From positions 33,086-97,085 of IMG/VR virus record IMGVR_UViG_3300027754_000060: a DNA stretch of 64,000 nucleotides, one strand, 5' to 3'. The stretch comes from a virus. The notes beneath the pieces are model-generated. The model saw only the letters and a program-made list of their open reading frames with translations. It did not search any database and was not told where the DNA came from. The translations under genes and the position numbers were made by a program. Positions 1 through 64,000 of the stretch are shown here, one piece after another; position 1 is the first letter of the stretch, and every line of letters starts with the position of its first letter.

Positions 1-10
1 TGCCAATATC

Positions 11-325
11 ATGGACTCTTTGATAGAATCCCCAAATGATTCTGATCCAAGTAAAAATTTTGAGTATGTAGTTTATTTATGTGGAAAAAAGCTTTTAAAT
101 TTATCAGCAATTGGATCCGAAAAATTCCTATCTATGCTAAAAGATTCTGATTATGGATATAGCCAAGTTTCCCCGACACAAATAACTCAGTATTCCTATT
201 CGCATATTACCGATTATTTGAGGCAGCATATCGAGAATAATAACCAGGCGGAACAAGTAAGATCTAATAAGACAGAATTTCAAGATGACTTTATATACTA
301 CTCTAAGATGAAAAATCAATCATGA
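11..325 (+). CDS. Hypothetical protein, possibly 5'-truncated
   Basis: Reads 104 residues from an ATG at 11. The frame stays open to the window edge, so the true start may lie outside and this may be only a C-terminal part. No family is recognised. The composition is hydrophilic, with many Ser, Asn and Tyr and no membrane segment or cysteine motif. Its stop overlaps the ATG of the next gene (ATGA at 322-325), so it belongs to the same translationally coupled run as the glycosyltransferase-like genes and may share their role. Function cannot be read from the sequence. Confidence 0.6.
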   Translation: MDSLIESPNDSDPSKNFEYVVYLCGKKLLNLSAIGSEKFLSMLKDSDYGYSQVSPTQITQYSYSHITDYLRQHIENNNQAEQVRSNKTEFQDDFIYYSKMKNQS

Positions 326-1338
326 ATATTTTATATATTGGACCATACAGACAATTAGATATGTGCGGGACACACTCCTTTGCAATTTTACAAAAACTGC
401 TAAAAATTCCAGATATCAATGTATCATCAAGACCAATTTATATACAAAACAATACGACTGATTCAATAAATAAAAATATCTCGAAAAGAGAAGTATTTAA
501 TGCTGAACATCAGAAATTAGATCATTATGACACAATAATACAAAACGTTCCAATAAAATGGTTCTGTTCAGATCTTAGATTTAAAAACAATATTTTTATA
601 CCTATTCTTGACAGTGAGAATTTTTTTGATGAAGACGTACAGAAACTAGAATATTGCGATAAAATACTCGTCGATTCGGACTACTCACAATTAAGGTTTA
701 ATGCAATAGGTCTAAAGGACAAAGTACACAGATATGTTTTATCTACAGAGCCAGATATCATAACAGATTTGTTTGGCACTACCGTTGACAAAAAAATGGA
801 TCTAAAGATATATAATAGTTTTATAAAAATATATACTATAGTTAACTATACGAAGGATACAGATATTATTCACGATACGATTATTTCTTTTCTGTCTACC
901 GAGAAGAGATCCAACTGTTGCTTTGTTCTGTTTTTACTGAATTTTAATCAAGATGAATCAACTAGACTTTCAGAGTTTCTCTCTCTGGTGTACCAATCTT
1001 TAAACAGGACTATGATTTTTCGAAAAGTGCTGATGGTGCCAATAGATGCTAACATAGAGAATCTATTGGCTGCTCATAAGACAGGAGACATATTCTTAAA
1101 TATCGGAGCAGCTAGCTATGATAGCCTAAATGAAATGCTATGCTCCTCTGCCAATAGTCAATTTGTGTCAAGTAAAAACTCAGATTTCACAAGGCCCAAT
1201 ATCCAAAATAACAGACTAAGCCCAGTAGGATACTCAATCACTGAACATGAAAACTTCTTTTCAACAAGCGACTCTTCTGCCACTCTAACGAACAATGCTT
1301 TTTCTTCATCAAAACTAGAAACTCTCATATGTCAATAG
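322..1338 (+). CDS. Glycosyltransferase-like protein (GT-B type, divergent)
   Basis: This 338-residue protein opens with MNILYIGPYRQLDMCG, the usual first beta strand and glycine-containing loop of GT-B glycosyltransferases. A later segment (KILVDSDYSQLRFNAIGL, about residues 112-130) resembles the linker region where GT-B enzymes have a conserved Ser and a following Rossmann-like half. The C-terminal donor-site Glu motif is not clear; residues around 260-275 (GDIFLNIGAASYDSLNEML) occupy that place. It probably transfers a sugar to a phage or host component, but donor and acceptor are unknown. It is coupled by ATGA to the gene before and overlaps the next gene, another GT-like protein. The class is inferred from fold-level resemblance only. 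Confidence 0.5.
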   Translation: MNILYIGPYRQLDMCGTHSFAILQKLLKIPDINVSSRPIYIQNNTTDSINKNISKREVFNAEHQKLDHYDTIIQNVPIKWFCSDLRFKNNIFIPILDSENFFDEDVQKLEYCDKILVDSDYSQLRFNAIGLKDKVHRYVLSTEPDIITDLFGTTVDKKMDLKIYNSFIKIYTIVNYTKDTDIIHDTIISFLSTEKRSNCCFVLFLLNFNQDESTRLSEFLSLVYQSLNRTMIFRKVLMVPIDANIENLLAAHKTGDIFLNIGAASYDSLNEMLCSSANSQFVSSKNSDFTRPNIQNNRLSPVGYSITEHENFFSTSDSSATLTNNAFSSSKLETLICQ

Positions 1339-2216
1339 CTTTCAAAATACATAATATTATTAGTTCGTGCCTAGATAAGGAAATTAGCTCGGTTTTAGTT
1401 CCTCATCTAAGTGTTTTTGATAAGATTTATGAGATGCTAGACATATCTGTTTCTTTGTTAAAAAAAGAAGAAATAATCAAACCCTCGAACATATTTGTTA
1501 GTAATAATATCTTATCTCATTCTAAAGAGCGAAAAGCTTTGGGCGTTAAGTATCATATAAAAGATCTTATTTTCTTTCATGACATTCCGAATGCTCAATT
1601 TAAAAAAGAAGATAGGATGATACTAAGAAATGGATTGAACTCTTGTAATAAGATTGTTTTTCACGAACAGATAGCAAAAGCATGGGGATTATCTGAGGAT
1701 CAAAATACAAACATAATAGATTATGGCATTCCCATTATGCAAACAGAACAGATATCTCCTAAAAAGTCCAGGAAATCTGTTATAATATTAAATTTTAAAC
1801 ACGGACAAATAGCTAGGGACCTGCATAACTATATTAAACAAGCAAATGATGATTCTGTTTGTATCGAATCAATGCCAAGTAGCTTGCAGCAATTATCTGA
1901 TGTTGTGTCTGAATATAGGATATGTATAGATGTAAATGATTATATAAATGTTTTGTTTTCTGCTTCTTGTGGAGTTATTGCTATTGGGGCTGATAGTTTT
2001 GATCCAAATATAGACTCTATTATGAAGATGACAGATTATTCAAATATACACAAGGTTATTTCAGACATAATGTCTATTCCAGAAGAAAAATATCATGAGC
2101 TGATTAAAAAAAATAGTGATTATATTCATAGTAAATATTCTATGATTAATTTTACAAACAAGATGATGTCTCTTATGTCCTCTATTAAATCGGAACCCTT
2201 TTATCATGAAACGTAA
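1329..2216 (+). CDS. Glycosyltransferase-like protein
   Basis: A 295-residue protein with alternating hydrophobic strands. Residues 225-245 (SASCGVIAIGADSFD) look like the donor-binding segment of GT-B glycosyltransferases, where a small-residue strand is followed by a glycine and an acidic residue. The N-terminal half (LIFFHDIPNAQFKKED) resembles the acceptor-domain strand with HD seen in phage GT-like proteins. It starts ten bases inside the preceding gene and ends overlapping the following gene, so the three are co-translated. It lacks a signal peptide or membrane segment, so cytoplasmic action is expected. The substrate is unknown, and a catalytically inactive relative is possible. Confidence 0.5.
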   Translation: MSIAFKIHNIISSCLDKEISSVLVPHLSVFDKIYEMLDISVSLLKKEEIIKPSNIFVSNNILSHSKERKALGVKYHIKDLIFFHDIPNAQFKKEDRMILRNGLNSCNKIVFHEQIAKAWGLSEDQNTNIIDYGIPIMQTEQISPKKSRKSVIILNFKHGQIARDLHNYIKQANDDSVCIESMPSSLQQLSDVVSEYRICIDVNDYINVLFSASCGVIAIGADSFDPNIDSIMKMTDYSNIHKVISDIMSIPEEKYHELIKKNSDYIHSKYSMINFTNKMMSLMSSIKSEPFYHET

Positions 2217-2622
2217 TATATCCATAGTTGATAAGTATAAGTCCTATACTGTTGAAGGTGCGACATCTATCGATAGGAACAGTATTGAAACTATTATTAA
2301 TGATTCTATAGACAACATATTCTTCTTTTGTCTAGAATACTGCAATCCGGAAACTTTAAATTTAGATATTAAGATTTTATTAAATAAACTAAGACTAGAT
2401 GGATCATTAATTTTACAGTTTATGAATACAAAAAAAATATGCGAAGGATTAATAGCTGAAACCATATCTGAGGAGCTATTTCTTAAGTCTTTTATAAATA
2501 AAAAGCAGCTTATTTCTGTAGATAAAATATGTTCTTTAATAAGTGGTGATTCATTTACCATAATAAAACTGGATCACATAGAAAGCGAAACAGTCATGAT
2601 TATAAAAAGGATTTCAATATGA
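2206..2622 (+). CDS. Short methyltransferase-like protein (C-terminal half only)
   Basis: A 138-residue protein whose core (NIFFFCLEYCNPETLNLDIKI, LRLDGSLILQF) resembles the second half of class I SAM-dependent methyltransferases. In those enzymes an acidic strand is followed by a 'lkpGG.lil' strand. The SAM-binding GxGxG loop is missing, so it is either a degenerate enzyme or a different Rossmann-like protein. It overlaps both neighbours by a few bases within the sugar-modification gene run. The assignment rests on strand pattern only. Confidence 0.35.
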   Translation: MKRNISIVDKYKSYTVEGATSIDRNSIETIINDSIDNIFFFCLEYCNPETLNLDIKILLNKLRLDGSLILQFMNTKKICEGLIAETISEELFLKSFINKKQLISVDKICSLISGDSFTIIKLDHIESETVMIIKRISI

Positions 2623-3368
2623 ATACAAGCTGTAAAGATTGCATGTTTGCTAATATCGCAGAACACAAAGAAAGCTGTGAGTTTGGAATCATAGAAGAGA
2701 TACAGAATGATCATCATGTAGAAGTAATAGATGGATACAATTATATAAAAGATTATACTTGTAAATATGGACTATCTAGATCCACGCACGATCAACATTT
2801 GCAACATTTTTCTCATGAAGAGACAAAAAAGACTATTGTTGACAAGGCCATCATACAGTATACTCTTTTTATAGATACATCATCAGATAATCAAGATATA
2901 GACTATCTGGATCTGTGTCAAGATATTAATAAGCTATCTATTATGCCCAACTATATTATATTTTTAGGTTGGGAGTTAAGCCCTATTGATTTAAGCACTC
3001 TTAAAAACACAATAAATCCAAATGTTCGATGGAAATTTCTGACATCAGCAGATAAAGAGAGTAGTGACATAAATATGTGGAGCATTTTTCAAACAAATAA
3101 AAATAATATTGGAACATATATATGGATAAATAAGGCTAATAATTTAAAAGATAGAGTAGAAAAAGATATGATTCGAAATATCAACCACTTAATAATGGTT
3201 AAGCAGCCTACTTGCAATTTCCTTAGATCAACAGTATCAGCAGGATCTAATTCCGACAGTCTCTTTATGACTAAGGAAAATTATATTGGAATAACAAAAA
3301 ATATCGATAAGTCTATAGGAATAGCTATTTGTGGAATGGGCGAAACGATAATAAAATATTATGATTAA
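2619..3368 (+). CDS. Cys-motif N-terminal domain protein, GT-cluster member
   Basis: This 249-residue protein begins MNTSCKDCMFA and has a third cysteine near residue 20 (ESCEFG) and another at about 49 (YTCKYG). The CxxC plus C arrangement suggests a small metal-binding N-terminal domain. The middle (about 85-190) has an alternating strand-helix pattern with LYLDLCQDINKLS-like segments and an internal YIIFLGWE strand, resembling GT-A glycosyltransferases, but no DxD motif is convincing. It overlaps its neighbours (ATGA at 2619; 8 bases at the 3' end). It probably works with the adjacent nucleotidyltransferase-like and GT-like proteins. Confidence 0.4.
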   Translation: MNTSCKDCMFANIAEHKESCEFGIIEEIQNDHHVEVIDGYNYIKDYTCKYGLSRSTHDQHLQHFSHEETKKTIVDKAIIQYTLFIDTSSDNQDIDYLDLCQDINKLSIMPNYIIFLGWELSPIDLSTLKNTINPNVRWKFLTSADKESSDINMWSIFQTNKNNIGTYIWINKANNLKDRVEKDMIRNINHLIMVKQPTCNFLRSTVSAGSNSDSLFMTKENYIGITKNIDKSIGIAICGMGETIIKYYD

Positions 3369-4041
3369 TGCTTTAATAATAACACCAGAGATAACTAAAG
3401 GAATGAAGTCTATTGGGTCTAAGTCCCTATTATTATTAAAAAACACCCAACTTGTTATAGATTACCAGATAGAGCAAATTTATAAAATATGTAAAAATAC
3501 AGATATCTCTATTGTGATCGGTTTTGACTCTGGTAGGATAATAGATCATATTAAAAGTAAGCATAAAAATATTAGAATTATAGAAAATAAAAGATATGAT
3601 AAAAGTAATCAATCAGAAGACTTATTCTTATATCTATCTAAGATGCGAAACAGAAGATTAAAAAATCTTATTATTATTTGTAGTGGAATATTAATTAGAG
3701 AAGATACTATAAATCTAAAAAATCTCTCAGGAAAATCCAAAATATTTTTATTAGACAAAGCCAAAAATAACTTTAATATAGGTTGTGCAGATACTGAGGA
3801 TACAGAATACCTGTTCTACGATCTCGCTCAACCCTGGTCAGAAATCTTATATTTTAATGAAGAAACGATAGAAAGAGCTGCTTTAATACTCAAAGAGAAC
3901 GCCTCGCATCTTTTCTTATTTGAGATTATAAATAAAATTATTGCTTCTGGAATTATTATAAAAAAACATCATATATCAAAAAATAATGTAATGAAAATAA
4001 TGGGAACGAAAGACTTAACCAAAGCTAAGATTTTTATATGA
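3361..4041 (+). CDS. Nucleotidyltransferase-like protein (sugar-nucleotide pyrophosphorylase fold, degenerate)
   Basis: A 226-residue protein aligned in outline with NTP_transferase / MobA-like enzymes. An N-terminal strand (MINALIITPEI) is followed by a lysine-rich loop (KGMKSIGSKSLLLL), then 'TQLVIDYQIEQIYK', which matches the 'pli.~.i~.l' helix of that family. Next comes a strand with 'DISIVIGFD'. The usual GxGxR nucleotide loop is replaced by TKGMKSIG, so activity is uncertain. In a sugar-transfer cluster such a protein would make an NDP-sugar donor, but a non-catalytic relative is equally possible. It overlaps the preceding gene by eight bases and the next by four. Confidence 0.5.
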   Translation: MINALIITPEITKGMKSIGSKSLLLLKNTQLVIDYQIEQIYKICKNTDISIVIGFDSGRIIDHIKSKHKNIRIIENKRYDKSNQSEDLFLYLSKMRNRRLKNLIIICSGILIREDTINLKNLSGKSKIFLLDKAKNNFNIGCADTEDTEYLFYDLAQPWSEILYFNEETIERAALILKENASHLFLFEIINKIIASGIIIKKHHISKNNVMKIMGTKDLTKAKIFI

Positions 4042-4769
4042 CAAAAAAGATACTTGTTCAAAATGCCGACAATAAGTTTATTAATAATTTATCCATAAGT
4101 CAGCTTTCTCCGCCAATACAGAGAATGGTTAAGACTATTCGAGATGACCTATATAAGACATTTTATAGTTATAGATTTGAATCGATTATTCTAGTTGCTT
4201 CTTTGCTTAATCCAGAATCAAAACAATTTATTCTAGAATATCATGGTGAAGTTAATATAATGATATATGATGATATTAATGGGGCAATTATTGATGAAGA
4301 TATAAAGAAAGTCTGCAAGATTTTAAGGAATAAAGCAAAAGATACGAATAAGAGTAAAGATAAGGGCGAGATTTCCATACCAAGACTACTAAATCAGGAT
4401 ATTTTTAAAGCAGACAACAATGTTACCAAAAAATCTCAAATAGCAGTCTTCTTGGATGGAATAAATATACTGCCAGACACTTTGATGGAAAAATATCTTC
4501 ATCCCTTTTCTGACCTGAGCATAAAAATGTTTAACAACACCTTAGTATCTCACTGCCAAAATCTAGGCAATGTACCAGAGAAAGGAAAAGCAAAAATACT
4601 TCAAGAGTCCGAATTCTACTTATGTCTCACAGAAGAATATTTAGCAGAAGCCTGGTCATGTGGATGCAAAGTTTTAGACATAAAGGAATTAGACAACCTT
4701 ATTCCAAAAAAATATGCCGTACCACAGACTTATCAATCTTACTCTAATTTTATAAAAAATATTATATGA
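4038..4769 (+). CDS. Glycosyltransferase-like hypothetical protein
   Basis: A 243-residue protein whose C-terminal half (about 185-225: ILQESEFYLCLTEEYLAEAWSCGCKVLDIKEL) resembles the donor-site strand-helix-strand of GT-B enzymes. There an acidic residue precedes 'EA.scG.kvl'. The N-terminal half contains a strand (FESIILVASLLNPESK) and an acidic stretch. It is coupled by ATGA at both ends (4038 and 4766) to its neighbours. Substrate is unknown; the evidence is the E-A-x-S-C-G segment plus gene context. Confidence 0.45.
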   Translation: MTKKILVQNADNKFINNLSISQLSPPIQRMVKTIRDDLYKTFYSYRFESIILVASLLNPESKQFILEYHGEVNIMIYDDINGAIIDEDIKKVCKILRNKAKDTNKSKDKGEISIPRLLNQDIFKADNNVTKKSQIAVFLDGINILPDTLMEKYLHPFSDLSIKMFNNTLVSHCQNLGNVPEKGKAKILQESEFYLCLTEEYLAEAWSCGCKVLDIKELDNLIPKKYAVPQTYQSYSNFIKNII

Positions 4770-5230
4770 CAACTACCAGAAACATAGGGTTCATACTACC
4801 CAAATTATCCAACCATGTTTTTTTTACAGACCTATTTAAAACAATTCATGAATTTATAGAAAAAAACCCATTTGACCAAATAGTCATATTTAATAGCTTT
4901 TCAGAAATAACCCAGCCTCTTAATATTCCCATATTCCATCTTAGCCATGCTCAATTTTTTACCGGGGATCTATTTTTATTTGATATAATTAGTGCGATAC
5001 TAACAAAATCTTTTCCAAGAGCAAACAATAGATATATCTACGCCCAAGATGTTCCTTGGATGACCAACCCAGGAGTAGCTTATTCTGAGTGGTTAGAGAT
5101 ATATGGCCAAGATAATCTAGAGATTATAGCGAAGAACAAAGATCTTTATGACCTGTATCATAAGTGTTGGAAGAAGCCAAAAGGAATTTCAGAAAGTTTT
5201 AAATATGAAGAAATTGCACAAATTATATGA
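4766..5230 (+). CDS. Short GT-like protein, conserved phage type
   Basis: A 154-residue protein with N-terminal strand RNIGFILPKLSNHVFFTD, then QIVIFNSF, a hydrophobic helix (DLFLFDIISAILTKSF), and a C-terminal segment (DLYDLYHKCWKKPKGISES). From memory this arrangement, ending in Cys-Trp-Lys-Lys-Pro, recurs in short proteins of phage sugar-modification clusters. It is shorter than any active GT-B enzyme, so it may be one half of a split transferase or an accessory subunit. It starts by ATGA overlap with the gene before. The endonuclease start lies inside its last 26 bases. Confidence 0.45.
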   Translation: MTTTRNIGFILPKLSNHVFFTDLFKTIHEFIEKNPFDQIVIFNSFSEITQPLNIPIFHLSHAQFFTGDLFLFDIISAILTKSFPRANNRYIYAQDVPWMTNPGVAYSEWLEIYGQDNLEIIAKNKDLYDLYHKCWKKPKGISESFKYEEIAQII

Positions 5231-6008
5231 AAATCTCTCGGACATAGAAAAAAAGACTATTATTAATAGTTTATATGTTACTGAGAAAAAAAGTTTTGCT
5301 GATATTGCCACTATCTATGGAACCTATTCTAATAGGATTAGAAGAGACGCTAAAAAACTACAAATAAATATTAGAGACAAATCCGAGGCTCAAAAGAATG
5401 CTCTAACAACAGGAAAACATGCTCATCCTACCAAAGGAAAAACCAGATCCTCCGAAACTAAAGAAAAAATTGGACTATCTGTTCTACAGTCATGGGAAAA
5501 TTTATCCGATGAAGAAATAGAAAAAAGAAAACAATCATCAAAAGCTAATTGGGACAATCTATCTGTGGAAGCAAAAGAACATATGCAAAAATCAGCAAAT
5601 GCAGCTATTAGGATATCTAGTAAGATTGGATCTAAATTAGAAAAATTTTTATACATCAAGTTAATTAATGATGGCTTTAAAGTCGAGTTTCACAAAGAGA
5701 ACACTCTTGCAAATACCAAGTTGCAAATAGACATGTTTATTCCTAGTATAAATACGGCTATTGAAATAGATGGGCCTTCACATTTTGAGCCGGTGTGGGG
5801 TCAGGATGCTTTATCTAAAAATATTACATATGATCAAAAAAAAGAGGGCTTAATATTTGGTAGGGGTTGGAGTTTAATAAGAATAAAACAAACCAAAGAT
5901 TTTTCTAAAGCTAGAAGTAACTTAATCTATAGCAAACTAGTAGAATTTATAAGTATTAATTCTAAAATTTTAAAAAGTGGTCAACAAAAAATGGAGATTC
6001 ATGACTAA
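5205..6008 (+). CDS. Homing-type endonuclease: HTH + NUMOD3 + Vsr/PD-(D/E)XK-like nuclease
   Basis: Starting at ATG 5205 gives 267 residues; an earlier ATG at 5148 would add 19 residues overlapping the previous gene. Residues about 25-55 (FADIATIYGTYSNRIRRDAKK) look like a helix-turn-helix. Residues about 75-92 (KGKTRSSETKEKIGLS) match the NUMOD3 DNA-binding motif of phage homing endonucleases. The C-terminal domain (about 150-265) has 'LQIDMFIPSINTAIEIDG', then 'PSHF', then 'D..K...I', then 'GRGWSLIRIK'. This is the order of a Vsr / EDxHD nuclease core, with E-I-D in place of ExK. It is free-standing and wedged by overlaps between a GT-like gene and the annealing protein gene, as expected for an invading endonuclease. 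The nuclease class is well supported; target site is unknown. Confidence 0.8.
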   Translation: MKKLHKLYENLSDIEKKTIINSLYVTEKKSFADIATIYGTYSNRIRRDAKKLQINIRDKSEAQKNALTTGKHAHPTKGKTRSSETKEKIGLSVLQSWENLSDEEIEKRKQSSKANWDNLSVEAKEHMQKSANAAIRISSKIGSKLEKFLYIKLINDGFKVEFHKENTLANTKLQIDMFIPSINTAIEIDGPSHFEPVWGQDALSKNITYDQKKEGLIFGRGWSLIRIKQTKDFSKARSNLIYSKLVEFISINSKILKSGQQKMEIHD

Positions 6009-6726
6009 AATGGTTAAAAAAGAGAAGGTCTGTGAAGAAAAAGAAAATGTTGATATAAAGCAGCCTAAAATCACAGATATAGAATGGACGGATTATGTTC
6101 TTGGCCTTTTATCAGATGATGAAAAAATAGGTGGAAATCCAACTACTGATGGATTAAGAAGAATATTTGAGTTGGCCTTAAATTGTAGCGTAATATCGGC
6201 TATTAGTGATGTTGTTCAGGCTCCTAGCCCAGAAAATGAAAAAAGAGCCACTGTGGTTCACTCCATTTCCTATGTTTTAAAAGATACCGCTCCAGAGGAC
6301 GAAGACTTTAAACACAAGTCTGTAAGCGGCGCTGCGGACGTTTATTGGGGCAATTGTGATAAGGTGTACAGAAACCATCCGATAGCTGTGGCAGAGACCA
6401 GAGCTGAGGGAAGAGCCTTGAGAAGAGCTTTGAGACTAAGAAAGGTTGTTGCAGCAGAGGAGATATCTAAGGAGATAGATGATCATCCTGATGAGAATAC
6501 TGTTTCTAAAATAAGTAATAATCAGATAAATTTTATTGACGTAATAGCAAAAAGACTTAATATAAATATATCGAAGCTGTTAAAGAGCAATGATTTGTCT
6601 TGTGAAAATATCTACACTCTTTCTCATGAGAATGCAGTTAACATTATAAGATTGTTGTCAAAGTATCAGCAAAATATGGCGGACATATCAGAAAGTATTA
6701 TAGGTTATTCTAACGATTGGAAATAA
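6001..6726 (+). CDS. Probable Rad52/ERF-like single-strand annealing protein
   Basis: Start at ATG 6001 is preferred over an upstream GTG at 5977 because a GGAG lies five bases upstream. The 241-residue product contains 'TDGLRRIFEL', a paired-strand region with 'ATVVHSISYVL', 'VSGAADVYWGN', and the helix 'VAETRAEGRALRRALRL' (about 120-140). The 'gxaDa ... AeTRAegRALRrAL' pattern is the signature of Rad52-fold annealing proteins (ERF/Sak/DUF1071 types). The C-terminal 60 residues (NNQINFIDVIAKRLNINISK ... LSHENAVNIIRLLSKYQ) match the short helical tail common on phage annealing proteins. It probably anneals ssDNA in phage recombination. It precedes a zinc-ribbon gene. Confidence 0.7.
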   Translation: MTKMVKKEKVCEEKENVDIKQPKITDIEWTDYVLGLLSDDEKIGGNPTTDGLRRIFELALNCSVISAISDVVQAPSPENEKRATVVHSISYVLKDTAPEDEDFKHKSVSGAADVYWGNCDKVYRNHPIAVAETRAEGRALRRALRLRKVVAAEEISKEIDDHPDENTVSKISNNQINFIDVIAKRLNINISKLLKSNDLSCENIYTLSHENAVNIIRLLSKYQQNMADISESIIGYSNDWK

Positions 6727-6728
6727 AA

Positions 6729-7064
6729 ATGAAAGTAACATATAGGGCCACAGATAAACTTGTTTTTGAATTAGAGGGTTCTGGACAAAAGGAAATTTTT
6801 AAAGAGTTAGCTCTAATCCAAGAAATTTTTAGTGAAGAAAAGTGTGGACTATGTGGTAGTACAAACTTGAAGTTTATTGTTAGAAATGTAGATAATAATG
6901 ATTATTTTGAATTAAGGTGCAACGATTGTGGGGCAATCTTAGCATTCGGACAACATAAAAAGGGAGGCACATTGTTTCCAAAAAGAAAAGATGATAATGC
7001 AAACTATCTCCCCAACAAGGGGTGGCATAAATGGACAAAAGACAAAGAATCTTTATCAAAATAA
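6729..7064 (+). CDS. Zinc-ribbon protein, partner of the annealing protein
   Basis: Start at ATG 6729 (an in-frame ATG at 6717 overlaps the gene before) gives 111 residues. Residues about 38-80 contain CGLCGSTNLKF and later LRCNDCGAILAF, a CxxC...CxxC zinc ribbon. The N-terminus (KVTYRATDKLVFELEGSGQK) forms a strand-rich segment, and the C-terminus (NKGWHKW) is Trp-rich. Such proteins are frequently found next to phage recombination or ssDNA-binding genes. It may bind ssDNA, but this is inferred from context. It is the last gene on the plus strand before the convergent junction. Confidence 0.65.
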   Translation: MKVTYRATDKLVFELEGSGQKEIFKELALIQEIFSEEKCGLCGSTNLKFIVRNVDNNDYFELRCNDCGAILAFGQHKKGGTLFPKRKDDNANYLPNKGWHKWTKDKESLSK

Positions 7065-7083
7065 TAAACTTTGATTATATTTC
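7055..7083. terminator. Possible weak bidirectional terminator between convergent genes
   Basis: An AT-rich inverted repeat ATCAAA (7055-7060) / TTTGAT (7070-7075) lies exactly where the plus-strand run meets the minus-strand run. On the plus strand it is followed by TATATTTC. The stem is only six base pairs and overlaps both gene ends, so this is a weak candidate. Confidence 0.25.
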
Positions 7084-7470
7084 TTTCTTCCATTTTCCAA
7101 CAGGACACTCTTGATCTGCCCAAGCCAATTTACTAATATATCTTTTATTCCTAATAAGTAGGCATCCACATTTAGAGCATGTGTCTTCTTTAAAAAACTC
7201 ACAAGATCGACAGATATTATGTCTTTCGATAATCTTTTCTTCTGAACATAATTTCATCCCCGTAGATATATGTTCTATTGTAGCTTTGGCAAAATTTTTT
7301 AGTTTCTCGCTAAAAGTTTTATCGTCGCTTTGTCTATGTAGTGGTTTTTTACAGATGAAAACAGGAGGATCTCCATCAAAAGATCTAAGTTTTATGCCAC
7401 AATTATTACATTCATAGTTCATACCATCTTCGCTAGAAAACTCGCAAAAACTATTTTGTGAAATACTCAT
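7075..7470 (-). CDS. Cys-rich zinc-binding phage protein
   Basis: A 131-residue protein with at least three CxxC pairs: YECNNCGI (about 20), NICRSCEFF (about 88) and SKCGCLL (about 100), plus a final 'ADQECPVGKW'. The 'R.~iC.sCe.f....C..CGC ... CP.gKW' pattern belongs to a small family common at the end of phage tail or baseplate modules; its function is not known. The start is inside the 3' end of the 2718-residue gene (20-base overlap), with a GGGAG about ten bases upstream, so it is co-translated. As the last gene of the module it could be a small virion or assembly component. Confidence 0.7.
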   Translation of the reverse strand: MSISQNSFCEFSSEDGMNYECNNCGIKLRSFDGDPPVFICKKPLHRQSDDKTFSEKLKNFAKATIEHISTGMKLCSEEKIIERHNICRSCEFFKEDTCSKCGCLLIRNKRYISKLAWADQECPVGKWKKEI

Positions 7471-10400
7471 AAGGTATCAACTCCCATGGAAAAAGGCTTC
7501 TCATATTTTCTGATTTATTTTCTATTCCATCTACACTTCCATAAAATGCCCTAAACATCATTTCGTTTTGCAGCTGCAGAAAATCTGTAATGGGTGCTTG
7601 TTCGAGTGCTTTTGCGGCATTTTTTTGCAAACATTGCCAAGCATAAAAATTATTAATCAGTAGATAACCAGAGGTTAGCTCTTCTGGACTAGGAGGATTG
7701 GCACTACTAATTTGTTGATAAGTACTATGTTTTCCATATCTAAATACGGACGTTAATAGATCTATGCCACGAACTTGTCTAGGTATTTTTCTAAATTGCA
7801 CTCGCAAATTCGCCGTATCATCAAGATTAAAAATATTATATACTCTCGCAACAGCACTTACTCTCGATCCCTCAGAATCCTGTAAGCCAAGACCCCCATC
7901 GGATGGAGATGTTACACACTGGATATCATTTGTTGGGCCAATTCCTGGAACATACGCGACATCTGCTGAAAAATCATTTTTTATAATCCCCTGGTTTAAT
8001 CTTTTTGCTAGATCTTTTTCATCATTTATTCTTTCGTGAGGAGCAAGAAGAATTTCATATGTTTCTTTTGCTCTTACCAGTATCTCTGAGCCAGGCAATA
8101 TCCCGTCGGTATCGGAGTTATAGCTGAACGATCTTTCTATGGTCGTTAGTTCCCAATTTGGAGCACCTGGCAACTTATAAAGATCGACTATTTTCTCTTT
8201 ATCCTGTTTTATTTTTTCATCTGGAATCTTATAAATGAAAACGTCTCCTCCTGAATAGAAATCCTCTATACCTCCGCTCTTTATGCCCTCACCAACACCA
8301 GCACTAACTGGACAAATATTACTATTTCCAAGAAATACCGCTGTTCCTTTTAATGTATTAATAAGAGAGCAGGCGTATTCAGTTTTAACTAAAACTCTAG
8401 GCCTCATCTCTTCTGCTATGCTACAAGATTGTTTTGGGTCTATATTGATCCAATAGTAATCATTACTAACATCTTTATATGTTATCTGATACGCTCCAGC
8501 TGAATCTGTTTTAAGATCGATATTTATATGTTGAAGCAGTTTAGTATCTCTTATAATTGCTGATTCTTTGTCCTGAATAAAAGACCTAATTATTCCAAGA
8601 TCTTTATTATTAGAATCTTTTAGAATCTTCGTTCCATGCTCCAAAGGTAATAATCGATCTGCCTCATTTCTTGTGGGAGACTCATCTCCAATTATGATGT
8701 GTCCATCTGTTTCAGCAAGGATTTTACCAAACTTAGAATCTGGAGACGAAATACTAGCTGCTACTTTTTCGCTATCTGGTGGTGGTGACTGAGTATAAAA
8801 AACTTTAGCAAAAGGAATTGCTTGATCTTCTAATACTTTAAGAATCTCGTTTCTTTCCAAATATTTGTCTTGTAGCGATCTATAAGTTCGTTTTTTATTG
8901 CATTGATTAATATCAGATCCTTTCCCATAACAAGATCCAGCATCGTCAGGTAGAGAGGCATAATGTTCTTGTAAGTATCTAATATTTGAGCTGTTGATTA
9001 TTAAGGTTGTACTAGCTGCGTCTGTTTTTCCAACACTATTATCAAGATTTGTAACATCTTCTGCTGACTCCATCTTTTGCAATCTGGCTGATAACCCTGA
9101 TATCTGTTCTGGGGTCAATCTTTGAATTGGAAATTTTTGGATATAATCGTCTTCAATTATTAATTCTCCAAAATCTTGAGAGATACTCTTAAATGAAGAA
9201 CTTTTTAAATACATAATATCATATTTATGGCTAGGGGAATTTAAAATAGCTCTAGATATTTCTTCTAGAGTAGCCTGTAACTCATCGACTAATGGAGTTT
9301 TTGTATTGGGGGACGCGATATCTGAGTTCTTTGTCTTTTCTGGAGCTGTTGGCCAGCCATATCCAGAGACTATTTGAAAATTGTCTCTCAATAATAGTCT
9401 TTTATATTCTTCAGAAGAGTAAGCATAACCAGCTATTTTTTCATCTTTAACAACCTTTATTGTTTTCTGTGTTCCGTCTGTGGAATAAAACAGAGTTACC
9501 TGATTATATTTTATCTTATCGTTTTCTATATTATTAAATATCTGATATATATTTTTTAAATTATTATGTTGTAATTGGCAAGTCAAGATATTTTTATTAA
9601 CAGTAGGAGAACCATCCCCATAGCTACCTAATCCTGACAAAGAAAAACTTGACTCTGGAGTTAAGGGCCTACTTTGATTTTTATCCAGACCCCAAAGACT
9701 TATGGGGCTATTGGTTGTTGAGGTTTTTTGATTTTTAAATACTAGTAGAGTCTCACCAAATCCACACAGAGTATCATTTTTACTCATGTCTATTGGGATT
9801 TCTAATAATGTGTAGTATTTGCCATCTTTCACAATAGAGGCTTTATTTAGTATCTTTGTATCAATAGTTTTGCTGTCATCTGTTTCCCCATTAGAATATA
9901 CTCTAATGCCAAAGTTTGAAACAACCGGAGTATCAGATGACTGAGCATTTGGATTTGACGATCCATACATTGAGTCTGAACTAGCAGTAGCCTCATCAGC
10001 AGAAACGCCAAATATATTATACGGAATATTAGTTTCCAGCAGAACAATTTGTTTATTTCTTAATTTTGTTAAAAAGCTACTATCAAAAATGCTTTTTTTA
10101 TAATTGGATATATGATTATACTGTAAAAATTTATTAGCGGATAAAAGAGCTGATGGATCATCAGATAAATTAACTAAAGAATCATCTTTTATAACATACA
10201 AACCAGGCGATGGAGAATCATCAGCATCTGGGTCACATGGTTCTACAAAAGAAACATCAACTATGTCTCCTTCTTCATAAGAGACATCTGAGACAGTAGA
10301 AAATGATCCAGAGTTAGGAGAAAAGCTTTTACAATCAATAATACTTAATTTTTTAATAAAAATAGGATCTATTAAATCTTCCATGCTTTCTACTACTGAA

Positions 10401-13400
10401 TACGAAAATTCTCCCAAAGATGGCAGGATTCCTTTTTTCAACCTTATAAACTTATATTTATTGTGCTCAAGTATTGGAGTATTAGCATATTTAAATATAG
10501 AAGCCTCTAACTTATACCAAAAACACCCATCTTTACTAGCATTTATTAATATTTTTTCTGGCGACCCAAAAGGATAAGAGTTATAATTTGGGGAATAGAT
10601 ATTTCTTACTGTTGCATCCAAAGCTCTCCCATAAGCCATGTCTTTAAACATGTTAAATAAAGCCTGATATCCAGCATAATATCCTGCTGTTGGTCCCGTC
10701 ATAGCTCCTACAAACGTTCCTGTCATAGCTCCGCCTAGTACTCCGAGTAAAATTTGTTGCATCGCTTCGGATGGAAATCTTACCGGTCCTAAAAAAGAAC
10801 CTTTTCCAACAAGTGACGGATTAGCAGATTCGCATGAGCCAGCGTCGTTCATAAATATATTTGGGGCATTTAAATTAACCAGAGGCAATAGATGTTTTTT
10901 ATCTGACATATTGGCTATGAAATTATATCCGGGGTATTGTGGATCTTTACCATACTCAATTAATGATAAGGCGTCAGCGTTTCCATATGTTGATAATCCA
11001 CCACCCATAGAAGGCGTAGGCTTCCTTGTTTTTCCAGTGTGCAATACTAGCTCCCAGCTGCATAATGATCCGTATATATCGGAAGATTTAGGTTTTTTTT
11101 CTATGTTGTCAAAATTAGTGTACGAATCATTCGAAGCAATCATGTCATAAGCAATCATATCATCTGGCTCATCTAGCACAGCTATGTTTAGGATAAAGGT
11201 TGTAGAAGAATCAAAGGCTGTTTGTTGTTGTTTTGATGAGCAGCCATCTGGTCCGCATCCATTACTTCTTGTAGCAGAAGAGAATAATTGTTTGTTTTTT
11301 AGTTTACTAAATTTATTATTTGTTATATTAAATCTATTAGTGTTAATAATCCTATTTATTAAAGAATGATCCCTTGTAGAATATCCAAAAGTAGCAGTGG
11401 TTGGAGAGACCTCTCCGTTATTTTTTATGATATTCTGTTCACTATTCGCCCCCATTGGATTCGCAGTACTTTGATCATATAAACAGTTGTGGCTTGAAGC
11501 ATGATCAGAGAACTTAATACTAAAATTATATTCCTTATTCTGTATTTGCTCTTGGTTCAATAAGTATATTTTAAAGTTTGAGGCTGGACCATCAGATGAG
11601 TTCATATCTGTTAAAGATTTTAGATATGATCCAACAAATTTATTTTTAATACCCTCTGGGATAAGATTTGATCCTGTTTCCGTTGGCCATTTATATCCAG
11701 TAGCATGGACTTGAGGAGGAAAGCTTTGATCTATAAATTCAACGTTTCCAGACACAACATCTGGATTGGGTGGATTGTAAGGGCCAGCATTTCCGCATGG
11801 GGCAGGAGGAAGAGGAAGCTGCCTATCTATCTCTGATAAGGATGGCTCTACTTCTAACCATATAACTAAATTTTTAGTATTAACATAATTTAAAAAGTTT
11901 AATTTTACCTCTATATCCTCTATGGTAAAACTGTTAACTCTAGGATTCCTTAATCCTAATGCTGGTGGAGCCCTACCATTATGAGGTATTCTTCTTGATG
12001 GTCCAGAAACAGCAAAACTATATGAGAATTGATTATTATTTTTACCAAGTTTTGAATAACCTTTATATGCCCGGGTATTCTTACCGCCAAGTGCTCCAAG
12101 AGTAGAGCTAAAAACAAATTCATCATTTACAGGATCAGACCCAGAAGCATTTAATTCAGAGGATCTTGGATTTCCTCCACCCAGAATCCTATATCCATGA
12201 GCATATCTAGCGCTGATCAGTTGATCCAAATACTCTTTATGTAGCTGATTTTTTTGATTCATAGCGCCGAATTCTGCTTGAAATTGTTCTGCTGTTTGGT
12301 TTTCTGTAATTCCCGTTGTGTCTTTCTGGTCTGCGGGAGGACACTTACACAAAGGTGCCCACCTAACATGTGGGGCTATATCTATCTTAATGGCGCTCCT
12401 ATAAATATTTGGCTCTATACCATTATTGTATCCATTTTTAAGACCAAACAATCCTGGACCAGTAAAGCTAAATGTATCTCTTGCTCCTGGATTAAATTTT
12501 AATACGCTACTACTATTTTTAGTTCCACTAGCTACTCCAATAGCAGTATATCCTGTTCCATCATAAGGCAACCACCCCGATCCAGGATGAAAGACCCCTT
12601 TGGAAAACTCAATATGTGCCGATGAAGGAGACAGACTTTTTTGATAACATAGTTTTAAACTTTTTTCTGATTCTAACATATTGGGGATATTGTTCTTATC
12701 ATTTAATGGGAATCCTGTTATTGATGGTAAATATATCGGAGACACTGATACACCACTTGGAATACCTTGTGGAAGATCTAATGGATTATTTGGCGGTGGG
12801 ATTTTATGATCTGGAATATCTATGCCTATATCTTCTTTAATAATTTTACTACTATATCCACCATAACTAGCTATCTTTGGAGATAGGTTGGTGCTTATTA
12901 AAGGATAAACATATGTCTGTGGCTCTTCTGGCACGAACATCTTTTTTTCATTGCTATAAGAATATTTTTGAAGATTGAAAGAGTCGGGATGTTTTTGAGT
13001 TCTACGATACTTCACAACAGTGTTTGTGATGCCATTGTCAAAATCTGTAGATGGCTGTCCTTCAAATTTTGGTTCGCACATACTCAAACACTGATAACAA
13101 TCTCCAGAATTATTTCGTAAATTTTCTAGAGAGACTCTCTCCAGTTTAACAACCGTATTATTTAGAGCATAGTTTATCTGAAGATTAGAGTCTTTTTCAT
13201 TTGGAACAAACAAGATATTTGATAATGAACTATCAAAAAAATTAAATTTATAGTTGTGAGATTCTAAAGAATCAATTATTGTGTCTCTTTCTACCTTAAA
13301 ATCAGTTTTAATAGGCCAGAACATTCCATGCCTATTAATAGCTATTTTATTCATGTTGCAGACTAACACTCTTAGATTATCCCTATTGGGTAAGACGGAT

Positions 13401-15607
13401 GGGGATTCCTTAAGAGCGAGATTATTTAGATCTATAGGGTCTGGAAATTTCCAAAGATTAATATCTTCATTACCGTTGTAGATGGCTACTCCGTATGGTA
13501 ATAGGCCGCTATTAGGATCGTCCCTGTATCTTCCAAAATATATATTATTTATAGGAGGACTATTATCTTTGTAAGGCACCTGTCTACCATCTACTACATA
13601 AAAAGTTTTTTGTTTAATAAAAGTTCCAAATGGCGTCAATACTGTACACTGTATCATTTGTCTGCCAGTCGCTCCTATACCAAAAGTAACATTTTGACTG
13701 GTGGAAGTGTCGAATCTGGATAAATCTTTTGTTTGTTTGTTTTCATCTGAAAAAAATCCTCTTGGTCCGCTGACCTGTTCCCAAAAACAAGATATTTGAC
13801 TTTTAGCTTCGTTCAGAGATGGAGCAAAGGGACTGTCAATTCTAGAATCTAAACAATCGTCAATATTTAACAGAACTTTAAATTTGATACCTCCGTCGCC
13901 CCCTGTGCCATCCCATCTAAAAATATGAGTTAGTGGAGAATTTTTAAGCTTTTCAGGAGTAGAATCATCTGCCTCTCCTATCATATTACCCTTCTTAACG
14001 TTCGTAACTTCTTCCATCACAATGTTTAATTCTAAATTATTCTTTATTTTTGTTTTTACTAAATCTCTGAGATAAACAGTATTTTTAGTTTCCCCCGCCA
14101 CTGCAAGTTTTATTTCACTAGATTGATCATTTAGAATAGTTTTAATCGCAAGCTTGCCTATGGTTATCTCCTGATTATTAAAAACGGTAGTATCTTTTAA
14201 AGTCTTCTTACATAGTGTTGATCCTATCTGACTAATAACTATACTATCTCCATGGATTAATTTGTTCTTATAGCTAAGGTTGTCTTTTATGACTAATTTT
14301 GCTCCATATTTTTCTATGAGCTTTTTAAATAAAGAGGATGATGTAGTAATAAGATTATTATTAAGAGTTGTTGTGGATAATCTAGTATCTAAATCAAAAC
14401 TAGTTATCGGTGCTTGCTGAATATTTTCAATCTTATTTTGTAAAAGACTGCTAATTTTAATTAATACGTCTCTTAAATTAATCAATTCTGTCGCTACAGA
14501 GTTTGACTGATTATTTAGATAATCTTTAATAAGTTCTTTTATTTCCATAGAGTCCAATGAATTAATGGCGAATTCTGAAATCCAAGGACTCGTACTTAGG
14601 TAATGTGATAATTTTTTAAATAGTCTAGATCTTTTAATATCTCTAATACCGAATGTCTTTTTTTCATCAAGAGTTAATATATGATAAATTTGAGTATATG
14701 TGTTATGCAGAGAGGCGGAGATATATGATGATGAGGGCTTATCCGAAGTAGATCCTATATTTAGTTCAGATAGTGTTTTATAGTATGAAAAACAATCTCC
14801 GTTCGCTATCCACAGTTCGCATCTACCTATATCGGGTATGAACTCTTTGAGTCTATCTTCTTCGACAGAGGAATTATCTGTTCTGTTTTCTGTAGTAACT
14901 ATTGGGGATAAAATAAATTTAATATTTGTTGCTGCTCCACCAAAAGATGAAATGGTTATAAAAGGATTTTCCTCAGAAAATTTTATCTTCTGAGTAGTGT
15001 CTGAGCTTGTTGAAAAAGTTGTTTCTTTTATCTTTGTTGAATATAATAAGTCGTCACTTAATTTAATATAAACATCTGTGGGGCTACCACCCACCCTAGA
15101 AATCCTGGAACCAATAGGAAAATTAGAGATACTATCAGGGTCCCCTTTTATTAACTGGGAGTTATCAGACTGTAAAACTCTAACCCAACACATAATCCCA
15201 TAAGTTAAAACATAAGGATTAGAAGATCTATTTAATATCCAATCTATTGACATTTTGCTATCACCAGCATTCCAATTATTAAATTCTGGCTTAAATTCTA
15301 TAAAATCTTCTATTCCTAGTCTTCCACTACTAGTTTTTCCTGTTTGACCAGAAATGCCCCCGTCATTGGACAGTACTTTATTAACGATATTGTTATCATT
15401 GTCTATAAATATGGGATACCAAATATTGGGAGGCATAGGATTAGCTGGAAGCATAAGAGATTTTAGAATAGATTTCTTATCGCTTATTGTATTAGAAACT
15501 CCATTTGAAAACTGAATATTTTGATCCATCAACTTATAGGATAATAGATCATCAGCAAAAGATTTGTTAAAAATCTCGCAATTGTCTTTGGTATTATATA
15601 TTGTCAT
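7451..15607 (-). CDS. Giant virion protein (2718 aa), probable baseplate/tail-tip component
   Basis: A 2718-residue protein rich in Ser, Asn, Gly and Pro, starting three bases after the 2127-residue gene. Around residues 590-680 is an Ig/PKD-like segment (CFWEQVSGPRGFFSDE, then TFGIGATGRQMIQCTV, then TPFGTF) with the usual 'W.qvsGP' opening. Residues about 1100-1270 include a jelly-roll-like stretch (SFTIEDIEVKLNFLNYV, VIWLEVEP) followed by 'FSIKFSDHASS', faintly like a P-domain. Residues about 1618-1652 form a glycine-zipper hydrophobic stretch (GGAMTGTFVGAMTGP) that could insert in a membrane during infection. Cysteines are scattered in CxPxxC-like clusters. Position at the end of the tail module suggests a tail-tip or baseplate spoke; no enzymatic motif is seen. 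Confidence 0.65.
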   Translation of the reverse strand: MTIYNTKDNCEIFNKSFADDLLSYKLMDQNIQFSNGVSNTISDKKSILKSLMLPANPMPPNIWYPIFIDNDNNIVNKVLSNDGGISGQTGKTSSGRLGIEDFIEFKPEFNNWNAGDSKMSIDWILNRSSNPYVLTYGIMCWVRVLQSDNSQLIKGDPDSISNFPIGSRISRVGGSPTDVYIKLSDDLLYSTKIKETTFSTSSDTTQKIKFSEENPFITISSFGGAATNIKFILSPIVTTENRTDNSSVEEDRLKEFIPDIGRCELWIANGDCFSYYKTLSELNIGSTSDKPSSSYISASLHNTYTQIYHILTLDEKKTFGIRDIKRSRLFKKLSHYLSTSPWISEFAINSLDSMEIKELIKDYLNNQSNSVATELINLRDVLIKISSLLQNKIENIQQAPITSFDLDTRLSTTTLNNNLITTSSSLFKKLIEKYGAKLVIKDNLSYKNKLIHGDSIVISQIGSTLCKKTLKDTTVFNNQEITIGKLAIKTILNDQSSEIKLAVAGETKNTVYLRDLVKTKIKNNLELNIVMEEVTNVKKGNMIGEADDSTPEKLKNSPLTHIFRWDGTGGDGGIKFKVLLNIDDCLDSRIDSPFAPSLNEAKSQISCFWEQVSGPRGFFSDENKQTKDLSRFDTSTSQNVTFGIGATGRQMIQCTVLTPFGTFIKQKTFYVVDGRQVPYKDNSPPINNIYFGRYRDDPNSGLLPYGVAIYNGNEDINLWKFPDPIDLNNLALKESPSVLPNRDNLRVLVCNMNKIAINRHGMFWPIKTDFKVERDTIIDSLESHNYKFNFFDSSLSNILFVPNEKDSNLQINYALNNTVVKLERVSLENLRNNSGDCYQCLSMCEPKFEGQPSTDFDNGITNTVVKYRRTQKHPDSFNLQKYSYSNEKKMFVPEEPQTYVYPLISTNLSPKIASYGGYSSKIIKEDIGIDIPDHKIPPPNNPLDLPQGIPSGVSVSPIYLPSITGFPLNDKNNIPNMLESEKSLKLCYQKSLSPSSAHIEFSKGVFHPGSGWLPYDGTGYTAIGVASGTKNSSSVLKFNPGARDTFSFTGPGLFGLKNGYNNGIEPNIYRSAIKIDIAPHVRWAPLCKCPPADQKDTTGITENQTAEQFQAEFGAMNQKNQLHKEYLDQLISARYAHGYRILGGGNPRSSELNASGSDPVNDEFVFSSTLGALGGKNTRAYKGYSKLGKNNNQFSYSFAVSGPSRRIPHNGRAPPALGLRNPRVNSFTIEDIEVKLNFLNYVNTKNLVIWLEVEPSLSEIDRQLPLPPAPCGNAGPYNPPNPDVVSGNVEFIDQSFPPQVHATGYKWPTETGSNLIPEGIKNKFVGSYLKSLTDMNSSDGPASNFKIYLLNQEQIQNKEYNFSIKFSDHASSHNCLYDQSTANPMGANSEQNIIKNNGEVSPTTATFGYSTRDHSLINRIINTNRFNITNNKFSKLKNKQLFSSATRSNGCGPDGCSSKQQQTAFDSSTTFILNIAVLDEPDDMIAYDMIASNDSYTNFDNIEKKPKSSDIYGSLCSWELVLHTGKTRKPTPSMGGGLSTYGNADALSLIEYGKDPQYPGYNFIANMSDKKHLLPLVNLNAPNIFMNDAGSCESANPSLVGKGSFLGPVRFPSEAMQQILLGVLGGAMTGTFVGAMTGPTAGYYAGYQALFNMFKDMAYGRALDATVRNIYSPNYNSYPFGSPEKILINASKDGCFWYKLEASIFKYANTPILEHNKYKFIRLKKGILPSLGEFSYSVVESMEDLIDPIFIKKLSIIDCKSFSPNSGSFSTVSDVSYEEGDIVDVSFVEPCDPDADDSPSPGLYVIKDDSLVNLSDDPSALLSANKFLQYNHISNYKKSIFDSSFLTKLRNKQIVLLETNIPYNIFGVSADEATASSDSMYGSSNPNAQSSDTPVVSNFGIRVYSNGETDDSKTIDTKILNKASIVKDGKYYTLLEIPIDMSKNDTLCGFGETLLVFKNQKTSTTNSPISLWGLDKNQSRPLTPESSFSLSGLGSYGDGSPTVNKNILTCQLQHNNLKNIYQIFNNIENDKIKYNQVTLFYSTDGTQKTIKVVKDEKIAGYAYSSEEYKRLLLRDNFQIVSGYGWPTAPEKTKNSDIASPNTKTPLVDELQATLEEISRAILNSPSHKYDIMYLKSSSFKSISQDFGELIIEDDYIQKFPIQRLTPEQISGLSARLQKMESAEDVTNLDNSVGKTDAASTTLIINSSNIRYLQEHYASLPDDAGSCYGKGSDINQCNKKRTYRSLQDKYLERNEILKVLEDQAIPFAKVFYTQSPPPDSEKVAASISSPDSKFGKILAETDGHIIIGDESPTRNEADRLLPLEHGTKILKDSNNKDLGIIRSFIQDKESAIIRDTKLLQHINIDLKTDSAGAYQITYKDVSNDYYWINIDPKQSCSIAEEMRPRVLVKTEYACSLINTLKGTAVFLGNSNICPVSAGVGEGIKSGGIEDFYSGGDVFIYKIPDEKIKQDKEKIVDLYKLPGAPNWELTTIERSFSYNSDTDGILPGSEILVRAKETYEILLAPHERINDEKDLAKRLNQGIIKNDFSADVAYVPGIGPTNDIQCVTSPSDGGLGLQDSEGSRVSAVARVYNIFNLDDTANLRVQFRKIPRQVRGIDLLTSVFRYGKHSTYQQISSANPPSPEELTSGYLLINNFYAWQCLQKNAAKALEQAPITDFLQLQNEMMFRAFYGSVDGIENKSENMRSLFPWELIPYEYFTK

Positions 15608-15609
15608 GC

Positions 15610-18600
15610 TTAATTCTTAATTGATGTGAGAGTCCATTTTCCATTTATGTATACAAACATTCCATTTTTTCCACTAGTTGTCTGAAACTCCATCGGATTA
15701 TCAAAAGGCACTACAAAACTAGGAACTATTCCAGCTCGTCTTCCTTGGATATAATGTTGTTCTATTTTTACATTAGTATTATTTACTATCTTACCCTTAG
15801 CCATAGTTACTGGCTTACTAATCGGCTCATAGAATCCAGAGTCTATACTATATTTACACAATAATTTAGTTCCTCTTGGGGCAGAATATCCCGCTTTATC
15901 TACAACATATACTAATCTTCTATATCCTCTTGTCAAAGGCTCCTTACTATATTCTATATCATCTATGAATCCTCGGGTAGCATATGTTTCATCTGAATCA
16001 TCTTCCTTAATAAGATCTTCTTCTAATGTTATATTAACCATCTTATATGGACAAGTATTACTCTCTTTAGATGATAAAAATTCATTTAAAGTAGAAATAT
16101 CTGTACTATTGGTTATTATAGATGGGGGCAATAATTCTTCTGTGCAGCCACCACCACCAGCTGCCCAAAGTTTTCTACTATCATCCCATCTAAGATCTAT
16201 TGGTCCAACAGGCCATAATTCTGGATGCTCCGCCCAATTAAGATGAAAGTATTTACTCGGTTTAGCTTTGATTTTTTTATATTTTACAGCGGCCGCATCC
16301 CATTCATAGTTTCTTCCAACAACATCTCCCAATAGTTGCCCCTCACTATTAATAAAAACTCCTTGTTGTTTATAATCATTTAATCCTCCACTAGTCAATA
16401 TAAATCTTCTAAATCTTCCATACTCATCCATATCTTTGGGTTCATCATTAAGATTTGGTACTGGATAACCAGCAGTATCATATCCCCAACTATGAAGCAT
16501 TAGTGGTCCTCTTAGTCCAAAAAATCTTTGATTCTGAAGAGTTTTTGCTCCTCCTCCCATCTGATTGAAAATATCATGCTCATAATAGTCTGATGAAACT
16601 CCAGTACTAGATATGTGTCCACTTAGATCTACTAGTTTTTCGCCGTATAAATTATTACTAATACCAAGAGTTAATTCTCCATCTATTGGCATTTCGCCTC
16701 TTCCGACAATAGATATACTGTGTCTACATTTATCCAATCCTAATCCTGAAGCACCAGTAACAGTTTGAGCATTTGGATTCCTAAATTCTCCATAAGGAAC
16801 AACAATAGGATTATAAGCATAAATATTTATTTCTGGCTTGGTATCCTTTAAGGCTATAGCTATTTGTTGTGCAACCGTCTTATTTTTCATCGAGTCTAAT
16901 ATCTTTGCGTTTTTTACCACCAGTTTAGATCTAGAGCATACTGGACACGGATACGAAATTTGCTGTGAAACACGAGGCACAGCTGTAGATTTATAGTCTA
17001 TAAAGCTGATTGGCAAATTTCCTGCTCCGTGGCACCTTGGACATACTACTGCTCCTACTGGAACCCCGGTAATATGAGAGCTAATAGAATAAGTACCAAC
17101 ATATTGAGTTGGGTAAAAAGAAAGAGGAGAGAAAATTCCATCCAAACTCATGACTGATTTAGACTCATAACCATTTATTAATTCTGCTCCTACTTCATCT
17201 CCCATATACAAACCAGTCCAAGTTCTAGTTCTTCCTAGCTTATATAAACCAGAAGGACTATTATCTGGTATCGCCGCTCCAATATCGCTCCCAGCAGTAT
17301 TCCCTAAACTAGGATACGGAATATGAAGTGTAGTTCTCCCTATTAGCGTTTCAACAGGACTGCTTCCATATAGCTTACTACCATATCCACTCATGGAGTC
17401 ACTATTACTATCTGACATTTTTTGTAATATTTTTTGACCATCTACTAAAAAATCATTTCCTATTTTTGATCTATTGCTGCTCATTGTTTTACGATCTTTG
17501 ATTATTTCAGCAGTTCTTTTTTTTACTAAGTCCGCATACTCCTTGCTGTATAGTCCTGTTTTTTTGTCATAAGTCTTAAAGCTATAATTGGTGGTGCTTG
17601 ATCCACCTCCTCCTAAACTCATGCTAATACTACTGATTATTGGAGCTGTTGCAAGATAATTATTTGGATTATATACCATAACAGTAGGATAGTTCAAAGG
17701 CGTTGCTATATAAGCATTGTTTATAATTTTTGCATCTATATAACCAATAATGTTTGTAAATTTGGTATATACTTCATTACCATATTTTAGAGAGTTTGCT
17801 GGTAGAGCCTGCGTGAACAATGGTTCAAATCGGCCTCCAAGATTAAATATTGGAGCTCCCTCTACTGTCATGGATCCTTTCTCCATAACAAACTGATAAT
17901 TCGCTTCCCTTTCCATGTCGCTAATGACTTTAGCATCTAGGAAACTCATTCCTCCATAATTCCAAGGAACTAGATCATCGAGGATGTCTATTTTTGTATT
18001 GGCGATCATATTTTCTATAGCAGTATTAGGATTAGCAGCATTGGGATATACAAGGTCTGCCCTGACAGAAGGATAGTTTGTCCATGGTCCATAACAGTAC
18101 TGGTTAGATATTAATGGAACAGCAGCAAATAAAGGATGGGCCATTTTTGGTAGCATGGTAGCAAATTTATATGACTGATTAGCAGGAGATCCTTGATACC
18201 CAATTTGACCAAGATCTACTTTTATTTGATTTGCAAAAGTACCTCCATATGTAAGACCTGTAAAAGTACTAAGAAATTGGAGTGACGCAAGTTCATCTAC
18301 AGTGACTGATCTACCAGATAGCTTAAGCATATGATCATAATAAATAAGATCTTCCATAGCTATATTAGATATTATTGTTAGGTTCGGATCATGAGTATAA
18401 GCATAACTAGTATTCTCCAAAGGTATGGACAATCCAGCAATTATTGCTCGTGGATCACTAAGATTATGAGGATTTAGATAAGCTATCTCTGAAGTATTTA
18501 CTGTTGTCGCAGAGTACAACTTTTTTGATCCTGCCAAAATAATGTTTCCAAAAGCATCTGATCGACCATGTGTTGCAACCATAACAAATGAAGAATTAGT

Positions 18601-21600
18601 TCCTAGTTTTGTTATATCTAAAGACTGAGTTAGAAATTGCGAAGATCCTATAGCGGTATATTGTTGTTTTTTCTTGCCTGCTGCGTGATAAGTTCTTGTT
18701 ATAGATGGATCGCATCCCATGTATCCGCCAATAATTTTATTTTGTTCTTTTATCTTTTTCGCCTGTGCAGCAACAGCAGGAGCATTTCCCTGAACAACTA
18801 GCATAGCTGCCTCTATTTTCTGTTGCCAGGCTTGATACTCCCCGAGGAGGCCAGGATTGGCGAATAAATCAGCATCTGGTTCCTCGTTAGCAATTGTATC
18901 AACTCTCAGTTGGTCCATAGCTATTTGCAGAGTTAGTTTGTCTAATACTGCTTGATGTTCTGCTAATATTTTTTGTTGAGCAGCTAAGTCTTTCATGCAC
19001 CATGATTGTTTTAGATAGTCAATATTGTCGGTAGCATTATATCCAATGATAGGTGGAATAAGACCGTTGTCTTCGCACAAAGTATAATAGTTTTCGTCTC
19101 CAATAATAATACAATCGTCTAAATAATTACCTACCTCTTCCCAAGCTTTATCTGCAATTTTATAATTTTGATTAATCTTCCTATTTCCCTTAAATACTGG
19201 TAAAGATCTTCCTCCTACTACAATATCTAGTTGGGCATATGACGAATCCTGAGAAGAAGATAGATCCAGAAGCTTAACCATATATTGCTTCCCATAATAC
19301 TTGTTACCTATATCTCTAACAAATTCAGCTAGAGTTTTAAGATCTTTTATAAAGTTATGATTCAAGTATATATTAAAATTTTGAAGATCCGATTTTGTAA
19401 CTACTGGAGCTGCAGGAGCAGCTGGAGCGGGCATCCCTGGTTCATTCACTGCCGAGTTAAGAAGCGAAGTCCCCAGGCCAGGGCCTTGACCTATCGTTAC
19501 GATAGCATCCGCTCCACCACCTGATGGTGGAGGAGCAGTACCAAAAAAGAGACCCCTTGACATATAGTGACCTACTAATAAGTTATATAAATCAGGCTTG
19601 GTATCTTTTGATTTTCCTAAACAGTAAGTAATATAGGCATCCGTATCTTTCATGGCGCATCTAAGTTCTGTCTCCCTTATCATAAATCCTATGGGTGAAG
19701 GATTAGGAGTATATTGAGCAGCTAAAGACCCGCTGGGATTTGGTGTTGGTGGTGGTGTTGTTGGTGGTGGTGTTGTTGGTGGTGGTGATGGCGGTGTTAC
19801 TCCTTGAGGAGCAGGGGATGCTGGAGCAGTCGCTGATCCTCCAGTTCCTCCAATAGGAGTGGAACCAGCCGTACCTGCTCCTCCAGCTGCTCCTGCAGCT
19901 CCAGGAAGATTAGCTATCTGCTGAGTAGATCCCACATATGCTGGCATTGGTAATAATCCCAAATTTAATAAAGGTATTTCGCTTACGTAAAAAGCTATTG
20001 CCAACTGACCATCCCAAGTGTCTTGATATACTGGTCTAATATGTCTAGATATGTTATTGTCTTTGCTAAGATCAATAATATTATCTCCGTGATATCCAAA
20101 AAATGGAGATATCGTGTCATAATATAACGGATTATATCTTGGGGGCACACATCCAGGAGGCAGAATAGTTTCTTGAGAGGGGTCTGCACTAGAAGAAGAA
20201 GGTTGTGTAGTCGTTGCCGTATCCGGGTCTTGTAATAGCTGAAATTTATTCAAGCACGTATATTTCGCAGGTATTCCAAAAGAATATGGATAATTCCCCA
20301 TTATAATATTTTCTGGATTAGGAGCTATTTCATGATCTTTCCATCTGTTGTCTAAAGAATAAAATTTGTTTCCAGTCATCAACTCTCTCATTGCTTCATC
20401 AGTATCGAATAAAGAATGAATATCAGCTCCCAAAACAGCGGAAGATAAACTTGTATTTCTAGTGCTAAAATAAGATGGGACTCTTAATTTTCCTCTTCCA
20501 TTAGCGCCGCCAAATCTATTCAGATTTACAAACTTATCTATTGATGGATGATATATATAATTAGTCTGGTTGTATGCTAATCTATAATTTTTTGCTTGTA
20601 ATAATCTTTGTTGTGGTCCTCCCACTTTCATTATTCTTGGAGCAACATTATTATTTTTTTCTTTTCCATAAGTTGTTGAAGATATTGAGAAGCCAGATTT
20701 TTCTAAAGAAAGAATAGTCTTCTCTACTGTAGAATCATGGGTTTCCATTGTTCTTTCGATAGTTTTTATTTTAATGATATTATGCACATTACCGTTTACA
20801 GCAAAAGATAGAGCTGCTGTGGTTCTGTCTGATCCATTTGCTTCTATTATATTGTCGATAAATTGGGAGATAGTCATCTTGTCTTCTGACATTCTGTGAG
20901 TCAGAGGAGGTCTTTTAATAGCCGATAAATCAAGACCAAATACACATCGTGGTATTGGGGTCACACTATCGCTTATTACCAAAGCTGTATTGGTTGTTGG
21001 AGGAATAACTCCAAAAGCATAAGTTTTAAAGTTCGGAGTAATCCTGATAGAGTTTGTGGTCTCCATAGTTTTAGACATAATTCTACCAAATGGAGAAAAG
21101 GCTGTTTTATTTAAATTCTTTAAAACGCTAGCATCTTCGCAACAGGTCAAGACAGCAAGAGCATCTAGAGCATAGGCAGAAGGAATTCCGTCCTCCGTTT
21201 TTTTTGCTCCACCAAAATTATTCATACCCATTGATTCTAAAAATCCGTAAACATTAAAAACATTAGGAATAGCTCCCTCTTTAATATTTCCCACATATTC
21301 AACTCCTGGCCCGACATAATTCTTAGGTCCCCCATAAGGTTTTCCTGCAATTTTTGAAAAAATAGACCCGGGATATTTATTAAGAATAACATAAGATTCA
21401 TTAAGCAGTGTCTCTACACTACTTATTTGAACACTATACGATACAGTACCAACCCTATTGTGTCTTTCCCAAGATTCTATCAATCCAGTAAATGTAAAAT
21501 CAGCCATCTTAAATACTACGGGAGTTCCGATTATATTATACTTATATATTCTCTTTTCATTTAGAGTTCCATCTGGAGCTACTCTGGTAGAAACCCCAAA

Positions 21601-21993
21601 GAATCCAGGATCTTCAAGGACCCAGTATCTTGAGACTAGACCAGAATCTGTCCAAGCATAATATAGTTTTCCAGGAATATTCTTAGTAGTATGAGCAGGT
21701 ATAGCATTAGAATTGTAGACTTCGCCCTTTTCATTAACATAGCAATAATCGTTAAGCGGGGCCCCACAGGTATAATAATGATCGTCTGGATATGATAAAG
21801 TTGCGGGATATTGAGCTACTGGAGAAGACGAACCCTCTGGATAGCAAACCAATGGCTGATTATCCTCTACAAGATCAACAGTCAAACTAGATCCTGATCC
21901 ACCCCAACCCATATTAGAGTTAAAACTAGATACGCTAGCTCCTAAGAATAAGGTTTGTCCTAATAATTTTACTGGAGATGCACAAACAGCCAT
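15610..21993 (-). CDS. Large baseplate-hub-like virion protein (2127 aa)
   Basis: A 2127-residue protein. The N-terminal 450 residues (QTLFLGASVSSFNSNMGW, then TFTGLIESWERHNRVGTVSY and YSVQISSVETLLNESYVIL) read like the hub domains of phage tail-tip proteins, where a strand-rich domain defines a local 'event' surface. Residues about 687-760 are an Ala/Gly then Pro/Thr linker (PPSPPPTTPPPTTPPPTPNP). Residues about 1000-1090 form a probable coiled coil (AAQQKILAEHQAVLDKL). Residues about 1648-1692 carry CPRCHGAGN and CPVCSRSK, a DnaJ-like zinc site. It is transcribed between the 646- and 2718-residue genes. It is probably a structural hub, assigned by context and N-terminal pattern; catalytic motifs are not seen. 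Confidence 0.6.
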   Translation of the reverse strand: MAVCASPVKLLGQTLFLGASVSSFNSNMGWGGSGSSLTVDLVEDNQPLVCYPEGSSSPVAQYPATLSYPDDHYYTCGAPLNDYCYVNEKGEVYNSNAIPAHTTKNIPGKLYYAWTDSGLVSRYWVLEDPGFFGVSTRVAPDGTLNEKRIYKYNIIGTPVVFKMADFTFTGLIESWERHNRVGTVSYSVQISSVETLLNESYVILNKYPGSIFSKIAGKPYGGPKNYVGPGVEYVGNIKEGAIPNVFNVYGFLESMGMNNFGGAKKTEDGIPSAYALDALAVLTCCEDASVLKNLNKTAFSPFGRIMSKTMETTNSIRITPNFKTYAFGVIPPTTNTALVISDSVTPIPRCVFGLDLSAIKRPPLTHRMSEDKMTISQFIDNIIEANGSDRTTAALSFAVNGNVHNIIKIKTIERTMETHDSTVEKTILSLEKSGFSISSTTYGKEKNNNVAPRIMKVGGPQQRLLQAKNYRLAYNQTNYIYHPSIDKFVNLNRFGGANGRGKLRVPSYFSTRNTSLSSAVLGADIHSLFDTDEAMRELMTGNKFYSLDNRWKDHEIAPNPENIIMGNYPYSFGIPAKYTCLNKFQLLQDPDTATTTQPSSSSADPSQETILPPGCVPPRYNPLYYDTISPFFGYHGDNIIDLSKDNNISRHIRPVYQDTWDGQLAIAFYVSEIPLLNLGLLPMPAYVGSTQQIANLPGAAGAAGGAGTAGSTPIGGTGGSATAPASPAPQGVTPPSPPPTTPPPTTPPPTPNPSGSLAAQYTPNPSPIGFMIRETELRCAMKDTDAYITYCLGKSKDTKPDLYNLLVGHYMSRGLFFGTAPPPSGGGADAIVTIGQGPGLGTSLLNSAVNEPGMPAPAAPAAPVVTKSDLQNFNIYLNHNFIKDLKTLAEFVRDIGNKYYGKQYMVKLLDLSSSQDSSYAQLDIVVGGRSLPVFKGNRKINQNYKIADKAWEEVGNYLDDCIIIGDENYYTLCEDNGLIPPIIGYNATDNIDYLKQSWCMKDLAAQQKILAEHQAVLDKLTLQIAMDQLRVDTIANEEPDADLFANPGLLGEYQAWQQKIEAAMLVVQGNAPAVAAQAKKIKEQNKIIGGYMGCDPSITRTYHAAGKKKQQYTAIGSSQFLTQSLDITKLGTNSSFVMVATHGRSDAFGNIILAGSKKLYSATTVNTSEIAYLNPHNLSDPRAIIAGLSIPLENTSYAYTHDPNLTIISNIAMEDLIYYDHMLKLSGRSVTVDELASLQFLSTFTGLTYGGTFANQIKVDLGQIGYQGSPANQSYKFATMLPKMAHPLFAAVPLISNQYCYGPWTNYPSVRADLVYPNAANPNTAIENMIANTKIDILDDLVPWNYGGMSFLDAKVISDMEREANYQFVMEKGSMTVEGAPIFNLGGRFEPLFTQALPANSLKYGNEVYTKFTNIIGYIDAKIINNAYIATPLNYPTVMVYNPNNYLATAPIISSISMSLGGGGSSTTNYSFKTYDKKTGLYSKEYADLVKKRTAEIIKDRKTMSSNRSKIGNDFLVDGQKILQKMSDSNSDSMSGYGSKLYGSSPVETLIGRTTLHIPYPSLGNTAGSDIGAAIPDNSPSGLYKLGRTRTWTGLYMGDEVGAELINGYESKSVMSLDGIFSPLSFYPTQYVGTYSISSHITGVPVGAVVCPRCHGAGNLPISFIDYKSTAVPRVSQQISYPCPVCSRSKLVVKNAKILDSMKNKTVAQQIAIALKDTKPEINIYAYNPIVVPYGEFRNPNAQTVTGASGLGLDKCRHSISIVGRGEMPIDGELTLGISNNLYGEKLVDLSGHISSTGVSSDYYEHDIFNQMGGGAKTLQNQRFFGLRGPLMLHSWGYDTAGYPVPNLNDEPKDMDEYGRFRRFILTSGGLNDYKQQGVFINSEGQLLGDVVGRNYEWDAAAVKYKKIKAKPSKYFHLNWAEHPELWPVGPIDLRWDDSRKLWAAGGGGCTEELLPPSIITNSTDISTLNEFLSSKESNTCPYKMVNITLEEDLIKEDDSDETYATRGFIDDIEYSKEPLTRGYRRLVYVVDKAGYSAPRGTKLLCKYSIDSGFYEPISKPVTMAKGKIVNNTNVKIEQHYIQGRRAGIVPSFVVPFDNPMEFQTTSGKNGMFVYINGKWTLTSIKN

Positions 21994-21996
21994 GAT

Positions 21997-23937
21997 TTAA
22001 TGGTTCCTATAATCTATAGTTAAGCTACATGGCTGAAAAGTCCATGATACATTTCTTGAATATCTTCCTGTTGTTGGGCTCCAACTGTTTGTATCGCTGG
22101 TTACAAAAGCTATACCCAGTCTATTTTTTGCTAGACCAGGGAATATAGTCTGATCGGCTATTCCAAAGGGTCTGTTTCCCTCTATAAGACTTTCTATCGT
22201 CCTATATATCTCTCCACCGGTCCACACCGGACACAAAGGGTTCGTTTGAAAAAATCCATTTATTAGTATTGGAGGTCTAACCACGATATCAACATTGATT
22301 GTTTTTCTAGCAGAAGATCGTCCTGTTTTTGCTAATATTGGCCCAAGAGCCCGACCTATAACTTGTGTTTCGCTAATAGTATCTGTTGGAGCATCAACAT
22401 TAATAGAAACATTTTGACTGATTACTCCATCTATAAGGTTGTGATTATTGTTAAATTCATGAGTATATGAGATAGTGCCTTTTCTTGGATCGTGACCCTC
22501 TGATGTTGATGTTGGAATAACATTTAGAAGCGCGTCTGTTGAGTATATAGGATTTTTTGGATGGCCGTTAGGAGTGGGGAAATTTTCTGTCTGTCTATCA
22601 AGATTATGCATTCCATAACAAGCTCTTCTATATAAGAAGGGTTTTATATGATGCATCCACCCGCTTAAAGCATTTTCATATTTTGATGGTGCTATAGTAG
22701 CAGACTTTTTAGTATCTAGAGAAGTATAAGATCCTGTTATCTCCCCTGGCTTTAGAGAATAGCCCAAATCTATGTTCTGTGTTGGAGCTGATGCTGCAAG
22801 AGGTTGGACTATAGCAGGTACCCCGGTAGGAAGTATTCCAGATGCTCCAGATCGTATACCTGGGTCTTCATAGACTAATCCAGCAATATTCCCTTGTACT
22901 CTAACTGTTTTTGTGTGACCCTCAGATGTTGATAGTTCTATGGAATATGTTTCTGTGTATGGAACACCTGTTGGAAGAGATATCCATGAATCGCTAACCT
23001 CATAAGAAGCATTGGCAACATCCATTGTTGTTGATCTGGTATGGTTAAAGAAATGAGTTGTCGAAAATGGTAAAGAGACTGTTGGAGAATAGCCAATCTG
23101 ACTATTAACACCACCCGTACCACTAAATCCTCTGGCTATTCTATCGTGAACCCAGGTTTTAGCTTTATGAAAAGAATTTGTGCCTAAATCATATGTTTGA
23201 GCAGCAGTTCCAGTAGCCATTACCCGTAATCCTTTTGCTGATAACCTTCTAGTAATTCGAAACTGAGGAATTGTTATAATCGATAGAGCTTTAGATGTAG
23301 AAGTGCTGCCTACATTAGTTCCGCCAGATTCACCAAAAGGATTGAGCTCCTCTCCTTTCACTGTAATATTAGCATTAAGATTTGTATATGAAGTATCGTC
23401 CATTTGCTCTACAGACCAACTTTCGCCCCTTTCCTTTACTTGTTCATTTGGATCATCCGTTAAAGCTGTTTCGTGTTGCAAAGAAATTGAGTAGTCAGCT
23501 GTTCCTGTCCAATTGTTAGATGTTTCAGAAACACTAAAAGCTGTTACTACGACTCCGCTAGCTTCATACATGGGCAAGTCAGTACCGCATTTTATCTTAA
23601 AGGTTCCAGAGGTATTGTTTCTGAATAATTTCTTAAGATCACTGATTCCTCCTAGTATACCAGATATATTAGCATAGGGGAAAGTTACTGACTGACCAGG
23701 GCCAGTTCTAACAATTTTTCCCTTTAATTCGATACTGTGGGTCGTACTATCTGGTAATCCATTACCATTAAGATTTATTTGACTACTTAGACTAACTATC
23801 GGAACGGGGCCTGTTATAGAATGGATACCTGTTCCGTTAAATTCGACGACAACTGCTGGTGTTGTGGCTGGTGCAGGAGCGGCCAAAATCTCAAAAGAGG
23901 TATCTATATTTGTTGATTCAGGTGGGGTATAAACCAT
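21997..23937 (-). CDS. Baseplate/tail-tip structural protein (646 aa)
   Basis: A 646-residue, beta-rich protein with Thr/Ser/Gly-rich strands and few cysteines. It opens with a Pro/Ala segment (FEILAAPAPATTPAVVVEF), then 'HSIELKGKIVRTGPGQSVTF'. Near the C-terminus it has 'VDIVVRPPILINGFF', 'CPVWTGGEIYRTIESL' and 'SWTFQPCSLTIDYRN'. Repeated patterns of 'T.~sY.v' strands suggest tandem beta domains like those of distal tail or tip proteins. It sits directly before the hub-like 2127-residue gene, three bases apart, supporting a shared tail-tip role. No enzymatic motif. Function is inferred from location and composition. Confidence 0.55.
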   Translation of the reverse strand: MVYTPPESTNIDTSFEILAAPAPATTPAVVVEFNGTGIHSITGPVPIVSLSSQINLNGNGLPDSTTHSIELKGKIVRTGPGQSVTFPYANISGILGGISDLKKLFRNNTSGTFKIKCGTDLPMYEASGVVVTAFSVSETSNNWTGTADYSISLQHETALTDDPNEQVKERGESWSVEQMDDTSYTNLNANITVKGEELNPFGESGGTNVGSTSTSKALSIITIPQFRITRRLSAKGLRVMATGTAAQTYDLGTNSFHKAKTWVHDRIARGFSGTGGVNSQIGYSPTVSLPFSTTHFFNHTRSTTMDVANASYEVSDSWISLPTGVPYTETYSIELSTSEGHTKTVRVQGNIAGLVYEDPGIRSGASGILPTGVPAIVQPLAASAPTQNIDLGYSLKPGEITGSYTSLDTKKSATIAPSKYENALSGWMHHIKPFLYRRACYGMHNLDRQTENFPTPNGHPKNPIYSTDALLNVIPTSTSEGHDPRKGTISYTHEFNNNHNLIDGVISQNVSINVDAPTDTISETQVIGRALGPILAKTGRSSARKTINVDIVVRPPILINGFFQTNPLCPVWTGGEIYRTIESLIEGNRPFGIADQTIFPGLAKNRLGIAFVTSDTNSWSPTTGRYSRNVSWTFQPCSLTIDYRNH

Positions 23938-24028
23938 AAATGAGCAATATCCTTCCTATAATATAATATATCCTTTCTTATATTTACACCAAAAGAACTA
24001 ATGGCCATTTCTAGTTATTATTATTAGC

Positions 24029-24337
24029 TTACAGCTTATTACAGGTAGTAGATGGACAAGTTAATAATTGACTTAGATATAAGAATCTATTAGGACTCAT
24101 AATATCAACAGATAGATTTTCTGTTACAACTTCTACAATCATAGCTGGTAATAATATATCTTTTGTTAAAGTAATAAATATCTTTTGTCTAGTAGCAAAA
24201 GCAGTAAAGCTAATCGTGGGTCGATCTATTGTTGCTGTTAAGTTTGTTGGATTATGCAAAGTTATCTTAGACACATAATCATGAGTTATTGTTAAATCTG
24301 GAATTATTATTTGTACTATCTCTGTATAGTTTGCCAT
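24029..24337 (-). CDS. Small beta-rich virion-module protein (102 aa)
   Basis: A 102-residue protein, MANYTEIVQIIIPDLTITHD, with alternating strands and a C-terminal CPSTTCNKL. It lies between the SNWP-repeat protein (1221 aa) and the 646-residue tip protein. It has a single-domain size and Ile/Thr-rich strands like the last, divergent repeat of the neighbouring protein, which also ends in a Cys-containing tail (VTTCN). It may be a small cap or adaptor. A 91-base stretch without a gene (23938-24028) follows it. Confidence 0.55.
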   Translation of the reverse strand: MANYTEIVQIIIPDLTITHDYVSKITLHNPTNLTATIDRPTISFTAFATRQKIFITLTKDILLPAMIVEVVTENLSVDIMSPNRFLYLSQLLTCPSTTCNKL

Positions 24338-24359
24338 ATGATTTTACTTTATTTTTAAA

Positions 24360-27300
24360 TTAATTACAAGTAGTAACTCTGAGACCAGAACCACAAGTGA
24401 TTGCCATAAAGTCCAGAGAAGATACATTAGTGGCATTATGGGTTAATACACAACTAATCAAAGATTGTCCAGAAGGAGCTATATCTATAGTTCCGAGAGT
24501 ATTTATGACTCCAACCCCATTATTGAAATAAGCAGAGCCTGTTACTGGATAGAAGCTCCCAACATATGATCCAGAAAAAGCATAAGAATATTTCTCGCCA
24601 GGAATAGCATTAGTAACATTGACAGATAGGGCTTTAACTCCAGAACAACAGCCAGTTGGCAGAACTATTTCATTTCCATTGCCACCCCCAAAAGCTATAT
24701 TAGCATAACTAATTTTGGGCAGACAATTGGTGCAAGACAGTAATATTTCTTCGCTAGCAGTCTGAACAGTATCGCAAGATGAGTCAGTTATAATCAGTTT
24801 AACTTTAGTATACAGAAAATTATTTTGTATTTTTTGATCTAAATAGCTATCTAGATCATAATTAATTAAGCCCGGAGTTCCAGCTGGGCATAATCCTGTT
24901 GGTGAGCAAAAATAGTATCTGGACACTAGTGGAGAATTATATGGAAGCAGACCCAATTTAGTAGATGTAAAAGATCCAGTAGCTGGGCTAATAACGGTTG
25001 GCCAATTCGAATCTATACCACTAAAAGCATAAGAATATGTTTCCAATGGCTTCAGACCAATCATGGACACGGGCAAAATTCCCGTATTGCGATCAGTAAG
25101 AGTTGTTATTTGTGAGGGGGCAACAGATATTAGTGGGTTTAAGCACTTGTCGCAATTTAATGTAAAGTCTTGACTACCAGAGACATCCCCTCCACAAGAC
25201 TCTTGAACAATCTTTAAATTCAACTTAGCGAACGGATTACTGTCTGAGATTTGTCCGTATGGGCATGAAGAGGTTAGCTCATAGTCTAATACGTTTACGC
25301 CTGAAGACGGACAGCTTCCTGTAGTATGGCAAAACTTTAATGTGGAAACTATATTTTTAGTATTAGCCTTTGCTATAAAAGATCCTGATACAGGAAGGGC
25401 TACGACTGGCCAATTTGCCTCTGTCGAGCTAAATAAATAACTGTATTCTTGACCAATTATTAGCCCGCTAACAGAAGAAGCGAAAGAATGTGTGTTGGTC
25501 CCATTTGCGACAGTTATAGAATTATTAATAATATTTGCAGCGGCATCCAAAGATATATTAATTTTGGGCAAGCAATCAACACATCTTACTTTGACCAAAT
25601 CACTAAGTACAACATCTCCGTTATAGCTCTGTGGAGTTATCTGTAATTTAAAAGATGATTGTTTAATAGGATTTTTTAAAGAACCATAATTACAACCAGA
25701 GGTATTACTAGGATTATAATCTAAGATATTAGGGCTCCCAGAAGGACATAACCCAGTGCTATTACAAAATCTCACATCAAAATCCAGAACACTTGGCAAG
25801 ACATTCGAAAGAGATGTTATCTGTCCTGTCATTGGACTAAGATATGTTGGCCAATTAGAGTCTTGCTCTATAATCTCGTAACTGTATGTTTCCCCCATAG
25901 ATAATCCATCAATATATACTGGTAGAATAAATTTATCATCTCTGATATCAGTGCTTATCCGAGATGTATCAATAACTATTTTTGGTAAGCAGTCATCGCA
26001 ACTTATTTCTATATCCTCACTAATTACTTTTTCTTCAGGACAAGATGCTGGATATACCTCTAATCTCAGCTTTCCTCTTAACTTATCTAACTGTTTATAG
26101 ACGTTGGTATCTTTTATGTCTAAGTTATATGGGATTAAATTAGCATCGCCCGCTGAGCAGCTCCCTGTTGTTGCGCAAAAAATAAAACTCGTTGATATAT
26201 TATGTCTTGCCTGAAGATTTCCATCCAGGGTTCCTGATTTTGGAAATACAATAATCGGCCAATTCGCTTCTGACCCAATAAATGAATATACATACTGCTT
26301 TTGTAGCTCTAATCCCTGAGCAATAATATTAACGTTTGCTATGTTACCAGCCAAAGATCCCCTTAAAGAGACGGTCTCTGGCGATGTTATTCTCACCCTT
26401 GGAATACAGTCGCGACAGTTAAGACTAATTATTTCTGATTTAATAATCGGGTCATAACAAGATAATGGAGTTATTACTATTCGAATATTTGAAAATCTAT
26501 CAACGGTATCTTTGTAAACACAGGAAGATCCAGTTTGAGACACATAGTCAATAACATTCTCTGAACCATTTGGACAATCGCCAGTTGATGGACAAAAAAT
26601 ATAGTTTGTAGCTATGCGTCCAGTAGTCAGAGATGATGTGGTTAAAATTCCAGAAATTGGATAACACACAACGGGCCAATTTGCATCAATAGGTTCTATC
26701 TCATATGCATATGTTTGATATGGCCGTAAATTATAAATAGGAGCCGAAAGGCTACCTCTGTTATTCCCTATTCCTACGAGAGAAGGAACGCTCGGAATTT
26801 GTACAACTGTTTTAGGTAAACAATTATCACAAGATATTGTAAAATCCCTAGTTGTAATGCTTGGAGCATTGCCGTTCGCTGCAGACAGAGTTATGCTCAT
26901 CTTAGAATACTTGTTTTTTTGCTCAAGACACTCATCGCCGGGTATTTCGTAATCCATAATTTTATCTGCTCCAACAGGACATTCCCCTGTTGATAAACAG
27001 AACGTGGCTTTGCTATATATCGTTGCTTGTGACTGATTTCTAATATATCCAGATACTGGATTTACGGACACAGGCCAATTTGCCTCTGATGAATTTATAG
27101 TATAGATATATTCTATATCGTCGTCAAGACCTTCTATGATGGAAGAGATAACTGCTACGTTTCCATTTGCCGAGTTTACATTGCTTGGAGCTAATATCAA
27201 ATCCCTTGGCTCTATAGAGACAGATAATTTGGGCAGGCAGTCATTGCAATACATAGACATAGGAGCGCTAGTTACAGGATTTCCGTTACAGCGATTTGGA

Positions 27301-28025
27301 GTAATAGTTAAGTCAAAAATATTTCTTAAAGATTGTTTTTCCACAAAGCTATCTTCAGTATAATTTAGAAGATTTTCATTACCAGAGCATTCTCCTGAAG
27401 ATTGACAAAATTTCATGCTGGCGAATATTGAGGCCTTACCTGTTGATGAAGTTATATACCCAGATATTGGAGTAATAGTAACTGGCCAGTTATTCATGTT
27501 TAGAGAACCAAATGAATAGGCGTATTCTTCAAATCTTTGCAAACCAGATACAGGCACATAGAAATCAATACTATTATTAAGCTTAGTACTTAGTGTTCTT
27601 CTAAGTGGAGAGGATCTTTGCAAAAGAACATTGTTTAAAGTCAGGGGTTCGCTGATACTGACTGGAGAAAAACAGTCTGTGCATAGAACCTGTACAGGAT
27701 ATCCAATTATTTCTAGATCAGTAGCTTCTTCTATGATCGATAGCTTGACACTTGTCTGCAATACCTGGGCATCTATACCACATTGAGTAATGTCGTAATC
27801 TAGAAGTCCTATTGACTCACCAGTCTGGCAGTGTCCTGTTATTGCGCAAAAAGTAATGGTCGTATATATTACATTATCTCCTAATCGATTACCTATTATT
27901 ATTCCAGAGTTTGGAGACACCTGAGCTGGCCAATTTCCTCCAGCTGATTTAATCTCATAAATATAGCTTTTATTTGACGCTAAGCCATTTAAATTAAATT
28001 TAATTTCTTTTGAATTATTGATCAT
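24360..28025 (-). CDS. SNWP-repeat protein: eight full repeats plus a divergent ninth (1221 aa)
   Basis: This 1221-residue protein is almost entirely a tandem array of about 135-residue units. Each contains 'Y.Y.~...(D/E)(S/A)NWP', a 'P.(S/T)G' turn, 'FC.(S/T)TG.CP.G', an 'L.Y' strand and a closing 'C..CLPK' pair. Eight complete units are readable, followed by a shorter ninth (KYSYAFSGSYVGSFYPVTGS) that lacks NWP and ends in a Cys tail. The conserved Cys (about four per unit) could form disulfides or bind metal. The pattern resembles a bacterial-Ig-like or fibre-shaft repeat, but I do not recognise a named family. Together with the two upstream genes it probably builds a long surface fibre or tail-tip appendage. 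Confidence 0.7.
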   Translation of the reverse strand: MINNSKEIKFNLNGLASNKSYIYEIKSAGGNWPAQVSPNSGIIIGNRLGDNVIYTTITFCAITGHCQTGESIGLLDYDITQCGIDAQVLQTSVKLSIIEEATDLEIIGYPVQVLCTDCFSPVSISEPLTLNNVLLQRSSPLRRTLSTKLNNSIDFYVPVSGLQRFEEYAYSFGSLNMNNWPVTITPISGYITSSTGKASIFASMKFCQSSGECSGNENLLNYTEDSFVEKQSLRNIFDLTITPNRCNGNPVTSAPMSMYCNDCLPKLSVSIEPRDLILAPSNVNSANGNVAVISSIIEGLDDDIEYIYTINSSEANWPVSVNPVSGYIRNQSQATIYSKATFCLSTGECPVGADKIMDYEIPGDECLEQKNKYSKMSITLSAANGNAPSITTRDFTISCDNCLPKTVVQIPSVPSLVGIGNNRGSLSAPIYNLRPYQTYAYEIEPIDANWPVVCYPISGILTTSSLTTGRIATNYIFCPSTGDCPNGSENVIDYVSQTGSSCVYKDTVDRFSNIRIVITPLSCYDPIIKSEIISLNCRDCIPRVRITSPETVSLRGSLAGNIANVNIIAQGLELQKQYVYSFIGSEANWPIIVFPKSGTLDGNLQARHNISTSFIFCATTGSCSAGDANLIPYNLDIKDTNVYKQLDKLRGKLRLEVYPASCPEEKVISEDIEISCDDCLPKIVIDTSRISTDIRDDKFILPVYIDGLSMGETYSYEIIEQDSNWPTYLSPMTGQITSLSNVLPSVLDFDVRFCNSTGLCPSGSPNILDYNPSNTSGCNYGSLKNPIKQSSFKLQITPQSYNGDVVLSDLVKVRCVDCLPKINISLDAAANIINNSITVANGTNTHSFASSVSGLIIGQEYSYLFSSTEANWPVVALPVSGSFIAKANTKNIVSTLKFCHTTGSCPSSGVNVLDYELTSSCPYGQISDSNPFAKLNLKIVQESCGGDVSGSQDFTLNCDKCLNPLISVAPSQITTLTDRNTGILPVSMIGLKPLETYSYAFSGIDSNWPTVISPATGSFTSTKLGLLPYNSPLVSRYYFCSPTGLCPAGTPGLINYDLDSYLDQKIQNNFLYTKVKLIITDSSCDTVQTASEEILLSCTNCLPKISYANIAFGGGNGNEIVLPTGCCSGVKALSVNVTNAIPGEKYSYAFSGSYVGSFYPVTGSAYFNNGVGVINTLGTIDIAPSGQSLISCVLTHNATNVSSLDFMAITCGSGLRVTTCN

Positions 28026-28043
28026 AATTACTACCTACCCGTG

Positions 28044-29264
28044 TTAAATTGGTTGTGAAGAAATCTTTATGTCGGATGGACGCAAGCAGTCATTACAGTA
28101 TATAGTAAAAGTATCACTAGAATATTGGTCACCCGAACAAGCCTCTGAGTATATTAGCATCTGTAGAGTTACATATGGATCATATCTATATCTTTTTGAT
28201 TGAGTATCTAAGTCCATATCATATGATAATACACCCTTGGTCCCGTTGGGACACAGGCCAGAACTAGAGCAAAAGAATAACTGAGAAATTATTGATGAGC
28301 TACTAGAGCTAGACTGTAAAATTCCAGACATAGGACTTATAAATACTGGCCAATTTGAATCGACACTAATGAACTCATAGGCATAATTTTTATCTATAGT
28401 TAGACCAGATATCTTGGCTTGAAGTAAATAGGTGTCATCATTTTGTTCTTTAGAAAGAGAATAAACATTTGTGCCGCTATTGCTTATTTTTACTGAAACT
28501 TTTGGCAAACATTTTTCGCAATAAAAAGATAATTGATCACTTGTAATTTTCTCTCCTACGCATGATACTGGAGTAACAGAAAGCTGGACCGTAGAAAATA
28601 AATGACTATCTAAAGAACAGGTCTCTACTAAAGAATAATCTAGAACAGAAGATGAACCATTGGGGCAAATCCCAGTATTTAGGCAAAAGGTTAAACTGGA
28701 AGATAAATTAAATTCATTTTTTGAAGGACTAATCAATCCAGATATCGGGGTAATTTTTACTGGCCAGTTTGAATCTACCCCTTTAAACTCATAAGCATAT
28801 GTTTCATTAGGACTCAATCCCATGATACGAGAAGTAAACTTAATATGATTTGTAGTTGAGCTATCTAAAGTTGTAGAAGTTGGTGAAATAATCTGTATTT
28901 GGGGTAAACAATCCTTGCAATCTAAATGTATAACATCGCTATAGAATACCTCGTTAGTAGTTGTAGCAGAGAATCCAGCAACTATATTTGCAAAAAGATG
29001 ATTATTATTAAGATTACAAGATAGGATATCATTGTATTTTAATAGACCTTCAGTACCACTTGGACAAAGGCTTTTATTCTCACAGAAAGATAAGCTTGCT
29101 TTTACTGAGATATTATCAGATAGAGGCTGAACAAAACCTGTTATCGGAGTTATAATACATGGCCAATTAGCTCCAGCTGTTGAAAAAGAATAGTCGTATC
29201 TTTCTTGAGGCTTTAGCCCAGAAAGCTTTACAGTTATGTCTATAATATTATTTTTTGACATCAT
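28044..29264 (-). CDS. SNWP-repeat protein, three repeats (406 aa)
   Basis: A 406-residue protein consisting of three copies of the same unit as the 1221-residue protein (YDYSFSTAGANWPCIITP, YAYEFKGVDSNWPVKITP and YAYEFISVDSNWPVFISP), each closed by a CxxCLP-type pair. The first unit has 'NKSLCPSGTEG' in place of STG. It starts at tandem ATGs at 29264 with AAGG eight bases upstream. It precedes the 1221-residue gene (18-base gap) and follows the 568-residue one (9-base gap), so the three are co-transcribed. A single ancestral repeat seems to have been expanded and then split among three genes. It is probably a fibre or appendage subunit. Confidence 0.7.
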   Translation of the reverse strand: MMSKNNIIDITVKLSGLKPQERYDYSFSTAGANWPCIITPITGFVQPLSDNISVKASLSFCENKSLCPSGTEGLLKYNDILSCNLNNNHLFANIVAGFSATTTNEVFYSDVIHLDCKDCLPQIQIISPTSTTLDSSTTNHIKFTSRIMGLSPNETYAYEFKGVDSNWPVKITPISGLISPSKNEFNLSSSLTFCLNTGICPNGSSSVLDYSLVETCSLDSHLFSTVQLSVTPVSCVGEKITSDQLSFYCEKCLPKVSVKISNSGTNVYSLSKEQNDDTYLLQAKISGLTIDKNYAYEFISVDSNWPVFISPMSGILQSSSSSSSIISQLFFCSSSGLCPNGTKGVLSYDMDLDTQSKRYRYDPYVTLQMLIYSEACSGDQYSSDTFTIYCNDCLRPSDIKISSQPI

Positions 29265-29273
29265 AATTATGCC

Positions 29274-30980
29274 TTATATAGTGGGTGGATAGTTGGAAGG
29301 ATATGGATTCTGAGGCATAGGCATCGGCATCGATGGATTGGCTGGTACTGGGGCTGGTACTGGGGCTGGTACTGGGGCTGGTACTGGGGCTGGTACTGGG
29401 GCTGGTACTGGGGCTGGTACTGGGGCTGGTGGAACTGGTGGATTAGCACAAGGCACTTCTATTATTGGATCATTTTCCCTGATGTCTGCGTGTATCGTTA
29501 TTTCCGGAACAGAAGATATAAATCTAGATAAATTATTGACGCACGATGGACAAGATACTGATAATAGACTACTAGTCATTTCTGAAGCATTAGTATCTGT
29601 AGAAAGTAAGACTATCTCCAAATCAACATAAGGAGCAGAAGCCCTAGTAAATAGTCCACTTTCAACAACATAATTTAAAAGCCCCGGTGTTCCACTAGGA
29701 CATTTGATTAATGAGTCGCAAAATGTTAATTTTGTATTAACTCTTGCTCTATGAGCAGGAGTACTTTTTAGCAGTCCTGTTGCCTGTAATATTACTGCCG
29801 GATAATTTGATTGTTTACTTCTTATAGTGTAAGTATGGTCTTGATATATGTTCTCAATACCAATAAATATATCTGTGATACCTCCGGCTATAACGGTTTT
29901 ATTTTTTTCTTGACGAATAATAGCTGTAGCTGTTGCTCCTGCTCCTCCTCCTCCATCTACAATGACTGTAGGAGCAAACAAATAATTTTTCCCACCATTG
30001 TCCACAGTTATATTAAAATCCTTATTTGCAGTATTGAATAATGCCTTAGCTATTGCTCCTTCTCCTGAGCTATCTTCAGAAACTGGAACTATAGTCACGT
30101 TTGGAGCTGATTTATATCCAATCCCTGGATTTGTTAAAGATATATTTGCGACATAACCAGGAACAACTACCTTTAATTTTGGCAAGCAGTCCTGGCAATA
30201 TAGTGTAAATTGATCACTAATGGTTTCTATTCCATTATATGATATCGGCTGTATTCCTATTTGAAAAACGCCATATAAGTCTCTCGTATCATTTTCTGAT
30301 ACTGGTGGATTTTGAGTATAATTAATAACATTAGCTGATCCAGAAGGACAAGCTCCTGTAGAAGAACAAAAAGCTGCTCTTATATCAAGCTTTAATTGTT
30401 GACTAGATGGCCGGATTAATCCTGAGCCAGGAACCATTGTTATCGGCCAATTAGAATCTACCCCGTACACCTGATATTTATATGTCTCATATGCCTGTAA
30501 ATTATTAATAATCGGGGAAAAATTATAAGTATTATTCCCAGCTTCTTTCAATGTTGTGGTTAAAATACTATCTTTTTGAACAAATGGCAGAAATATATTA
30601 TCTGTGAATCCTATTACTGGAAATCCTACTGTTGGTATTTTTAATGGAATATAAGATATATCTCTTAATATAATATAGTATGATTGTTTAGGTCTTAATT
30701 TTTCGAGAGTAGAATCTGGGCTTGCTTTATAGGAATATCTATCATTTCCAGAAGAGTCTTTAGATAACGATCTTACTGTCCAAAATACCGGAATTTCACC
30801 AGCAATAGCACTACTAGCACCAAAAGACTGGGTAGCGTAAATAGATGATATTGCTTCTATAAATCTATTATAATCTGAAATTTTACCAATATCTCCAACA
30901 AAAGATGCTGGCATAGCCATTAGATCAAGTTCCTCAGAACCCGTATAGTACGTAATAAAAAATTGGCTAGTAATATTCAT
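29274..30980 (-). CDS. SNWP-repeat protein with GxGY insertion and PAPV tail (568 aa)
   Basis: A 568-residue protein. Residues 1-185 are an N-terminal region with a hydrophobic start (MNITSQFFITYYTGSEELDL) and no recognised domain. A full SNWP unit follows (YQVYGVDSNWPITMVP, CSSTGACPSG, CQDCLPKLKV). A second unit is interrupted by about 90 residues of the 'NPGIGYKSAPNVTI ... GGGGAGATATAII' type, then resumes with a degenerate SNYPAV and CPSG. The C-terminus is a PAPV tandem stretch. The GxGY/GGGGxGA element is common in large secreted bacterial proteins. It is probably the membrane-distal or adaptor part of the appendage formed with the two downstream proteins. Confidence 0.65.
   Translation of the reverse strand: MNITSQFFITYYTGSEELDLMAMPASFVGDIGKISDYNRFIEAISSIYATQSFGASSAIAGEIPVFWTVRSLSKDSSGNDRYSYKASPDSTLEKLRPKQSYYIILRDISYIPLKIPTVGFPVIGFTDNIFLPFVQKDSILTTTLKEAGNNTYNFSPIINNLQAYETYKYQVYGVDSNWPITMVPGSGLIRPSSQQLKLDIRAAFCSSTGACPSGSANVINYTQNPPVSENDTRDLYGVFQIGIQPISYNGIETISDQFTLYCQDCLPKLKVVVPGYVANISLTNPGIGYKSAPNVTIVPVSEDSSGEGAIAKALFNTANKDFNITVDNGGKNYLFAPTVIVDGGGGAGATATAIIRQEKNKTVIAGGITDIFIGIENIYQDHTYTIRSKQSNYPAVILQATGLLKSTPAHRARVNTKLTFCDSLIKCPSGTPGLLNYVVESGLFTRASAPYVDLEIVLLSTDTNASEMTSSLLSVSCPSCVNNLSRFISSVPEITIHADIRENDPIIEVPCANPPVPPAPVPAPVPAPVPAPVPAPVPAPVPAPVPANPSMPMPMPQNPYPSNYPPTI
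29341..29430. repeat. 12-bp tandem repeat (PAPV-coding)
   Basis: Seven exact copies of a 12-base unit (plus-strand GCTGGTACTGGG) run from 29341 to 29424, followed by a half copy. They encode the PAPV repeat near the C-terminus of the 568-residue protein. This is a likely slippage hotspot that would vary the length of a flexible Pro/Ala linker. Confidence 0.9.
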
Positions 30981-31042
30981 TTTTTTGATTTTTATATGTT
31001 AAAAAGATTGAACTATAATGGTATACACCATACGAAAGACCC

Positions 31043-31897
31043 TTAATTTATTGGATAATTGTCCCCAGACACCCGACCTCCAACATATATTAGAGCAATA
31101 TCTGGGATATTAACCCGAGTATTCTCTGCTACAAACAATGATTTATTTTTAGCTGGAAGAATAACGCTAATATCTTGATCTGTTGGATCTGTTCTTATAA
31201 ATTTTAATGCTGTTTTACCGTTTAATATATATGTCCAATTATTTGATTTGTCTAATACTATATATTGTGCTTGGATTTCTCTCTTTTTTAATGTTGCTGG
31301 GTCTACACAACTAGTTGTTCTTGTAAAAGTATACTTATCGGATGATCCAGCAGTAGTGCCAGGGATATTTGTGGTAGTTATCGAAGAAGATAGTTCTATT
31401 TCTGACTCTCCAATAATAGTTAGTATGAATGTATTAGGAGGTATTCCCGGACCAGCCACTATCATTCCCACATCTAAACTATTTGTTCCTGTTGGCACAG
31501 ATAAGATAGAGTTACCATTTGGTCCTGATCGTCCAGTAACGATAGTAACGTTGTTGCTCTCAACAATATTCTGTGGAGCACAAACCACTTTATTATAGTC
31601 TGTATATAAAAGTACATTGTATTTATCTTTTACAGACATCTTGAGTAAAGTCTGAGTTTCTCCTCTGTGTACGGATCCTATCTTTATTCCCACTTTTCCT
31701 ATAAAGTTATTATCTGATATGATATTGTAAGATTTTGGAAAAACGCTGATGGTGCTAGGGGGACTAACTGGTAGAGAAGATTCTATGTCAAAATATACTA
31801 AATATTCATCTCTTCTAAGTAATGATTTTCCTGGTGATGGAAAACTTATAGATACTCCGCATTCGCATTCAGTTAAAGTAAAACTAGAGTTATTCAT
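31043..31897 (-). CDS. Virion-module protein of unknown function (284 aa)
   Basis: A 284-residue protein, MNNSSFTLTECECGVSISFP, with an ATG preceded by AAGGAATAATT. It has a central 'IVTGRSGPNGNSILSVPTGT' segment followed by 'LDVGMIVAGPGIPPNTFI', a beta-hairpin pattern seen in phage fibre and capsid-decoration proteins. A CVDPATLKKREIQAQYIV region and an 'NNWTYILNGKTALKF' strand pair follow. No named family. It lies between the 189-residue adaptor and the SNWP-repeat genes, so it may be an adaptor or head of the appendage. Confidence 0.5.
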   Translation of the reverse strand: MNNSSFTLTECECGVSISFPSPGKSLLRRDEYLVYFDIESSLPVSPPSTISVFPKSYNIISDNNFIGKVGIKIGSVHRGETQTLLKMSVKDKYNVLLYTDYNKVVCAPQNIVESNNVTIVTGRSGPNGNSILSVPTGTNSLDVGMIVAGPGIPPNTFILTIIGESEIELSSSITTTNIPGTTAGSSDKYTFTRTTSCVDPATLKKREIQAQYIVLDKSNNWTYILNGKTALKFIRTDPTDQDISVILPAKNKSLFVAENTRVNIPDIALIYVGGRVSGDNYPIN

Positions 31898-31906
31898 AAT
31901 TATTCC

Positions 31907-32467
31907 TTAGCTAGACTTTGCTGCGCATGACTCTTCAAAACATCTAATCGTAATAACTTGTTCTGATACTTTTTTATTATCTAAAAGTACAGTAAATTTA
32001 AATATGCTTATATTGTCACTTAGAGCTATGCTTAGGTTAATAGGAATTTCTGCTTTTCTATCATATACGTCTGGATCTTCTTTCTTTATTTTTGGAAGAG
32101 TGTATATTGAGAATTGGGGGGACAGAATAGAAATACTCCCAGCCGTAGTATTTTCTGTTAATTCTATAAAATCAAATGTATAATTCGCTGGGGCATCTTT
32201 TAAGTTCGTAACATCAGCAAGCAATGTATCTCCAGCACAACAAAAGCTCGATAATATATCTGTTATTTTTTTTGAGTTATGACTAAATCCAATTACTGGT
32301 ACGGGCTCAAAACAAACCTTTTGACTAATCCATTCAACGACAGACCCATTAGTAAGTTTACTATAAAGCTTTCCAGTTGAACTATTAATAACCAACTCAC
32401 CCACGTCCAGTTGATCTGCATGAGGAGCTGATTCCGTCTGGTCATCTCTTTTTAATAATAATTTCAT
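31907..32467 (-). CDS. Tail-fibre adaptor-like protein (186 aa)
   Basis: The ATG at 32467 overlaps the stop of the fibre gene before it (ATGA) and has GGAG ten bases upstream; a longer frame would need a TTG start. Residues 1-55 (QLDVGELVINSSTGKLYSKL, VVEWISQ) match the 'ld.GElaiNt.dgklY.k' opening common to phage tail-fibre and baseplate adaptor proteins. The C-terminal part (ADVTNLKDAPANYTFDFI, then FKFTVLLDNKKVSEQVITIRC) is beta-rich with a closing Cys and could be a divergent relative of the SNWP unit. It probably links fibres to the tail. Confidence 0.6.
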   Translation of the reverse strand: MKLLLKRDDQTESAPHADQLDVGELVINSSTGKLYSKLTNGSVVEWISQKVCFEPVPVIGFSHNSKKITDILSSFCCAGDTLLADVTNLKDAPANYTFDFIELTENTTAGSISILSPQFSIYTLPKIKKEDPDVYDRKAEIPINLSIALSDNISIFKFTVLLDNKKVSEQVITIRCFEESCAAKSS

Positions 32468-34878
32468 ACTGTGCAAACTCCTGTGAATAATATAGATCCA
32501 AAATCCCAGTTACTCAAAACATCTTTTATCGCTTCGTCAACCTCTTCGTCTAATAAAGAATTCCCACCACTTCTAACAAAAGCATATGCACTTTCTCCAG
32601 AATCATTAATAGCAGATACTCGGTATAGATAATCTATATTATTAGATAGGCCATAAATAGTTTCATATGTATTAATTATTAGACTGCTCGAAGTATTATA
32701 GTTGACCCAAGATATACCATCGTTTTCGGACTCTTCTATGATGTATCCAGATACTGCGGAAGATCCAGCAGAAGTTGGTGCTGTCCAAGACAAAGCTATG
32801 TCTGATGTTGATTCTCCGAATGTTCTTGTCTGAGAAATGTCTTTAGGGCACTCTGGAACAGATTCATTAGAGATCATTGAAATAGAAGCTTCTGATGGAT
32901 TACTAATGCCAACAGCATTTTGAGCACTTACTCTAAATAAATAATTGACAGATGCACCCAACCCTATAACGGTACAAGATGTTTGATTCGCTATTCCTCT
33001 TAATATTAAATATGGTCCTTGTGGGAGAGTTGTCCAAGTACTTCCACTATTGGCTGAAAACTCAATAATATAGTTAACAATTTTTTTACCACCATCAGAA
33101 CTTTGGGTCCAACTGATACTAAATTCATTATGTCCAGATACTAATGAAGAAACATTTGTTGGGGATGGCGGAGCTGTTGGATTTATTGTTGGTTTTCTAG
33201 AAATAATTTTTCCATCAGAATTAATTGTTAATAAAGCATTTACGACATATTCACTAGATATTGTTATTCCTGGTTTAGGAGTTATATATAGTTCTTTTGT
33301 TATCAAACTATCAGTATATGTTGATCCATTTACGGTCAATGAAGAATAAGAAGAAAGCAAATTACCGGCCGTTTTATTATTTATACTAGCCATGACATAT
33401 GGGGTTCTTGTATTTATGCAAACTTTTGGTGATTCATCTACATGATATCCTATTGGGAGCAACTTCTCTCTGTCTGAATATCCTGTTAAAATTACTCCAG
33501 TCATACTCCCGCTAACAGCGTTGTTAATATTCGAGTCGATTAGAAAAGCTGGAATCAAACCAGTATTATTACCACTGCCATCTAACGAAAATAAATTAAC
33601 GTCATAATTCCCCCTAGTTGTGGATTTATATCCATATATTGAAAAATCGATATTCTCTGCTAACATATTGAAAGATGTACTAGTGTTAGGACGAGTACTA
33701 ATGTGATTAAGAGTATTGGGCTTGAATGTATTAGCGTCCGCATTATTAAATGGACCGGGTCCACAACCCCATTTGCTAGTAGCGTCAGGCTCTAACTGCA
33801 TAGAAAGATATCCTCCTTTTTTAACAGAAAAAGCATAACCATTAACACAAGTAACTCCAGCAGGAATCACAGAAGTGCCTATGTCTGGACAGATGAGCAT
33901 GACATATCCAGGATTCGAGTCACCATTAGCATCCGTAAAAGCATTTGTGGACTCGAAGATTGAAGCAAAGGAAGTGCTTGGGTCTGGCTCGTCCGCTGGG
34001 AATGTTATACTAACAGCAGCTTTTACATAAGTAACAGCAAGAGTATCTGCTTTAATAATAGCTATTGTGTCGCCTAAGGAAAATTCTTCGTCTAGTGTAT
34101 CTAATGTAAATCCAGCATAGTCATCGGCTGATCCTAGGAGAGCCCAGGTTGGTTTGCTTCTGTAGAAAATTATTCTATCCTCAAAAATACTTATTGCTCT
34201 TTTTGGATATCTATTCCATTTTACTCCTTCTGCTTTTAGATATACTGCTGGCATCCATGCTGCTGGTCCACTTCCTTGGTGAGTTAAGATAGTATCTTTA
34301 TAAGAACTAATATTCGCCCCTATTTGAATGTTACTAACTGTTAAATTTGCCCCACTAATATTAACTTCTGCAGGTATTATTGAACCCTCAACAGTTTTTT
34401 GGGGAATATATTCAACGGGTGAAAATATAGCTAGTTCTCTTGTTGGGTTTGCAGTACTACCTCCATCACTAACAAATATGGGCCTATTAACAGTTACATT
34501 TGGCATAGTTAGCTTGTTTATTCCAGTATTAACAATGAATGTACTGTTAGTATTTACTGTTTGATTATCGACTTTATATACCAAAGATCCAGTTGTTCCA
34601 GGATATTGTGTTAGTATATTCCCGGCAGCATCTATTTTATTTAATTGTTGAGTAAAAAGTTTTTGCACTATCATTCCACTAGCAGTCACATATCCAGGAG
34701 TTATTAGTTCTATTCCACTGTTTGATACAAGATGCATTTTTCCACTAGCTGCAAGACTAACATAATCGCTGCTAATTATATCATAGTATGTACCATCTAC
34801 TTTTGGATTGTTGGTTGATATTGTAACTCCACCCCATCCTGTAGGGCTCATGACATTTGACCAGATTGGCGTAGGCAT
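32464..34878 (-). CDS. Tail fibre with two fibronectin type III domains (804 aa)
   Basis: An 804-residue protein preceded by AAGGACAATAT. The N-terminus (MPTPIWSNVMSPTGWGGVTI) and the following 'SSDYVSLAASGKMHLVSNSGIEL' are typical of fibre shafts that begin with a labelled-tip motif. Residues about 560-740 form two FN3 domains: 'PPSPTNVSSLVSGHNEFSIS' with 'YLFRVSAQNAVGISNPSE', and 'DIALSWTAPTSAGSSAVSGY' with 'LYRVSAINDSGES'. Residues about 260-440 contain a module also present in the neighbouring 1229-residue fibre (PAGVTCVNGYAFSVKKGGYL, IDFSIYGYK). It is probably a side or tip fibre binding host glycans; FN3 domains on phage fibres are known to aid adsorption. Confidence 0.7.
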   Translation of the reverse strand: MPTPIWSNVMSPTGWGGVTISTNNPKVDGTYYDIISSDYVSLAASGKMHLVSNSGIELITPGYVTASGMIVQKLFTQQLNKIDAAGNILTQYPGTTGSLVYKVDNQTVNTNSTFIVNTGINKLTMPNVTVNRPIFVSDGGSTANPTRELAIFSPVEYIPQKTVEGSIIPAEVNISGANLTVSNIQIGANISSYKDTILTHQGSGPAAWMPAVYLKAEGVKWNRYPKRAISIFEDRIIFYRSKPTWALLGSADDYAGFTLDTLDEEFSLGDTIAIIKADTLAVTYVKAAVSITFPADEPDPSTSFASIFESTNAFTDANGDSNPGYVMLICPDIGTSVIPAGVTCVNGYAFSVKKGGYLSMQLEPDATSKWGCGPGPFNNADANTFKPNTLNHISTRPNTSTSFNMLAENIDFSIYGYKSTTRGNYDVNLFSLDGSGNNTGLIPAFLIDSNINNAVSGSMTGVILTGYSDREKLLPIGYHVDESPKVCINTRTPYVMASINNKTAGNLLSSYSSLTVNGSTYTDSLITKELYITPKPGITISSEYVVNALLTINSDGKIISRKPTINPTAPPSPTNVSSLVSGHNEFSISWTQSSDGGKKIVNYIIEFSANSGSTWTTLPQGPYLILRGIANQTSCTVIGLGASVNYLFRVSAQNAVGISNPSEASISMISNESVPECPKDISQTRTFGESTSDIALSWTAPTSAGSSAVSGYIIEESENDGISWVNYNTSSSLIINTYETIYGLSNNIDYLYRVSAINDSGESAYAFVRSGGNSLLDEEVDEAIKDVLSNWDFGSILFTGVCTV

Positions 34879-34904
34879 ATATTGTCCTTATTATATAAAA
34901 TATG

Positions 34905-37900
34905 TTAGGTGGGCTTGATGTCTGCAAAAAAGTTAGTGCAATTATTAGTATCTTCATTCCGCTCTTCACAATCTTCACAAAGAGCAGTATTAATGTTAAT
35001 AGTTTTTCTGCCAATACAAGGAGGAAAAATCCCAATAGAATTTCCCTGACGGTCACGATTTTCGAAAAGAGCTATGAGTATTTGAGCCATTATCTCAGCA
35101 TCTGTTAGACGATTATCTCCAGTAAGTTTTGTTGTATTAACTCCCGTGTCCCCCACCACTATCTGGTCCGTCTGCTCCACCACCTCATCCATTTCCGTGT
35201 CCGTGTCCACCACTGTATTTCTATTTGGGTTTACAAATGTACCGGAAGGTAGAAATTCAGCTAGGCTTTTAGGAGACAATACAGTTCCGTCTCCTATAAC
35301 TATATGATCAGCATATAGCCATCCTCTAACACTGAGATTTGCAAAAGTTGTACCAGGTTGACCCGCTGCATTTATTCCAGCAGAAACCGGATATGGATTA
35401 TCCCTTTTTATCATTACAGAAGAAGATCCCGTAGATATTAAACTAGTTCTTGGCTCAAAATATGCTGCTTTGTGCCACTCATTAATATTCGGTAGCCAAT
35501 ATTTTTGATAAGTATTTTTATTGATTAAATAAGAATTGTTTCCAACATCAAGAATATCATATGCCCCATTATTAATAGTGCTATCAATATAGGCAATATT
35601 ATCCACTGATAATATGGCTCCGTTGTGCAACCAGTTCATATACTTAATACTGTTTAGATAATTAACAAATACAACAGGCTTATTTCCCATATTGGCTTTA
35701 ACACTATAAAAATATGGATTACCAGTTCTTGTTATTCCTCCGATACTGGAGCTAGACATAGCTGGATCATATAAAGATCTATCGTTACCAGTATCAGTAG
35801 CAACAGCATTTAAGAATCTAACATATTGACTATTAGTAACTTCATACTTTCCGATACGATAGTTTTTTGCTACTACTCCCAAGTCATCTGCTCCATAAGC
35901 AGCATAAGTATTGTCTGAGTATAAGTACAAATTAGTTTCATCTGGCAGATTGTTGACATTTGTAACATTGGTAAATTCTAAGTTTAGGCCTGTGGCCGCA
36001 GAAATATGCGCGATGTCCGTGATGCCATATTGGGCAGCTATTCTAAAGCCTATATTTTCATACCCACTGTTTCTTACAAAAGATGTTATATTTCTTAAAC
36101 CTGTAACTCCTATAGAATTATCTAAACCTGTTTTCCATGATCCGCCAGCTGCGAATTGAGACAAATTAGTTGAGCTGGAAATAGAGTCTTCGATCCACTC
36201 AGCAGCATTTCCGTTCTGATCATAAGTGCCGTAGTATGATGGTAAACCATTGGTTCCAACTGATGTTACCATTCCAGAAAAAGTGCCAGAGGCAATATTT
36301 AAAAAGTTTACTGAGGGATTTTGAGAGCTAACTCCTGATCCACCAGAATTAACAATTATAGCAAATGGTGGGATATCGGTGGCTGAATAAGAAATTTCAC
36401 ACGGTTCGCATTGAGGTTTTTGAGTAGCGAAAACATGATACGTCCCAGAAGGAACTGTTGATCTTCCAACATTTGCCTTTACAGATATTGCTGGACTACC
36501 ACCCAAACCATAAACAGAAAAATTAATATCTTTTTTCAATGTATTAAATACTGTATCTGTTTCTGGTCGAATACTAATTATATTGGTGGTGGCAGTAGAA
36601 ATATTTCCCACGTCTGATAAATTTTTCTTAATTAATAAATAGCCACCCTTTGTTACAGATAAGATAGTAGCTGGAACAATAGTATTCGTTGTTACGTTTT
36701 GATTTAATAACATCGATGAAATAATTCCATTACTAATATCTAGACTAGCAATATCTCTGTACTCGGTAGATCCACTCATAACTATAGAGATTTGATCTCC
36801 TACAGAAAATTCTGCTACTGGCACAGTTTCATTAAGGGTTACTTGTCTAAGAGCTATAGATGCAGATCTACCAGAATAAGTATTCCAGGTTATGTCTTGA
36901 TTTGTCAGAAAATAATCATCGACATCATAAATGCCTGTTATGGCTCCGTAAGTAGTTGTGCTCAGTATCTTATTGGCTGGTATCGAGGTTCTGATGGTCC
37001 CATTACTATATGATAAGCCACTAGCAGCAGAAATCTTATTGGCTGAATTAATTACTAAGATACTACTAGGAGCTATTGAATTCATAGTAATATCAGATGA
37101 AACTAATTTAGTTACTGTTAATGTACCAGCACACGCTAGAGCAGGGTCTGCTCCACTACCTAAACCTATAGTGCTTGCGTTTAAAGTAATAGTTGGAGAG
37201 TTAACTGTCAGTCCAGAAGATGTTATGGTCGATGACGATGAAGAAAATTGTATTTTACTATTATCGTATCCGAGAGAAGTATTTCCATCTTTTTGAATAG
37301 TTATATTATTACCTGAATACCCAAGAATAGTACTATCAGCATTAGTTTGAAGAGTTTTTACTGCTGATGATCCAGAAGACACAATAATGTTTAGTTGTCC
37401 CTTTGTTAAATCAGTACTATAAGCTATCGACTCTATTTGTGAATAATCTATTTTATTTCCAGCAGAATTTTTAGCAGACAGATTGATTCGTGAAACAACA
37501 TCATTATTAGAAATGACACCAGTAGGCTTATGATACAATGTCATATTTGCTGGATGACAAGCATTTCTGTTTTCTAATCTAAATCCTTCTTGGCAGATAG
37601 TATTCACAACATGAAAGATTGTGCTGGGTCTTGATCCAGATGGAATATTTAATCCTAATCTTCCATCATAAGAAAAGAATAAATTGCGGTTTCCACTACC
37701 ATTAACAATAAAGTCGCTGTTCTGTTTTGTATTGTTGAATATTGTGGGACTATCACCAGAAATAGGTATAATAGTTCTTGCTGTTCCAGAAACAGATGAT
37801 CCCAAAAACAAAAGACTATTATTGTTGCCCGAACTCAAATATATGGGGGCTGATCCTAATGCCCCATTATTATTATATTGTAAAGCTTGATAGTCTCCCG

Positions 37901-38594
37901 TGGGTTCAGACATTATGCTAAAGTCCATTTGTGGAGGATCATTACCATCTGATTCTGATGACAAAGAAGATATGCTAAAATTAGAATTACTAACAATATT
38001 TTCAGTTAATATCTTCCAAGAGTTTCCATCACATACAAACTTTATATAATTTTTATTATTTTTTAATATAGTCATAATATGACCAATATCGTCCCTAATA
38101 ATCACAGAGTTATTACCACTCATGGATTTTATTTCAATAACTAAATTTTCAGACAAATTACTAGGGGGCAATGAGGTATAAATATCTTGTGATGAAGAAT
38201 CCACTAAAAAGGTAGACTGAATAGGTTCAATAATAAAATCTTTATCTTTAACTATAATATTATTAAAACCAGTATTAAAATTACTAATATTAGCAAATAT
38301 AAAAAACTCACAATTTGACCCAATAAAATTTTCTGGTTCATTATTATTGGAAGATAAGACTATCCTGTGTCTAACGGCTATTATTTGTCCATTATTATCA
38401 TAACTTACTTTTGCTACTCCAACCTCATTCTTATTAGAGCTAGTTTGTCTTGCTAAATAAGGTATATAATATCCTATATGTTTTGAAATTAAAGGATTAT
38501 ACCCAGATATAGTATTGATCTGTGAAAAAGACCCGTCTATAATCTTAAAATTAAAGCCTATAGTATCAAATATTTGCGTTATAATAGAGTTCAT
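34905..38594 (-). CDS. Tail fibre with circularly permuted FGE-sulfatase-like domain (1229 aa)
   Basis: A 1229-residue fibre with AGGG six bases before its ATG. Residues 1-750 are a shaft with Ser/Asn-rich strands and a module shared with the next gene (SVTKGGYLLIKKNL, INFSVYGLG). Residues about 765-855 carry the C-terminal half of an FGE-sulfatase/C-type-lectin domain (SYYGTYDQNGNAAEWIEDS, AAGGSW, NIGFRIAAQ). Residues about 905-1050 carry its N-terminal half (NYRIGKYEVTNSQYVRFLN, GNKPVVFVNYLNSIKYMNWL, YWLPNINEWHKAAYFEP). The order is reversed relative to every FGE protein known to me. The domain is likely a receptor-binding head. The C-terminus (DEVVEQTDQIVVGDTG, CEDCEERNEDTNNC) is acidic and Cys-containing. 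Confidence 0.75.
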   Translation of the reverse strand: MNSIITQIFDTIGFNFKIIDGSFSQINTISGYNPLISKHIGYYIPYLARQTSSNKNEVGVAKVSYDNNGQIIAVRHRIVLSSNNNEPENFIGSNCEFFIFANISNFNTGFNNIIVKDKDFIIEPIQSTFLVDSSSQDIYTSLPPSNLSENLVIEIKSMSGNNSVIIRDDIGHIMTILKNNKNYIKFVCDGNSWKILTENIVSNSNFSISSLSSESDGNDPPQMDFSIMSEPTGDYQALQYNNNGALGSAPIYLSSGNNNSLLFLGSSVSGTARTIIPISGDSPTIFNNTKQNSDFIVNGSGNRNLFFSYDGRLGLNIPSGSRPSTIFHVVNTICQEGFRLENRNACHPANMTLYHKPTGVISNNDVVSRINLSAKNSAGNKIDYSQIESIAYSTDLTKGQLNIIVSSGSSAVKTLQTNADSTILGYSGNNITIQKDGNTSLGYDNSKIQFSSSSSTITSSGLTVNSPTITLNASTIGLGSGADPALACAGTLTVTKLVSSDITMNSIAPSSILVINSANKISAASGLSYSNGTIRTSIPANKILSTTTYGAITGIYDVDDYFLTNQDITWNTYSGRSASIALRQVTLNETVPVAEFSVGDQISIVMSGSTEYRDIASLDISNGIISSMLLNQNVTTNTIVPATILSVTKGGYLLIKKNLSDVGNISTATTNIISIRPETDTVFNTLKKDINFSVYGLGGSPAISVKANVGRSTVPSGTYHVFATQKPQCEPCEISYSATDIPPFAIIVNSGGSGVSSQNPSVNFLNIASGTFSGMVTSVGTNGLPSYYGTYDQNGNAAEWIEDSISSSTNLSQFAAGGSWKTGLDNSIGVTGLRNITSFVRNSGYENIGFRIAAQYGITDIAHISAATGLNLEFTNVTNVNNLPDETNLYLYSDNTYAAYGADDLGVVAKNYRIGKYEVTNSQYVRFLNAVATDTGNDRSLYDPAMSSSSIGGITRTGNPYFYSVKANMGNKPVVFVNYLNSIKYMNWLHNGAILSVDNIAYIDSTINNGAYDILDVGNNSYLINKNTYQKYWLPNINEWHKAAYFEPRTSLISTGSSSVMIKRDNPYPVSAGINAAGQPGTTFANLSVRGWLYADHIVIGDGTVLSPKSLAEFLPSGTFVNPNRNTVVDTDTEMDEVVEQTDQIVVGDTGVNTTKLTGDNRLTDAEIMAQILIALFENRDRQGNSIGIFPPCIGRKTININTALCEDCEERNEDTNNCTNFFADIKPT

Positions 38595-38621
38595 TTATAT
38601 CCCTAATTTTTTTTTATAGAT

Positions 38622-41600
38622 TTATATATCAAAGTTCATTGTTTCCGATGAGGATGGGTTAAGAGCCTTAAAATCTTGGAAAGCCTTTTTAATAGAAGAG
38701 GCTACAATATTTGCTATGTCTGGTTTTAACTGATTTAACACTGTGTCTCCATTGATTATAACGTTTATGTCATGTTTTCCTGTTATTTTGATCTCTGGTG
38801 GGATATTTAAAGAGGCCAATGTTGTTGCTATTTTATCTAGTCTAGAGACGAAATTATCTATACTAGATACTGATCCTTGACTACTATCAGATACACCGGA
38901 CGACTTGGGAGATAAACTTTTTAATGTGTCCAGACCTGTTTTAAGCATATCTTTAAAAGTGTTCATAAATGACGTAAAATCAAAAGCTTGACTAGAACCT
39001 TGACTAGGACCTTGACCAGTAGCTGGGACACCGTTGTTAGTGCCATTAAGATAATATCTGGGTACTGATAATCCACCCCTACTTAGATTTCTTACTATGT
39101 CTCCATGACTATATGTTCCACTGTTGATAGCTTTTAATACTGGTAGGTTTTGTTGTGTTGATTGACGATTAACAACAAATTCACCCGGCGTTAGCATAGC
39201 TGGTACAGTGTCTGTGCCTCTTGGCTGAAAATTTATATGACTGCCCTTGCTAGCATAAACAGTTCCTCCTAACGATAGTTGCTGAGCTCCATGTCTACTA
39301 TTCCCTGTGTTAGTTGTCGCCAATAATGTTGACGAGTCGCTGCTAATGCCCTTGCTCTCATTAGCTGCAAATTGGTTGGCTCCTTCATCTCCTGGAAAGC
39401 TTCCTCCCATGCTCCTAATGTCGGTCATGGTGCTATATATCTGATCTTGCTTCGAGGTATACTCTTTTGATCCCATAGCAAGCTGGTCTCTTTGTTCTAT
39501 TTGCTGCTTCAGGACTACTCTGTATGCTTGTCTTTTGTGCAATCTCTCAAATTCAGCATCTAGCTTCTTTTGCCTAGCTGCGTTCTCACTCCGAAGACTC
39601 CATACCTGGGTCTGAACTTTGTAGGGCTCACTTGCTGCTCCAAGTATTGCTCCAGCTGCTAATCCAAGACCCCCAGGAACAATATCATTTCCAATCAGAG
39701 CTCCGCGAGCTGTTGCTTCTAAAGCAGCTACCATTTCATCTTCATTTTCTGATAATGGTCTTCCTATCGCATAGCTCACTGATCCATTCGTGTAAGCTCC
39801 TCCAGAGCTAGCACTACCACTTATAACTCCAAGAACAATCCTGGTGGCTGGGTCCATACCCTGTGCTATCGCTTTTTCATCCATATATCCATCATAAGCG
39901 CCCTGAAGCATCTCTAAATAAGCGGCTCCTTTCTCTGAAACTCCCCCTAAAAATTTCTTTCCTAGAGGACCGCCCCTTAATAACTTAATAGCATCAACAA
40001 AATTAGCTGTGTCAGCTGCCAACTTTACTGCGTCCAATGATTTTGCAGCCATATTTGTTGCCGCCGAGCTATCCTCTCCAGTTTGAGCAGATTCTCCTAG
40101 ATATAGGCCATATGCACCAGTAATCATATCTACCGCACTGGCTAGCGCGTCAAACCCAGGTACATATTTTTCTAGATAATCAAGCGTCATTGGTTTAAGT
40201 AGTCCGTCTTTCATTTTTAACAACAGGGGTTCAAGAGCTGTCTTTGCTAATCCAGAAGCTGTCTCCAAGGCTGCTACTATTCCTCCCCCGTTATAATATC
40301 CTACAGATCCGCCCTTTTGATATCTTCCAGCTCCACTATTAATGCTTTTTAACAAAGGTAAATTTTGCTGAGTAGATGCTCTGTTAACAACAAATTCGCC
40401 TGGTGTTAGCATAGCGGGCACAGTATCTGTTCCCTTTGGTTCAAAGTTTATATGTTGGCCCTTGCTAGCATAAACCATCCCTCCTCTATTAATTAGCTGA
40501 GGTAGTTCTTTTCCTTTCTCGACCTTTTGCTCTGTTCCGTAATCTTTCTGATTCTCGGGTAACAGACCAGTCATACCAGCTATTATTTTTTCCTTACCCC
40601 AAAGTAAACCATAATTATTCCCCGTCCAACGAGCACTCTGTTCTTGGGGCAAGAAATCCTTCAGATAATCTAACATGGTTTTTATGGCATCTTCATTTCC
40701 CACAGCCAGGCTGGGATCTTCCTCCTGTAAAGCTGCAATATTGTCTTTAAGACTCTTGACGGCATCGTCAGTTACTTTGCCATATACCCCAGAGGTATTT
40801 AATATCGTATCCCTAGCCTCATAATAATTTCTTAATGCTGACCCCTCCTTTAGTATCTCTTTAATCTCAAGAGTCCCAGGGTCCCTGTCATTAAAAACAC
40901 GCAGACCATTCTCATCTATACGATTATTATAGTCATTTTCAATAATCCTCATCAGGGCTATTCTATCGAATGGATTGTAAAATATACTTTCAGGACTATA
41001 CGCAAGACCAATCATATCATTTATTGACCTTGCTTTAGGATCTTCCACCCTGGTCTTCTTTACAATATTTCCATTCTCATCTTTATCTAATTTATAAAAA
41101 ATTCCCCTATCTAAGGCCATTTCTGAGGCAGCAGCATCCTCATCAGATAATTTATAATTAGTTTTATTTAATAACTTAGTTTCTACTTCCCTATTTATTA
41201 AATCTCCTAGATTGCCATCGCCGGTCCAATTATGCCAATACTTAGTAGTCATTTCACCTAATCGAATTTTAGAAGGTTCCTCTTCTTTAACGGAAAAAGC
41301 ATTATCATCTGTGCTAAGACCTAGACCATTATAGTATTGTAGCAATCTCTGTAATTGAGCTTCCCCCTTATATAAATCTGTAAAACCAGCTCTATAAGCA
41401 TCTTTTCTTAAGTAAGCAGCAGATTTTTTATCAGTAATGTTTGTCATGTCATCATTAAGAGGACTAAGCACTGACAAAATATCTTCTACGCTTTGAATAT
41501 TAGCTCCTCCGAGCAGCTGCTGATCTTGTACGCCTTGATTGTACAGAGCTCTTGCAATAGTTACTCGTTTAGCATCAGTAAATTTAAACTGCTGACTTTC

Positions 41601-44600
41601 CACCTCTTTTGGAGTGAGAGACTGATCGACTTGGTTATAATTAGTTATAGATGCCTGTTTCTTCGCTTTTTCTATCCGTGCTTTTCTAGAGTCTTCAAAT
41701 GCTTTAGCTTGGAAAGTAAACGGTACCGGCTTATAACTACCGTCCTCACTAGTGACTATAGAGTTCTTAGCTTGTGGAGTTTTTGAAAATAGATTTTTCG
41801 ATAAATCATTTGCCTTCAGATCATCCTCTGTGGCCATTTTGTGAGTTTGCAAGTTATACTGAAATGGAACGCCAAGAGCGGGATCTTCCATTCCAGTCTG
41901 AGCATTATAAACGGGAGTATGGATTTGTAATTCATCTAATAACTCCTTAATGCTTGGATAGACTATCGGATCTCCTGTTAATGGATATTCAATAAATGGA
42001 TTGGAACTATTTACATCTTTTGTTGCTGCCAATCCTTCTGCTACTATATACGACTTTTTATCTTTTCCCCAACTCCTATTGGTGTTATTCCATACTGGGC
42101 TTTCAACTTCTTTATAACCAAATTGAAATTGACCCTGATGATATTCTTTTTGTTGCACTTTAAATATATCAGCTACTTCTGCTCCTGGTTTAAATCCCTC
42201 AAGGGATTTGTCACCCTCCTCTGAGAGATACTGGTTAGCTCTGTCCGATAGCCACCGATAAGTTTGCTCTTTTCCCGTGATATTTGAGTCGGTATCATGC
42301 TCGAACAGAGAGATACCCCGTGGAGGTGGACCTGCTTCATGATAATAAGTACCTGGACCATCTGGCTCCTCGCCTTTATCAAGATATTTTTGTTTTAGTT
42401 TGGTCTCAATATCAGCCCATTTAACGGCCTTGTTAGAGGTTGGTCCCAGAAGAGTTATGGGAAAAGCTGAACCCTCAAACCCCAAGGTATCAAGATTAGC
42501 AAAATCTTTCTCTGAGATTTTTACTTCAGGTATTTTCTCATCATAGAACTCGTCTAGGGCAGTTAGATTTCTCTTGACCCGTATAGATTCGCCAGACTCT
42601 TTATAATTTGCAGATTTTAACTGCTTGACTTCCTCATACTGCTTACTAACGTTATTAAAATAGTCCTTTTGATTGGTTATGAAATCGTCTTTTACATTTG
42701 CAAGAACGATTTCATTCGTTTTTGCTTGATTATCTATATTCCATAAGATTTCTCCTCCTGTATTTACGATTCCGATATTATGAGGAGTTGCTGTATTGCT
42801 CAAGTTTTTTGGACTCAAGTTGTCTTCGTAGAATGTTGCGAATTTCATGCCTGGTGTTTTTGCAGCTAATCCCTTTGCTAAAACCATATTATTACCAAGT
42901 ACACTTAGCATTCCCAGCGGGTTGAAATTATCAGGAGACTGCTTGTAATACTTTAGAGTGGCATCCATAGTTTCATTCTGAGTTTTTAATATGTCTTCTA
43001 TTGTCGGCTCTTTTCTATGTGGATCATATGAATTTGCCCAACTAATTATCTTCTCCATATTTTTCATATATTCTGGCCGATTTTTTTCACTCAGAGGCAC
43101 TCTAGACTTCTCATCACTAATAGTAGCTAATTTCAAATCGCCCATCGATTTCGGACCAAGTATTTTTCCTACAGATTTCTGAGCTGATAGTTTAGTTCCA
43201 TCGCCAACATCTTGGTCTATTTTATTATTGAACTCCCTCACATTGTCATATCCATAACCAGCTGTTGCTTTTACGCCGTCTTGAGTCTTGAGTGCCAAAG
43301 GATTATTTGTCGTTTCCCTTATCAAAGGATTTACAGTAGAAGACGAGTCAATGCTTGTTCTTGCACTCGCTGTCGGGCCAGTAGCGACCCACTGAGCATC
43401 TCCTATTTGAAGAGTTTTTCCGCTGGTATCAGCAATAACACTAGCTGCCGCCTTTTGCACATCCTCATATTTAGGAAAGGGACTTGTAGTCTCTCTAATT
43501 CTTTTGTTCCTATCTAACACATCGGACTTCAAGGCGCTATAATTTTCTATTGCCCCCTCATCAGGAGGTTTACCTTCGAGAGCTGCTACTACTCCTCCCC
43601 TGTCATAATATCCTACAGATCCGCCCTTTTGATATCTTCCAGCTCCACTATTAATGCTTTTTAACAAAGGTAAATTTTGCTGAGTAGCTGATCTATTAAC
43701 AACAAATTCGCCCGGTGTTAGCATAGCAGGTACAGTATCTGTTCCTTTGGGCTGAAAATTAATATGCCTGCCCTCGCTAGCATAAACCATGCCCCCAGAA
43801 GACAAACCACCAGCTCCCTTGTTCTTTTTTACTTCTGCGATAAGATCCTGAATACCCTTATTAATATCATCCAGTTTTTTATCATTATAGCTAATTGCAA
43901 CATCTGTAGTAGCACTACTAAGTTTTATAGCAGCTGTTTCTGCTGTTTGCTCAGCCATAAGCTTGCTTATATTTCCTAATTCTTTATTAGCCTCCGATTG
44001 TAAAGTATTCCCGAGATTATAAGCATCTTGAGCAGCTGTCATTTGAGGATCGTCTTCTGGATTCCTTAAGCTATCCAAGACCTGTTGCATCATAGGATCA
44101 ACACCTATGCCAGCTTCTGATAACTGGCTCTCTAAAACATTCGCTTTTAGCTCCGATTGTTTTTTGCCATTTCCAAGCAAAGGAGCAATAGAATTAAAAT
44201 CTTGTAAACTTTGACTTCTTTGTTCAGATGTTGTTCCTACATTAGCTACGCCTTTCATATTATTATTTAATCTTAACATGCTAGAATTAAATTTTGCTAT
44301 ACCTTCTTGATCTGAAGTTACCAGTCTTTCTATTAAATTTTCTCCAGATTTGCGTTGTTCTTTGATCTCAGACATTCTTGCTAGAGCAGCACTAGCAATA
44401 TCTGTATTTTCAGCCATATCTTTTAGAGCATCATAATTTTCTTTAAGAGCAACATTTGTAGCATTTAGTCTAGTCCTCATCATCTTGTATTCTTCTATTC
44501 CTCCCTGTCCTTTTTCTCTAACCAATGAATCACTAGATTTTTGTTGCTGTTCTCTCGTATCATTTAATCTTCTTACTGATTCTCCAATAGCTGTTGGATC

Positions 44601-47600
44601 AGAGGTTGCTCCTGTTGTTCTAGCCTTAAAAGAATCTTGAGTAATTTTTATTTGGCTATTCATGCTTGGGGAATTTCCCAAAGTTTTATTCAATTCATTA
44701 TCAGCTCTTATTTTAATGTCTGATGCTTTCCTCATTCTGCTATTGCTCTCTACTTGATATCCAGCAGCCTGGTTCATGCTTTCTGAATATTCATTAAGAT
44801 TCTTCTGCCAAAATTCCAAGGCCCTATTAGCCATGTCTTGTGCTCTTTCAGCACTACTAATAGTTTTACTAAAAGCTCCAACATTTTCAGTTAGTTCATC
44901 ATAACTTATAGATGAGTCTTCTCCTCCTTTACCTTTAAAGTCTTTAAAAGCTACTCCTGTTTCTCTAGCTAACTTATCAGCTAATTCTGGTGGAAGGTTT
45001 AAATCTTTAAGAGCTTTGTCTAGATCCATAGTGATATTAGAAGATAGGGATTCGTTACTAGCTGATGGATTCTTTTTAAGGGTCTTATTAACACTGGATA
45101 AAACAGTATCTTGTAGTTTATCTGGAACTTTCAATAAACCCTTAATATTTTCTGAATCGGCTCCAAAAAAAGCTCCAGCTTGACCTCGAGCTCTTTCGTT
45201 ATCTTTCTCAGAATATGCTCCTTGATTTTTCAATATATTTATACTATCTAATGATGTTGCTCCTGATTTAGCATTTCCGCTCAGAGCGTCGTTTGATAAA
45301 CTTAAAGAGCTAGACAATGCATCTAATTCAAAAGATGTTTTATTTATAGCCCCATCCATGTTTTTCAACATTCTGTCTACATTTAGCCCAAAGGTTCTTG
45401 CTGCTTTGTCTAGATCCTCTATAGCCATTTGTCTTTTAACAGCATTAACACTTAGGACAGTTCTTTTTTCTGCTTCTCTGGCTATTATTCCTTCCCTTAT
45501 TTTATTTTTTTCTTCGTCCTTTAGACCCTTTTGCTGCTCCAACAATAATAACTCTTCCTCGATTGCTGGATTAGCTCGAGCTATACTCTCTGCAAAAGTA
45601 CTAACACCACCACTAGAATTTTTTAATTCTCCAAATACTTCGTCAACAGTTTTTTCTCCATTCCGTAGTTCTGCTTCAAAAACTTTGAATATGCCTTCTT
45701 TAACTGGACTAAATGTTGCAGCATTCTTTTTAGCTTGTTCAGGAGCATATTCCTTCATTTTCTTTTGCCTATAGTCGTCTGCGTATGGGTTTAACCCGTA
45801 ATAACTAGAAGATTTAAGATAACCCATAGTACCTTCTTTTTGCAATATTTGAGATCTTTCAGATGCTTGTTTTGTATTTCCTGAGCCGAGAGCATCAAAA
45901 AGATTAACCCACATAGCATCAGGAACTTGAACATCTAAATTTATTAGTCCCTTGGCAGCATCTCCTGCTGTACCTAGTTGAGACTTAGCTTTATTCAAAG
46001 CTCCAATATCTGTATTATCTTTGGCGAAATCATTAAGTGCTTCGCTAGCTTTTTCTAGAGAGGTCTCTAGATTTTTAGTCTGTAGTGCTTTATCAAAAGC
46101 TTTTGCTGCATTGTGAGCTGCCATAAAAGCAGCAGCTATACCAACAGCAGCAGCAACAGCAATAGCTCCAGCTGCTACGTATGGGTTTGCCAGCATAGGT
46201 AGCAGCTTCTGAGCTGCGGAACCCATTACTCCTGGCATCTTCGACATCTCCGTTAGGCCTTTCGCTGCAGTATCCATTCCTGTACGTATTGCAGTGAATG
46301 CACCAGTACCCGCAGATGCTCCTGCTGAAATAGCAGCTCCAGCCACTTTAGATCCTCTACCAGCTTCAGGACCACCAGAAATAAAAGATCCAAGGTTATC
46401 TCCTAAAACAGCAACCAAAGACGAATATTTTATCATCTTAGCAGATGTTGCCTGTACAGCATCACTCATTTGTTTCATAGATCTATCAATACGGATATCT
46501 CTTGCTGAAACCCCCAGTGTTTTTAAGCTGTCTGCAGATAGTCCTGTTTGAGTGGACATTTCTTGTATAGCTTTATCGTAAGCAGCCATGTCGCTAGTCA
46601 TGTACCCCACCATCTCTTTAAAGCCTGTGGTTTGAAATACATCTTCCATGCTCTTATTATTCTCAGCAGCACTCATCATTTCATTAACTTGATCAGCAAT
46701 CTTAGCTGCGTTTTTTGGGTCTTCCGCCTTAGAGCCAGCAGCTGTAGTAAGGGTATCTGTCAGTTTCTTTCTTGTGTCATCAACATCCTTTTGATATGCC
46801 TCTGCTGTATCGGCACCCCCTGCTATAGCAGCAGCTTTTTGCCCTGGTCCTAATCTAGTAGCTGCTAAAAGCGCCTCTCCTTTTACATTAGTGTTGATCG
46901 CAGTAGCACTATCTGCTTTTATCCTATGTGCTCTCTCCAAAATACTTTGTTGAATATTGAGCTTCATTTGGTCAGCAGTTAATCCAGCTTGTCTTCCTAA
47001 TTCAGCTACAGCCTTTAGAGTATCTGCATTTGCCGTTCCACCAGTAATAAATCTCTGAACATATCCTCCACTAGCAAATCCCTGAACATTCCCAACGCTT
47101 CCTCCTTTAGCAAATCCCTGAGCCTTGTCAGCATGATTCATTTTTTCTAGTTTGTTATAACCAATACTCTCAGCAGCTTTTTTATTAATAACAAATTCAC
47201 CCGGAGTTAATAGGGCGGGCACCGTATCTGATGTTGCTCCACCCATAGCAAATCTTTCAACCAAGTTTGGATTTTTAATATCTGATGGACTCTTGGTATA
47301 TCCAGTTTGCAATACCCATGCTTCATCACTATGAGGAGGCCATGTTTTAGGATCTTCAGAAGGAAACTTAGTTTGATCAAACCATTTTGACCCATGATAC
47401 CAATTTTCTGGAGCTAATGGGGTTTTATTAACATCTCCACGATTTTTAAAATAATATTTCCATACATTATATGCTGATGAACTAACACTATGTCTATCAG
47501 AGACTAATTGATTTCCACTTTCTGTTACCCCCTCCATAACGGCATCGTATAATTTAGGTCCGTATCCACTAGTAGCGCTAGAACTTTGAACAGAAAACAA

Positions 47601-50600
47601 AGGAGCTGATCCTAGTTCTTGCAGCCTGTCTGCTACAACCTCACCACTAGCATTAGCATTGTCCAAATACTTAGCGCTAACTCTTCCTGGTTTAACCGTT
47701 AATCCTATTTTTTCATCTTTTCTAATCTTTTTCGCTTCTGCTGCTTCTGCTACTCCGCCCACAGCAAATCTTCGAGCTTGTGCCATACCCCCTGCCATAA
47801 ATCCCGATGGTCCAACAGGGCCCATCATTCTGGTGGCCTTATCTGCATGGTCTAGTACAAACTCCCTTTTATGATTTGCAGAGTTTCGAGCAAATTGACT
47901 CATTCCTCCTTCTTTACCAACATTATATTTCTGTAATTCATTATTTAGAACATCCATATAGTATATTCTAAGATCTGACAAGATATCGCTATTATCTCGT
48001 ATATAAAAGTCTAACTCTTCAGGAGCATCAGTAAACCATTTTCCTCTAGCTGCTTTGGGACTAGAGCTTGTAGCACTCTCGCCCATCAGCCGTTCCTTTT
48101 TTTCAGGAGTCATTTCTGTTCCCATATACCTCACTGTTTTTGGAGTAATATGATCCCTTGGAACATCTCCAACTCGATAAAGTCTAGTCTGCCCCTCGTC
48201 TGCTGGTTTTAGTTTTGATTTTAAATCTAGGAATTGTTTAAAAAAAACATCGGATTCTGATGGAGGCTTGGGAATATTGCTAATAGAAGGTTTTGGAGGG
48301 GGAGGGGGAGGTGGAGGCATAATAGGAGACCCCGGCCTATTAACTGCTGCTACTACTGGTTTTCGTGGTGGAGGTGGGGGAGGAGGTGGAGGAGGTGGAG
48401 GAGGGGCATGGAGAACCATTGATCCTGCTGCATATCGCTGAACTTTTGCTGCTCCACCAATAGCGAACTTTTTGGATGGTGGTGGAGGTGGTGGAAGTGG
48501 AGGACCGAGTTTTTTAGGTGCGGGTGGTGGAAGCGACGGACCAAGTTTTTTAGGTGCGGGTGGTGGAAGTGGCGGACCGAGTTTTTTAGGCGGAGGTGGA
48601 GGCATAGTAGGAGAACCCGGTTTATTAACTGCTGCTACTTTATTATCATAATTTTGCGTTGGCAATGAAGAAGAATTTCTTTGATAAAAAGCTGCAAGAT
48701 CATGCAAATATTTTTGTCTTTGTGGTACACTAGCACTACTTAGAAAACCATTAGCAGCAAATGCAGCGCTTCGTAATTTAGATTCTTCTGCGTCAAGACT
48801 TGTGCCCTTAAATTTTCTTCCACTGTTAACCCAATTAGGGTCTGTTATTGGTATCCTGGCAGATGGAGGTACAGCTTCCCCTCCTGCTGCATATCCCCTT
48901 GTTGCTCTGTTAACTGATACCATATCTTCAGCTAGCGATGGTGTTGGAGTATAAGCAGCATCTGAAGGCCCCTTTAATTTTGCTGCTAAAGCTAATTGAG
49001 CAGGAGTAGATGTCTTCCCCGGTTCTTTCAAAGATCCTAATAGTGCCTTAGAATCAATTTTCATTCCAGCCTTAGATTTTTTTTGCTCAATTATTTTTGC
49101 AAGATATGTTTTAAATTCTGGGATAGTATATCCCATAGTATCTCCATACTTTTTAGCTTGGTCAAACTCAAAATCTTTTAGACCCGTACCCTTTTGGAGA
49201 TCATATACTTCTCCACCAAGAGCAAGATGTAGACCATATTTCTCAGGATCTTGTTCTGCTAATTTACGCATAAGAGTAAAAGGTTCAAAGCCAGCGTGAC
49301 TTTGTATTTTCTTTTTACGTTCTCTAAGAGCATCAACCTGGTCTCCCATCATTTTATATGCTGGATCTTTTTCCATCTGCTTTCTATCCAGTCTGGCTGG
49401 AAAATTAGCTAGTTCTGCATCAATATCTGCAAGAGATAAGTCCTTTCTCGACTTAACCCCCGCCATAATTTCAGGCAATACTTTTTCTCGATTTTGTAGT
49501 TGAGTTAGATTCTTTTGCACTATATCAAATACAGCAGGAGACAAGAATTTTCTCATAGCTGGAATATCACCACTCAATATAGCTGCTCTAGTTGCTGTTC
49601 CACTTATCTCGTCTTCTCCTCCCTCAGCAGTAGTTCTCTTGCCCATTGGGGCTATCCTATATCCTTTGTCCTTATATTTCTGAAGCTGTTGCTCACTTTT
49701 TTCCGGTCCGGCCATATATACACTACTAGAATAGTCAGGACGAACAAAATGCCTTCTACCATCCTCGCCAGGCTTTCCCTCAAAAATATCAGGCATCCCA
49801 AAATCCTGATTTGCTTTATTAACTATAGATTTACTAAAAGCTGCCTTAGCTAATATCGTTCTAAAATCTTGATCAAAATTAACAGTTCTAAAATCATGAG
49901 CATCAGGATCTTTTGCTGTTATTGCTTCATTACTGCCCACCAAAACTGCAAAGTCTTCTTCGCTGAATCCAAGAGCTTTTGCCGCATCCAAGATAGACTC
50001 ATGACCCAGTGTGGTTGGAGCAAAACCCCCTTTTATTACTGCTAATGATTTTGTTTCTGCTGTTGGTCCTTGTAGTCTTTCTCCTTTTTCGTTCTTTAGC
50101 TTAAAACCCCCAACATCAACACCCATAGTCCTTAACTTTTTCGGATCTATCTCAGAAGCTAGCATCCCTTGCATTGATCCACTATCAGTAGGGGCTCCAG
50201 CAGTAGTTCCTGGACTTCTACCAAAAAGAGTATCCTTAAGAGGATCTTTGTTAGCATCTCTTGAACCCCTTCTTCTTTTGATCTCATCCCTTTGTTCTTT
50301 TGTTGAAGATTCTAAACTATATACTTTGTCTGCTGATGTTAAATATCCACTCAGTTTTTCTGGTGTTACAGTAGCAGAAACATCTACAATTTGTGAAACT
50401 GAAGCTATGTCTTCTGGAGTTAAAATAGCACTTCTTGTTGTTTTTCTTAAACTAGCATTATCTGCCTCCGATGATTTAGAACCCCCCAACATAAGAGAAC
50501 TTTTACCCGATCCTGCTACTCCCACTATAGCACTGAGACGATCTAATGATCCCTCTCCTCTAGCAGTAGCAGCTAATTTAGACAGATGCATTTTGTAATC

Positions 50601-53600
50601 AGACACTTTCTTCATGCCCAACTTACTCATCTCTGCACCAACGACAGCTGAATTTTCTGGATTTGCTAAAACATCACTATCTATATATCCAATATTTCTT
50701 TGAGCAGTAGCCTCAGATTTTTGAGTATTATTTTTAGCACCCACAGATGCGCCCACAGATGCGGCCACAGCCTTTTTTACAGAAACCTTAGTTGCTGCTC
50801 CTCCTCCAGGAACCTTAGTTGCTGCTCCTCCTCCAGAACCTTTTGTTCCAAAGACCCCGTCTCTATTTTCTAGAAAACTTAAAACCTCTGCCCTATACTT
50901 ACTTATTGAGGCACTATCTATTGTTCTTTTAACATCTGTGGGAATATTATCTTCCATTCCAAAGAATTGAGCAGCAGGCCCCAACCCGGATGGAAAGTCT
51001 ATAGACATCGCTCCCTTTGTAGCAGCTTTAGCTCCTAGTTGTGTTAAAATCTGTTGTATAGTATATCCTTCCATTTCTGCTTTGCCTGTTATCGCAAGAT
51101 CTTCTTGAGACATAGGAGTAACAGGAGTCAGATAATGAGCAGTTTTATTAGCTTTCCTAGCTGCTAAAATATTCTGTAAATTATCATCTATTAAATCTTC
51201 ATCATATCCTAAGTTTTTTGCTTTAGCTTGTGCTACGTCATCTCCTGTCATTCCAGGAGTTGATACTCCAGTTACTCTATCAGCACCGATTGGAATACCT
51301 AATCTAGTAAGCGTAGAAGCAATTAAATCAGCTGATGCTTGAGGTCTTGCTGATAATACTCTTATCTTTTTTATAAAGTTTGGATCCTTGTCTAATATTT
51401 CTTTTAGATGAGTTCCTATGGGGGATTTTAATTTAGCGTTTTGTAATGCTTTAGAAACTGCTACCAGATCAGAATATGCTGCAATGTCTGGTTGCCCCTT
51501 ATCATTAAATATGTCTGCTCCACTAACTAGTGTCTCATCAAAATCAATAGCTAAATTTTTTCCAGATCCTAAGAATTCTTCAGCTTGTATAGATTCGGCC
51601 ATATTTTTTGTTGAAGAAGCATTTACTCCCTCCATCTGTTTTTGCAAACTAGCACTCGTCTTTTCAGAAAGTATTCCTATTTTAGTATAAATAGATTTTC
51701 CATTAATCATCTCTGGACCAATAGACATATGTTTGGTTTTTCCTATTAATCCGACTAATCCAAAAATCTCAGATCCAGCGATTGCTTTTTGAGCTATAGC
51801 CTCTTCATCTGCAAAACTTTCAATCACAAGACGGTTCATAAGATCATCGTGCTTATTGGGCACTCTTGATACAAAATCTTTGTCTCTTATGCCTGTACCA
51901 TCTAATCTGCCTTCGTTAACTAATCTTCTATACATATCTCTAAGTGGAATCTTAGCTTCTCCCATTTTTGCCTTAGCTACTCCACCAATACCAAGTTGTT
52001 GAATATCCATTGAATAGAATGGATCATGATCAACGTCATATGATGGATCAGTCCAAGGAACAGCCATAGACATATTTGCAGAATTATAATTAGCAGAAGC
52101 TTTTAAGATTTTTAATGATGATGATCTAGGAAGAATAACTTCTTGTTCTGCTCTTTGCGTTTCTTGAATTCTTTGCTTATGAGGTTCAGCAAGCATCTTT
52201 TCTGGAAGAGCAGCATTAACATCAATACCAGTAGCATCCTTTTTAGTTTTGATATCTAAAAATCCTCGTTGACTAAAATTCATGCCAATTGTTTTTGCTT
52301 TTGAAGTTGATAAAAACCCAGGAAGAGCAAAAGTACTACCAGCGGCACTATCAACATCTTTCTGTGATCTTAATTGATTTCCAATTTGTTTTTTAATAAT
52401 ATCTAATCTAGTTTCTCCAATACCAGTATAAACATTGTCTGGAACTTTAGTTTTTGGTGAAGAATCTAGCTTTTTAATAGTTTCTTTAATGCTCTCCATA
52501 TAAGCTTTATCAGACTCAGAAACTTGCCCCGGTGGACCATAACCCAGATTTCCATCATCTGGATAGGCTAAATGAGTATTAATATCACGAGACCTATTTT
52601 GATAGGTTGCTATAGCATCAACAGGATAAACCGCACCTGCGTCTTTGAATTTTTGAATCCTTCCACCCGCTTTTAATCCCAAAGAATTTTTATAGGCTTC
52701 GTCTATTTCTATGAGAATAGCGTCCCCAGCGTTAACACTAGGATCAAGATCAATCTTATTGGTAAAACCGACCTCCGCAGGCGATTGCTGCTGTGTTTCC
52801 ATCAAATATCTTAATTTTTTAGCATACATAGTCTCATCAGAAGTTCTCTCGTCTCTAAATCTAGTTTCTATCGGAGTTGCAGCAACTGCTGTAAAATCCA
52901 TTGGATCATATTGACCCCCTGTTTTTGAATATCCTGGATATCCCATAATTGGCAGGTATTCGCCCATGAAATCTTCAAATGCAAAACCTTTGCTGAGTTG
53001 ATACTTCTTCTCGTGTCTCTTATCTGTAAAGTTTGTCGCTTGCGCCGCTTGTCTGATATCTGTTGCAAAATCTTGGTTTATAGTCTCTTTGTTTGCATAA
53101 AACTTGTCTATGTCTGTTTTGTCTATCGTGATACGCTGAATATTTCCCTTTACGATATCTTCATTTTGTATATTTGGATCTTCTGAATAATTCTTGTCTG
53201 TAAGGTAACTGCCACTTTTTGCCTGCTTAATCTCTTCTATTTTTTTGCCCTGATTAGCATAGACAGGTGCCACTCCTCCTCTAGCAAATTTTCTAACAAA
53301 ACCCCCACCAGCTAATTGAACGGTTCCTTTATCCCACGTTCTACCAGTTGTATAGTCCTTATCCATAGTAAATCCCTTTGCGAGATATCTACCAAATCCT
53401 CCGCTTTGTGTCTTTACTACATTATCAACTGTAAAGTCCTTTAATTGACCCTCTAGCTCGTTCTTACCCAGTTCAGCTATTTGGCCCGCTGTTGCTCCTT
53501 CAAAAACTTTCTCGTTTCTTGGAATTTTATATCCCGATGCTGTCTCTGGATATTTTTCTGGTCTATTATTTAGCTTCTGTATATTTTGGGCTTTAGATTG

Positions 53601-55928
53601 TGATACAAAACTATCTTTCTTGATCTCATATGTATCAAAATCATTAACTCTAAAGTTTGCTTTAAATTCTTTTCCATCTGGGATAACAGTAGCTGAAAAT
53701 GTATCTCCGTCTGATGCTACTGCTGTATCTTTTACAACTTTGCTAATTCCTACTGTATTTGCTAGACCTCCACCAGCAAACTTTTGAATCCTGCCTCCAC
53801 CAGCATATCCTTGAATACTTCCACCCCTATTCTTATTCATCTTATGCAAGTTACTAGCACCCAGAGTTTCCACAGCTTTTTTACGAATAACAAATTCCCC
53901 CGGTTCTAACATTGCTGGCACAGTATCTCCATTACCTTGACCAGGTACTACTCCTCCTCTGGCAAATTTTCTAACAAAACCCCCACTATTTAATCCAGTA
54001 CCAGGTGGAAATTGAAGATTGTCTATAATACTAGATAATCTATCTATGCTTGCTGTATTTGTAGACAAAGAAACAGTATTACTCTCAAGAGCAATAATAT
54101 AACTATTTATAGCAGTCATACCATATGTTAAAGAAACAATATTATTTGATAAAGTATCTATAGCAGAAGTTAAAGTTCCCATAGCTGCTGAAGAAGCGAT
54201 TATATTAGATGACAGAGAACTAACATTATTTGATAAAGCATCTATAGCAGCAGTTAAGGCGCTATTATCTACTGAAGAACCACTGCCACCAGTAACTAAT
54301 CCACTCAGCCTATTTCCCATATTTCTAACTGCTGATGATCTACCACTAGAATCATCTTCACCCGATCCTTTGTCTGATTTTTTTCCTAATCCTCCAACAA
54401 ATCCACTACCAAACTCAACCATCGCAGACATTCCCTTACTAACTGCTAGAATAGCTAAGATAGGAAGAAGACCCTTGAGACTACCTGCTACAGTTATTAA
54501 AGCACTAGCAAATCCTAAAGCTGTTTTAGCAAGAGTTTGAAATGTGTTACTGGATCCTACAGTTCTCACCAAGGATAAAAATTCTTCTCTAACTTTCATC
54601 ATTTGATTAGCTAATGATAACTGTGCAATACCAGCATCTTTAGCTAATGATCCCTGACCCTGTTGAGCTATTTTTAAAGCATCTTGAGCTGTTGCAAATT
54701 CATGAATCAAAGGAATAACTTTACCAATTTGACGAAATCCACCAAGCTGTTCCACAATCTCACTAAATTTTAAATCTCTAGGATCAATGCTACCTAGTCC
54801 TTCGCTTAAAAGTTGTATAGCTTTGTATGCTCCAACAAACTTACCTTCATTATCTGTTAATACAACTCCAAATTCCTTTAGAGCATCTATAGTATCTCTT
54901 CTTTGTATTCTTGTAAAAATAGTTCTTAAACCCGTAGCAATAGTTTCAGCGCTTTCTCTAGTTGTTGCTCTAACACTAGTAAATACTGCGATAAATTCAT
55001 TTAAAGCGTCCGACCCCTCACTAACTCCTTTGCTAGCTGAAGCAAATACTCCTCCAGTCCTTTGAATAGCTGTAATAATATCACTTGCTTCAACAGCAAA
55101 AGCAGCAGACACAGCATTAATAGATCCTAGAGCACTTTCCAGATCTCCCGCACCAATTTGAAACTGTTTCATTAAAGCAATAGATCCCTCTACAGTTTCA
55201 TTCATACTATCAAAACTTGGAGCAAGATCAGTAAGGGCCAAAGCTCGTAATGCTCTTTCAGTATCCTTGGCGCTTAAACCAGCTTGAGCAAGAGTTCCAG
55301 CCACGCCAATTAATTCAGTAGAAGCTACTCCTAATGTTGTGGACAATGTTGTAATTTCTGACGACAAAGATCCTAACTCTTGTCCATTTTTTCCAGTAAC
55401 TTGTTGAAGCTTAACTAGTTCTTTGTCAAACTGAACAAATGTTGCTAGGCCACTTTTAAGAGCATTAGTAACGCTAAAGATAATAGTAGTAACAGCTGAA
55501 AAAGCAGCAAATCTTTTAACAGCTAGAGCGGATTGTCTACCAAACTCTTCGATCTGAGTACTAGATGCCGAGATTTTTTGAGCAGTATTAGTTTGAGCTT
55601 TTGCTAAATTATTCGACGCTGTTGCTGCAGAATTTAAAGCACTAGAGGTAGAAGCCGATGCTTTATTTGCAGCTCCCATAGCTCCAATAAATGACTTAAT
55701 AGCTCTTTCAGCATCAGTAGCATTGGTTTTTGTTATAGCTAGAGTATTGTTGAGGGTTTGTAGAGCAGAAGTTAACTGGGTCGCATTTCTTATTGACGAT
55801 GCATCGACCTGTATTTTAATATCGCCAGTAATAGTACCAAGTTGTCTTTTTATATCAGATACTATATTTCCAATATTAGAGGGGCCCCTAAGATTTAACT
55901 GTGCAGTTAGATTAAATGCTTGTGCCAT
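38622..55928 (-). CDS. Giant tape measure protein with embedded enzyme domains (5768 aa)
   Basis: A 5768-residue protein downstream of the chaperone-like genes. Residues about 1-500 match the tape-measure family core (FVQFDKELVKLQQVTG, IITAIQRTGGVFASASKG). Later parts carry SNase-like (about 730-870), nuclease-like (905-1090), ART-like (1103-1280), HAD (1455-1600), P-loop (about 1801), nucleotidyltransferase (1955-2125), Pro-rich (2440-2545), ART-like (2570-2700) and GNAT-like (2735-2850) segments. Hinge motifs GTDTVPAMLTPGEFVVNR or relatives recur at about 665, 2900, 4062, 5165 and 5572. A hydrophobic stretch lies at about 3250-3272. If it were all helix it would span roughly 0.86 micrometre, but the globular inserts make tail length unpredictable. 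Best call is a tape measure that doubles as a carrier of host-directed enzymes. Confidence 0.85.
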   Translation of the reverse strand: MAQAFNLTAQLNLRGPSNIGNIVSDIKRQLGTITGDIKIQVDASSIRNATQLTSALQTLNNTLAITKTNATDAERAIKSFIGAMGAANKASASTSSALNSAATASNNLAKAQTNTAQKISASSTQIEEFGRQSALAVKRFAAFSAVTTIIFSVTNALKSGLATFVQFDKELVKLQQVTGKNGQELGSLSSEITTLSTTLGVASTELIGVAGTLAQAGLSAKDTERALRALALTDLAPSFDSMNETVEGSIALMKQFQIGAGDLESALGSINAVSAAFAVEASDIITAIQRTGGVFASASKGVSEGSDALNEFIAVFTSVRATTRESAETIATGLRTIFTRIQRRDTIDALKEFGVVLTDNEGKFVGAYKAIQLLSEGLGSIDPRDLKFSEIVEQLGGFRQIGKVIPLIHEFATAQDALKIAQQGQGSLAKDAGIAQLSLANQMMKVREEFLSLVRTVGSSNTFQTLAKTALGFASALITVAGSLKGLLPILAILAVSKGMSAMVEFGSGFVGGLGKKSDKGSGEDDSSGRSSAVRNMGNRLSGLVTGGSGSSVDNSALTAAIDALSNNVSSLSSNIIASSAAMGTLTSAIDTLSNNIVSLTYGMTAINSYIIALESNTVSLSTNTASIDRLSSIIDNLQFPPGTGLNSGGFVRKFARGGVVPGQGNGDTVPAMLEPGEFVIRKKAVETLGASNLHKMNKNRGGSIQGYAGGGRIQKFAGGGLANTVGISKVVKDTAVASDGDTFSATVIPDGKEFKANFRVNDFDTYEIKKDSFVSQSKAQNIQKLNNRPEKYPETASGYKIPRNEKVFEGATAGQIAELGKNELEGQLKDFTVDNVVKTQSGGFGRYLAKGFTMDKDYTTGRTWDKGTVQLAGGGFVRKFARGGVAPVYANQGKKIEEIKQAKSGSYLTDKNYSEDPNIQNEDIVKGNIQRITIDKTDIDKFYANKETINQDFATDIRQAAQATNFTDKRHEKKYQLSKGFAFEDFMGEYLPIMGYPGYSKTGGQYDPMDFTAVAATPIETRFRDERTSDETMYAKKLRYLMETQQQSPAEVGFTNKIDLDPSVNAGDAILIEIDEAYKNSLGLKAGGRIQKFKDAGAVYPVDAIATYQNRSRDINTHLAYPDDGNLGYGPPGQVSESDKAYMESIKETIKKLDSSPKTKVPDNVYTGIGETRLDIIKKQIGNQLRSQKDVDSAAGSTFALPGFLSTSKAKTIGMNFSQRGFLDIKTKKDATGIDVNAALPEKMLAEPHKQRIQETQRAEQEVILPRSSSLKILKASANYNSANMSMAVPWTDPSYDVDHDPFYSMDIQQLGIGGVAKAKMGEAKIPLRDMYRRLVNEGRLDGTGIRDKDFVSRVPNKHDDLMNRLVIESFADEEAIAQKAIAGSEIFGLVGLIGKTKHMSIGPEMINGKSIYTKIGILSEKTSASLQKQMEGVNASSTKNMAESIQAEEFLGSGKNLAIDFDETLVSGADIFNDKGQPDIAAYSDLVAVSKALQNAKLKSPIGTHLKEILDKDPNFIKKIRVLSARPQASADLIASTLTRLGIPIGADRVTGVSTPGMTGDDVAQAKAKNLGYDEDLIDDNLQNILAARKANKTAHYLTPVTPMSQEDLAITGKAEMEGYTIQQILTQLGAKAATKGAMSIDFPSGLGPAAQFFGMEDNIPTDVKRTIDSASISKYRAEVLSFLENRDGVFGTKGSGGGAATKVPGGGAATKVSVKKAVAASVGASVGAKNNTQKSEATAQRNIGYIDSDVLANPENSAVVGAEMSKLGMKKVSDYKMHLSKLAATARGEGSLDRLSAIVGVAGSGKSSLMLGGSKSSEADNASLRKTTRSAILTPEDIASVSQIVDVSATVTPEKLSGYLTSADKVYSLESSTKEQRDEIKRRRGSRDANKDPLKDTLFGRSPGTTAGAPTDSGSMQGMLASEIDPKKLRTMGVDVGGFKLKNEKGERLQGPTAETKSLAVIKGGFAPTTLGHESILDAAKALGFSEEDFAVLVGSNEAITAKDPDAHDFRTVNFDQDFRTILAKAAFSKSIVNKANQDFGMPDIFEGKPGEDGRRHFVRPDYSSSVYMAGPEKSEQQLQKYKDKGYRIAPMGKRTTAEGGEDEISGTATRAAILSGDIPAMRKFLSPAVFDIVQKNLTQLQNREKVLPEIMAGVKSRKDLSLADIDAELANFPARLDRKQMEKDPAYKMMGDQVDALRERKKKIQSHAGFEPFTLMRKLAEQDPEKYGLHLALGGEVYDLQKGTGLKDFEFDQAKKYGDTMGYTIPEFKTYLAKIIEQKKSKAGMKIDSKALLGSLKEPGKTSTPAQLALAAKLKGPSDAAYTPTPSLAEDMVSVNRATRGYAAGGEAVPPSARIPITDPNWVNSGRKFKGTSLDAEESKLRSAAFAANGFLSSASVPQRQKYLHDLAAFYQRNSSSLPTQNYDNKVAAVNKPGSPTMPPPPPKKLGPPLPPPAPKKLGPSLPPPAPKKLGPPLPPPPPPSKKFAIGGAAKVQRYAAGSMVLHAPPPPPPPPPPPPPRKPVVAAVNRPGSPIMPPPPPPPPKPSISNIPKPPSESDVFFKQFLDLKSKLKPADEGQTRLYRVGDVPRDHITPKTVRYMGTEMTPEKKERLMGESATSSSPKAARGKWFTDAPEELDFYIRDNSDILSDLRIYYMDVLNNELQKYNVGKEGGMSQFARNSANHKREFVLDHADKATRMMGPVGPSGFMAGGMAQARRFAVGGVAEAAEAKKIRKDEKIGLTVKPGRVSAKYLDNANASGEVVADRLQELGSAPLFSVQSSSATSGYGPKLYDAVMEGVTESGNQLVSDRHSVSSSAYNVWKYYFKNRGDVNKTPLAPENWYHGSKWFDQTKFPSEDPKTWPPHSDEAWVLQTGYTKSPSDIKNPNLVERFAMGGATSDTVPALLTPGEFVINKKAAESIGYNKLEKMNHADKAQGFAKGGSVGNVQGFASGGYVQRFITGGTANADTLKAVAELGRQAGLTADQMKLNIQQSILERAHRIKADSATAINTNVKGEALLAATRLGPGQKAAAIAGGADTAEAYQKDVDDTRKKLTDTLTTAAGSKAEDPKNAAKIADQVNEMMSAAENNKSMEDVFQTTGFKEMVGYMTSDMAAYDKAIQEMSTQTGLSADSLKTLGVSARDIRIDRSMKQMSDAVQATSAKMIKYSSLVAVLGDNLGSFISGGPEAGRGSKVAGAAISAGASAGTGAFTAIRTGMDTAAKGLTEMSKMPGVMGSAAQKLLPMLANPYVAAGAIAVAAAVGIAAAFMAAHNAAKAFDKALQTKNLETSLEKASEALNDFAKDNTDIGALNKAKSQLGTAGDAAKGLINLDVQVPDAMWVNLFDALGSGNTKQASERSQILQKEGTMGYLKSSSYYGLNPYADDYRQKKMKEYAPEQAKKNAATFSPVKEGIFKVFEAELRNGEKTVDEVFGELKNSSGGVSTFAESIARANPAIEEELLLLEQQKGLKDEEKNKIREGIIAREAEKRTVLSVNAVKRQMAIEDLDKAARTFGLNVDRMLKNMDGAINKTSFELDALSSSLSLSNDALSGNAKSGATSLDSINILKNQGAYSEKDNERARGQAGAFFGADSENIKGLLKVPDKLQDTVLSSVNKTLKKNPSASNESLSSNITMDLDKALKDLNLPPELADKLARETGVAFKDFKGKGGEDSSISYDELTENVGAFSKTISSAERAQDMANRALEFWQKNLNEYSESMNQAAGYQVESNSRMRKASDIKIRADNELNKTLGNSPSMNSQIKITQDSFKARTTGATSDPTAIGESVRRLNDTREQQQKSSDSLVREKGQGGIEEYKMMRTRLNATNVALKENYDALKDMAENTDIASAALARMSEIKEQRKSGENLIERLVTSDQEGIAKFNSSMLRLNNNMKGVANVGTTSEQRSQSLQDFNSIAPLLGNGKKQSELKANVLESQLSEAGIGVDPMMQQVLDSLRNPEDDPQMTAAQDAYNLGNTLQSEANKELGNISKLMAEQTAETAAIKLSSATTDVAISYNDKKLDDINKGIQDLIAEVKKNKGAGGLSSGGMVYASEGRHINFQPKGTDTVPAMLTPGEFVVNRSATQQNLPLLKSINSGAGRYQKGGSVGYYDRGGVVAALEGKPPDEGAIENYSALKSDVLDRNKRIRETTSPFPKYEDVQKAAASVIADTSGKTLQIGDAQWVATGPTASARTSIDSSSTVNPLIRETTNNPLALKTQDGVKATAGYGYDNVREFNNKIDQDVGDGTKLSAQKSVGKILGPKSMGDLKLATISDEKSRVPLSEKNRPEYMKNMEKIISWANSYDPHRKEPTIEDILKTQNETMDATLKYYKQSPDNFNPLGMLSVLGNNMVLAKGLAAKTPGMKFATFYEDNLSPKNLSNTATPHNIGIVNTGGEILWNIDNQAKTNEIVLANVKDDFITNQKDYFNNVSKQYEEVKQLKSANYKESGESIRVKRNLTALDEFYDEKIPEVKISEKDFANLDTLGFEGSAFPITLLGPTSNKAVKWADIETKLKQKYLDKGEEPDGPGTYYHEAGPPPRGISLFEHDTDSNITGKEQTYRWLSDRANQYLSEEGDKSLEGFKPGAEVADIFKVQQKEYHQGQFQFGYKEVESPVWNNTNRSWGKDKKSYIVAEGLAATKDVNSSNPFIEYPLTGDPIVYPSIKELLDELQIHTPVYNAQTGMEDPALGVPFQYNLQTHKMATEDDLKANDLSKNLFSKTPQAKNSIVTSEDGSYKPVPFTFQAKAFEDSRKARIEKAKKQASITNYNQVDQSLTPKEVESQQFKFTDAKRVTIARALYNQGVQDQQLLGGANIQSVEDILSVLSPLNDDMTNITDKKSAAYLRKDAYRAGFTDLYKGEAQLQRLLQYYNGLGLSTDDNAFSVKEEEPSKIRLGEMTTKYWHNWTGDGNLGDLINREVETKLLNKTNYKLSDEDAAASEMALDRGIFYKLDKDENGNIVKKTRVEDPKARSINDMIGLAYSPESIFYNPFDRIALMRIIENDYNNRIDENGLRVFNDRDPGTLEIKEILKEGSALRNYYEARDTILNTSGVYGKVTDDAVKSLKDNIAALQEEDPSLAVGNEDAIKTMLDYLKDFLPQEQSARWTGNNYGLLWGKEKIIAGMTGLLPENQKDYGTEQKVEKGKELPQLINRGGMVYASKGQHINFEPKGTDTVPAMLTPGEFVVNRASTQQNLPLLKSINSGAGRYQKGGSVGYYNGGGIVAALETASGLAKTALEPLLLKMKDGLLKPMTLDYLEKYVPGFDALASAVDMITGAYGLYLGESAQTGEDSSAATNMAAKSLDAVKLAADTANFVDAIKLLRGGPLGKKFLGGVSEKGAAYLEMLQGAYDGYMDEKAIAQGMDPATRIVLGVISGSASSGGAYTNGSVSYAIGRPLSENEDEMVAALEATARGALIGNDIVPGGLGLAAGAILGAASEPYKVQTQVWSLRSENAARQKKLDAEFERLHKRQAYRVVLKQQIEQRDQLAMGSKEYTSKQDQIYSTMTDIRSMGGSFPGDEGANQFAANESKGISSDSSTLLATTNTGNSRHGAQQLSLGGTVYASKGSHINFQPRGTDTVPAMLTPGEFVVNRQSTQQNLPVLKAINSGTYSHGDIVRNLSRGGLSVPRYYLNGTNNGVPATGQGPSQGSSQAFDFTSFMNTFKDMLKTGLDTLKSLSPKSSGVSDSSQGSVSSIDNFVSRLDKIATTLASLNIPPEIKITGKHDINVIINGDTVLNQLKPDIANIVASSIKKAFQDFKALNPSSSETMNFDI
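40272..40453. repeat. Long direct repeat, copy A (tape measure hinge)
   Basis: This stretch, coding a hinge motif plus 'LPLLKSINSGAGRYQKGG', is near-identical to 43576-43757. Bases 40293-40375 are identical over 83 bases to 43605-43687. The two copies flank a 3.1-kb block of the tape measure gene. A more diverged third copy lies at about 39112-39232. Confidence 0.9.
43576..43757. repeat. Long direct repeat, copy B (tape measure hinge)
   Basis: Partner of the repeat at 40272-40453 with 83 identical bases (43605-43687) and only scattered differences outside. Same orientation, same reading frame, so recombination between the copies would delete or exchange the intervening block and leave the frame intact. 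Confidence 0.9.
48494..48600. repeat. 36-bp tandem repeat in the Pro-rich linker of the tape measure
   Basis: Three near-identical 36-base units encode KKLGPPLPPPAP-type repeats (about residues 2444-2480), followed by a poly-Pro tract (plus strand about 48370-48410). They form a flexible linker between the nucleotidyltransferase-like and second ART-like segments and are prone to length change. Confidence 0.85.
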
Positions 55929-55966
55929 AAGCTATGCTCTATTCTAAATGGTTAATAAAAGACACT

Positions 55967-55996
55967 CCCCACCTAGAAAAGATCTTCTAAATGGGG
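55967..55996 (-). promoter_or_regulatory. Hairpin ahead of the tape measure gene
   Basis: On the minus strand CCCCATTTAGAAGA pairs with TCTTTTCTAGGTGGGG (two internal mismatches), making a 14-bp-class stem in the 103-base space between the 329-residue gene and the tape measure start at 55928. It is followed by a T-rich but not uniform stretch (TCTTTTATT). It could be a partial terminator, an RNA-processing site or a translation-controlling structure that sets the dose of the very large tape measure mRNA. Function is inferred. Confidence 0.4.
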
Positions 55997-56031
55997 TAGT
56001 ATCCTCTATTTTTGTTATAATTATAATAAAA

Positions 56032-56979
56032 CTAGCTAACTGGTGATTCAACCTTTGTTCCCACAGGAGAGACTTCTGGAGCAACTGCAACAACTTCTGA
56101 TACTTGTTGAGCCACTGGTTCAACAGCAACAACAGGAGCTGGTACATCGTTGGTTTTTGAGTTATCATTTTTTATGTCTTCGTCTATAAGAACAGGTTTT
56201 CCGTCTTCGTCCAAAAATGGCTCTGGAACTACAATATAATCTCCTTCAACAGTTACCTTACTACCATACTGATCAGTAAAAGCACCGTTTTCATCAATAA
56301 ACCTACCATTCTCATCTATTAATTTATTGTCTCTGTTTATCAGTCTTCCTTTTTTGTCTACATATCTAAGCTTGTCGTCTATAAACTTATACTTTTTCAA
56401 AAACTTATTTTCTGGCAGATTAATCTCGTAGTCATTATCTAACCCATATAACATATTGGCTAAATTCTGAGCACCAAGAGAACCTACCTTGTCTGTGGAC
56501 CTATTCAAATAATCTTCCATATTTTCAAAATACGGCTTCTTATCATTATCATTATACACCACACAAGCACTCACTAGGTAATTAAACCTAGCATTATCTG
56601 CTTGTCCTTCAGCACTATGATTATCCAAAGAGGTTCTAGCACTAATTAGCTCTCTTATTTCATCTCGTACCTTTTTCATCTTTATCGCTAAGTCTTTAGC
56701 TTCGTTTAGACTAAAACCACCCTGAGCAAGTTTCTTTTCGCCGTCGAGTAATTCTTTCTGTAAACCTGTGAACTTAGCCTGTTTTTCATCATTCCACAAT
56801 CCCTGATCCTCTAATAGATCGTCTAATTTTGCCCTCACAACACTTTTGCTTTTGATAGCATCTGTAAAAGCTTGGTTATATGCTTTCTGACCTTCTCTTT
56901 GGTCTTGTAGTGATGGACTCCTCACAAGAAATTCCTTCTCTATATTATCGACAGTAACCTTAAAAGTTTTAGTTTTCAT
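56032..56979 (-). CDS. Tail assembly chaperone-like protein (315 aa)
   Basis: The ATG at 56979 is chosen because a GGAG lies six bases upstream; the frame is open to 57021. The first 180 residues are mixed strand then charged helix (TFKVTVDNIEKEFLVRSPSL, EGQKAYNQAFTDAIKSKSVV), as in the assembly-chaperone slot just before a tape measure gene. A tandem acidic repeat follows (about 205-255: FIDENGRFIDENGAF), then a Val/Pro/Ala tail (EPVAQQVSEVVAVAPEVS). It overlaps the previous 107-residue gene by 11 bases. The role is inferred from the position between tail tube and tape measure, where the gpG/gpGT-type proteins usually lie. Confidence 0.55.
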   Translation of the reverse strand: MKTKTFKVTVDNIEKEFLVRSPSLQDQREGQKAYNQAFTDAIKSKSVVRAKLDDLLEDQGLWNDEKQAKFTGLQKELLDGEKKLAQGGFSLNEAKDLAIKMKKVRDEIRELISARTSLDNHSAEGQADNARFNYLVSACVVYNDNDKKPYFENMEDYLNRSTDKVGSLGAQNLANMLYGLDNDYEINLPENKFLKKYKFIDDKLRYVDKKGRLINRDNKLIDENGRFIDENGAFTDQYGSKVTVEGDYIVVPEPFLDEDGKPVLIDEDIKNDNSKTNDVPAPVVAVEPVAQQVSEVVAVAPEVSPVGTKVESPVS

Positions 56980-57292
56980 CATTTTCTCCGTGTTGTTGGT
57001 CATTATTGAATTTAAAATCATAATGATATTTTTGTTTCACATTTATCCCAGATCTAGATCTATTAACAAGAAAATCCCCAATATCATCCATTGCTGCCCT
57101 AGCCTGTTTATTACCATTGTTCAGAATACTATTTCTAGTATCTTCCCATAGATTTTCCATAGCTAAAGATTGCTTAGACTCATTGTCCCACAAGTACCCA
57201 AAATTATTTTCAAATCTAGCAATAGCTCCTATCATAGTAGTTTGAAATTTCTTATAAACATTATCCAGTAGTCTTTGTTCATTTTGTTCCAT
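56969..57292 (-). CDS. Small helical tail-module protein (107 aa)
   Basis: A 107-residue, mostly helical protein (EQNEQRLLDNVYKKFQTTM, FENNFGYLWDNESKQSLAME) ending in an Asn/Gln/Asp-rich tail that overlaps the next gene. It sits between a 350-residue and a 315-residue protein in the tail-assembly region. It may be an accessory chaperone; no family is recognised. Confidence 0.55.
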   Translation of the reverse strand: MEQNEQRLLDNVYKKFQTTMIGAIARFENNFGYLWDNESKQSLAMENLWEDTRNSILNNGNKQARAAMDDIGDFLVNRSRSGINVKQKYHYDFKFNNDQQHGENDEN

Positions 57293-57301
57293 GTTTTATC
57301 C

Positions 57302-58354
57302 TTACTTTTTAGAAGATTTTATCTGTTCTGTCATTTTATTTCTTAGATCCATCTGAACATCAGGTAGTTCTATAGAAGATACTGATCCGCGAGCATTAAT
57401 AAAGTCAGATCTTTGATTGATAGTATTTAGGGTTTCTTGAGTATTAAAAGATGTTATCTCTTGTGCTTCCTGACTGTCATTCGCCATAATAAAAACCTCT
57501 TGAGCATTTCTCAGTTTTGGATGAAGAGCATCAACAGCTGTTTTCTTCTTTTGAATATCTACCAATCTTCTTTGTAAGATCATCCAACCGTCCAACATAT
57601 CATCATCCTCAATAACTTGATCACTCGGACATTCAGGATGCTCATAAACATTATCATACATTCTGCTCATGCTAGCTAGTACTCTTTGATCGTCTGACCA
57701 TTCAGAGACAGATCCCGCAAAAAGACTCGCTCCATTTTTTGAGCTAGTCCAATATGATCTCCACATATTGCTTCTTGCTAATTTTTTAAAAGACTCTATC
57801 TGTATGGTAAACTTATTTATTTCATTAACAATGTCGTTAAATAAGACATATGATGATGAGCTACCAGATAACTTAGTATTGAATACTTTTTTATTATTTT
57901 TTAAAAGAGTTTCACAAATAATATGCTCATTTTTTATAGATAAAGCATATCCTTCTAATGTGTGAGTCAAGAAATCTTGTTTTTTAGACAATATGGTATT
58001 TAGCTGAGTCTTAGAAAGAAGCAAAGCTTTTCTAGCTTTCTTTTCTTTGTCTACAAATAATGCAGACTTAAATAGTTCCACTTTTTGATCATCTATTTTG
58101 GTCTCTAAACTTTTTATAATTTTCATAGTATCCTTTGTCCACAATCCACAGAAGATTAACGTTTCCACTAAATCATACTGTCTAATCCAGTCGTTAAATT
58201 TTTCATCATTAATAATATTCTCATATATTAAATCTGCCTCGTACTTTATTTCAAATGTTGGTTGGATTAATTCATATCTTTCATTTTTATAAAATACTAA
58301 TAATTTTTTACATAGTATTCTATCTAATAAAGATTCAAGATAGTCATCATTCAT
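57302..58354 (-). CDS. Tail-module helical protein (350 aa)
   Basis: A 350-residue protein that starts inside the end of the 47-residue gene. It is almost entirely helical and charged. About residues 195-265 (KKLARSNMWRSYWTSSK, EWSDDQRVLASMSRMYDNVY, EDDDMLDGWMILQRR) form a Trp/Asp-rich motif that recurs, from memory, in tail-assembly genes of marine phages. It is probably a chaperone or assembly factor for the tube and tape measure. Function is inferred from location. Confidence 0.55.
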   Translation of the reverse strand: MNDDYLESLLDRILCKKLLVFYKNERYELIQPTFEIKYEADLIYENIINDEKFNDWIRQYDLVETLIFCGLWTKDTMKIIKSLETKIDDQKVELFKSALFVDKEKKARKALLLSKTQLNTILSKKQDFLTHTLEGYALSIKNEHIICETLLKNNKKVFNTKLSGSSSSYVLFNDIVNEINKFTIQIESFKKLARSNMWRSYWTSSKNGASLFAGSVSEWSDDQRVLASMSRMYDNVYEHPECPSDQVIEDDDMLDGWMILQRRLVDIQKKKTAVDALHPKLRNAQEVFIMANDSQEAQEITSFNTQETLNTINQRSDFINARGSVSSIELPDVQMDLRNKMTEQIKSSKK

Positions 58355-58490
58355 CCTTTGTCCTAGTTTGTTTCAGCCTAGCTATTTCAGTATCCTGTTC
58401 CTGAATCTGCTTTTGTAGCATGTCTAATACCTTTTGAGTATTATATATATCTACGTATAGTTTTCCTATTATATTAAATAACTCTTCCAT
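58347..58490 (-). CDS. 47-residue coiled-coil protein
   Basis: A short gene filling most of the space after the tail tube: ATG at 58490 preceded by AAGGAAAAG, stop at 58347-58349. The product (MEELFNIIGKLYVDIYNTQK..., then heptad-like LDMLQKQIQEQDTEIARL) is one amphipathic coiled coil. Its stop overlaps the ATG of the 350-residue gene, as real coupled genes do here. It may be a small assembly partner. It has no homologue that I recognise. Confidence 0.6.
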   Translation of the reverse strand: MEELFNIIGKLYVDIYNTQKVLDMLQKQIQEQDTEIARLKQTRTKDE

Positions 58491-58492
58491 TT

Positions 58493-58546
58493 TTACTTTT
58501 CCTTATCCTTATCCTGTCCTTGTCCACCATACCATACAATGTCCAT
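58493..58546 (-). CDS. Possible 17-residue peptide gene
   Basis: ATG at 58546, stop TAA directly before the next gene's ATG. It encodes MDIVWYGGQGQDKDKEK, a Trp-Tyr-Gly-Gly motif followed by a charged tail. No convincing ribosome binding site is visible. Tight coupling to the coiled-coil gene and the distinctive WYGG motif are the only support. Confidence 0.35.
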   Translation of the reverse strand: MDIVWYGGQGQDKDKEK

Positions 58547-58580
58547 AGATCTTGATTATACTTTCTACAGAATCTTACTA

Positions 58581-59603
58581 CTATTGTCCTGCGCCAGTAG
58601 CAAATGATCCAGAAACACTTACTACTAACTTATTAAACGTTTGAAAACTATATGTGATAGTAGCATTACCACCACCAGCATCTCCACCCGTATAGTTAAC
58701 ACTAGTTAATTTATTCTTGGCTCCAAGGTCTAATTGTAGGGAATCATTAGCTCCGGTTCCACAAACTTTAACAATTATGGTCTTGTCTGTGAGATTTTTA
58801 TAGACCCTATCACAACTTCCAGCTCCGGGAAAATCACTAGCGTTGATTTGATCTCCAGATGTAGCAATAATTTCAAATTCGCTAGTAACTTCAAGAGGAA
58901 ATGTTACAAATCTAAAATAAGGACCCATGCTGCCCAATTCATTAATTGCTTCTCTTCCCATGTCTGTGCTAACGGAGATGCTCTGCAAGTGACTACCAGA
59001 TGGAATGCCTCCTGCGCCAAGTGGCAATGTACATTGAGACGGTAATACTTTGTATCTCCTTGCTATTGAAGGAGCAGTTTGAGTCCCGATATTGGTAATT
59101 GCATTAGCGGTACCACTATTCCAGGTTTTATTATTACCAACTAATGTAACATCTTCTGTGCCATTTCCATCAACCTGAAACTTATATGATACGCTAGATA
59201 AATACAGACCAGTGGCGCTAACAAATTGATCGTGGGCTCCTGTAGCAGCAGTAGCTGAGTCTTTGTAAATCTGTAGTGTAAAATCAACCCTATTATTTAC
59301 TAAGGTAGCTAATTCTTTACCGCTACCAGAAGCTCCGCCACCCATACACATTAAATATAGTGGCAGTGTTCCATCGATAACTTTATTCATAGTAACTTGT
59401 ACTTCTGGAACATCTTCTACATTGTCATATAGCTCTAATTGCCCTAATTGAAAAACCTGCTCTAGTTTAAAATTAGTCGTAATTCCTACGCTTTGGAGAC
59501 CTCTTGGAACACAGACAGTTTGTGCTGACCAAGTGTCACCAGATTGTAGCAGTGGCGTTAGTGTAACAGCTTGACTAGCATAAAAAATTCTATTATTTGC
59601 CAT
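58581..59603 (-). CDS. Major tail tube protein (340 aa)
   Basis: A 340-residue protein preceded by GGAG eight bases before the ATG. Ser/Thr/Gly-rich with strongly alternating beta strands (MANNRIFYASQAVTLTPLL, VGITTNFKLEQVFQLGQLEL) and a C-terminal Ig-like domain (about 250-338: DKTIIVKVCGTGANDSLQLD, NKLVVSVSGSFATGAGQ). Size, composition, the extra C-terminal domain and the position ahead of the chaperone genes and the tape measure fit a tail tube subunit of a long-tailed phage. The C-terminal domain probably decorates the tail outside. Confidence 0.7.
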   Translation of the reverse strand: MANNRIFYASQAVTLTPLLQSGDTWSAQTVCVPRGLQSVGITTNFKLEQVFQLGQLELYDNVEDVPEVQVTMNKVIDGTLPLYLMCMGGGASGSGKELATLVNNRVDFTLQIYKDSATAATGAHDQFVSATGLYLSSVSYKFQVDGNGTEDVTLVGNNKTWNSGTANAITNIGTQTAPSIARRYKVLPSQCTLPLGAGGIPSGSHLQSISVSTDMGREAINELGSMGPYFRFVTFPLEVTSEFEIIATSGDQINASDFPGAGSCDRVYKNLTDKTIIVKVCGTGANDSLQLDLGAKNKLTSVNYTGGDAGGGNATITYSFQTFNKLVVSVSGSFATGAGQ

Positions 59604-59665
59604 TTTTCATTCTCCGATTAAAGGGATAATTCATACCACATATTAAAAAAATTTTGTTTTGGAAT

Positions 59666-60613
59666 CTAAGGATAGATCTCAATGGACCACCTAATAATCC
59701 CATTATATAAGCTAGAACTCAAGATGTTTAATTCTCCAATAGTACTATCCTTTATAGTACACCAATGACTTTTATAATTGGCAGAAAGATTTGGATAATT
59801 TTGACCTGATGGATTAATATTCCCATATTTGTTTAATGGGTAAACACTATTTTTGACCACATTATTAACATCATATAGATTTAAAACCTTATCTTTTTGA
59901 TGTAATAGTATGTCCATTAAGCTATTTCTTTGGTTTGCATTTTGTGCAAAAATATGCAATAATATGTCTTGAATAATAATATTGGATGAATCTCCAATCT
60001 GATATGGTTTTAATACTGTTCTAGGAATAAGCTCTATAACAATAGCTGGTAGTTGAACCCTGTGATTACTAGTTATGGAATAGTCTTCATTCGTCTTAAA
60101 GTTTGTTGGATTATATGTTTCCTTCTGGACTTCTTTCCACCAAAATGAATCATTGGACTTATAAGTCTGAACATATCTATATGAATATTGAGCAGTTACC
60201 GTGCTATTAGCAGCTATCGAGTTTGTAAAAACTACCCTACCAAGAGGATAATTTATATTATACCCATAGCTTCCAGAACCTGTTGGAGCTGGTAAAAAAC
60301 TATTATTTACATATATACCAGAAAAAGCTGTGGGCGAAGAGCTATCATAAACAATGCCGCTTTCATAAACCCAGTCTTTTCTTGATGTTTCCCATATTTT
60401 ATTTTTTTGAGTAGGATCAGTAGCAGGCTGAAAAGTATGAAAATTAGAAGGATTGACTACTCCACTAACTGGAATACCGCTAGTTGGAATTTTAACATTA
60501 ATAAACCCCCCTATATTAATAAAAGACCAATCTAAAAAACCCTTTATATTATCTTCTAAAATAGAGATAGTGTCTTTATGGCCGATAGAGGAGACATTAT
60601 GAAATGTTGTCAT
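59666..60613 (-). CDS. Neck/tail-completion structural protein (315 aa)
   Basis: A 315-residue protein whose ATG at 60613 overlaps the stop of the gene before (ATGA). A tandem of beta-strand blocks (YNINYPLGRVVFTNSI, VTAQYSYRYVQTY) is followed by 'VQLPAIVIELIPRTV' and 'DILLHIFAQNANQRNSLMDI'. The second half (ILLHQKDKVLNLYDV, RWSIEIYP) is the pattern of phage tail-terminator-type proteins that cap the tail tube. It lies between the HK97-gp10-like gene and the tube, where such proteins normally sit. Confidence 0.6.
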   Translation of the reverse strand: MTTFHNVSSIGHKDTISILEDNIKGFLDWSFINIGGFINVKIPTSGIPVSGVVNPSNFHTFQPATDPTQKNKIWETSRKDWVYESGIVYDSSSPTAFSGIYVNNSFLPAPTGSGSYGYNINYPLGRVVFTNSIAANSTVTAQYSYRYVQTYKSNDSFWWKEVQKETYNPTNFKTNEDYSITSNHRVQLPAIVIELIPRTVLKPYQIGDSSNIIIQDILLHIFAQNANQRNSLMDILLHQKDKVLNLYDVNNVVKNSVYPLNKYGNINPSGQNYPNLSANYKSHWCTIKDSTIGELNILSSSLYNGIIRWSIEIYP

Positions 60614-61251
60614 ATGTATTTCTCCGCACTATTTTGAATAAGTCTATATATTTCATCTTCTACTCTTGCAACAGCTCTTGTTGTCCAGTTGCTTGATTCT
60701 GATCCAGCAAACTCTGGTGGGACTCGCCAGTTGTCTCCAGAAGGCACCATGATAGCTAGTCCTGACCTTGAATTTTGATTGCTGCCAAAACGAACCTTAT
60801 AATTTTTTATAATAGCTTGATTATTTCTTAACAATAACCATTCTAACCAAGGCAAAGATTGTCCCTGATTATCAGTAACACTTGCAATCTCATCATAGAT
60901 AACCCCACCCAAATCATCAGATTTCATCATAGTAAGAGAAAACCCCCCGGACAAACCTCTACTTGTAGCTGTTACTGGATTTGATACTATTTGTAGAGTT
61001 TCAGTCATAGCTAGTATTACTCTTTCGATAGAAGAAGAATCGGGAATTCCAAATTCTGCTCTTAGTGTTCCAGACATCAAAGAGACATATTCTGGTTCTT
61101 GTCTTAGGCTATTCTGGACCAGTAATTTAACACTATCAGCTACATCGTCAGCTGCCTTGCTTAAAGCTTGTTCAATAACTATCTTCATTTGCTCAAGAAT
61201 CAATGTTCTTATTTTTGAATTAGATTCTACTAGTTTAATATTGAATTTCAT
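60610..61251 (-). CDS. Head-tail joining protein, gp10-like (213 aa)
   Basis: ATG at 61251 (GGAAG five bases upstream) is preferred to an in-frame GTG at 61263. The 213-residue product has a helical N-terminus (EQMKIVIEQALSKAADDVAD), then 'YVSLMSGTLRAEFGIPDSSS', then a 'LPWLEWLLLRNNQAIIKNYK' strand-helix and 'RAVARVEDEIYRLIQNSAEKYI'. This helix, GTLR loop, strand and helix arrangement resembles HK97-gp10-type joining proteins. It overlaps the zinc-motif gene upstream and the neck gene downstream. Confidence 0.55.
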   Translation of the reverse strand: MKFNIKLVESNSKIRTLILEQMKIVIEQALSKAADDVADSVKLLVQNSLRQEPEYVSLMSGTLRAEFGIPDSSSIERVILAMTETLQIVSNPVTATSRGLSGGFSLTMMKSDDLGGVIYDEIASVTDNQGQSLPWLEWLLLRNNQAIIKNYKVRFGSNQNSRSGLAIMVPSGDNWRVPPEFAGSESSNWTTRAVARVEDEIYRLIQNSAEKYI

Positions 61252-61778
61252 TTTCTCTTCCACATAGTTATAATGTATCTGTTATCACCAAGACCAACAG
61301 GCTCAGGATCTCCTGCTCTTTCATAGACATAGTTTCCATAATCAGCTAAACTACTATCCAAAACTATCTCACTACAATTTCTAATTTTTGATAACAAATC
61401 AATACTACATATACTTTGAGCCATACCATTTGGAATATTCAAGATATTTGCAGATTTATTCATCCAAAATTTACTATCGAATATAAAGGCCAAATTAATA
61501 TTTTCTGAAAAATCATTTCTTAAGAGTCCCATACCTAAACATACCGGGCATATCAATCCTTCGCCAAATGGGTTGGGCCCCGTACTATTATAAAAATTAG
61601 AGGATAATAAAGAAATTGGATCAAAAATACAGTTATTACAATATGTTGAGTTTTGTTGACCCGAATATTTTATTTTACAAGATATTGATAGGGAGTTTTC
61701 AGACAGTAGTCCATCTATAGCATTGTTGAATAGTTTTTTTAGTTCTGGGGATATTATTTTATCAAAAGGATTACTCAT
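61248..61778 (-). CDS. Neck protein with CxxC zinc site (176 aa)
   Basis: A 176-residue protein with a zinc-ribbon-like pair, YCNNCIFDP (about 47) and ICPVCLGMG (about 78), separated by 'NSTGPNPFGEGL'. I know this 'CnnCifDp...GP.Pf..g..CPvC.G.G' spacing from structural genes of long-tailed marine phages, where it lies among the neck genes. The rest is mixed alpha-beta (NLAFIFDSKFWMNKSANI). It is coupled to both neighbours. It probably occupies the head-tail interface. Confidence 0.6.
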   Translation of the reverse strand: MSNPFDKIISPELKKLFNNAIDGLLSENSLSISCKIKYSGQQNSTYCNNCIFDPISLLSSNFYNSTGPNPFGEGLICPVCLGMGLLRNDFSENINLAFIFDSKFWMNKSANILNIPNGMAQSICSIDLLSKIRNCSEIVLDSSLADYGNYVYERAGDPEPVGLGDNRYIITMWKRK

Positions 61779-61977
61779 TTAAGTCTCTTGCTAATGGTAG
61801 GATTGGTAATTCTGTAAAATCAATATTTATATTGTCTGATAATAGTCCTTTGATTTCAGAATAAATAATATGGTTTATAGTGATAATCTTTGGTAAATTT
61901 TGAATAGCATTAATCTTAAGATCAAGTATACTAACCCCAATAGTTGGGCCTGTTTTATCCAATTTAGATAGTTTCAT
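61771..61977 (-). CDS. Small neck-module protein (68 aa)
   Basis: A 68-residue protein (MKLSKLDKTGPTIGVSILDL) with three strand segments and an acidic C-terminus, overlapping the next gene by eight bases. Function unknown; the position within the neck block is the only clue. Confidence 0.5.
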   Translation of the reverse strand: MKLSKLDKTGPTIGVSILDLKINAIQNLPKIITINHIIYSEIKGLLSDNINIDFTELPILPLARDLNE

Positions 61978-62004
61978 TTTTCTTTTTCCCCCAGATATTC
62001 ATTA

Positions 62005-63003
62005 TTATTCAACTGGTTTATATGTTACTATCAATTTCCAAGAGTCTAATGATCCAGAAGACAAAGGATCAGTATCCTTGGCGTAAAGAGTCCATACTCC
62101 TGTTGTAGAAGTATCAAAAAGATGATCAAAACTATATAGGAGGTTCTCATTGTTGTATTTATAAGAACTAGTCTTATCATATATGTTGCATAATCCACCA
62201 TTGCTAATGTTATGTAGATAGGACGTAGCTGTTGCTTTATTGGAAAACATAAAACTAAAATTATTGTTATTGTTGACAATTTTATGATTAGCAGATAGTA
62301 ATATCTTGTTTCCAGAAGGAGGAGCTAGTAAAAAAGCAATATCTTGTGGACTACTATGGGCCAATTTATTAATTGCTAATTCTATATTTTCTATCATTCT
62401 AGTATCTGTTGAGGTTATACTTCCACTGGATGTTGATAGATCATTTATATTTAATCCGCTCCCAGCATAAACCACAGAGTAGATATCGAGTTCAACACAA
62501 TCATAGGGTAAGCACAAATCCTCAAATTCATTTGGAGCTGGGGTTGGGGTAGGGGTAGGGGCAGTTGGCGTTGACGTAGTCGGCGTTTGAGTAGCGGTAA
62601 GTTTTTTTGGATCAGTAGATACTGAACAAGAACCAAGGTCAAGAGGATCTATATTCCTAGAAACAAAAGATATTGATCCAGCAGCTAGTCTAATATTACC
62701 AGTAGCATCACTAACGTCTAAATCGTATACGCAAGAAGTTCCTATAAAACCCAACGTTGTGGTAGAAAGAATTTTTAAAGATATTTTTCCTAAATTGTCT
62801 GCTGATAAACTCCAACCATCAGAACTATAAGTTGCTGGTGCTGCTGATGAAAAAACATATTGGTCACCATTTGACATCAACATTTTAAGTTGTACACATT
62901 TGCCCGATAGATCTATTGGGACACCAGCAGCGTCATTGTACTGAAAAGATATTGAAAAATCTGATCCTTTTTCTATTTCAAAATTATAAATAGCAGCTGG
63001 CAT
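62005..63003 (-). CDS. Neck protein with BppU-type N-domain and P-domain (332 aa)
   Basis: A 332-residue protein, AAGGAAATTTTTT before its ATG. Residues 1-125 (NFEIEKGSDFSISFQYND, then VPIDLSGKCVQLKML) match the 'i.kGsdf...~.~~D..g.piDLsg' domain of phage baseplate-upper (BppU) N-terminal type proteins. A Thr/Pro linker follows (about 138-158). Residues about 195-330 form a proprotein convertase P-domain: 'IELAINKLAHSSPQDIAFLL', 'APPSGNKILLS', then 'TGVWTLYAKDTDPLSSGSLD' and 'SWKLIVTY'. This jelly-roll domain usually sits on secreted proteases. Here it probably decorates the neck or head and could bind host surface glycan or protein. No protease domain is present. Confidence 0.75.
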   Translation of the reverse strand: MPAAIYNFEIEKGSDFSISFQYNDAAGVPIDLSGKCVQLKMLMSNGDQYVFSSAAPATYSSDGWSLSADNLGKISLKILSTTTLGFIGTSCVYDLDVSDATGNIRLAAGSISFVSRNIDPLDLGSCSVSTDPKKLTATQTPTTSTPTAPTPTPTPAPNEFEDLCLPYDCVELDIYSVVYAGSGLNINDLSTSSGSITSTDTRMIENIELAINKLAHSSPQDIAFLLAPPSGNKILLSANHKIVNNNNNFSFMFSNKATATSYLHNISNGGLCNIYDKTSSYKYNNENLLYSFDHLFDTSTTGVWTLYAKDTDPLSSGSLDSWKLIVTYKPVE

Positions 63004-63014
63004 AAAAAATTTCC

Positions 63015-63533
63015 TTAACTATACATGTTTCTGATATAATCTCCCGCTGAGCTATATACGTCTTGTGGGTAAAACTTATTTCCAACAAAAGGACTAAGAA
63101 TAGCGGTACAGTAAGTGGCTTGGGCAGTATCCCAATGTTCAGTAAGCTCAGAGTATGTTGCACACGGGCCATTTTGCAAGATCATTTGTATGCCTGCTAA
63201 AGTACCTCTGGCACTCAATCTGGCTCCTCCAAGAGATGCTGTTATACCCTCAAGAGCAGCTTTTGTTCTAAGGGAACTTTGATCAATAATACAACAAGCT
63301 TTTAAGCAGACTAGTCCTACAAAAAGAGTATCTTGGGATACTACTGGATCTGGAGTAATCTGGGGCGAAGTAATATCGACAGAATAATCTACAGGAAGTT
63401 GAATGTCTAAAAGAACATATCTTGCTGCTACAGAAATAACCTGAAGAAGTCTCTCGTCTGAGTATGTTGGAGTATTAGATAGGTCATCTATGAGTACTCT
63501 AATCATAAGTGGTATTTCAACTGTCCATGACAT
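63015..63533 (-). CDS. Head-tail connector-like protein (172 aa)
   Basis: A 172-residue protein with GAGAGAAG before its ATG. 'MIRVLIDDLSNTPTYSDERL' followed by 'LLQVISVAARYVLLDIQL' is the opening of gp6/YqbG-type head-tail connectors, where 'y.derl...i..A...v' is conserved. A long helix (LVCLKACCIIDQSSL) and 'TAILSPFVGNKFYPQDVYSSAG' follow. It is the first structural gene of this strand downstream of the partial DUF1552 gene. The preceding 131 bases (63534-63664) hold no gene. Confidence 0.6.
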   Translation of the reverse strand: MSWTVEIPLMIRVLIDDLSNTPTYSDERLLQVISVAARYVLLDIQLPVDYSVDITSPQITPDPVVSQDTLFVGLVCLKACCIIDQSSLRTKAALEGITASLGGARLSARGTLAGIQMILQNGPCATYSELTEHWDTAQATYCTAILSPFVGNKFYPQDVYSSAGDYIRNMYS

Positions 63534-63664
63534 AAGGCTTCTCTCGATAAAAATGGGGTATTTGATATAGTATATTCAGTATTACACCATTCTAGAGAGC
63601 TATGTTTAAATGGTCAATGTTTAAGAAATTAAAAGTTATTTATCCCTTATAAGAATAATATTTA

Positions 63665-64000
63665 TTAAACTAGAGATAATTTTTCACTACCATCTCCAAA
63701 AGGATCACTCTTTATATTTACACTATCTAATAGACTCAACCATAGATTATTCAAAGGGGTCTCATTGGGATATAATATATGTTTTCCCCCAGTTAATCCG
63801 CCTCCCCCAACCATTATTGGTAAATTATGATGAGCATGACTATTACCATCTTCTATTCCACAACCATATGAGATTATAGTATCATCAAGAATAGACGACC
63901 CATTGTGTTGTAATGAGTTTAATTTATCAAATAAGTAAGCTACTTGTTCAGAATGATGTTTATTAATTTTAGCAATACTTTCCTGCTTAATAATATCATT
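63665..64000 (-). CDS. DUF1552 (HXXSHH-family) protein, C-terminal part
   Basis: An open frame running in from the right edge for 111 residues, ending with a stop at 63665-63667. The fragment (INKHHSEQVAYLFDKLNSL, TIISYGCGIEDGNSHAHHNL, KHILYPNETPLNNLWLSLLD, then SDPFGDGSEKLSLV) matches the C-terminal third of DUF1552 proteins: 'H.~qfAYfl.KL', 'D.t.l.YGsGi.DGN.H.H.nLP', 'G.H..yp..TPl.NL~l.lLd', 'FGDs.g.L'. The family is exported and of unknown biochemical function, known mainly from Planctomycetes, Verrucomicrobia and Myxococcota. A phage gene of this family would be unusual, and its base composition here is as AT-rich as the phage genes. Confidence 0.85.
   Translation of the reverse strand, partial: NDIIKQESIAKINKHHSEQVAYLFDKLNSLQHNGSSILDDTIISYGCGIEDGNSHAHHNLPIMVGGGGLTGGKHILYPNETPLNNLWLSLLDSVNIKSDPFGDGSEKLSLV

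What the first reader, a model, noticed from the sequence alone, without database searches (positions are those of the whole stretch)
38622..55928. Tape measure protein that carries a set of enzyme domains
The 5768-residue tape measure combines an ordinary N-terminal tape-measure core with at least five recognisable enzyme-type segments (SNase-like, ART-like, HAD, nucleotidyltransferase and GNAT-like) joined by hinge motifs. Tape measures with one lytic domain are known. A string of host-metabolism and toxin-type domains suggests a protein injected with the DNA that modifies the host at entry. This is the best candidate here for an undescribed system.
Basis: partly seen in the sequence, partly recalled or inferred. 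Interest (0 to 1): 0.85.

Follow-up and report, generated by a model that had tools for sequence, protein, structure and literature searches.

The report
Tape measure protein carrying swappable enzyme modules
A very large phage tail protein, which sets tail length and helps DNA enter the cell, carries a row of enzyme domains that related uncultured phages gain, lose and exchange, so it probably delivers a kit of enzymes into the host with the viral DNA.

Summary
The minus-strand ORF at 38622-55928 (5768 aa) is a real tape measure protein (TIGR01760 86 bits, Pfam PhageMin_Tail 79 bits). Between its core and its conserved helical shaft lies a 'cargo bay' of about 2,200 residues with SNase-like, ADP-ribosyltransferase, HAD, P-loop/nucleotidyltransferase and GNAT-like modules, plus two nuclease-like segments. 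Support is uneven: ART is a Pfam hit (1.5e-10), nucleotidyltransferase and HAD rest on predicted folds and motifs, SNase on a relative and its catalytic residues, GNAT on a moderate model. Of 360 relatives in IMG/VR, 68 non-redundant tape measures were compared. Core and shaft are conserved; the bay varies from 207 to 2621 aa. Modules come and go almost independently of the core tree and are swapped at the hinges. One 3.5-kb bay tract is 93% identical in DNA between phages whose cores are 57% identical in protein. Modules are under purifying selection (dN/dS 0.05-0.12), sit almost only in tape measures, and the three tested have no match in 50,697 deposited phage records. Best reading: a tape measure that works as a polyvalent-effector carrier. 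Injection and activity are inferred, not shown. New variant of a known kind, high interest.

The parts
38622..55928 (-). tape measure protein gene, 5768 aa
   Evidence: TIGR01760 and PF10145 over cut-off
54369..55928 (-). N-terminal core, residues 1-520 (PhageMin_Tail at 191-384)
   Evidence: 55-62% identical to 9 kin; 360 relatives in IMG/VR
53814..53951 (-). hinge 1, residues 660-705 (DTVPAMLEPGEFVIRKKA), upstream border of the cargo bay
   Evidence: exchange border in L144/L146, L120/L152, L109/L114
53310..53798 (-). SNase-like module, residues 711-873
   Evidence: family A2 keeps DGDT, R, D, E and GR in all 7 members; Pfam SNase over cut-off in relative L078
52635..53207 (-). PD-(D/E)XK-like segment, residues 908-1098; in this copy E-x-R replaces E-x-K
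   Evidence: motif in family A3 only; no Pfam, PDB or structural support
51975..52532 (-). ADP-ribosyltransferase-like module, residues 1133-1318
   Evidence: PF03496 E 1.5e-10, also in L092; STS and ExE conserved, first-motif Arg absent
50850..51764 (-). HAD phosphatase-like domain (about 1458-1599) within a PD-(D/E)XK-like frame, residues 1389-1693
   Evidence: DFDxTL, ARP, K, DD and D...K invariant in 24 sequences; AlphaFold2 pLDDT mostly 90+ over the HAD; Foldseek HAD matches
49227..50693 (-). P-loop plus nucleotidyltransferase module, residues 1746-2234
   Evidence: GxAGSGKS, PxTxGH, ISxTxxR; AlphaFold2 high confidence; Foldseek CoaD and NadD
48879..49118 (-). small shared module 'Mid', residues 2271-2350, function unknown
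   Evidence: shared by 7 of 68 tape measures; 82% DNA identity to L256
47754..48731 (-). proline-rich linker and ART2-like segment, residues 2400-2725; part of an insertion relative to L256
   Evidence: no homologue in the set, no PDB match; Mid and GNAT are adjacent in L256
47238..47723 (-). GNAT-like module, residues 2736-2897
   Evidence: 12 tape measures share it; moderate model; viral N-acetyltransferase fold matches, probability 0.91-0.93
47109..47252 (-). hinge 2, residues 2893-2940 (DTVPALLTPGEFVINKKAA), downstream border of the bay
   Evidence: 73/73 residues identical in L144/L146 whose bays differ
43749..46796 (-). conserved shaft, residues 3045-4060, with hydrophobic segment 3242-3275
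   Evidence: homologous in nearly all of 68 tape measures; hinge 2 to hinge 3 spans 1066-1323 aa in 17 of 19
40449..43601 (-). unique region, residues 4110-5160, between hinges 3 and 4
   Evidence: no homologue in the set, Pfam or PDB
38625..40451 (-). hinges 4 and 5 and conserved C-terminus, residues 5160-5768

Best explanation
This is a tape measure protein that doubles as a carrier for several enzymes. The N-terminal core and the helical shaft do the ordinary work (tail assembly, length, DNA entry). Between them, bounded by two copies of a hinge motif, lies a cargo bay holding a string of small enzyme modules. Related phages exchange these modules as cassettes, probably using the conserved hinge DNA as places to recombine. 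Most likely the protein is packed in the tail tube, leaves ahead of or with the DNA, and the modules refold in the cell and act in the first minutes: nuclease-like and nucleotide- or protein-modifying activities (SNase, HAD phosphatase, NadD/CoaD-type adenylyltransferase, ART-like, GNAT-like), against host defences or to redirect the host. Shown by computation: tape measure identity, module folds or families (to uneven degree), cassette exchange, purifying selection, near-confinement of four tested modules to tape measures. Inferred: packing, injection, refolding, activity and targets.
For: Tape measure identity. Module identities. Same modules in other combinations and orders in 68 non-redundant tape measures. 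Bay 207-2621 aa while the hinge 2-3 shaft is nearly constant. Cassette swaps: L144/L146 are 95% identical to the end of hinge 1, 30% in the bay, 100% in hinge 2; L120/L152 96/28/74% (core/bay/after); L109/L114 90/24/83%. Module presence scattered over the core tree: ART 9 present, 9 changes; 908-1098 type 8/8; GNAT 11/9; HAD 23/15; P-loop/NTase 15/7. Transfer between lineages: 3458 nt at 93% DNA identity with cores at 57% protein identity. The window's own GNAT is 81.5% identical to L256 while the cores are 57.8%. dN/dS 0.05-0.12 in cargo. P-loop/NTase, HAD, GNAT and ART families lie in tape measure ORFs in 24/24, 56/56, 37/38 and 16/17 IMG/VR hits, counting contig-end fragments that carry core or hinge. 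Precedent for early injected multi-enzyme proteins: PMC5512222.
Against: No experiment; no virion proteomics; no host known. Folded domains of 20-50 kDa do not fit easily in a tail tube, so they must be carried unfolded or elsewhere. The ART lacks its usual arginine and the 908-1098 segment its lysine. The GNAT lacks the usual Q/R of motif A and its model is only moderate. Both PD-(D/E)XK assignments rest on motifs. Module presence counts depend on profile sensitivity, and the tree is a quick one with many weak forks.
Confidence: 0.7

Rival explanations
1. The protein is made as a polyprotein and the enzyme modules are cut out during or before tail assembly, so they act in the producing cell late in infection or are packaged separately; only core and shaft stay in the tail.
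For: HExxH zincin-like motifs occur in the bays of about 20 relatives, and zincins are thought to process polyvalent proteins (PMC5512222). Shaft length is nearly constant while the bay is not, as expected if the bay is not part of the ruler.
Against: The window protein has no HExxH. Core, bay and shaft stay in one frame in the complete relatives. Late-acting enzymes would not need fusion to the tape measure.
Confidence: 0.15
2. The modules act at the envelope or during tail assembly (for example on periplasmic targets or on tail proteins), not in the cytoplasm.
For: The known enzyme domains of tape measures are peptidoglycan hydrolases acting at the envelope (TM4 mt3, PMC1796659).
Against: No peptidoglycan hydrolase is recognised here. 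A nucleotidyltransferase, a P-loop and an ART need ATP- or NAD-type substrates found in the cytoplasm.
Confidence: 0.1
3. The modules are mostly inactive remnants serving as spacers or as variable surfaces that evade host recognition of the tape measure.
For: ART and the 908-1098 segment of this copy lack expected catalytic residues; the bay is hypervariable.
Against: Catalytic motifs are among the invariant columns of the HAD, NTase and SNase families; dN/dS is 0.05-0.12.
Confidence: 0.05

Closest known systems
Polyvalent proteins of phages and conjugative elements (Iyer et al. 2017, PMC5512222)
   Same: Many unrelated enzyme domains in one polypeptide, encoded with virion genes, believed to be injected early; ART, GNAT, nucleases and zincins among the domains.
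   Different: Described as capsid-packaged or conjugation-delivered; the term tape measure does not occur in that paper. Here the chassis is the tape measure and modules swap at hinge motifs.
Tape measures with one enzyme or motif (mycobacteriophage TM4 mt3, PMC1796659; SPbeta YomI annotated as transglycosylase)
   Same: Enzyme segment inside a tape measure; the core is distantly related to SPbeta YomI.
   Different: One cell-wall hydrolase there; here several non-hydrolase modules, exchanged between phages. In TM4 the inserted segment counts towards tail length; unknown here.
MuF polymorphic toxins of temperate phages (PMC5576092)
   Same: Conserved virion domain joined to exchangeable enzyme modules.
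   Different: MuF is a head protein with a variable C-terminal toxin; here an internal bay with several modules between two conserved parts, and no MuF match.
Tape-measure-like effectors of contractile injection systems (Sle1/Tme, PMC13277306)
   Same: Tape-measure-type protein with a variable functional part, ejected from a tail-like particle.
   Different: Bacterial nanomachine with a single C-terminal functional region; here a phage virion and a multi-enzyme internal bay.

Membership tests
phage tail tape measure protein | TP901/PhageMin_Tail domain near the N-terminus | tested here: met
   TIGR01760 86.4 bits against 28.8; PF10145 78.8 against 33.2
phage tail tape measure protein | hydrophobic segments and a long conserved shaft | tested here: met
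   segments 470-498 and 3242-3275; conserved shaft
phage tail tape measure protein | protein length sets tail length | not testable with these tools
   no virion is known
polyvalent protein | several disparate enzyme domains in one polypeptide | tested here: met
   ART, HAD, NTase, SNase-like
polyvalent protein | zincin metallopeptidase domain (frequent theme, not required) | tested here: not met
   no HExxH in this protein; present in about 20 relatives
polyvalent protein | delivered into the host with the DNA | not testable with these tools
   inference from tape measure biology
MuF polymorphic toxin | MuF domain | tested here: not met
   no MuF family among Pfam, PHROG or NCBIfam matches
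ADP-ribosyltransferase (PF03496, R-S-E class) | family score, STS and ExE motifs | tested here: met
   41.2 bits against 23.4; S75, S77, E129 and E131 invariant
ADP-ribosyltransferase (PF03496, R-S-E class) | first-motif arginine | tested here: not met
   Ser/Thr follows the invariant Tyr in the 11 aligned sequences
HAD phosphatase | four HAD motifs and Rossmann-like fold | tested here: met
   (Foldseek E about 3e-3, probability 0.99); no Pfam or PDB sequence match
HxGH nucleotidyltransferase (NadD/CoaD class) | P-x-(H/T)-x-GH and ISxTxxR motifs and fold | tested here: met
   (CoaD E 1.5e-4, TM-score 0.60 to target)
staphylococcal nuclease | catalytic D, R, E, R set | tested here: met
   Pfam cut-off reached only by relative L078
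GNAT acetyltransferase | GNAT fold and motif A (Q/R-x-x-G-x-G/A) | tested here: inconclusive
   fold matches of probability 0.91-0.93 in the viral library, E above 0.1; GxG kept but Q/R not
PD-(D/E)XK nuclease | E...D...(D/E)xK and fold | tested here: inconclusive
   motif only; no PDB sequence match

The most novel reading that the evidence does not exclude
A large uncultured phage lineage uses its tape measure as a general, rebuildable delivery vehicle: hinge motifs bound an internal bay into which enzyme cassettes are recombined, giving each phage its own multi-enzyme payload delivered into the cell by the tail, in a few copies per virion.
Probability: 0.55. Interest if true: 0.87.

Novelty: new variant of a known kind. 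Interest (0 to 1): 0.78.

Why it matters
It would extend injected multi-enzyme effectors from the capsid to the tail itself, show that a tape measure tolerates up to about 2,600 residues of exchangeable enzymes, and give a built-in catalogue of early-infection proteins, mostly unlike anything in deposited phages. It also poses a clean physical question: how folded enzymes travel in a tail tube, and whether the cargo counts towards tail length (in TM4 an inserted enzyme motif does).

Tried and rejected
Single-sequence searches of IMG/VR with the core or the HAD/NTase region found nothing; kin were reached through the DnaE polymerase. Searching deposited phages with window segments gave only distant YomI-type cores. 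PDB sequence profiles of the SNase, HAD, 908-1098 and GNAT families gave no meaningful hit. Multi-module alignments A8, A10 and A11 for structure prediction put the 908-1098 and ART fragments in wrong places and were dropped; only A12 and A13 were folded, so SNase, ART and the 908-1098 segment have no structure model. Pfam scans of whole bays of 12 relatives added only the ART and SNase matches. Assembly artefact rejected: similarly long tape measures (5646 and 5886 aa) occur in independent records. Host assignment not possible: bacterial hits are metagenome bins of mixed phyla. A diversity-generating retroelement was considered because of the neighbouring FGE-sulfatase domain; no reverse transcriptase in this incomplete record.

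Full report
OBSERVATION. The ORF at 38622-55928 runs on the minus strand without interruption for 5768 aa. The window is part of a 97,085-bp virus record. Its N-terminus matches the tape measure models TIGR01760 (86.4 bits, cut-off 28.8) and PF10145 (78.8 bits, cut-off 33.2) and several PHROG tape measure families. The motif around PGEF occurs five times. Two hydrophobic stretches suit a tape measure.

MODULES IN THIS PROTEIN. Pfam recognises one enzyme domain directly, ADPrib_exo_Tox at about residues 1143-1283 (E 1.5e-10); a relative also passes that cut-off. For the rest I built families from relatives. SNase-like: the nuclease's catalytic residues are among the invariant columns, and relative L078 passes the Pfam cut-off (22.4 against 21). 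HAD: DFDxTL, ARP, K and DD are invariant over 24 sequences; AlphaFold2 (mean pLDDT 78, HAD mostly above 90) and Foldseek give HAD hydrolases and the T4 Pnkp phosphatase, with E-values of only about 3e-3 to 3e-2 and low whole-query TM-scores because the model holds other parts. P-loop plus nucleotidyltransferase: motifs, weak Pfam and PDB sequence matches, and a confident model whose top matches are CoaD (E 1.5e-4, TM-score 0.60 to target) and NadD enzymes. GNAT-like: four strands and a helix at moderate confidence, viral N-acetyltransferases as matches with probability 0.91-0.93 but E above 0.1. Two PD-(D/E)XK-like segments rest on motifs alone. Residues 2580-2725 resemble an ART by eye only, and 4110-5160 resemble nothing.

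CAVEATS ON CATALYSIS. All 11 aligned ART modules lack the first-motif arginine of the R-S-E class while keeping STS and ExE. In this copy the 908-1098 segment has E-x-R where relatives have E-x-K. These two may be inactive or altered.

RELATIVES. The DnaE polymerase led to kin, their tape measures to a core alignment, and that to 360 relatives in IMG/VR, the best 80 fetched. After removing near-duplicates, 68 tape measures, the window's included, were compared. Core and shaft are shared by nearly all. The modules occur in subsets: HAD/nuclease-like family 42 (including partial matches), P-loop/NTase 18, GNAT 12, ART 11, 908-1098 type 11, SNase 7, in varying order. The bay (start of shaft homology minus 540) runs from 207 to 2621 aa, 2505 here by that measure. 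The distance from hinge 2 to hinge 3 is 1066-1323 aa in 17 of 19 cases.

CASSETTE EXCHANGE. L144 and L146 are 95.3% identical through the end of hinge 1, 29.7% in the bay, 73 of 73 identical at hinge 2, then 52.6% in the shaft. L120/L152, L109/L114 and, less sharply, L077/L135 show the same pattern. On a quick core tree, module presence changes nearly as often as it occurs: ART 9 present and 9 changes, 908-1098 type 8 and 8, GNAT 11 and 9, SNase 5 and 4, HAD 23 and 15, P-loop/NTase 15 and 7. L161 shares 3458 nt at 93% identity with L096 inside the bay though their cores are 57% identical in protein. The window gene takes part: its GNAT is 81.5% identical to that of L256, its core 57.8%, its P-loop/NTase 51%. 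In L256 the Mid and GNAT modules touch, whereas here an insertion with the proline-rich and ART2-like stretch lies between them.

SELECTION AND CONFINEMENT. Cargo dN/dS is 0.05-0.12, close to the core's 0.05, so modules are maintained as proteins. In IMG/VR the P-loop/NTase, HAD, GNAT and ART families lie in tape measure ORFs in 24/24, 56/56, 37/38 and 16/17 hits, counting contig-end fragments that carry core or hinge; the GNAT exception is a fragment cut by a contig end, the ART exception a small separate ORF. Representatives of the P-loop/NTase, HAD and GNAT modules have no match in 50,697 deposited phage records. Bays of about 20 relatives hold HExxH motifs of several types.

MECHANISM. Established biology: tape measures leave the tail tube and take part in DNA entry (discussed in PMC13277306 and PMC1796659), and injected multi-enzyme 'polyvalent' proteins are a described theme (PMC5512222); injected T4 internal proteins do counter host restriction (PMC12373910). 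From these and the data above I infer that the bay is a payload delivered at entry. An NAD- or coenzyme-A-type nucleotidyltransferase beside an ART-like domain could mean nucleotide or NAD manipulation, for which phage counter-defences exist, but the substrate is a guess. In TM4 an enzyme motif inside the tape measure counts towards tail length, which suggests such segments can travel stretched in the tube; the near-constant shaft here would rather suggest that the bay is not the ruler. Only microscopy can decide.

NOVELTY. Neither the polyvalent-protein paper nor the survey of viral NAD/ADP-ribose systems mentions tape measures, and my literature searches found none describing a multi-enzyme tape measure. 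The held library is incomplete, so absence there is not proof. I rate it a new variant of a known kind.

Noticed in passing
34905-38594 (-): The 1229-aa gene next to the tape measure holds an FGE-sulfatase domain (PF03781, E 5.2e-12), a fold often used by retroelement-diversified tail proteins; no reverse transcriptase was found in this incomplete record.
   Followed up: partly
L003:10845-15212: The DnaE polymerase is split over two ORFs with a 231-aa ORF between them, each half continuing the same PHROG family; possibly an intein- or homing-endonuclease-like interruption.
   Followed up: no
7451-15607 and 15610-21993 (-): Two giant adjacent ORFs (2718 and 2127 aa) without a significant Pfam match, presumably tail or fibre proteins.
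   Followed up: no
62005-63003 (-): A proprotein convertase P-domain (PF01483, E 4.3e-9) in a 332-aa protein upstream of the tail genes.
   Followed up: no
40449-43601 (-): Residues 4110-5160 of the tape measure form a second region between hinges with no homologue among the compared tape measures, Pfam or PDB; it may be a second bay.
   Followed up: partly
L004 / record G001: A record with the DNA polymerase half 100% identical to the window's virus shows only a short tape measure core fragment with two stop codons inside.
   Followed up: no
L166-L174: Tape measure cores of this family sit in metagenome bins labelled as many phyla (Alphaproteobacteria, Chitinophagia, SAR202, Verrucomicrobiales), probably misbinned phage contigs.
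   Followed up: no
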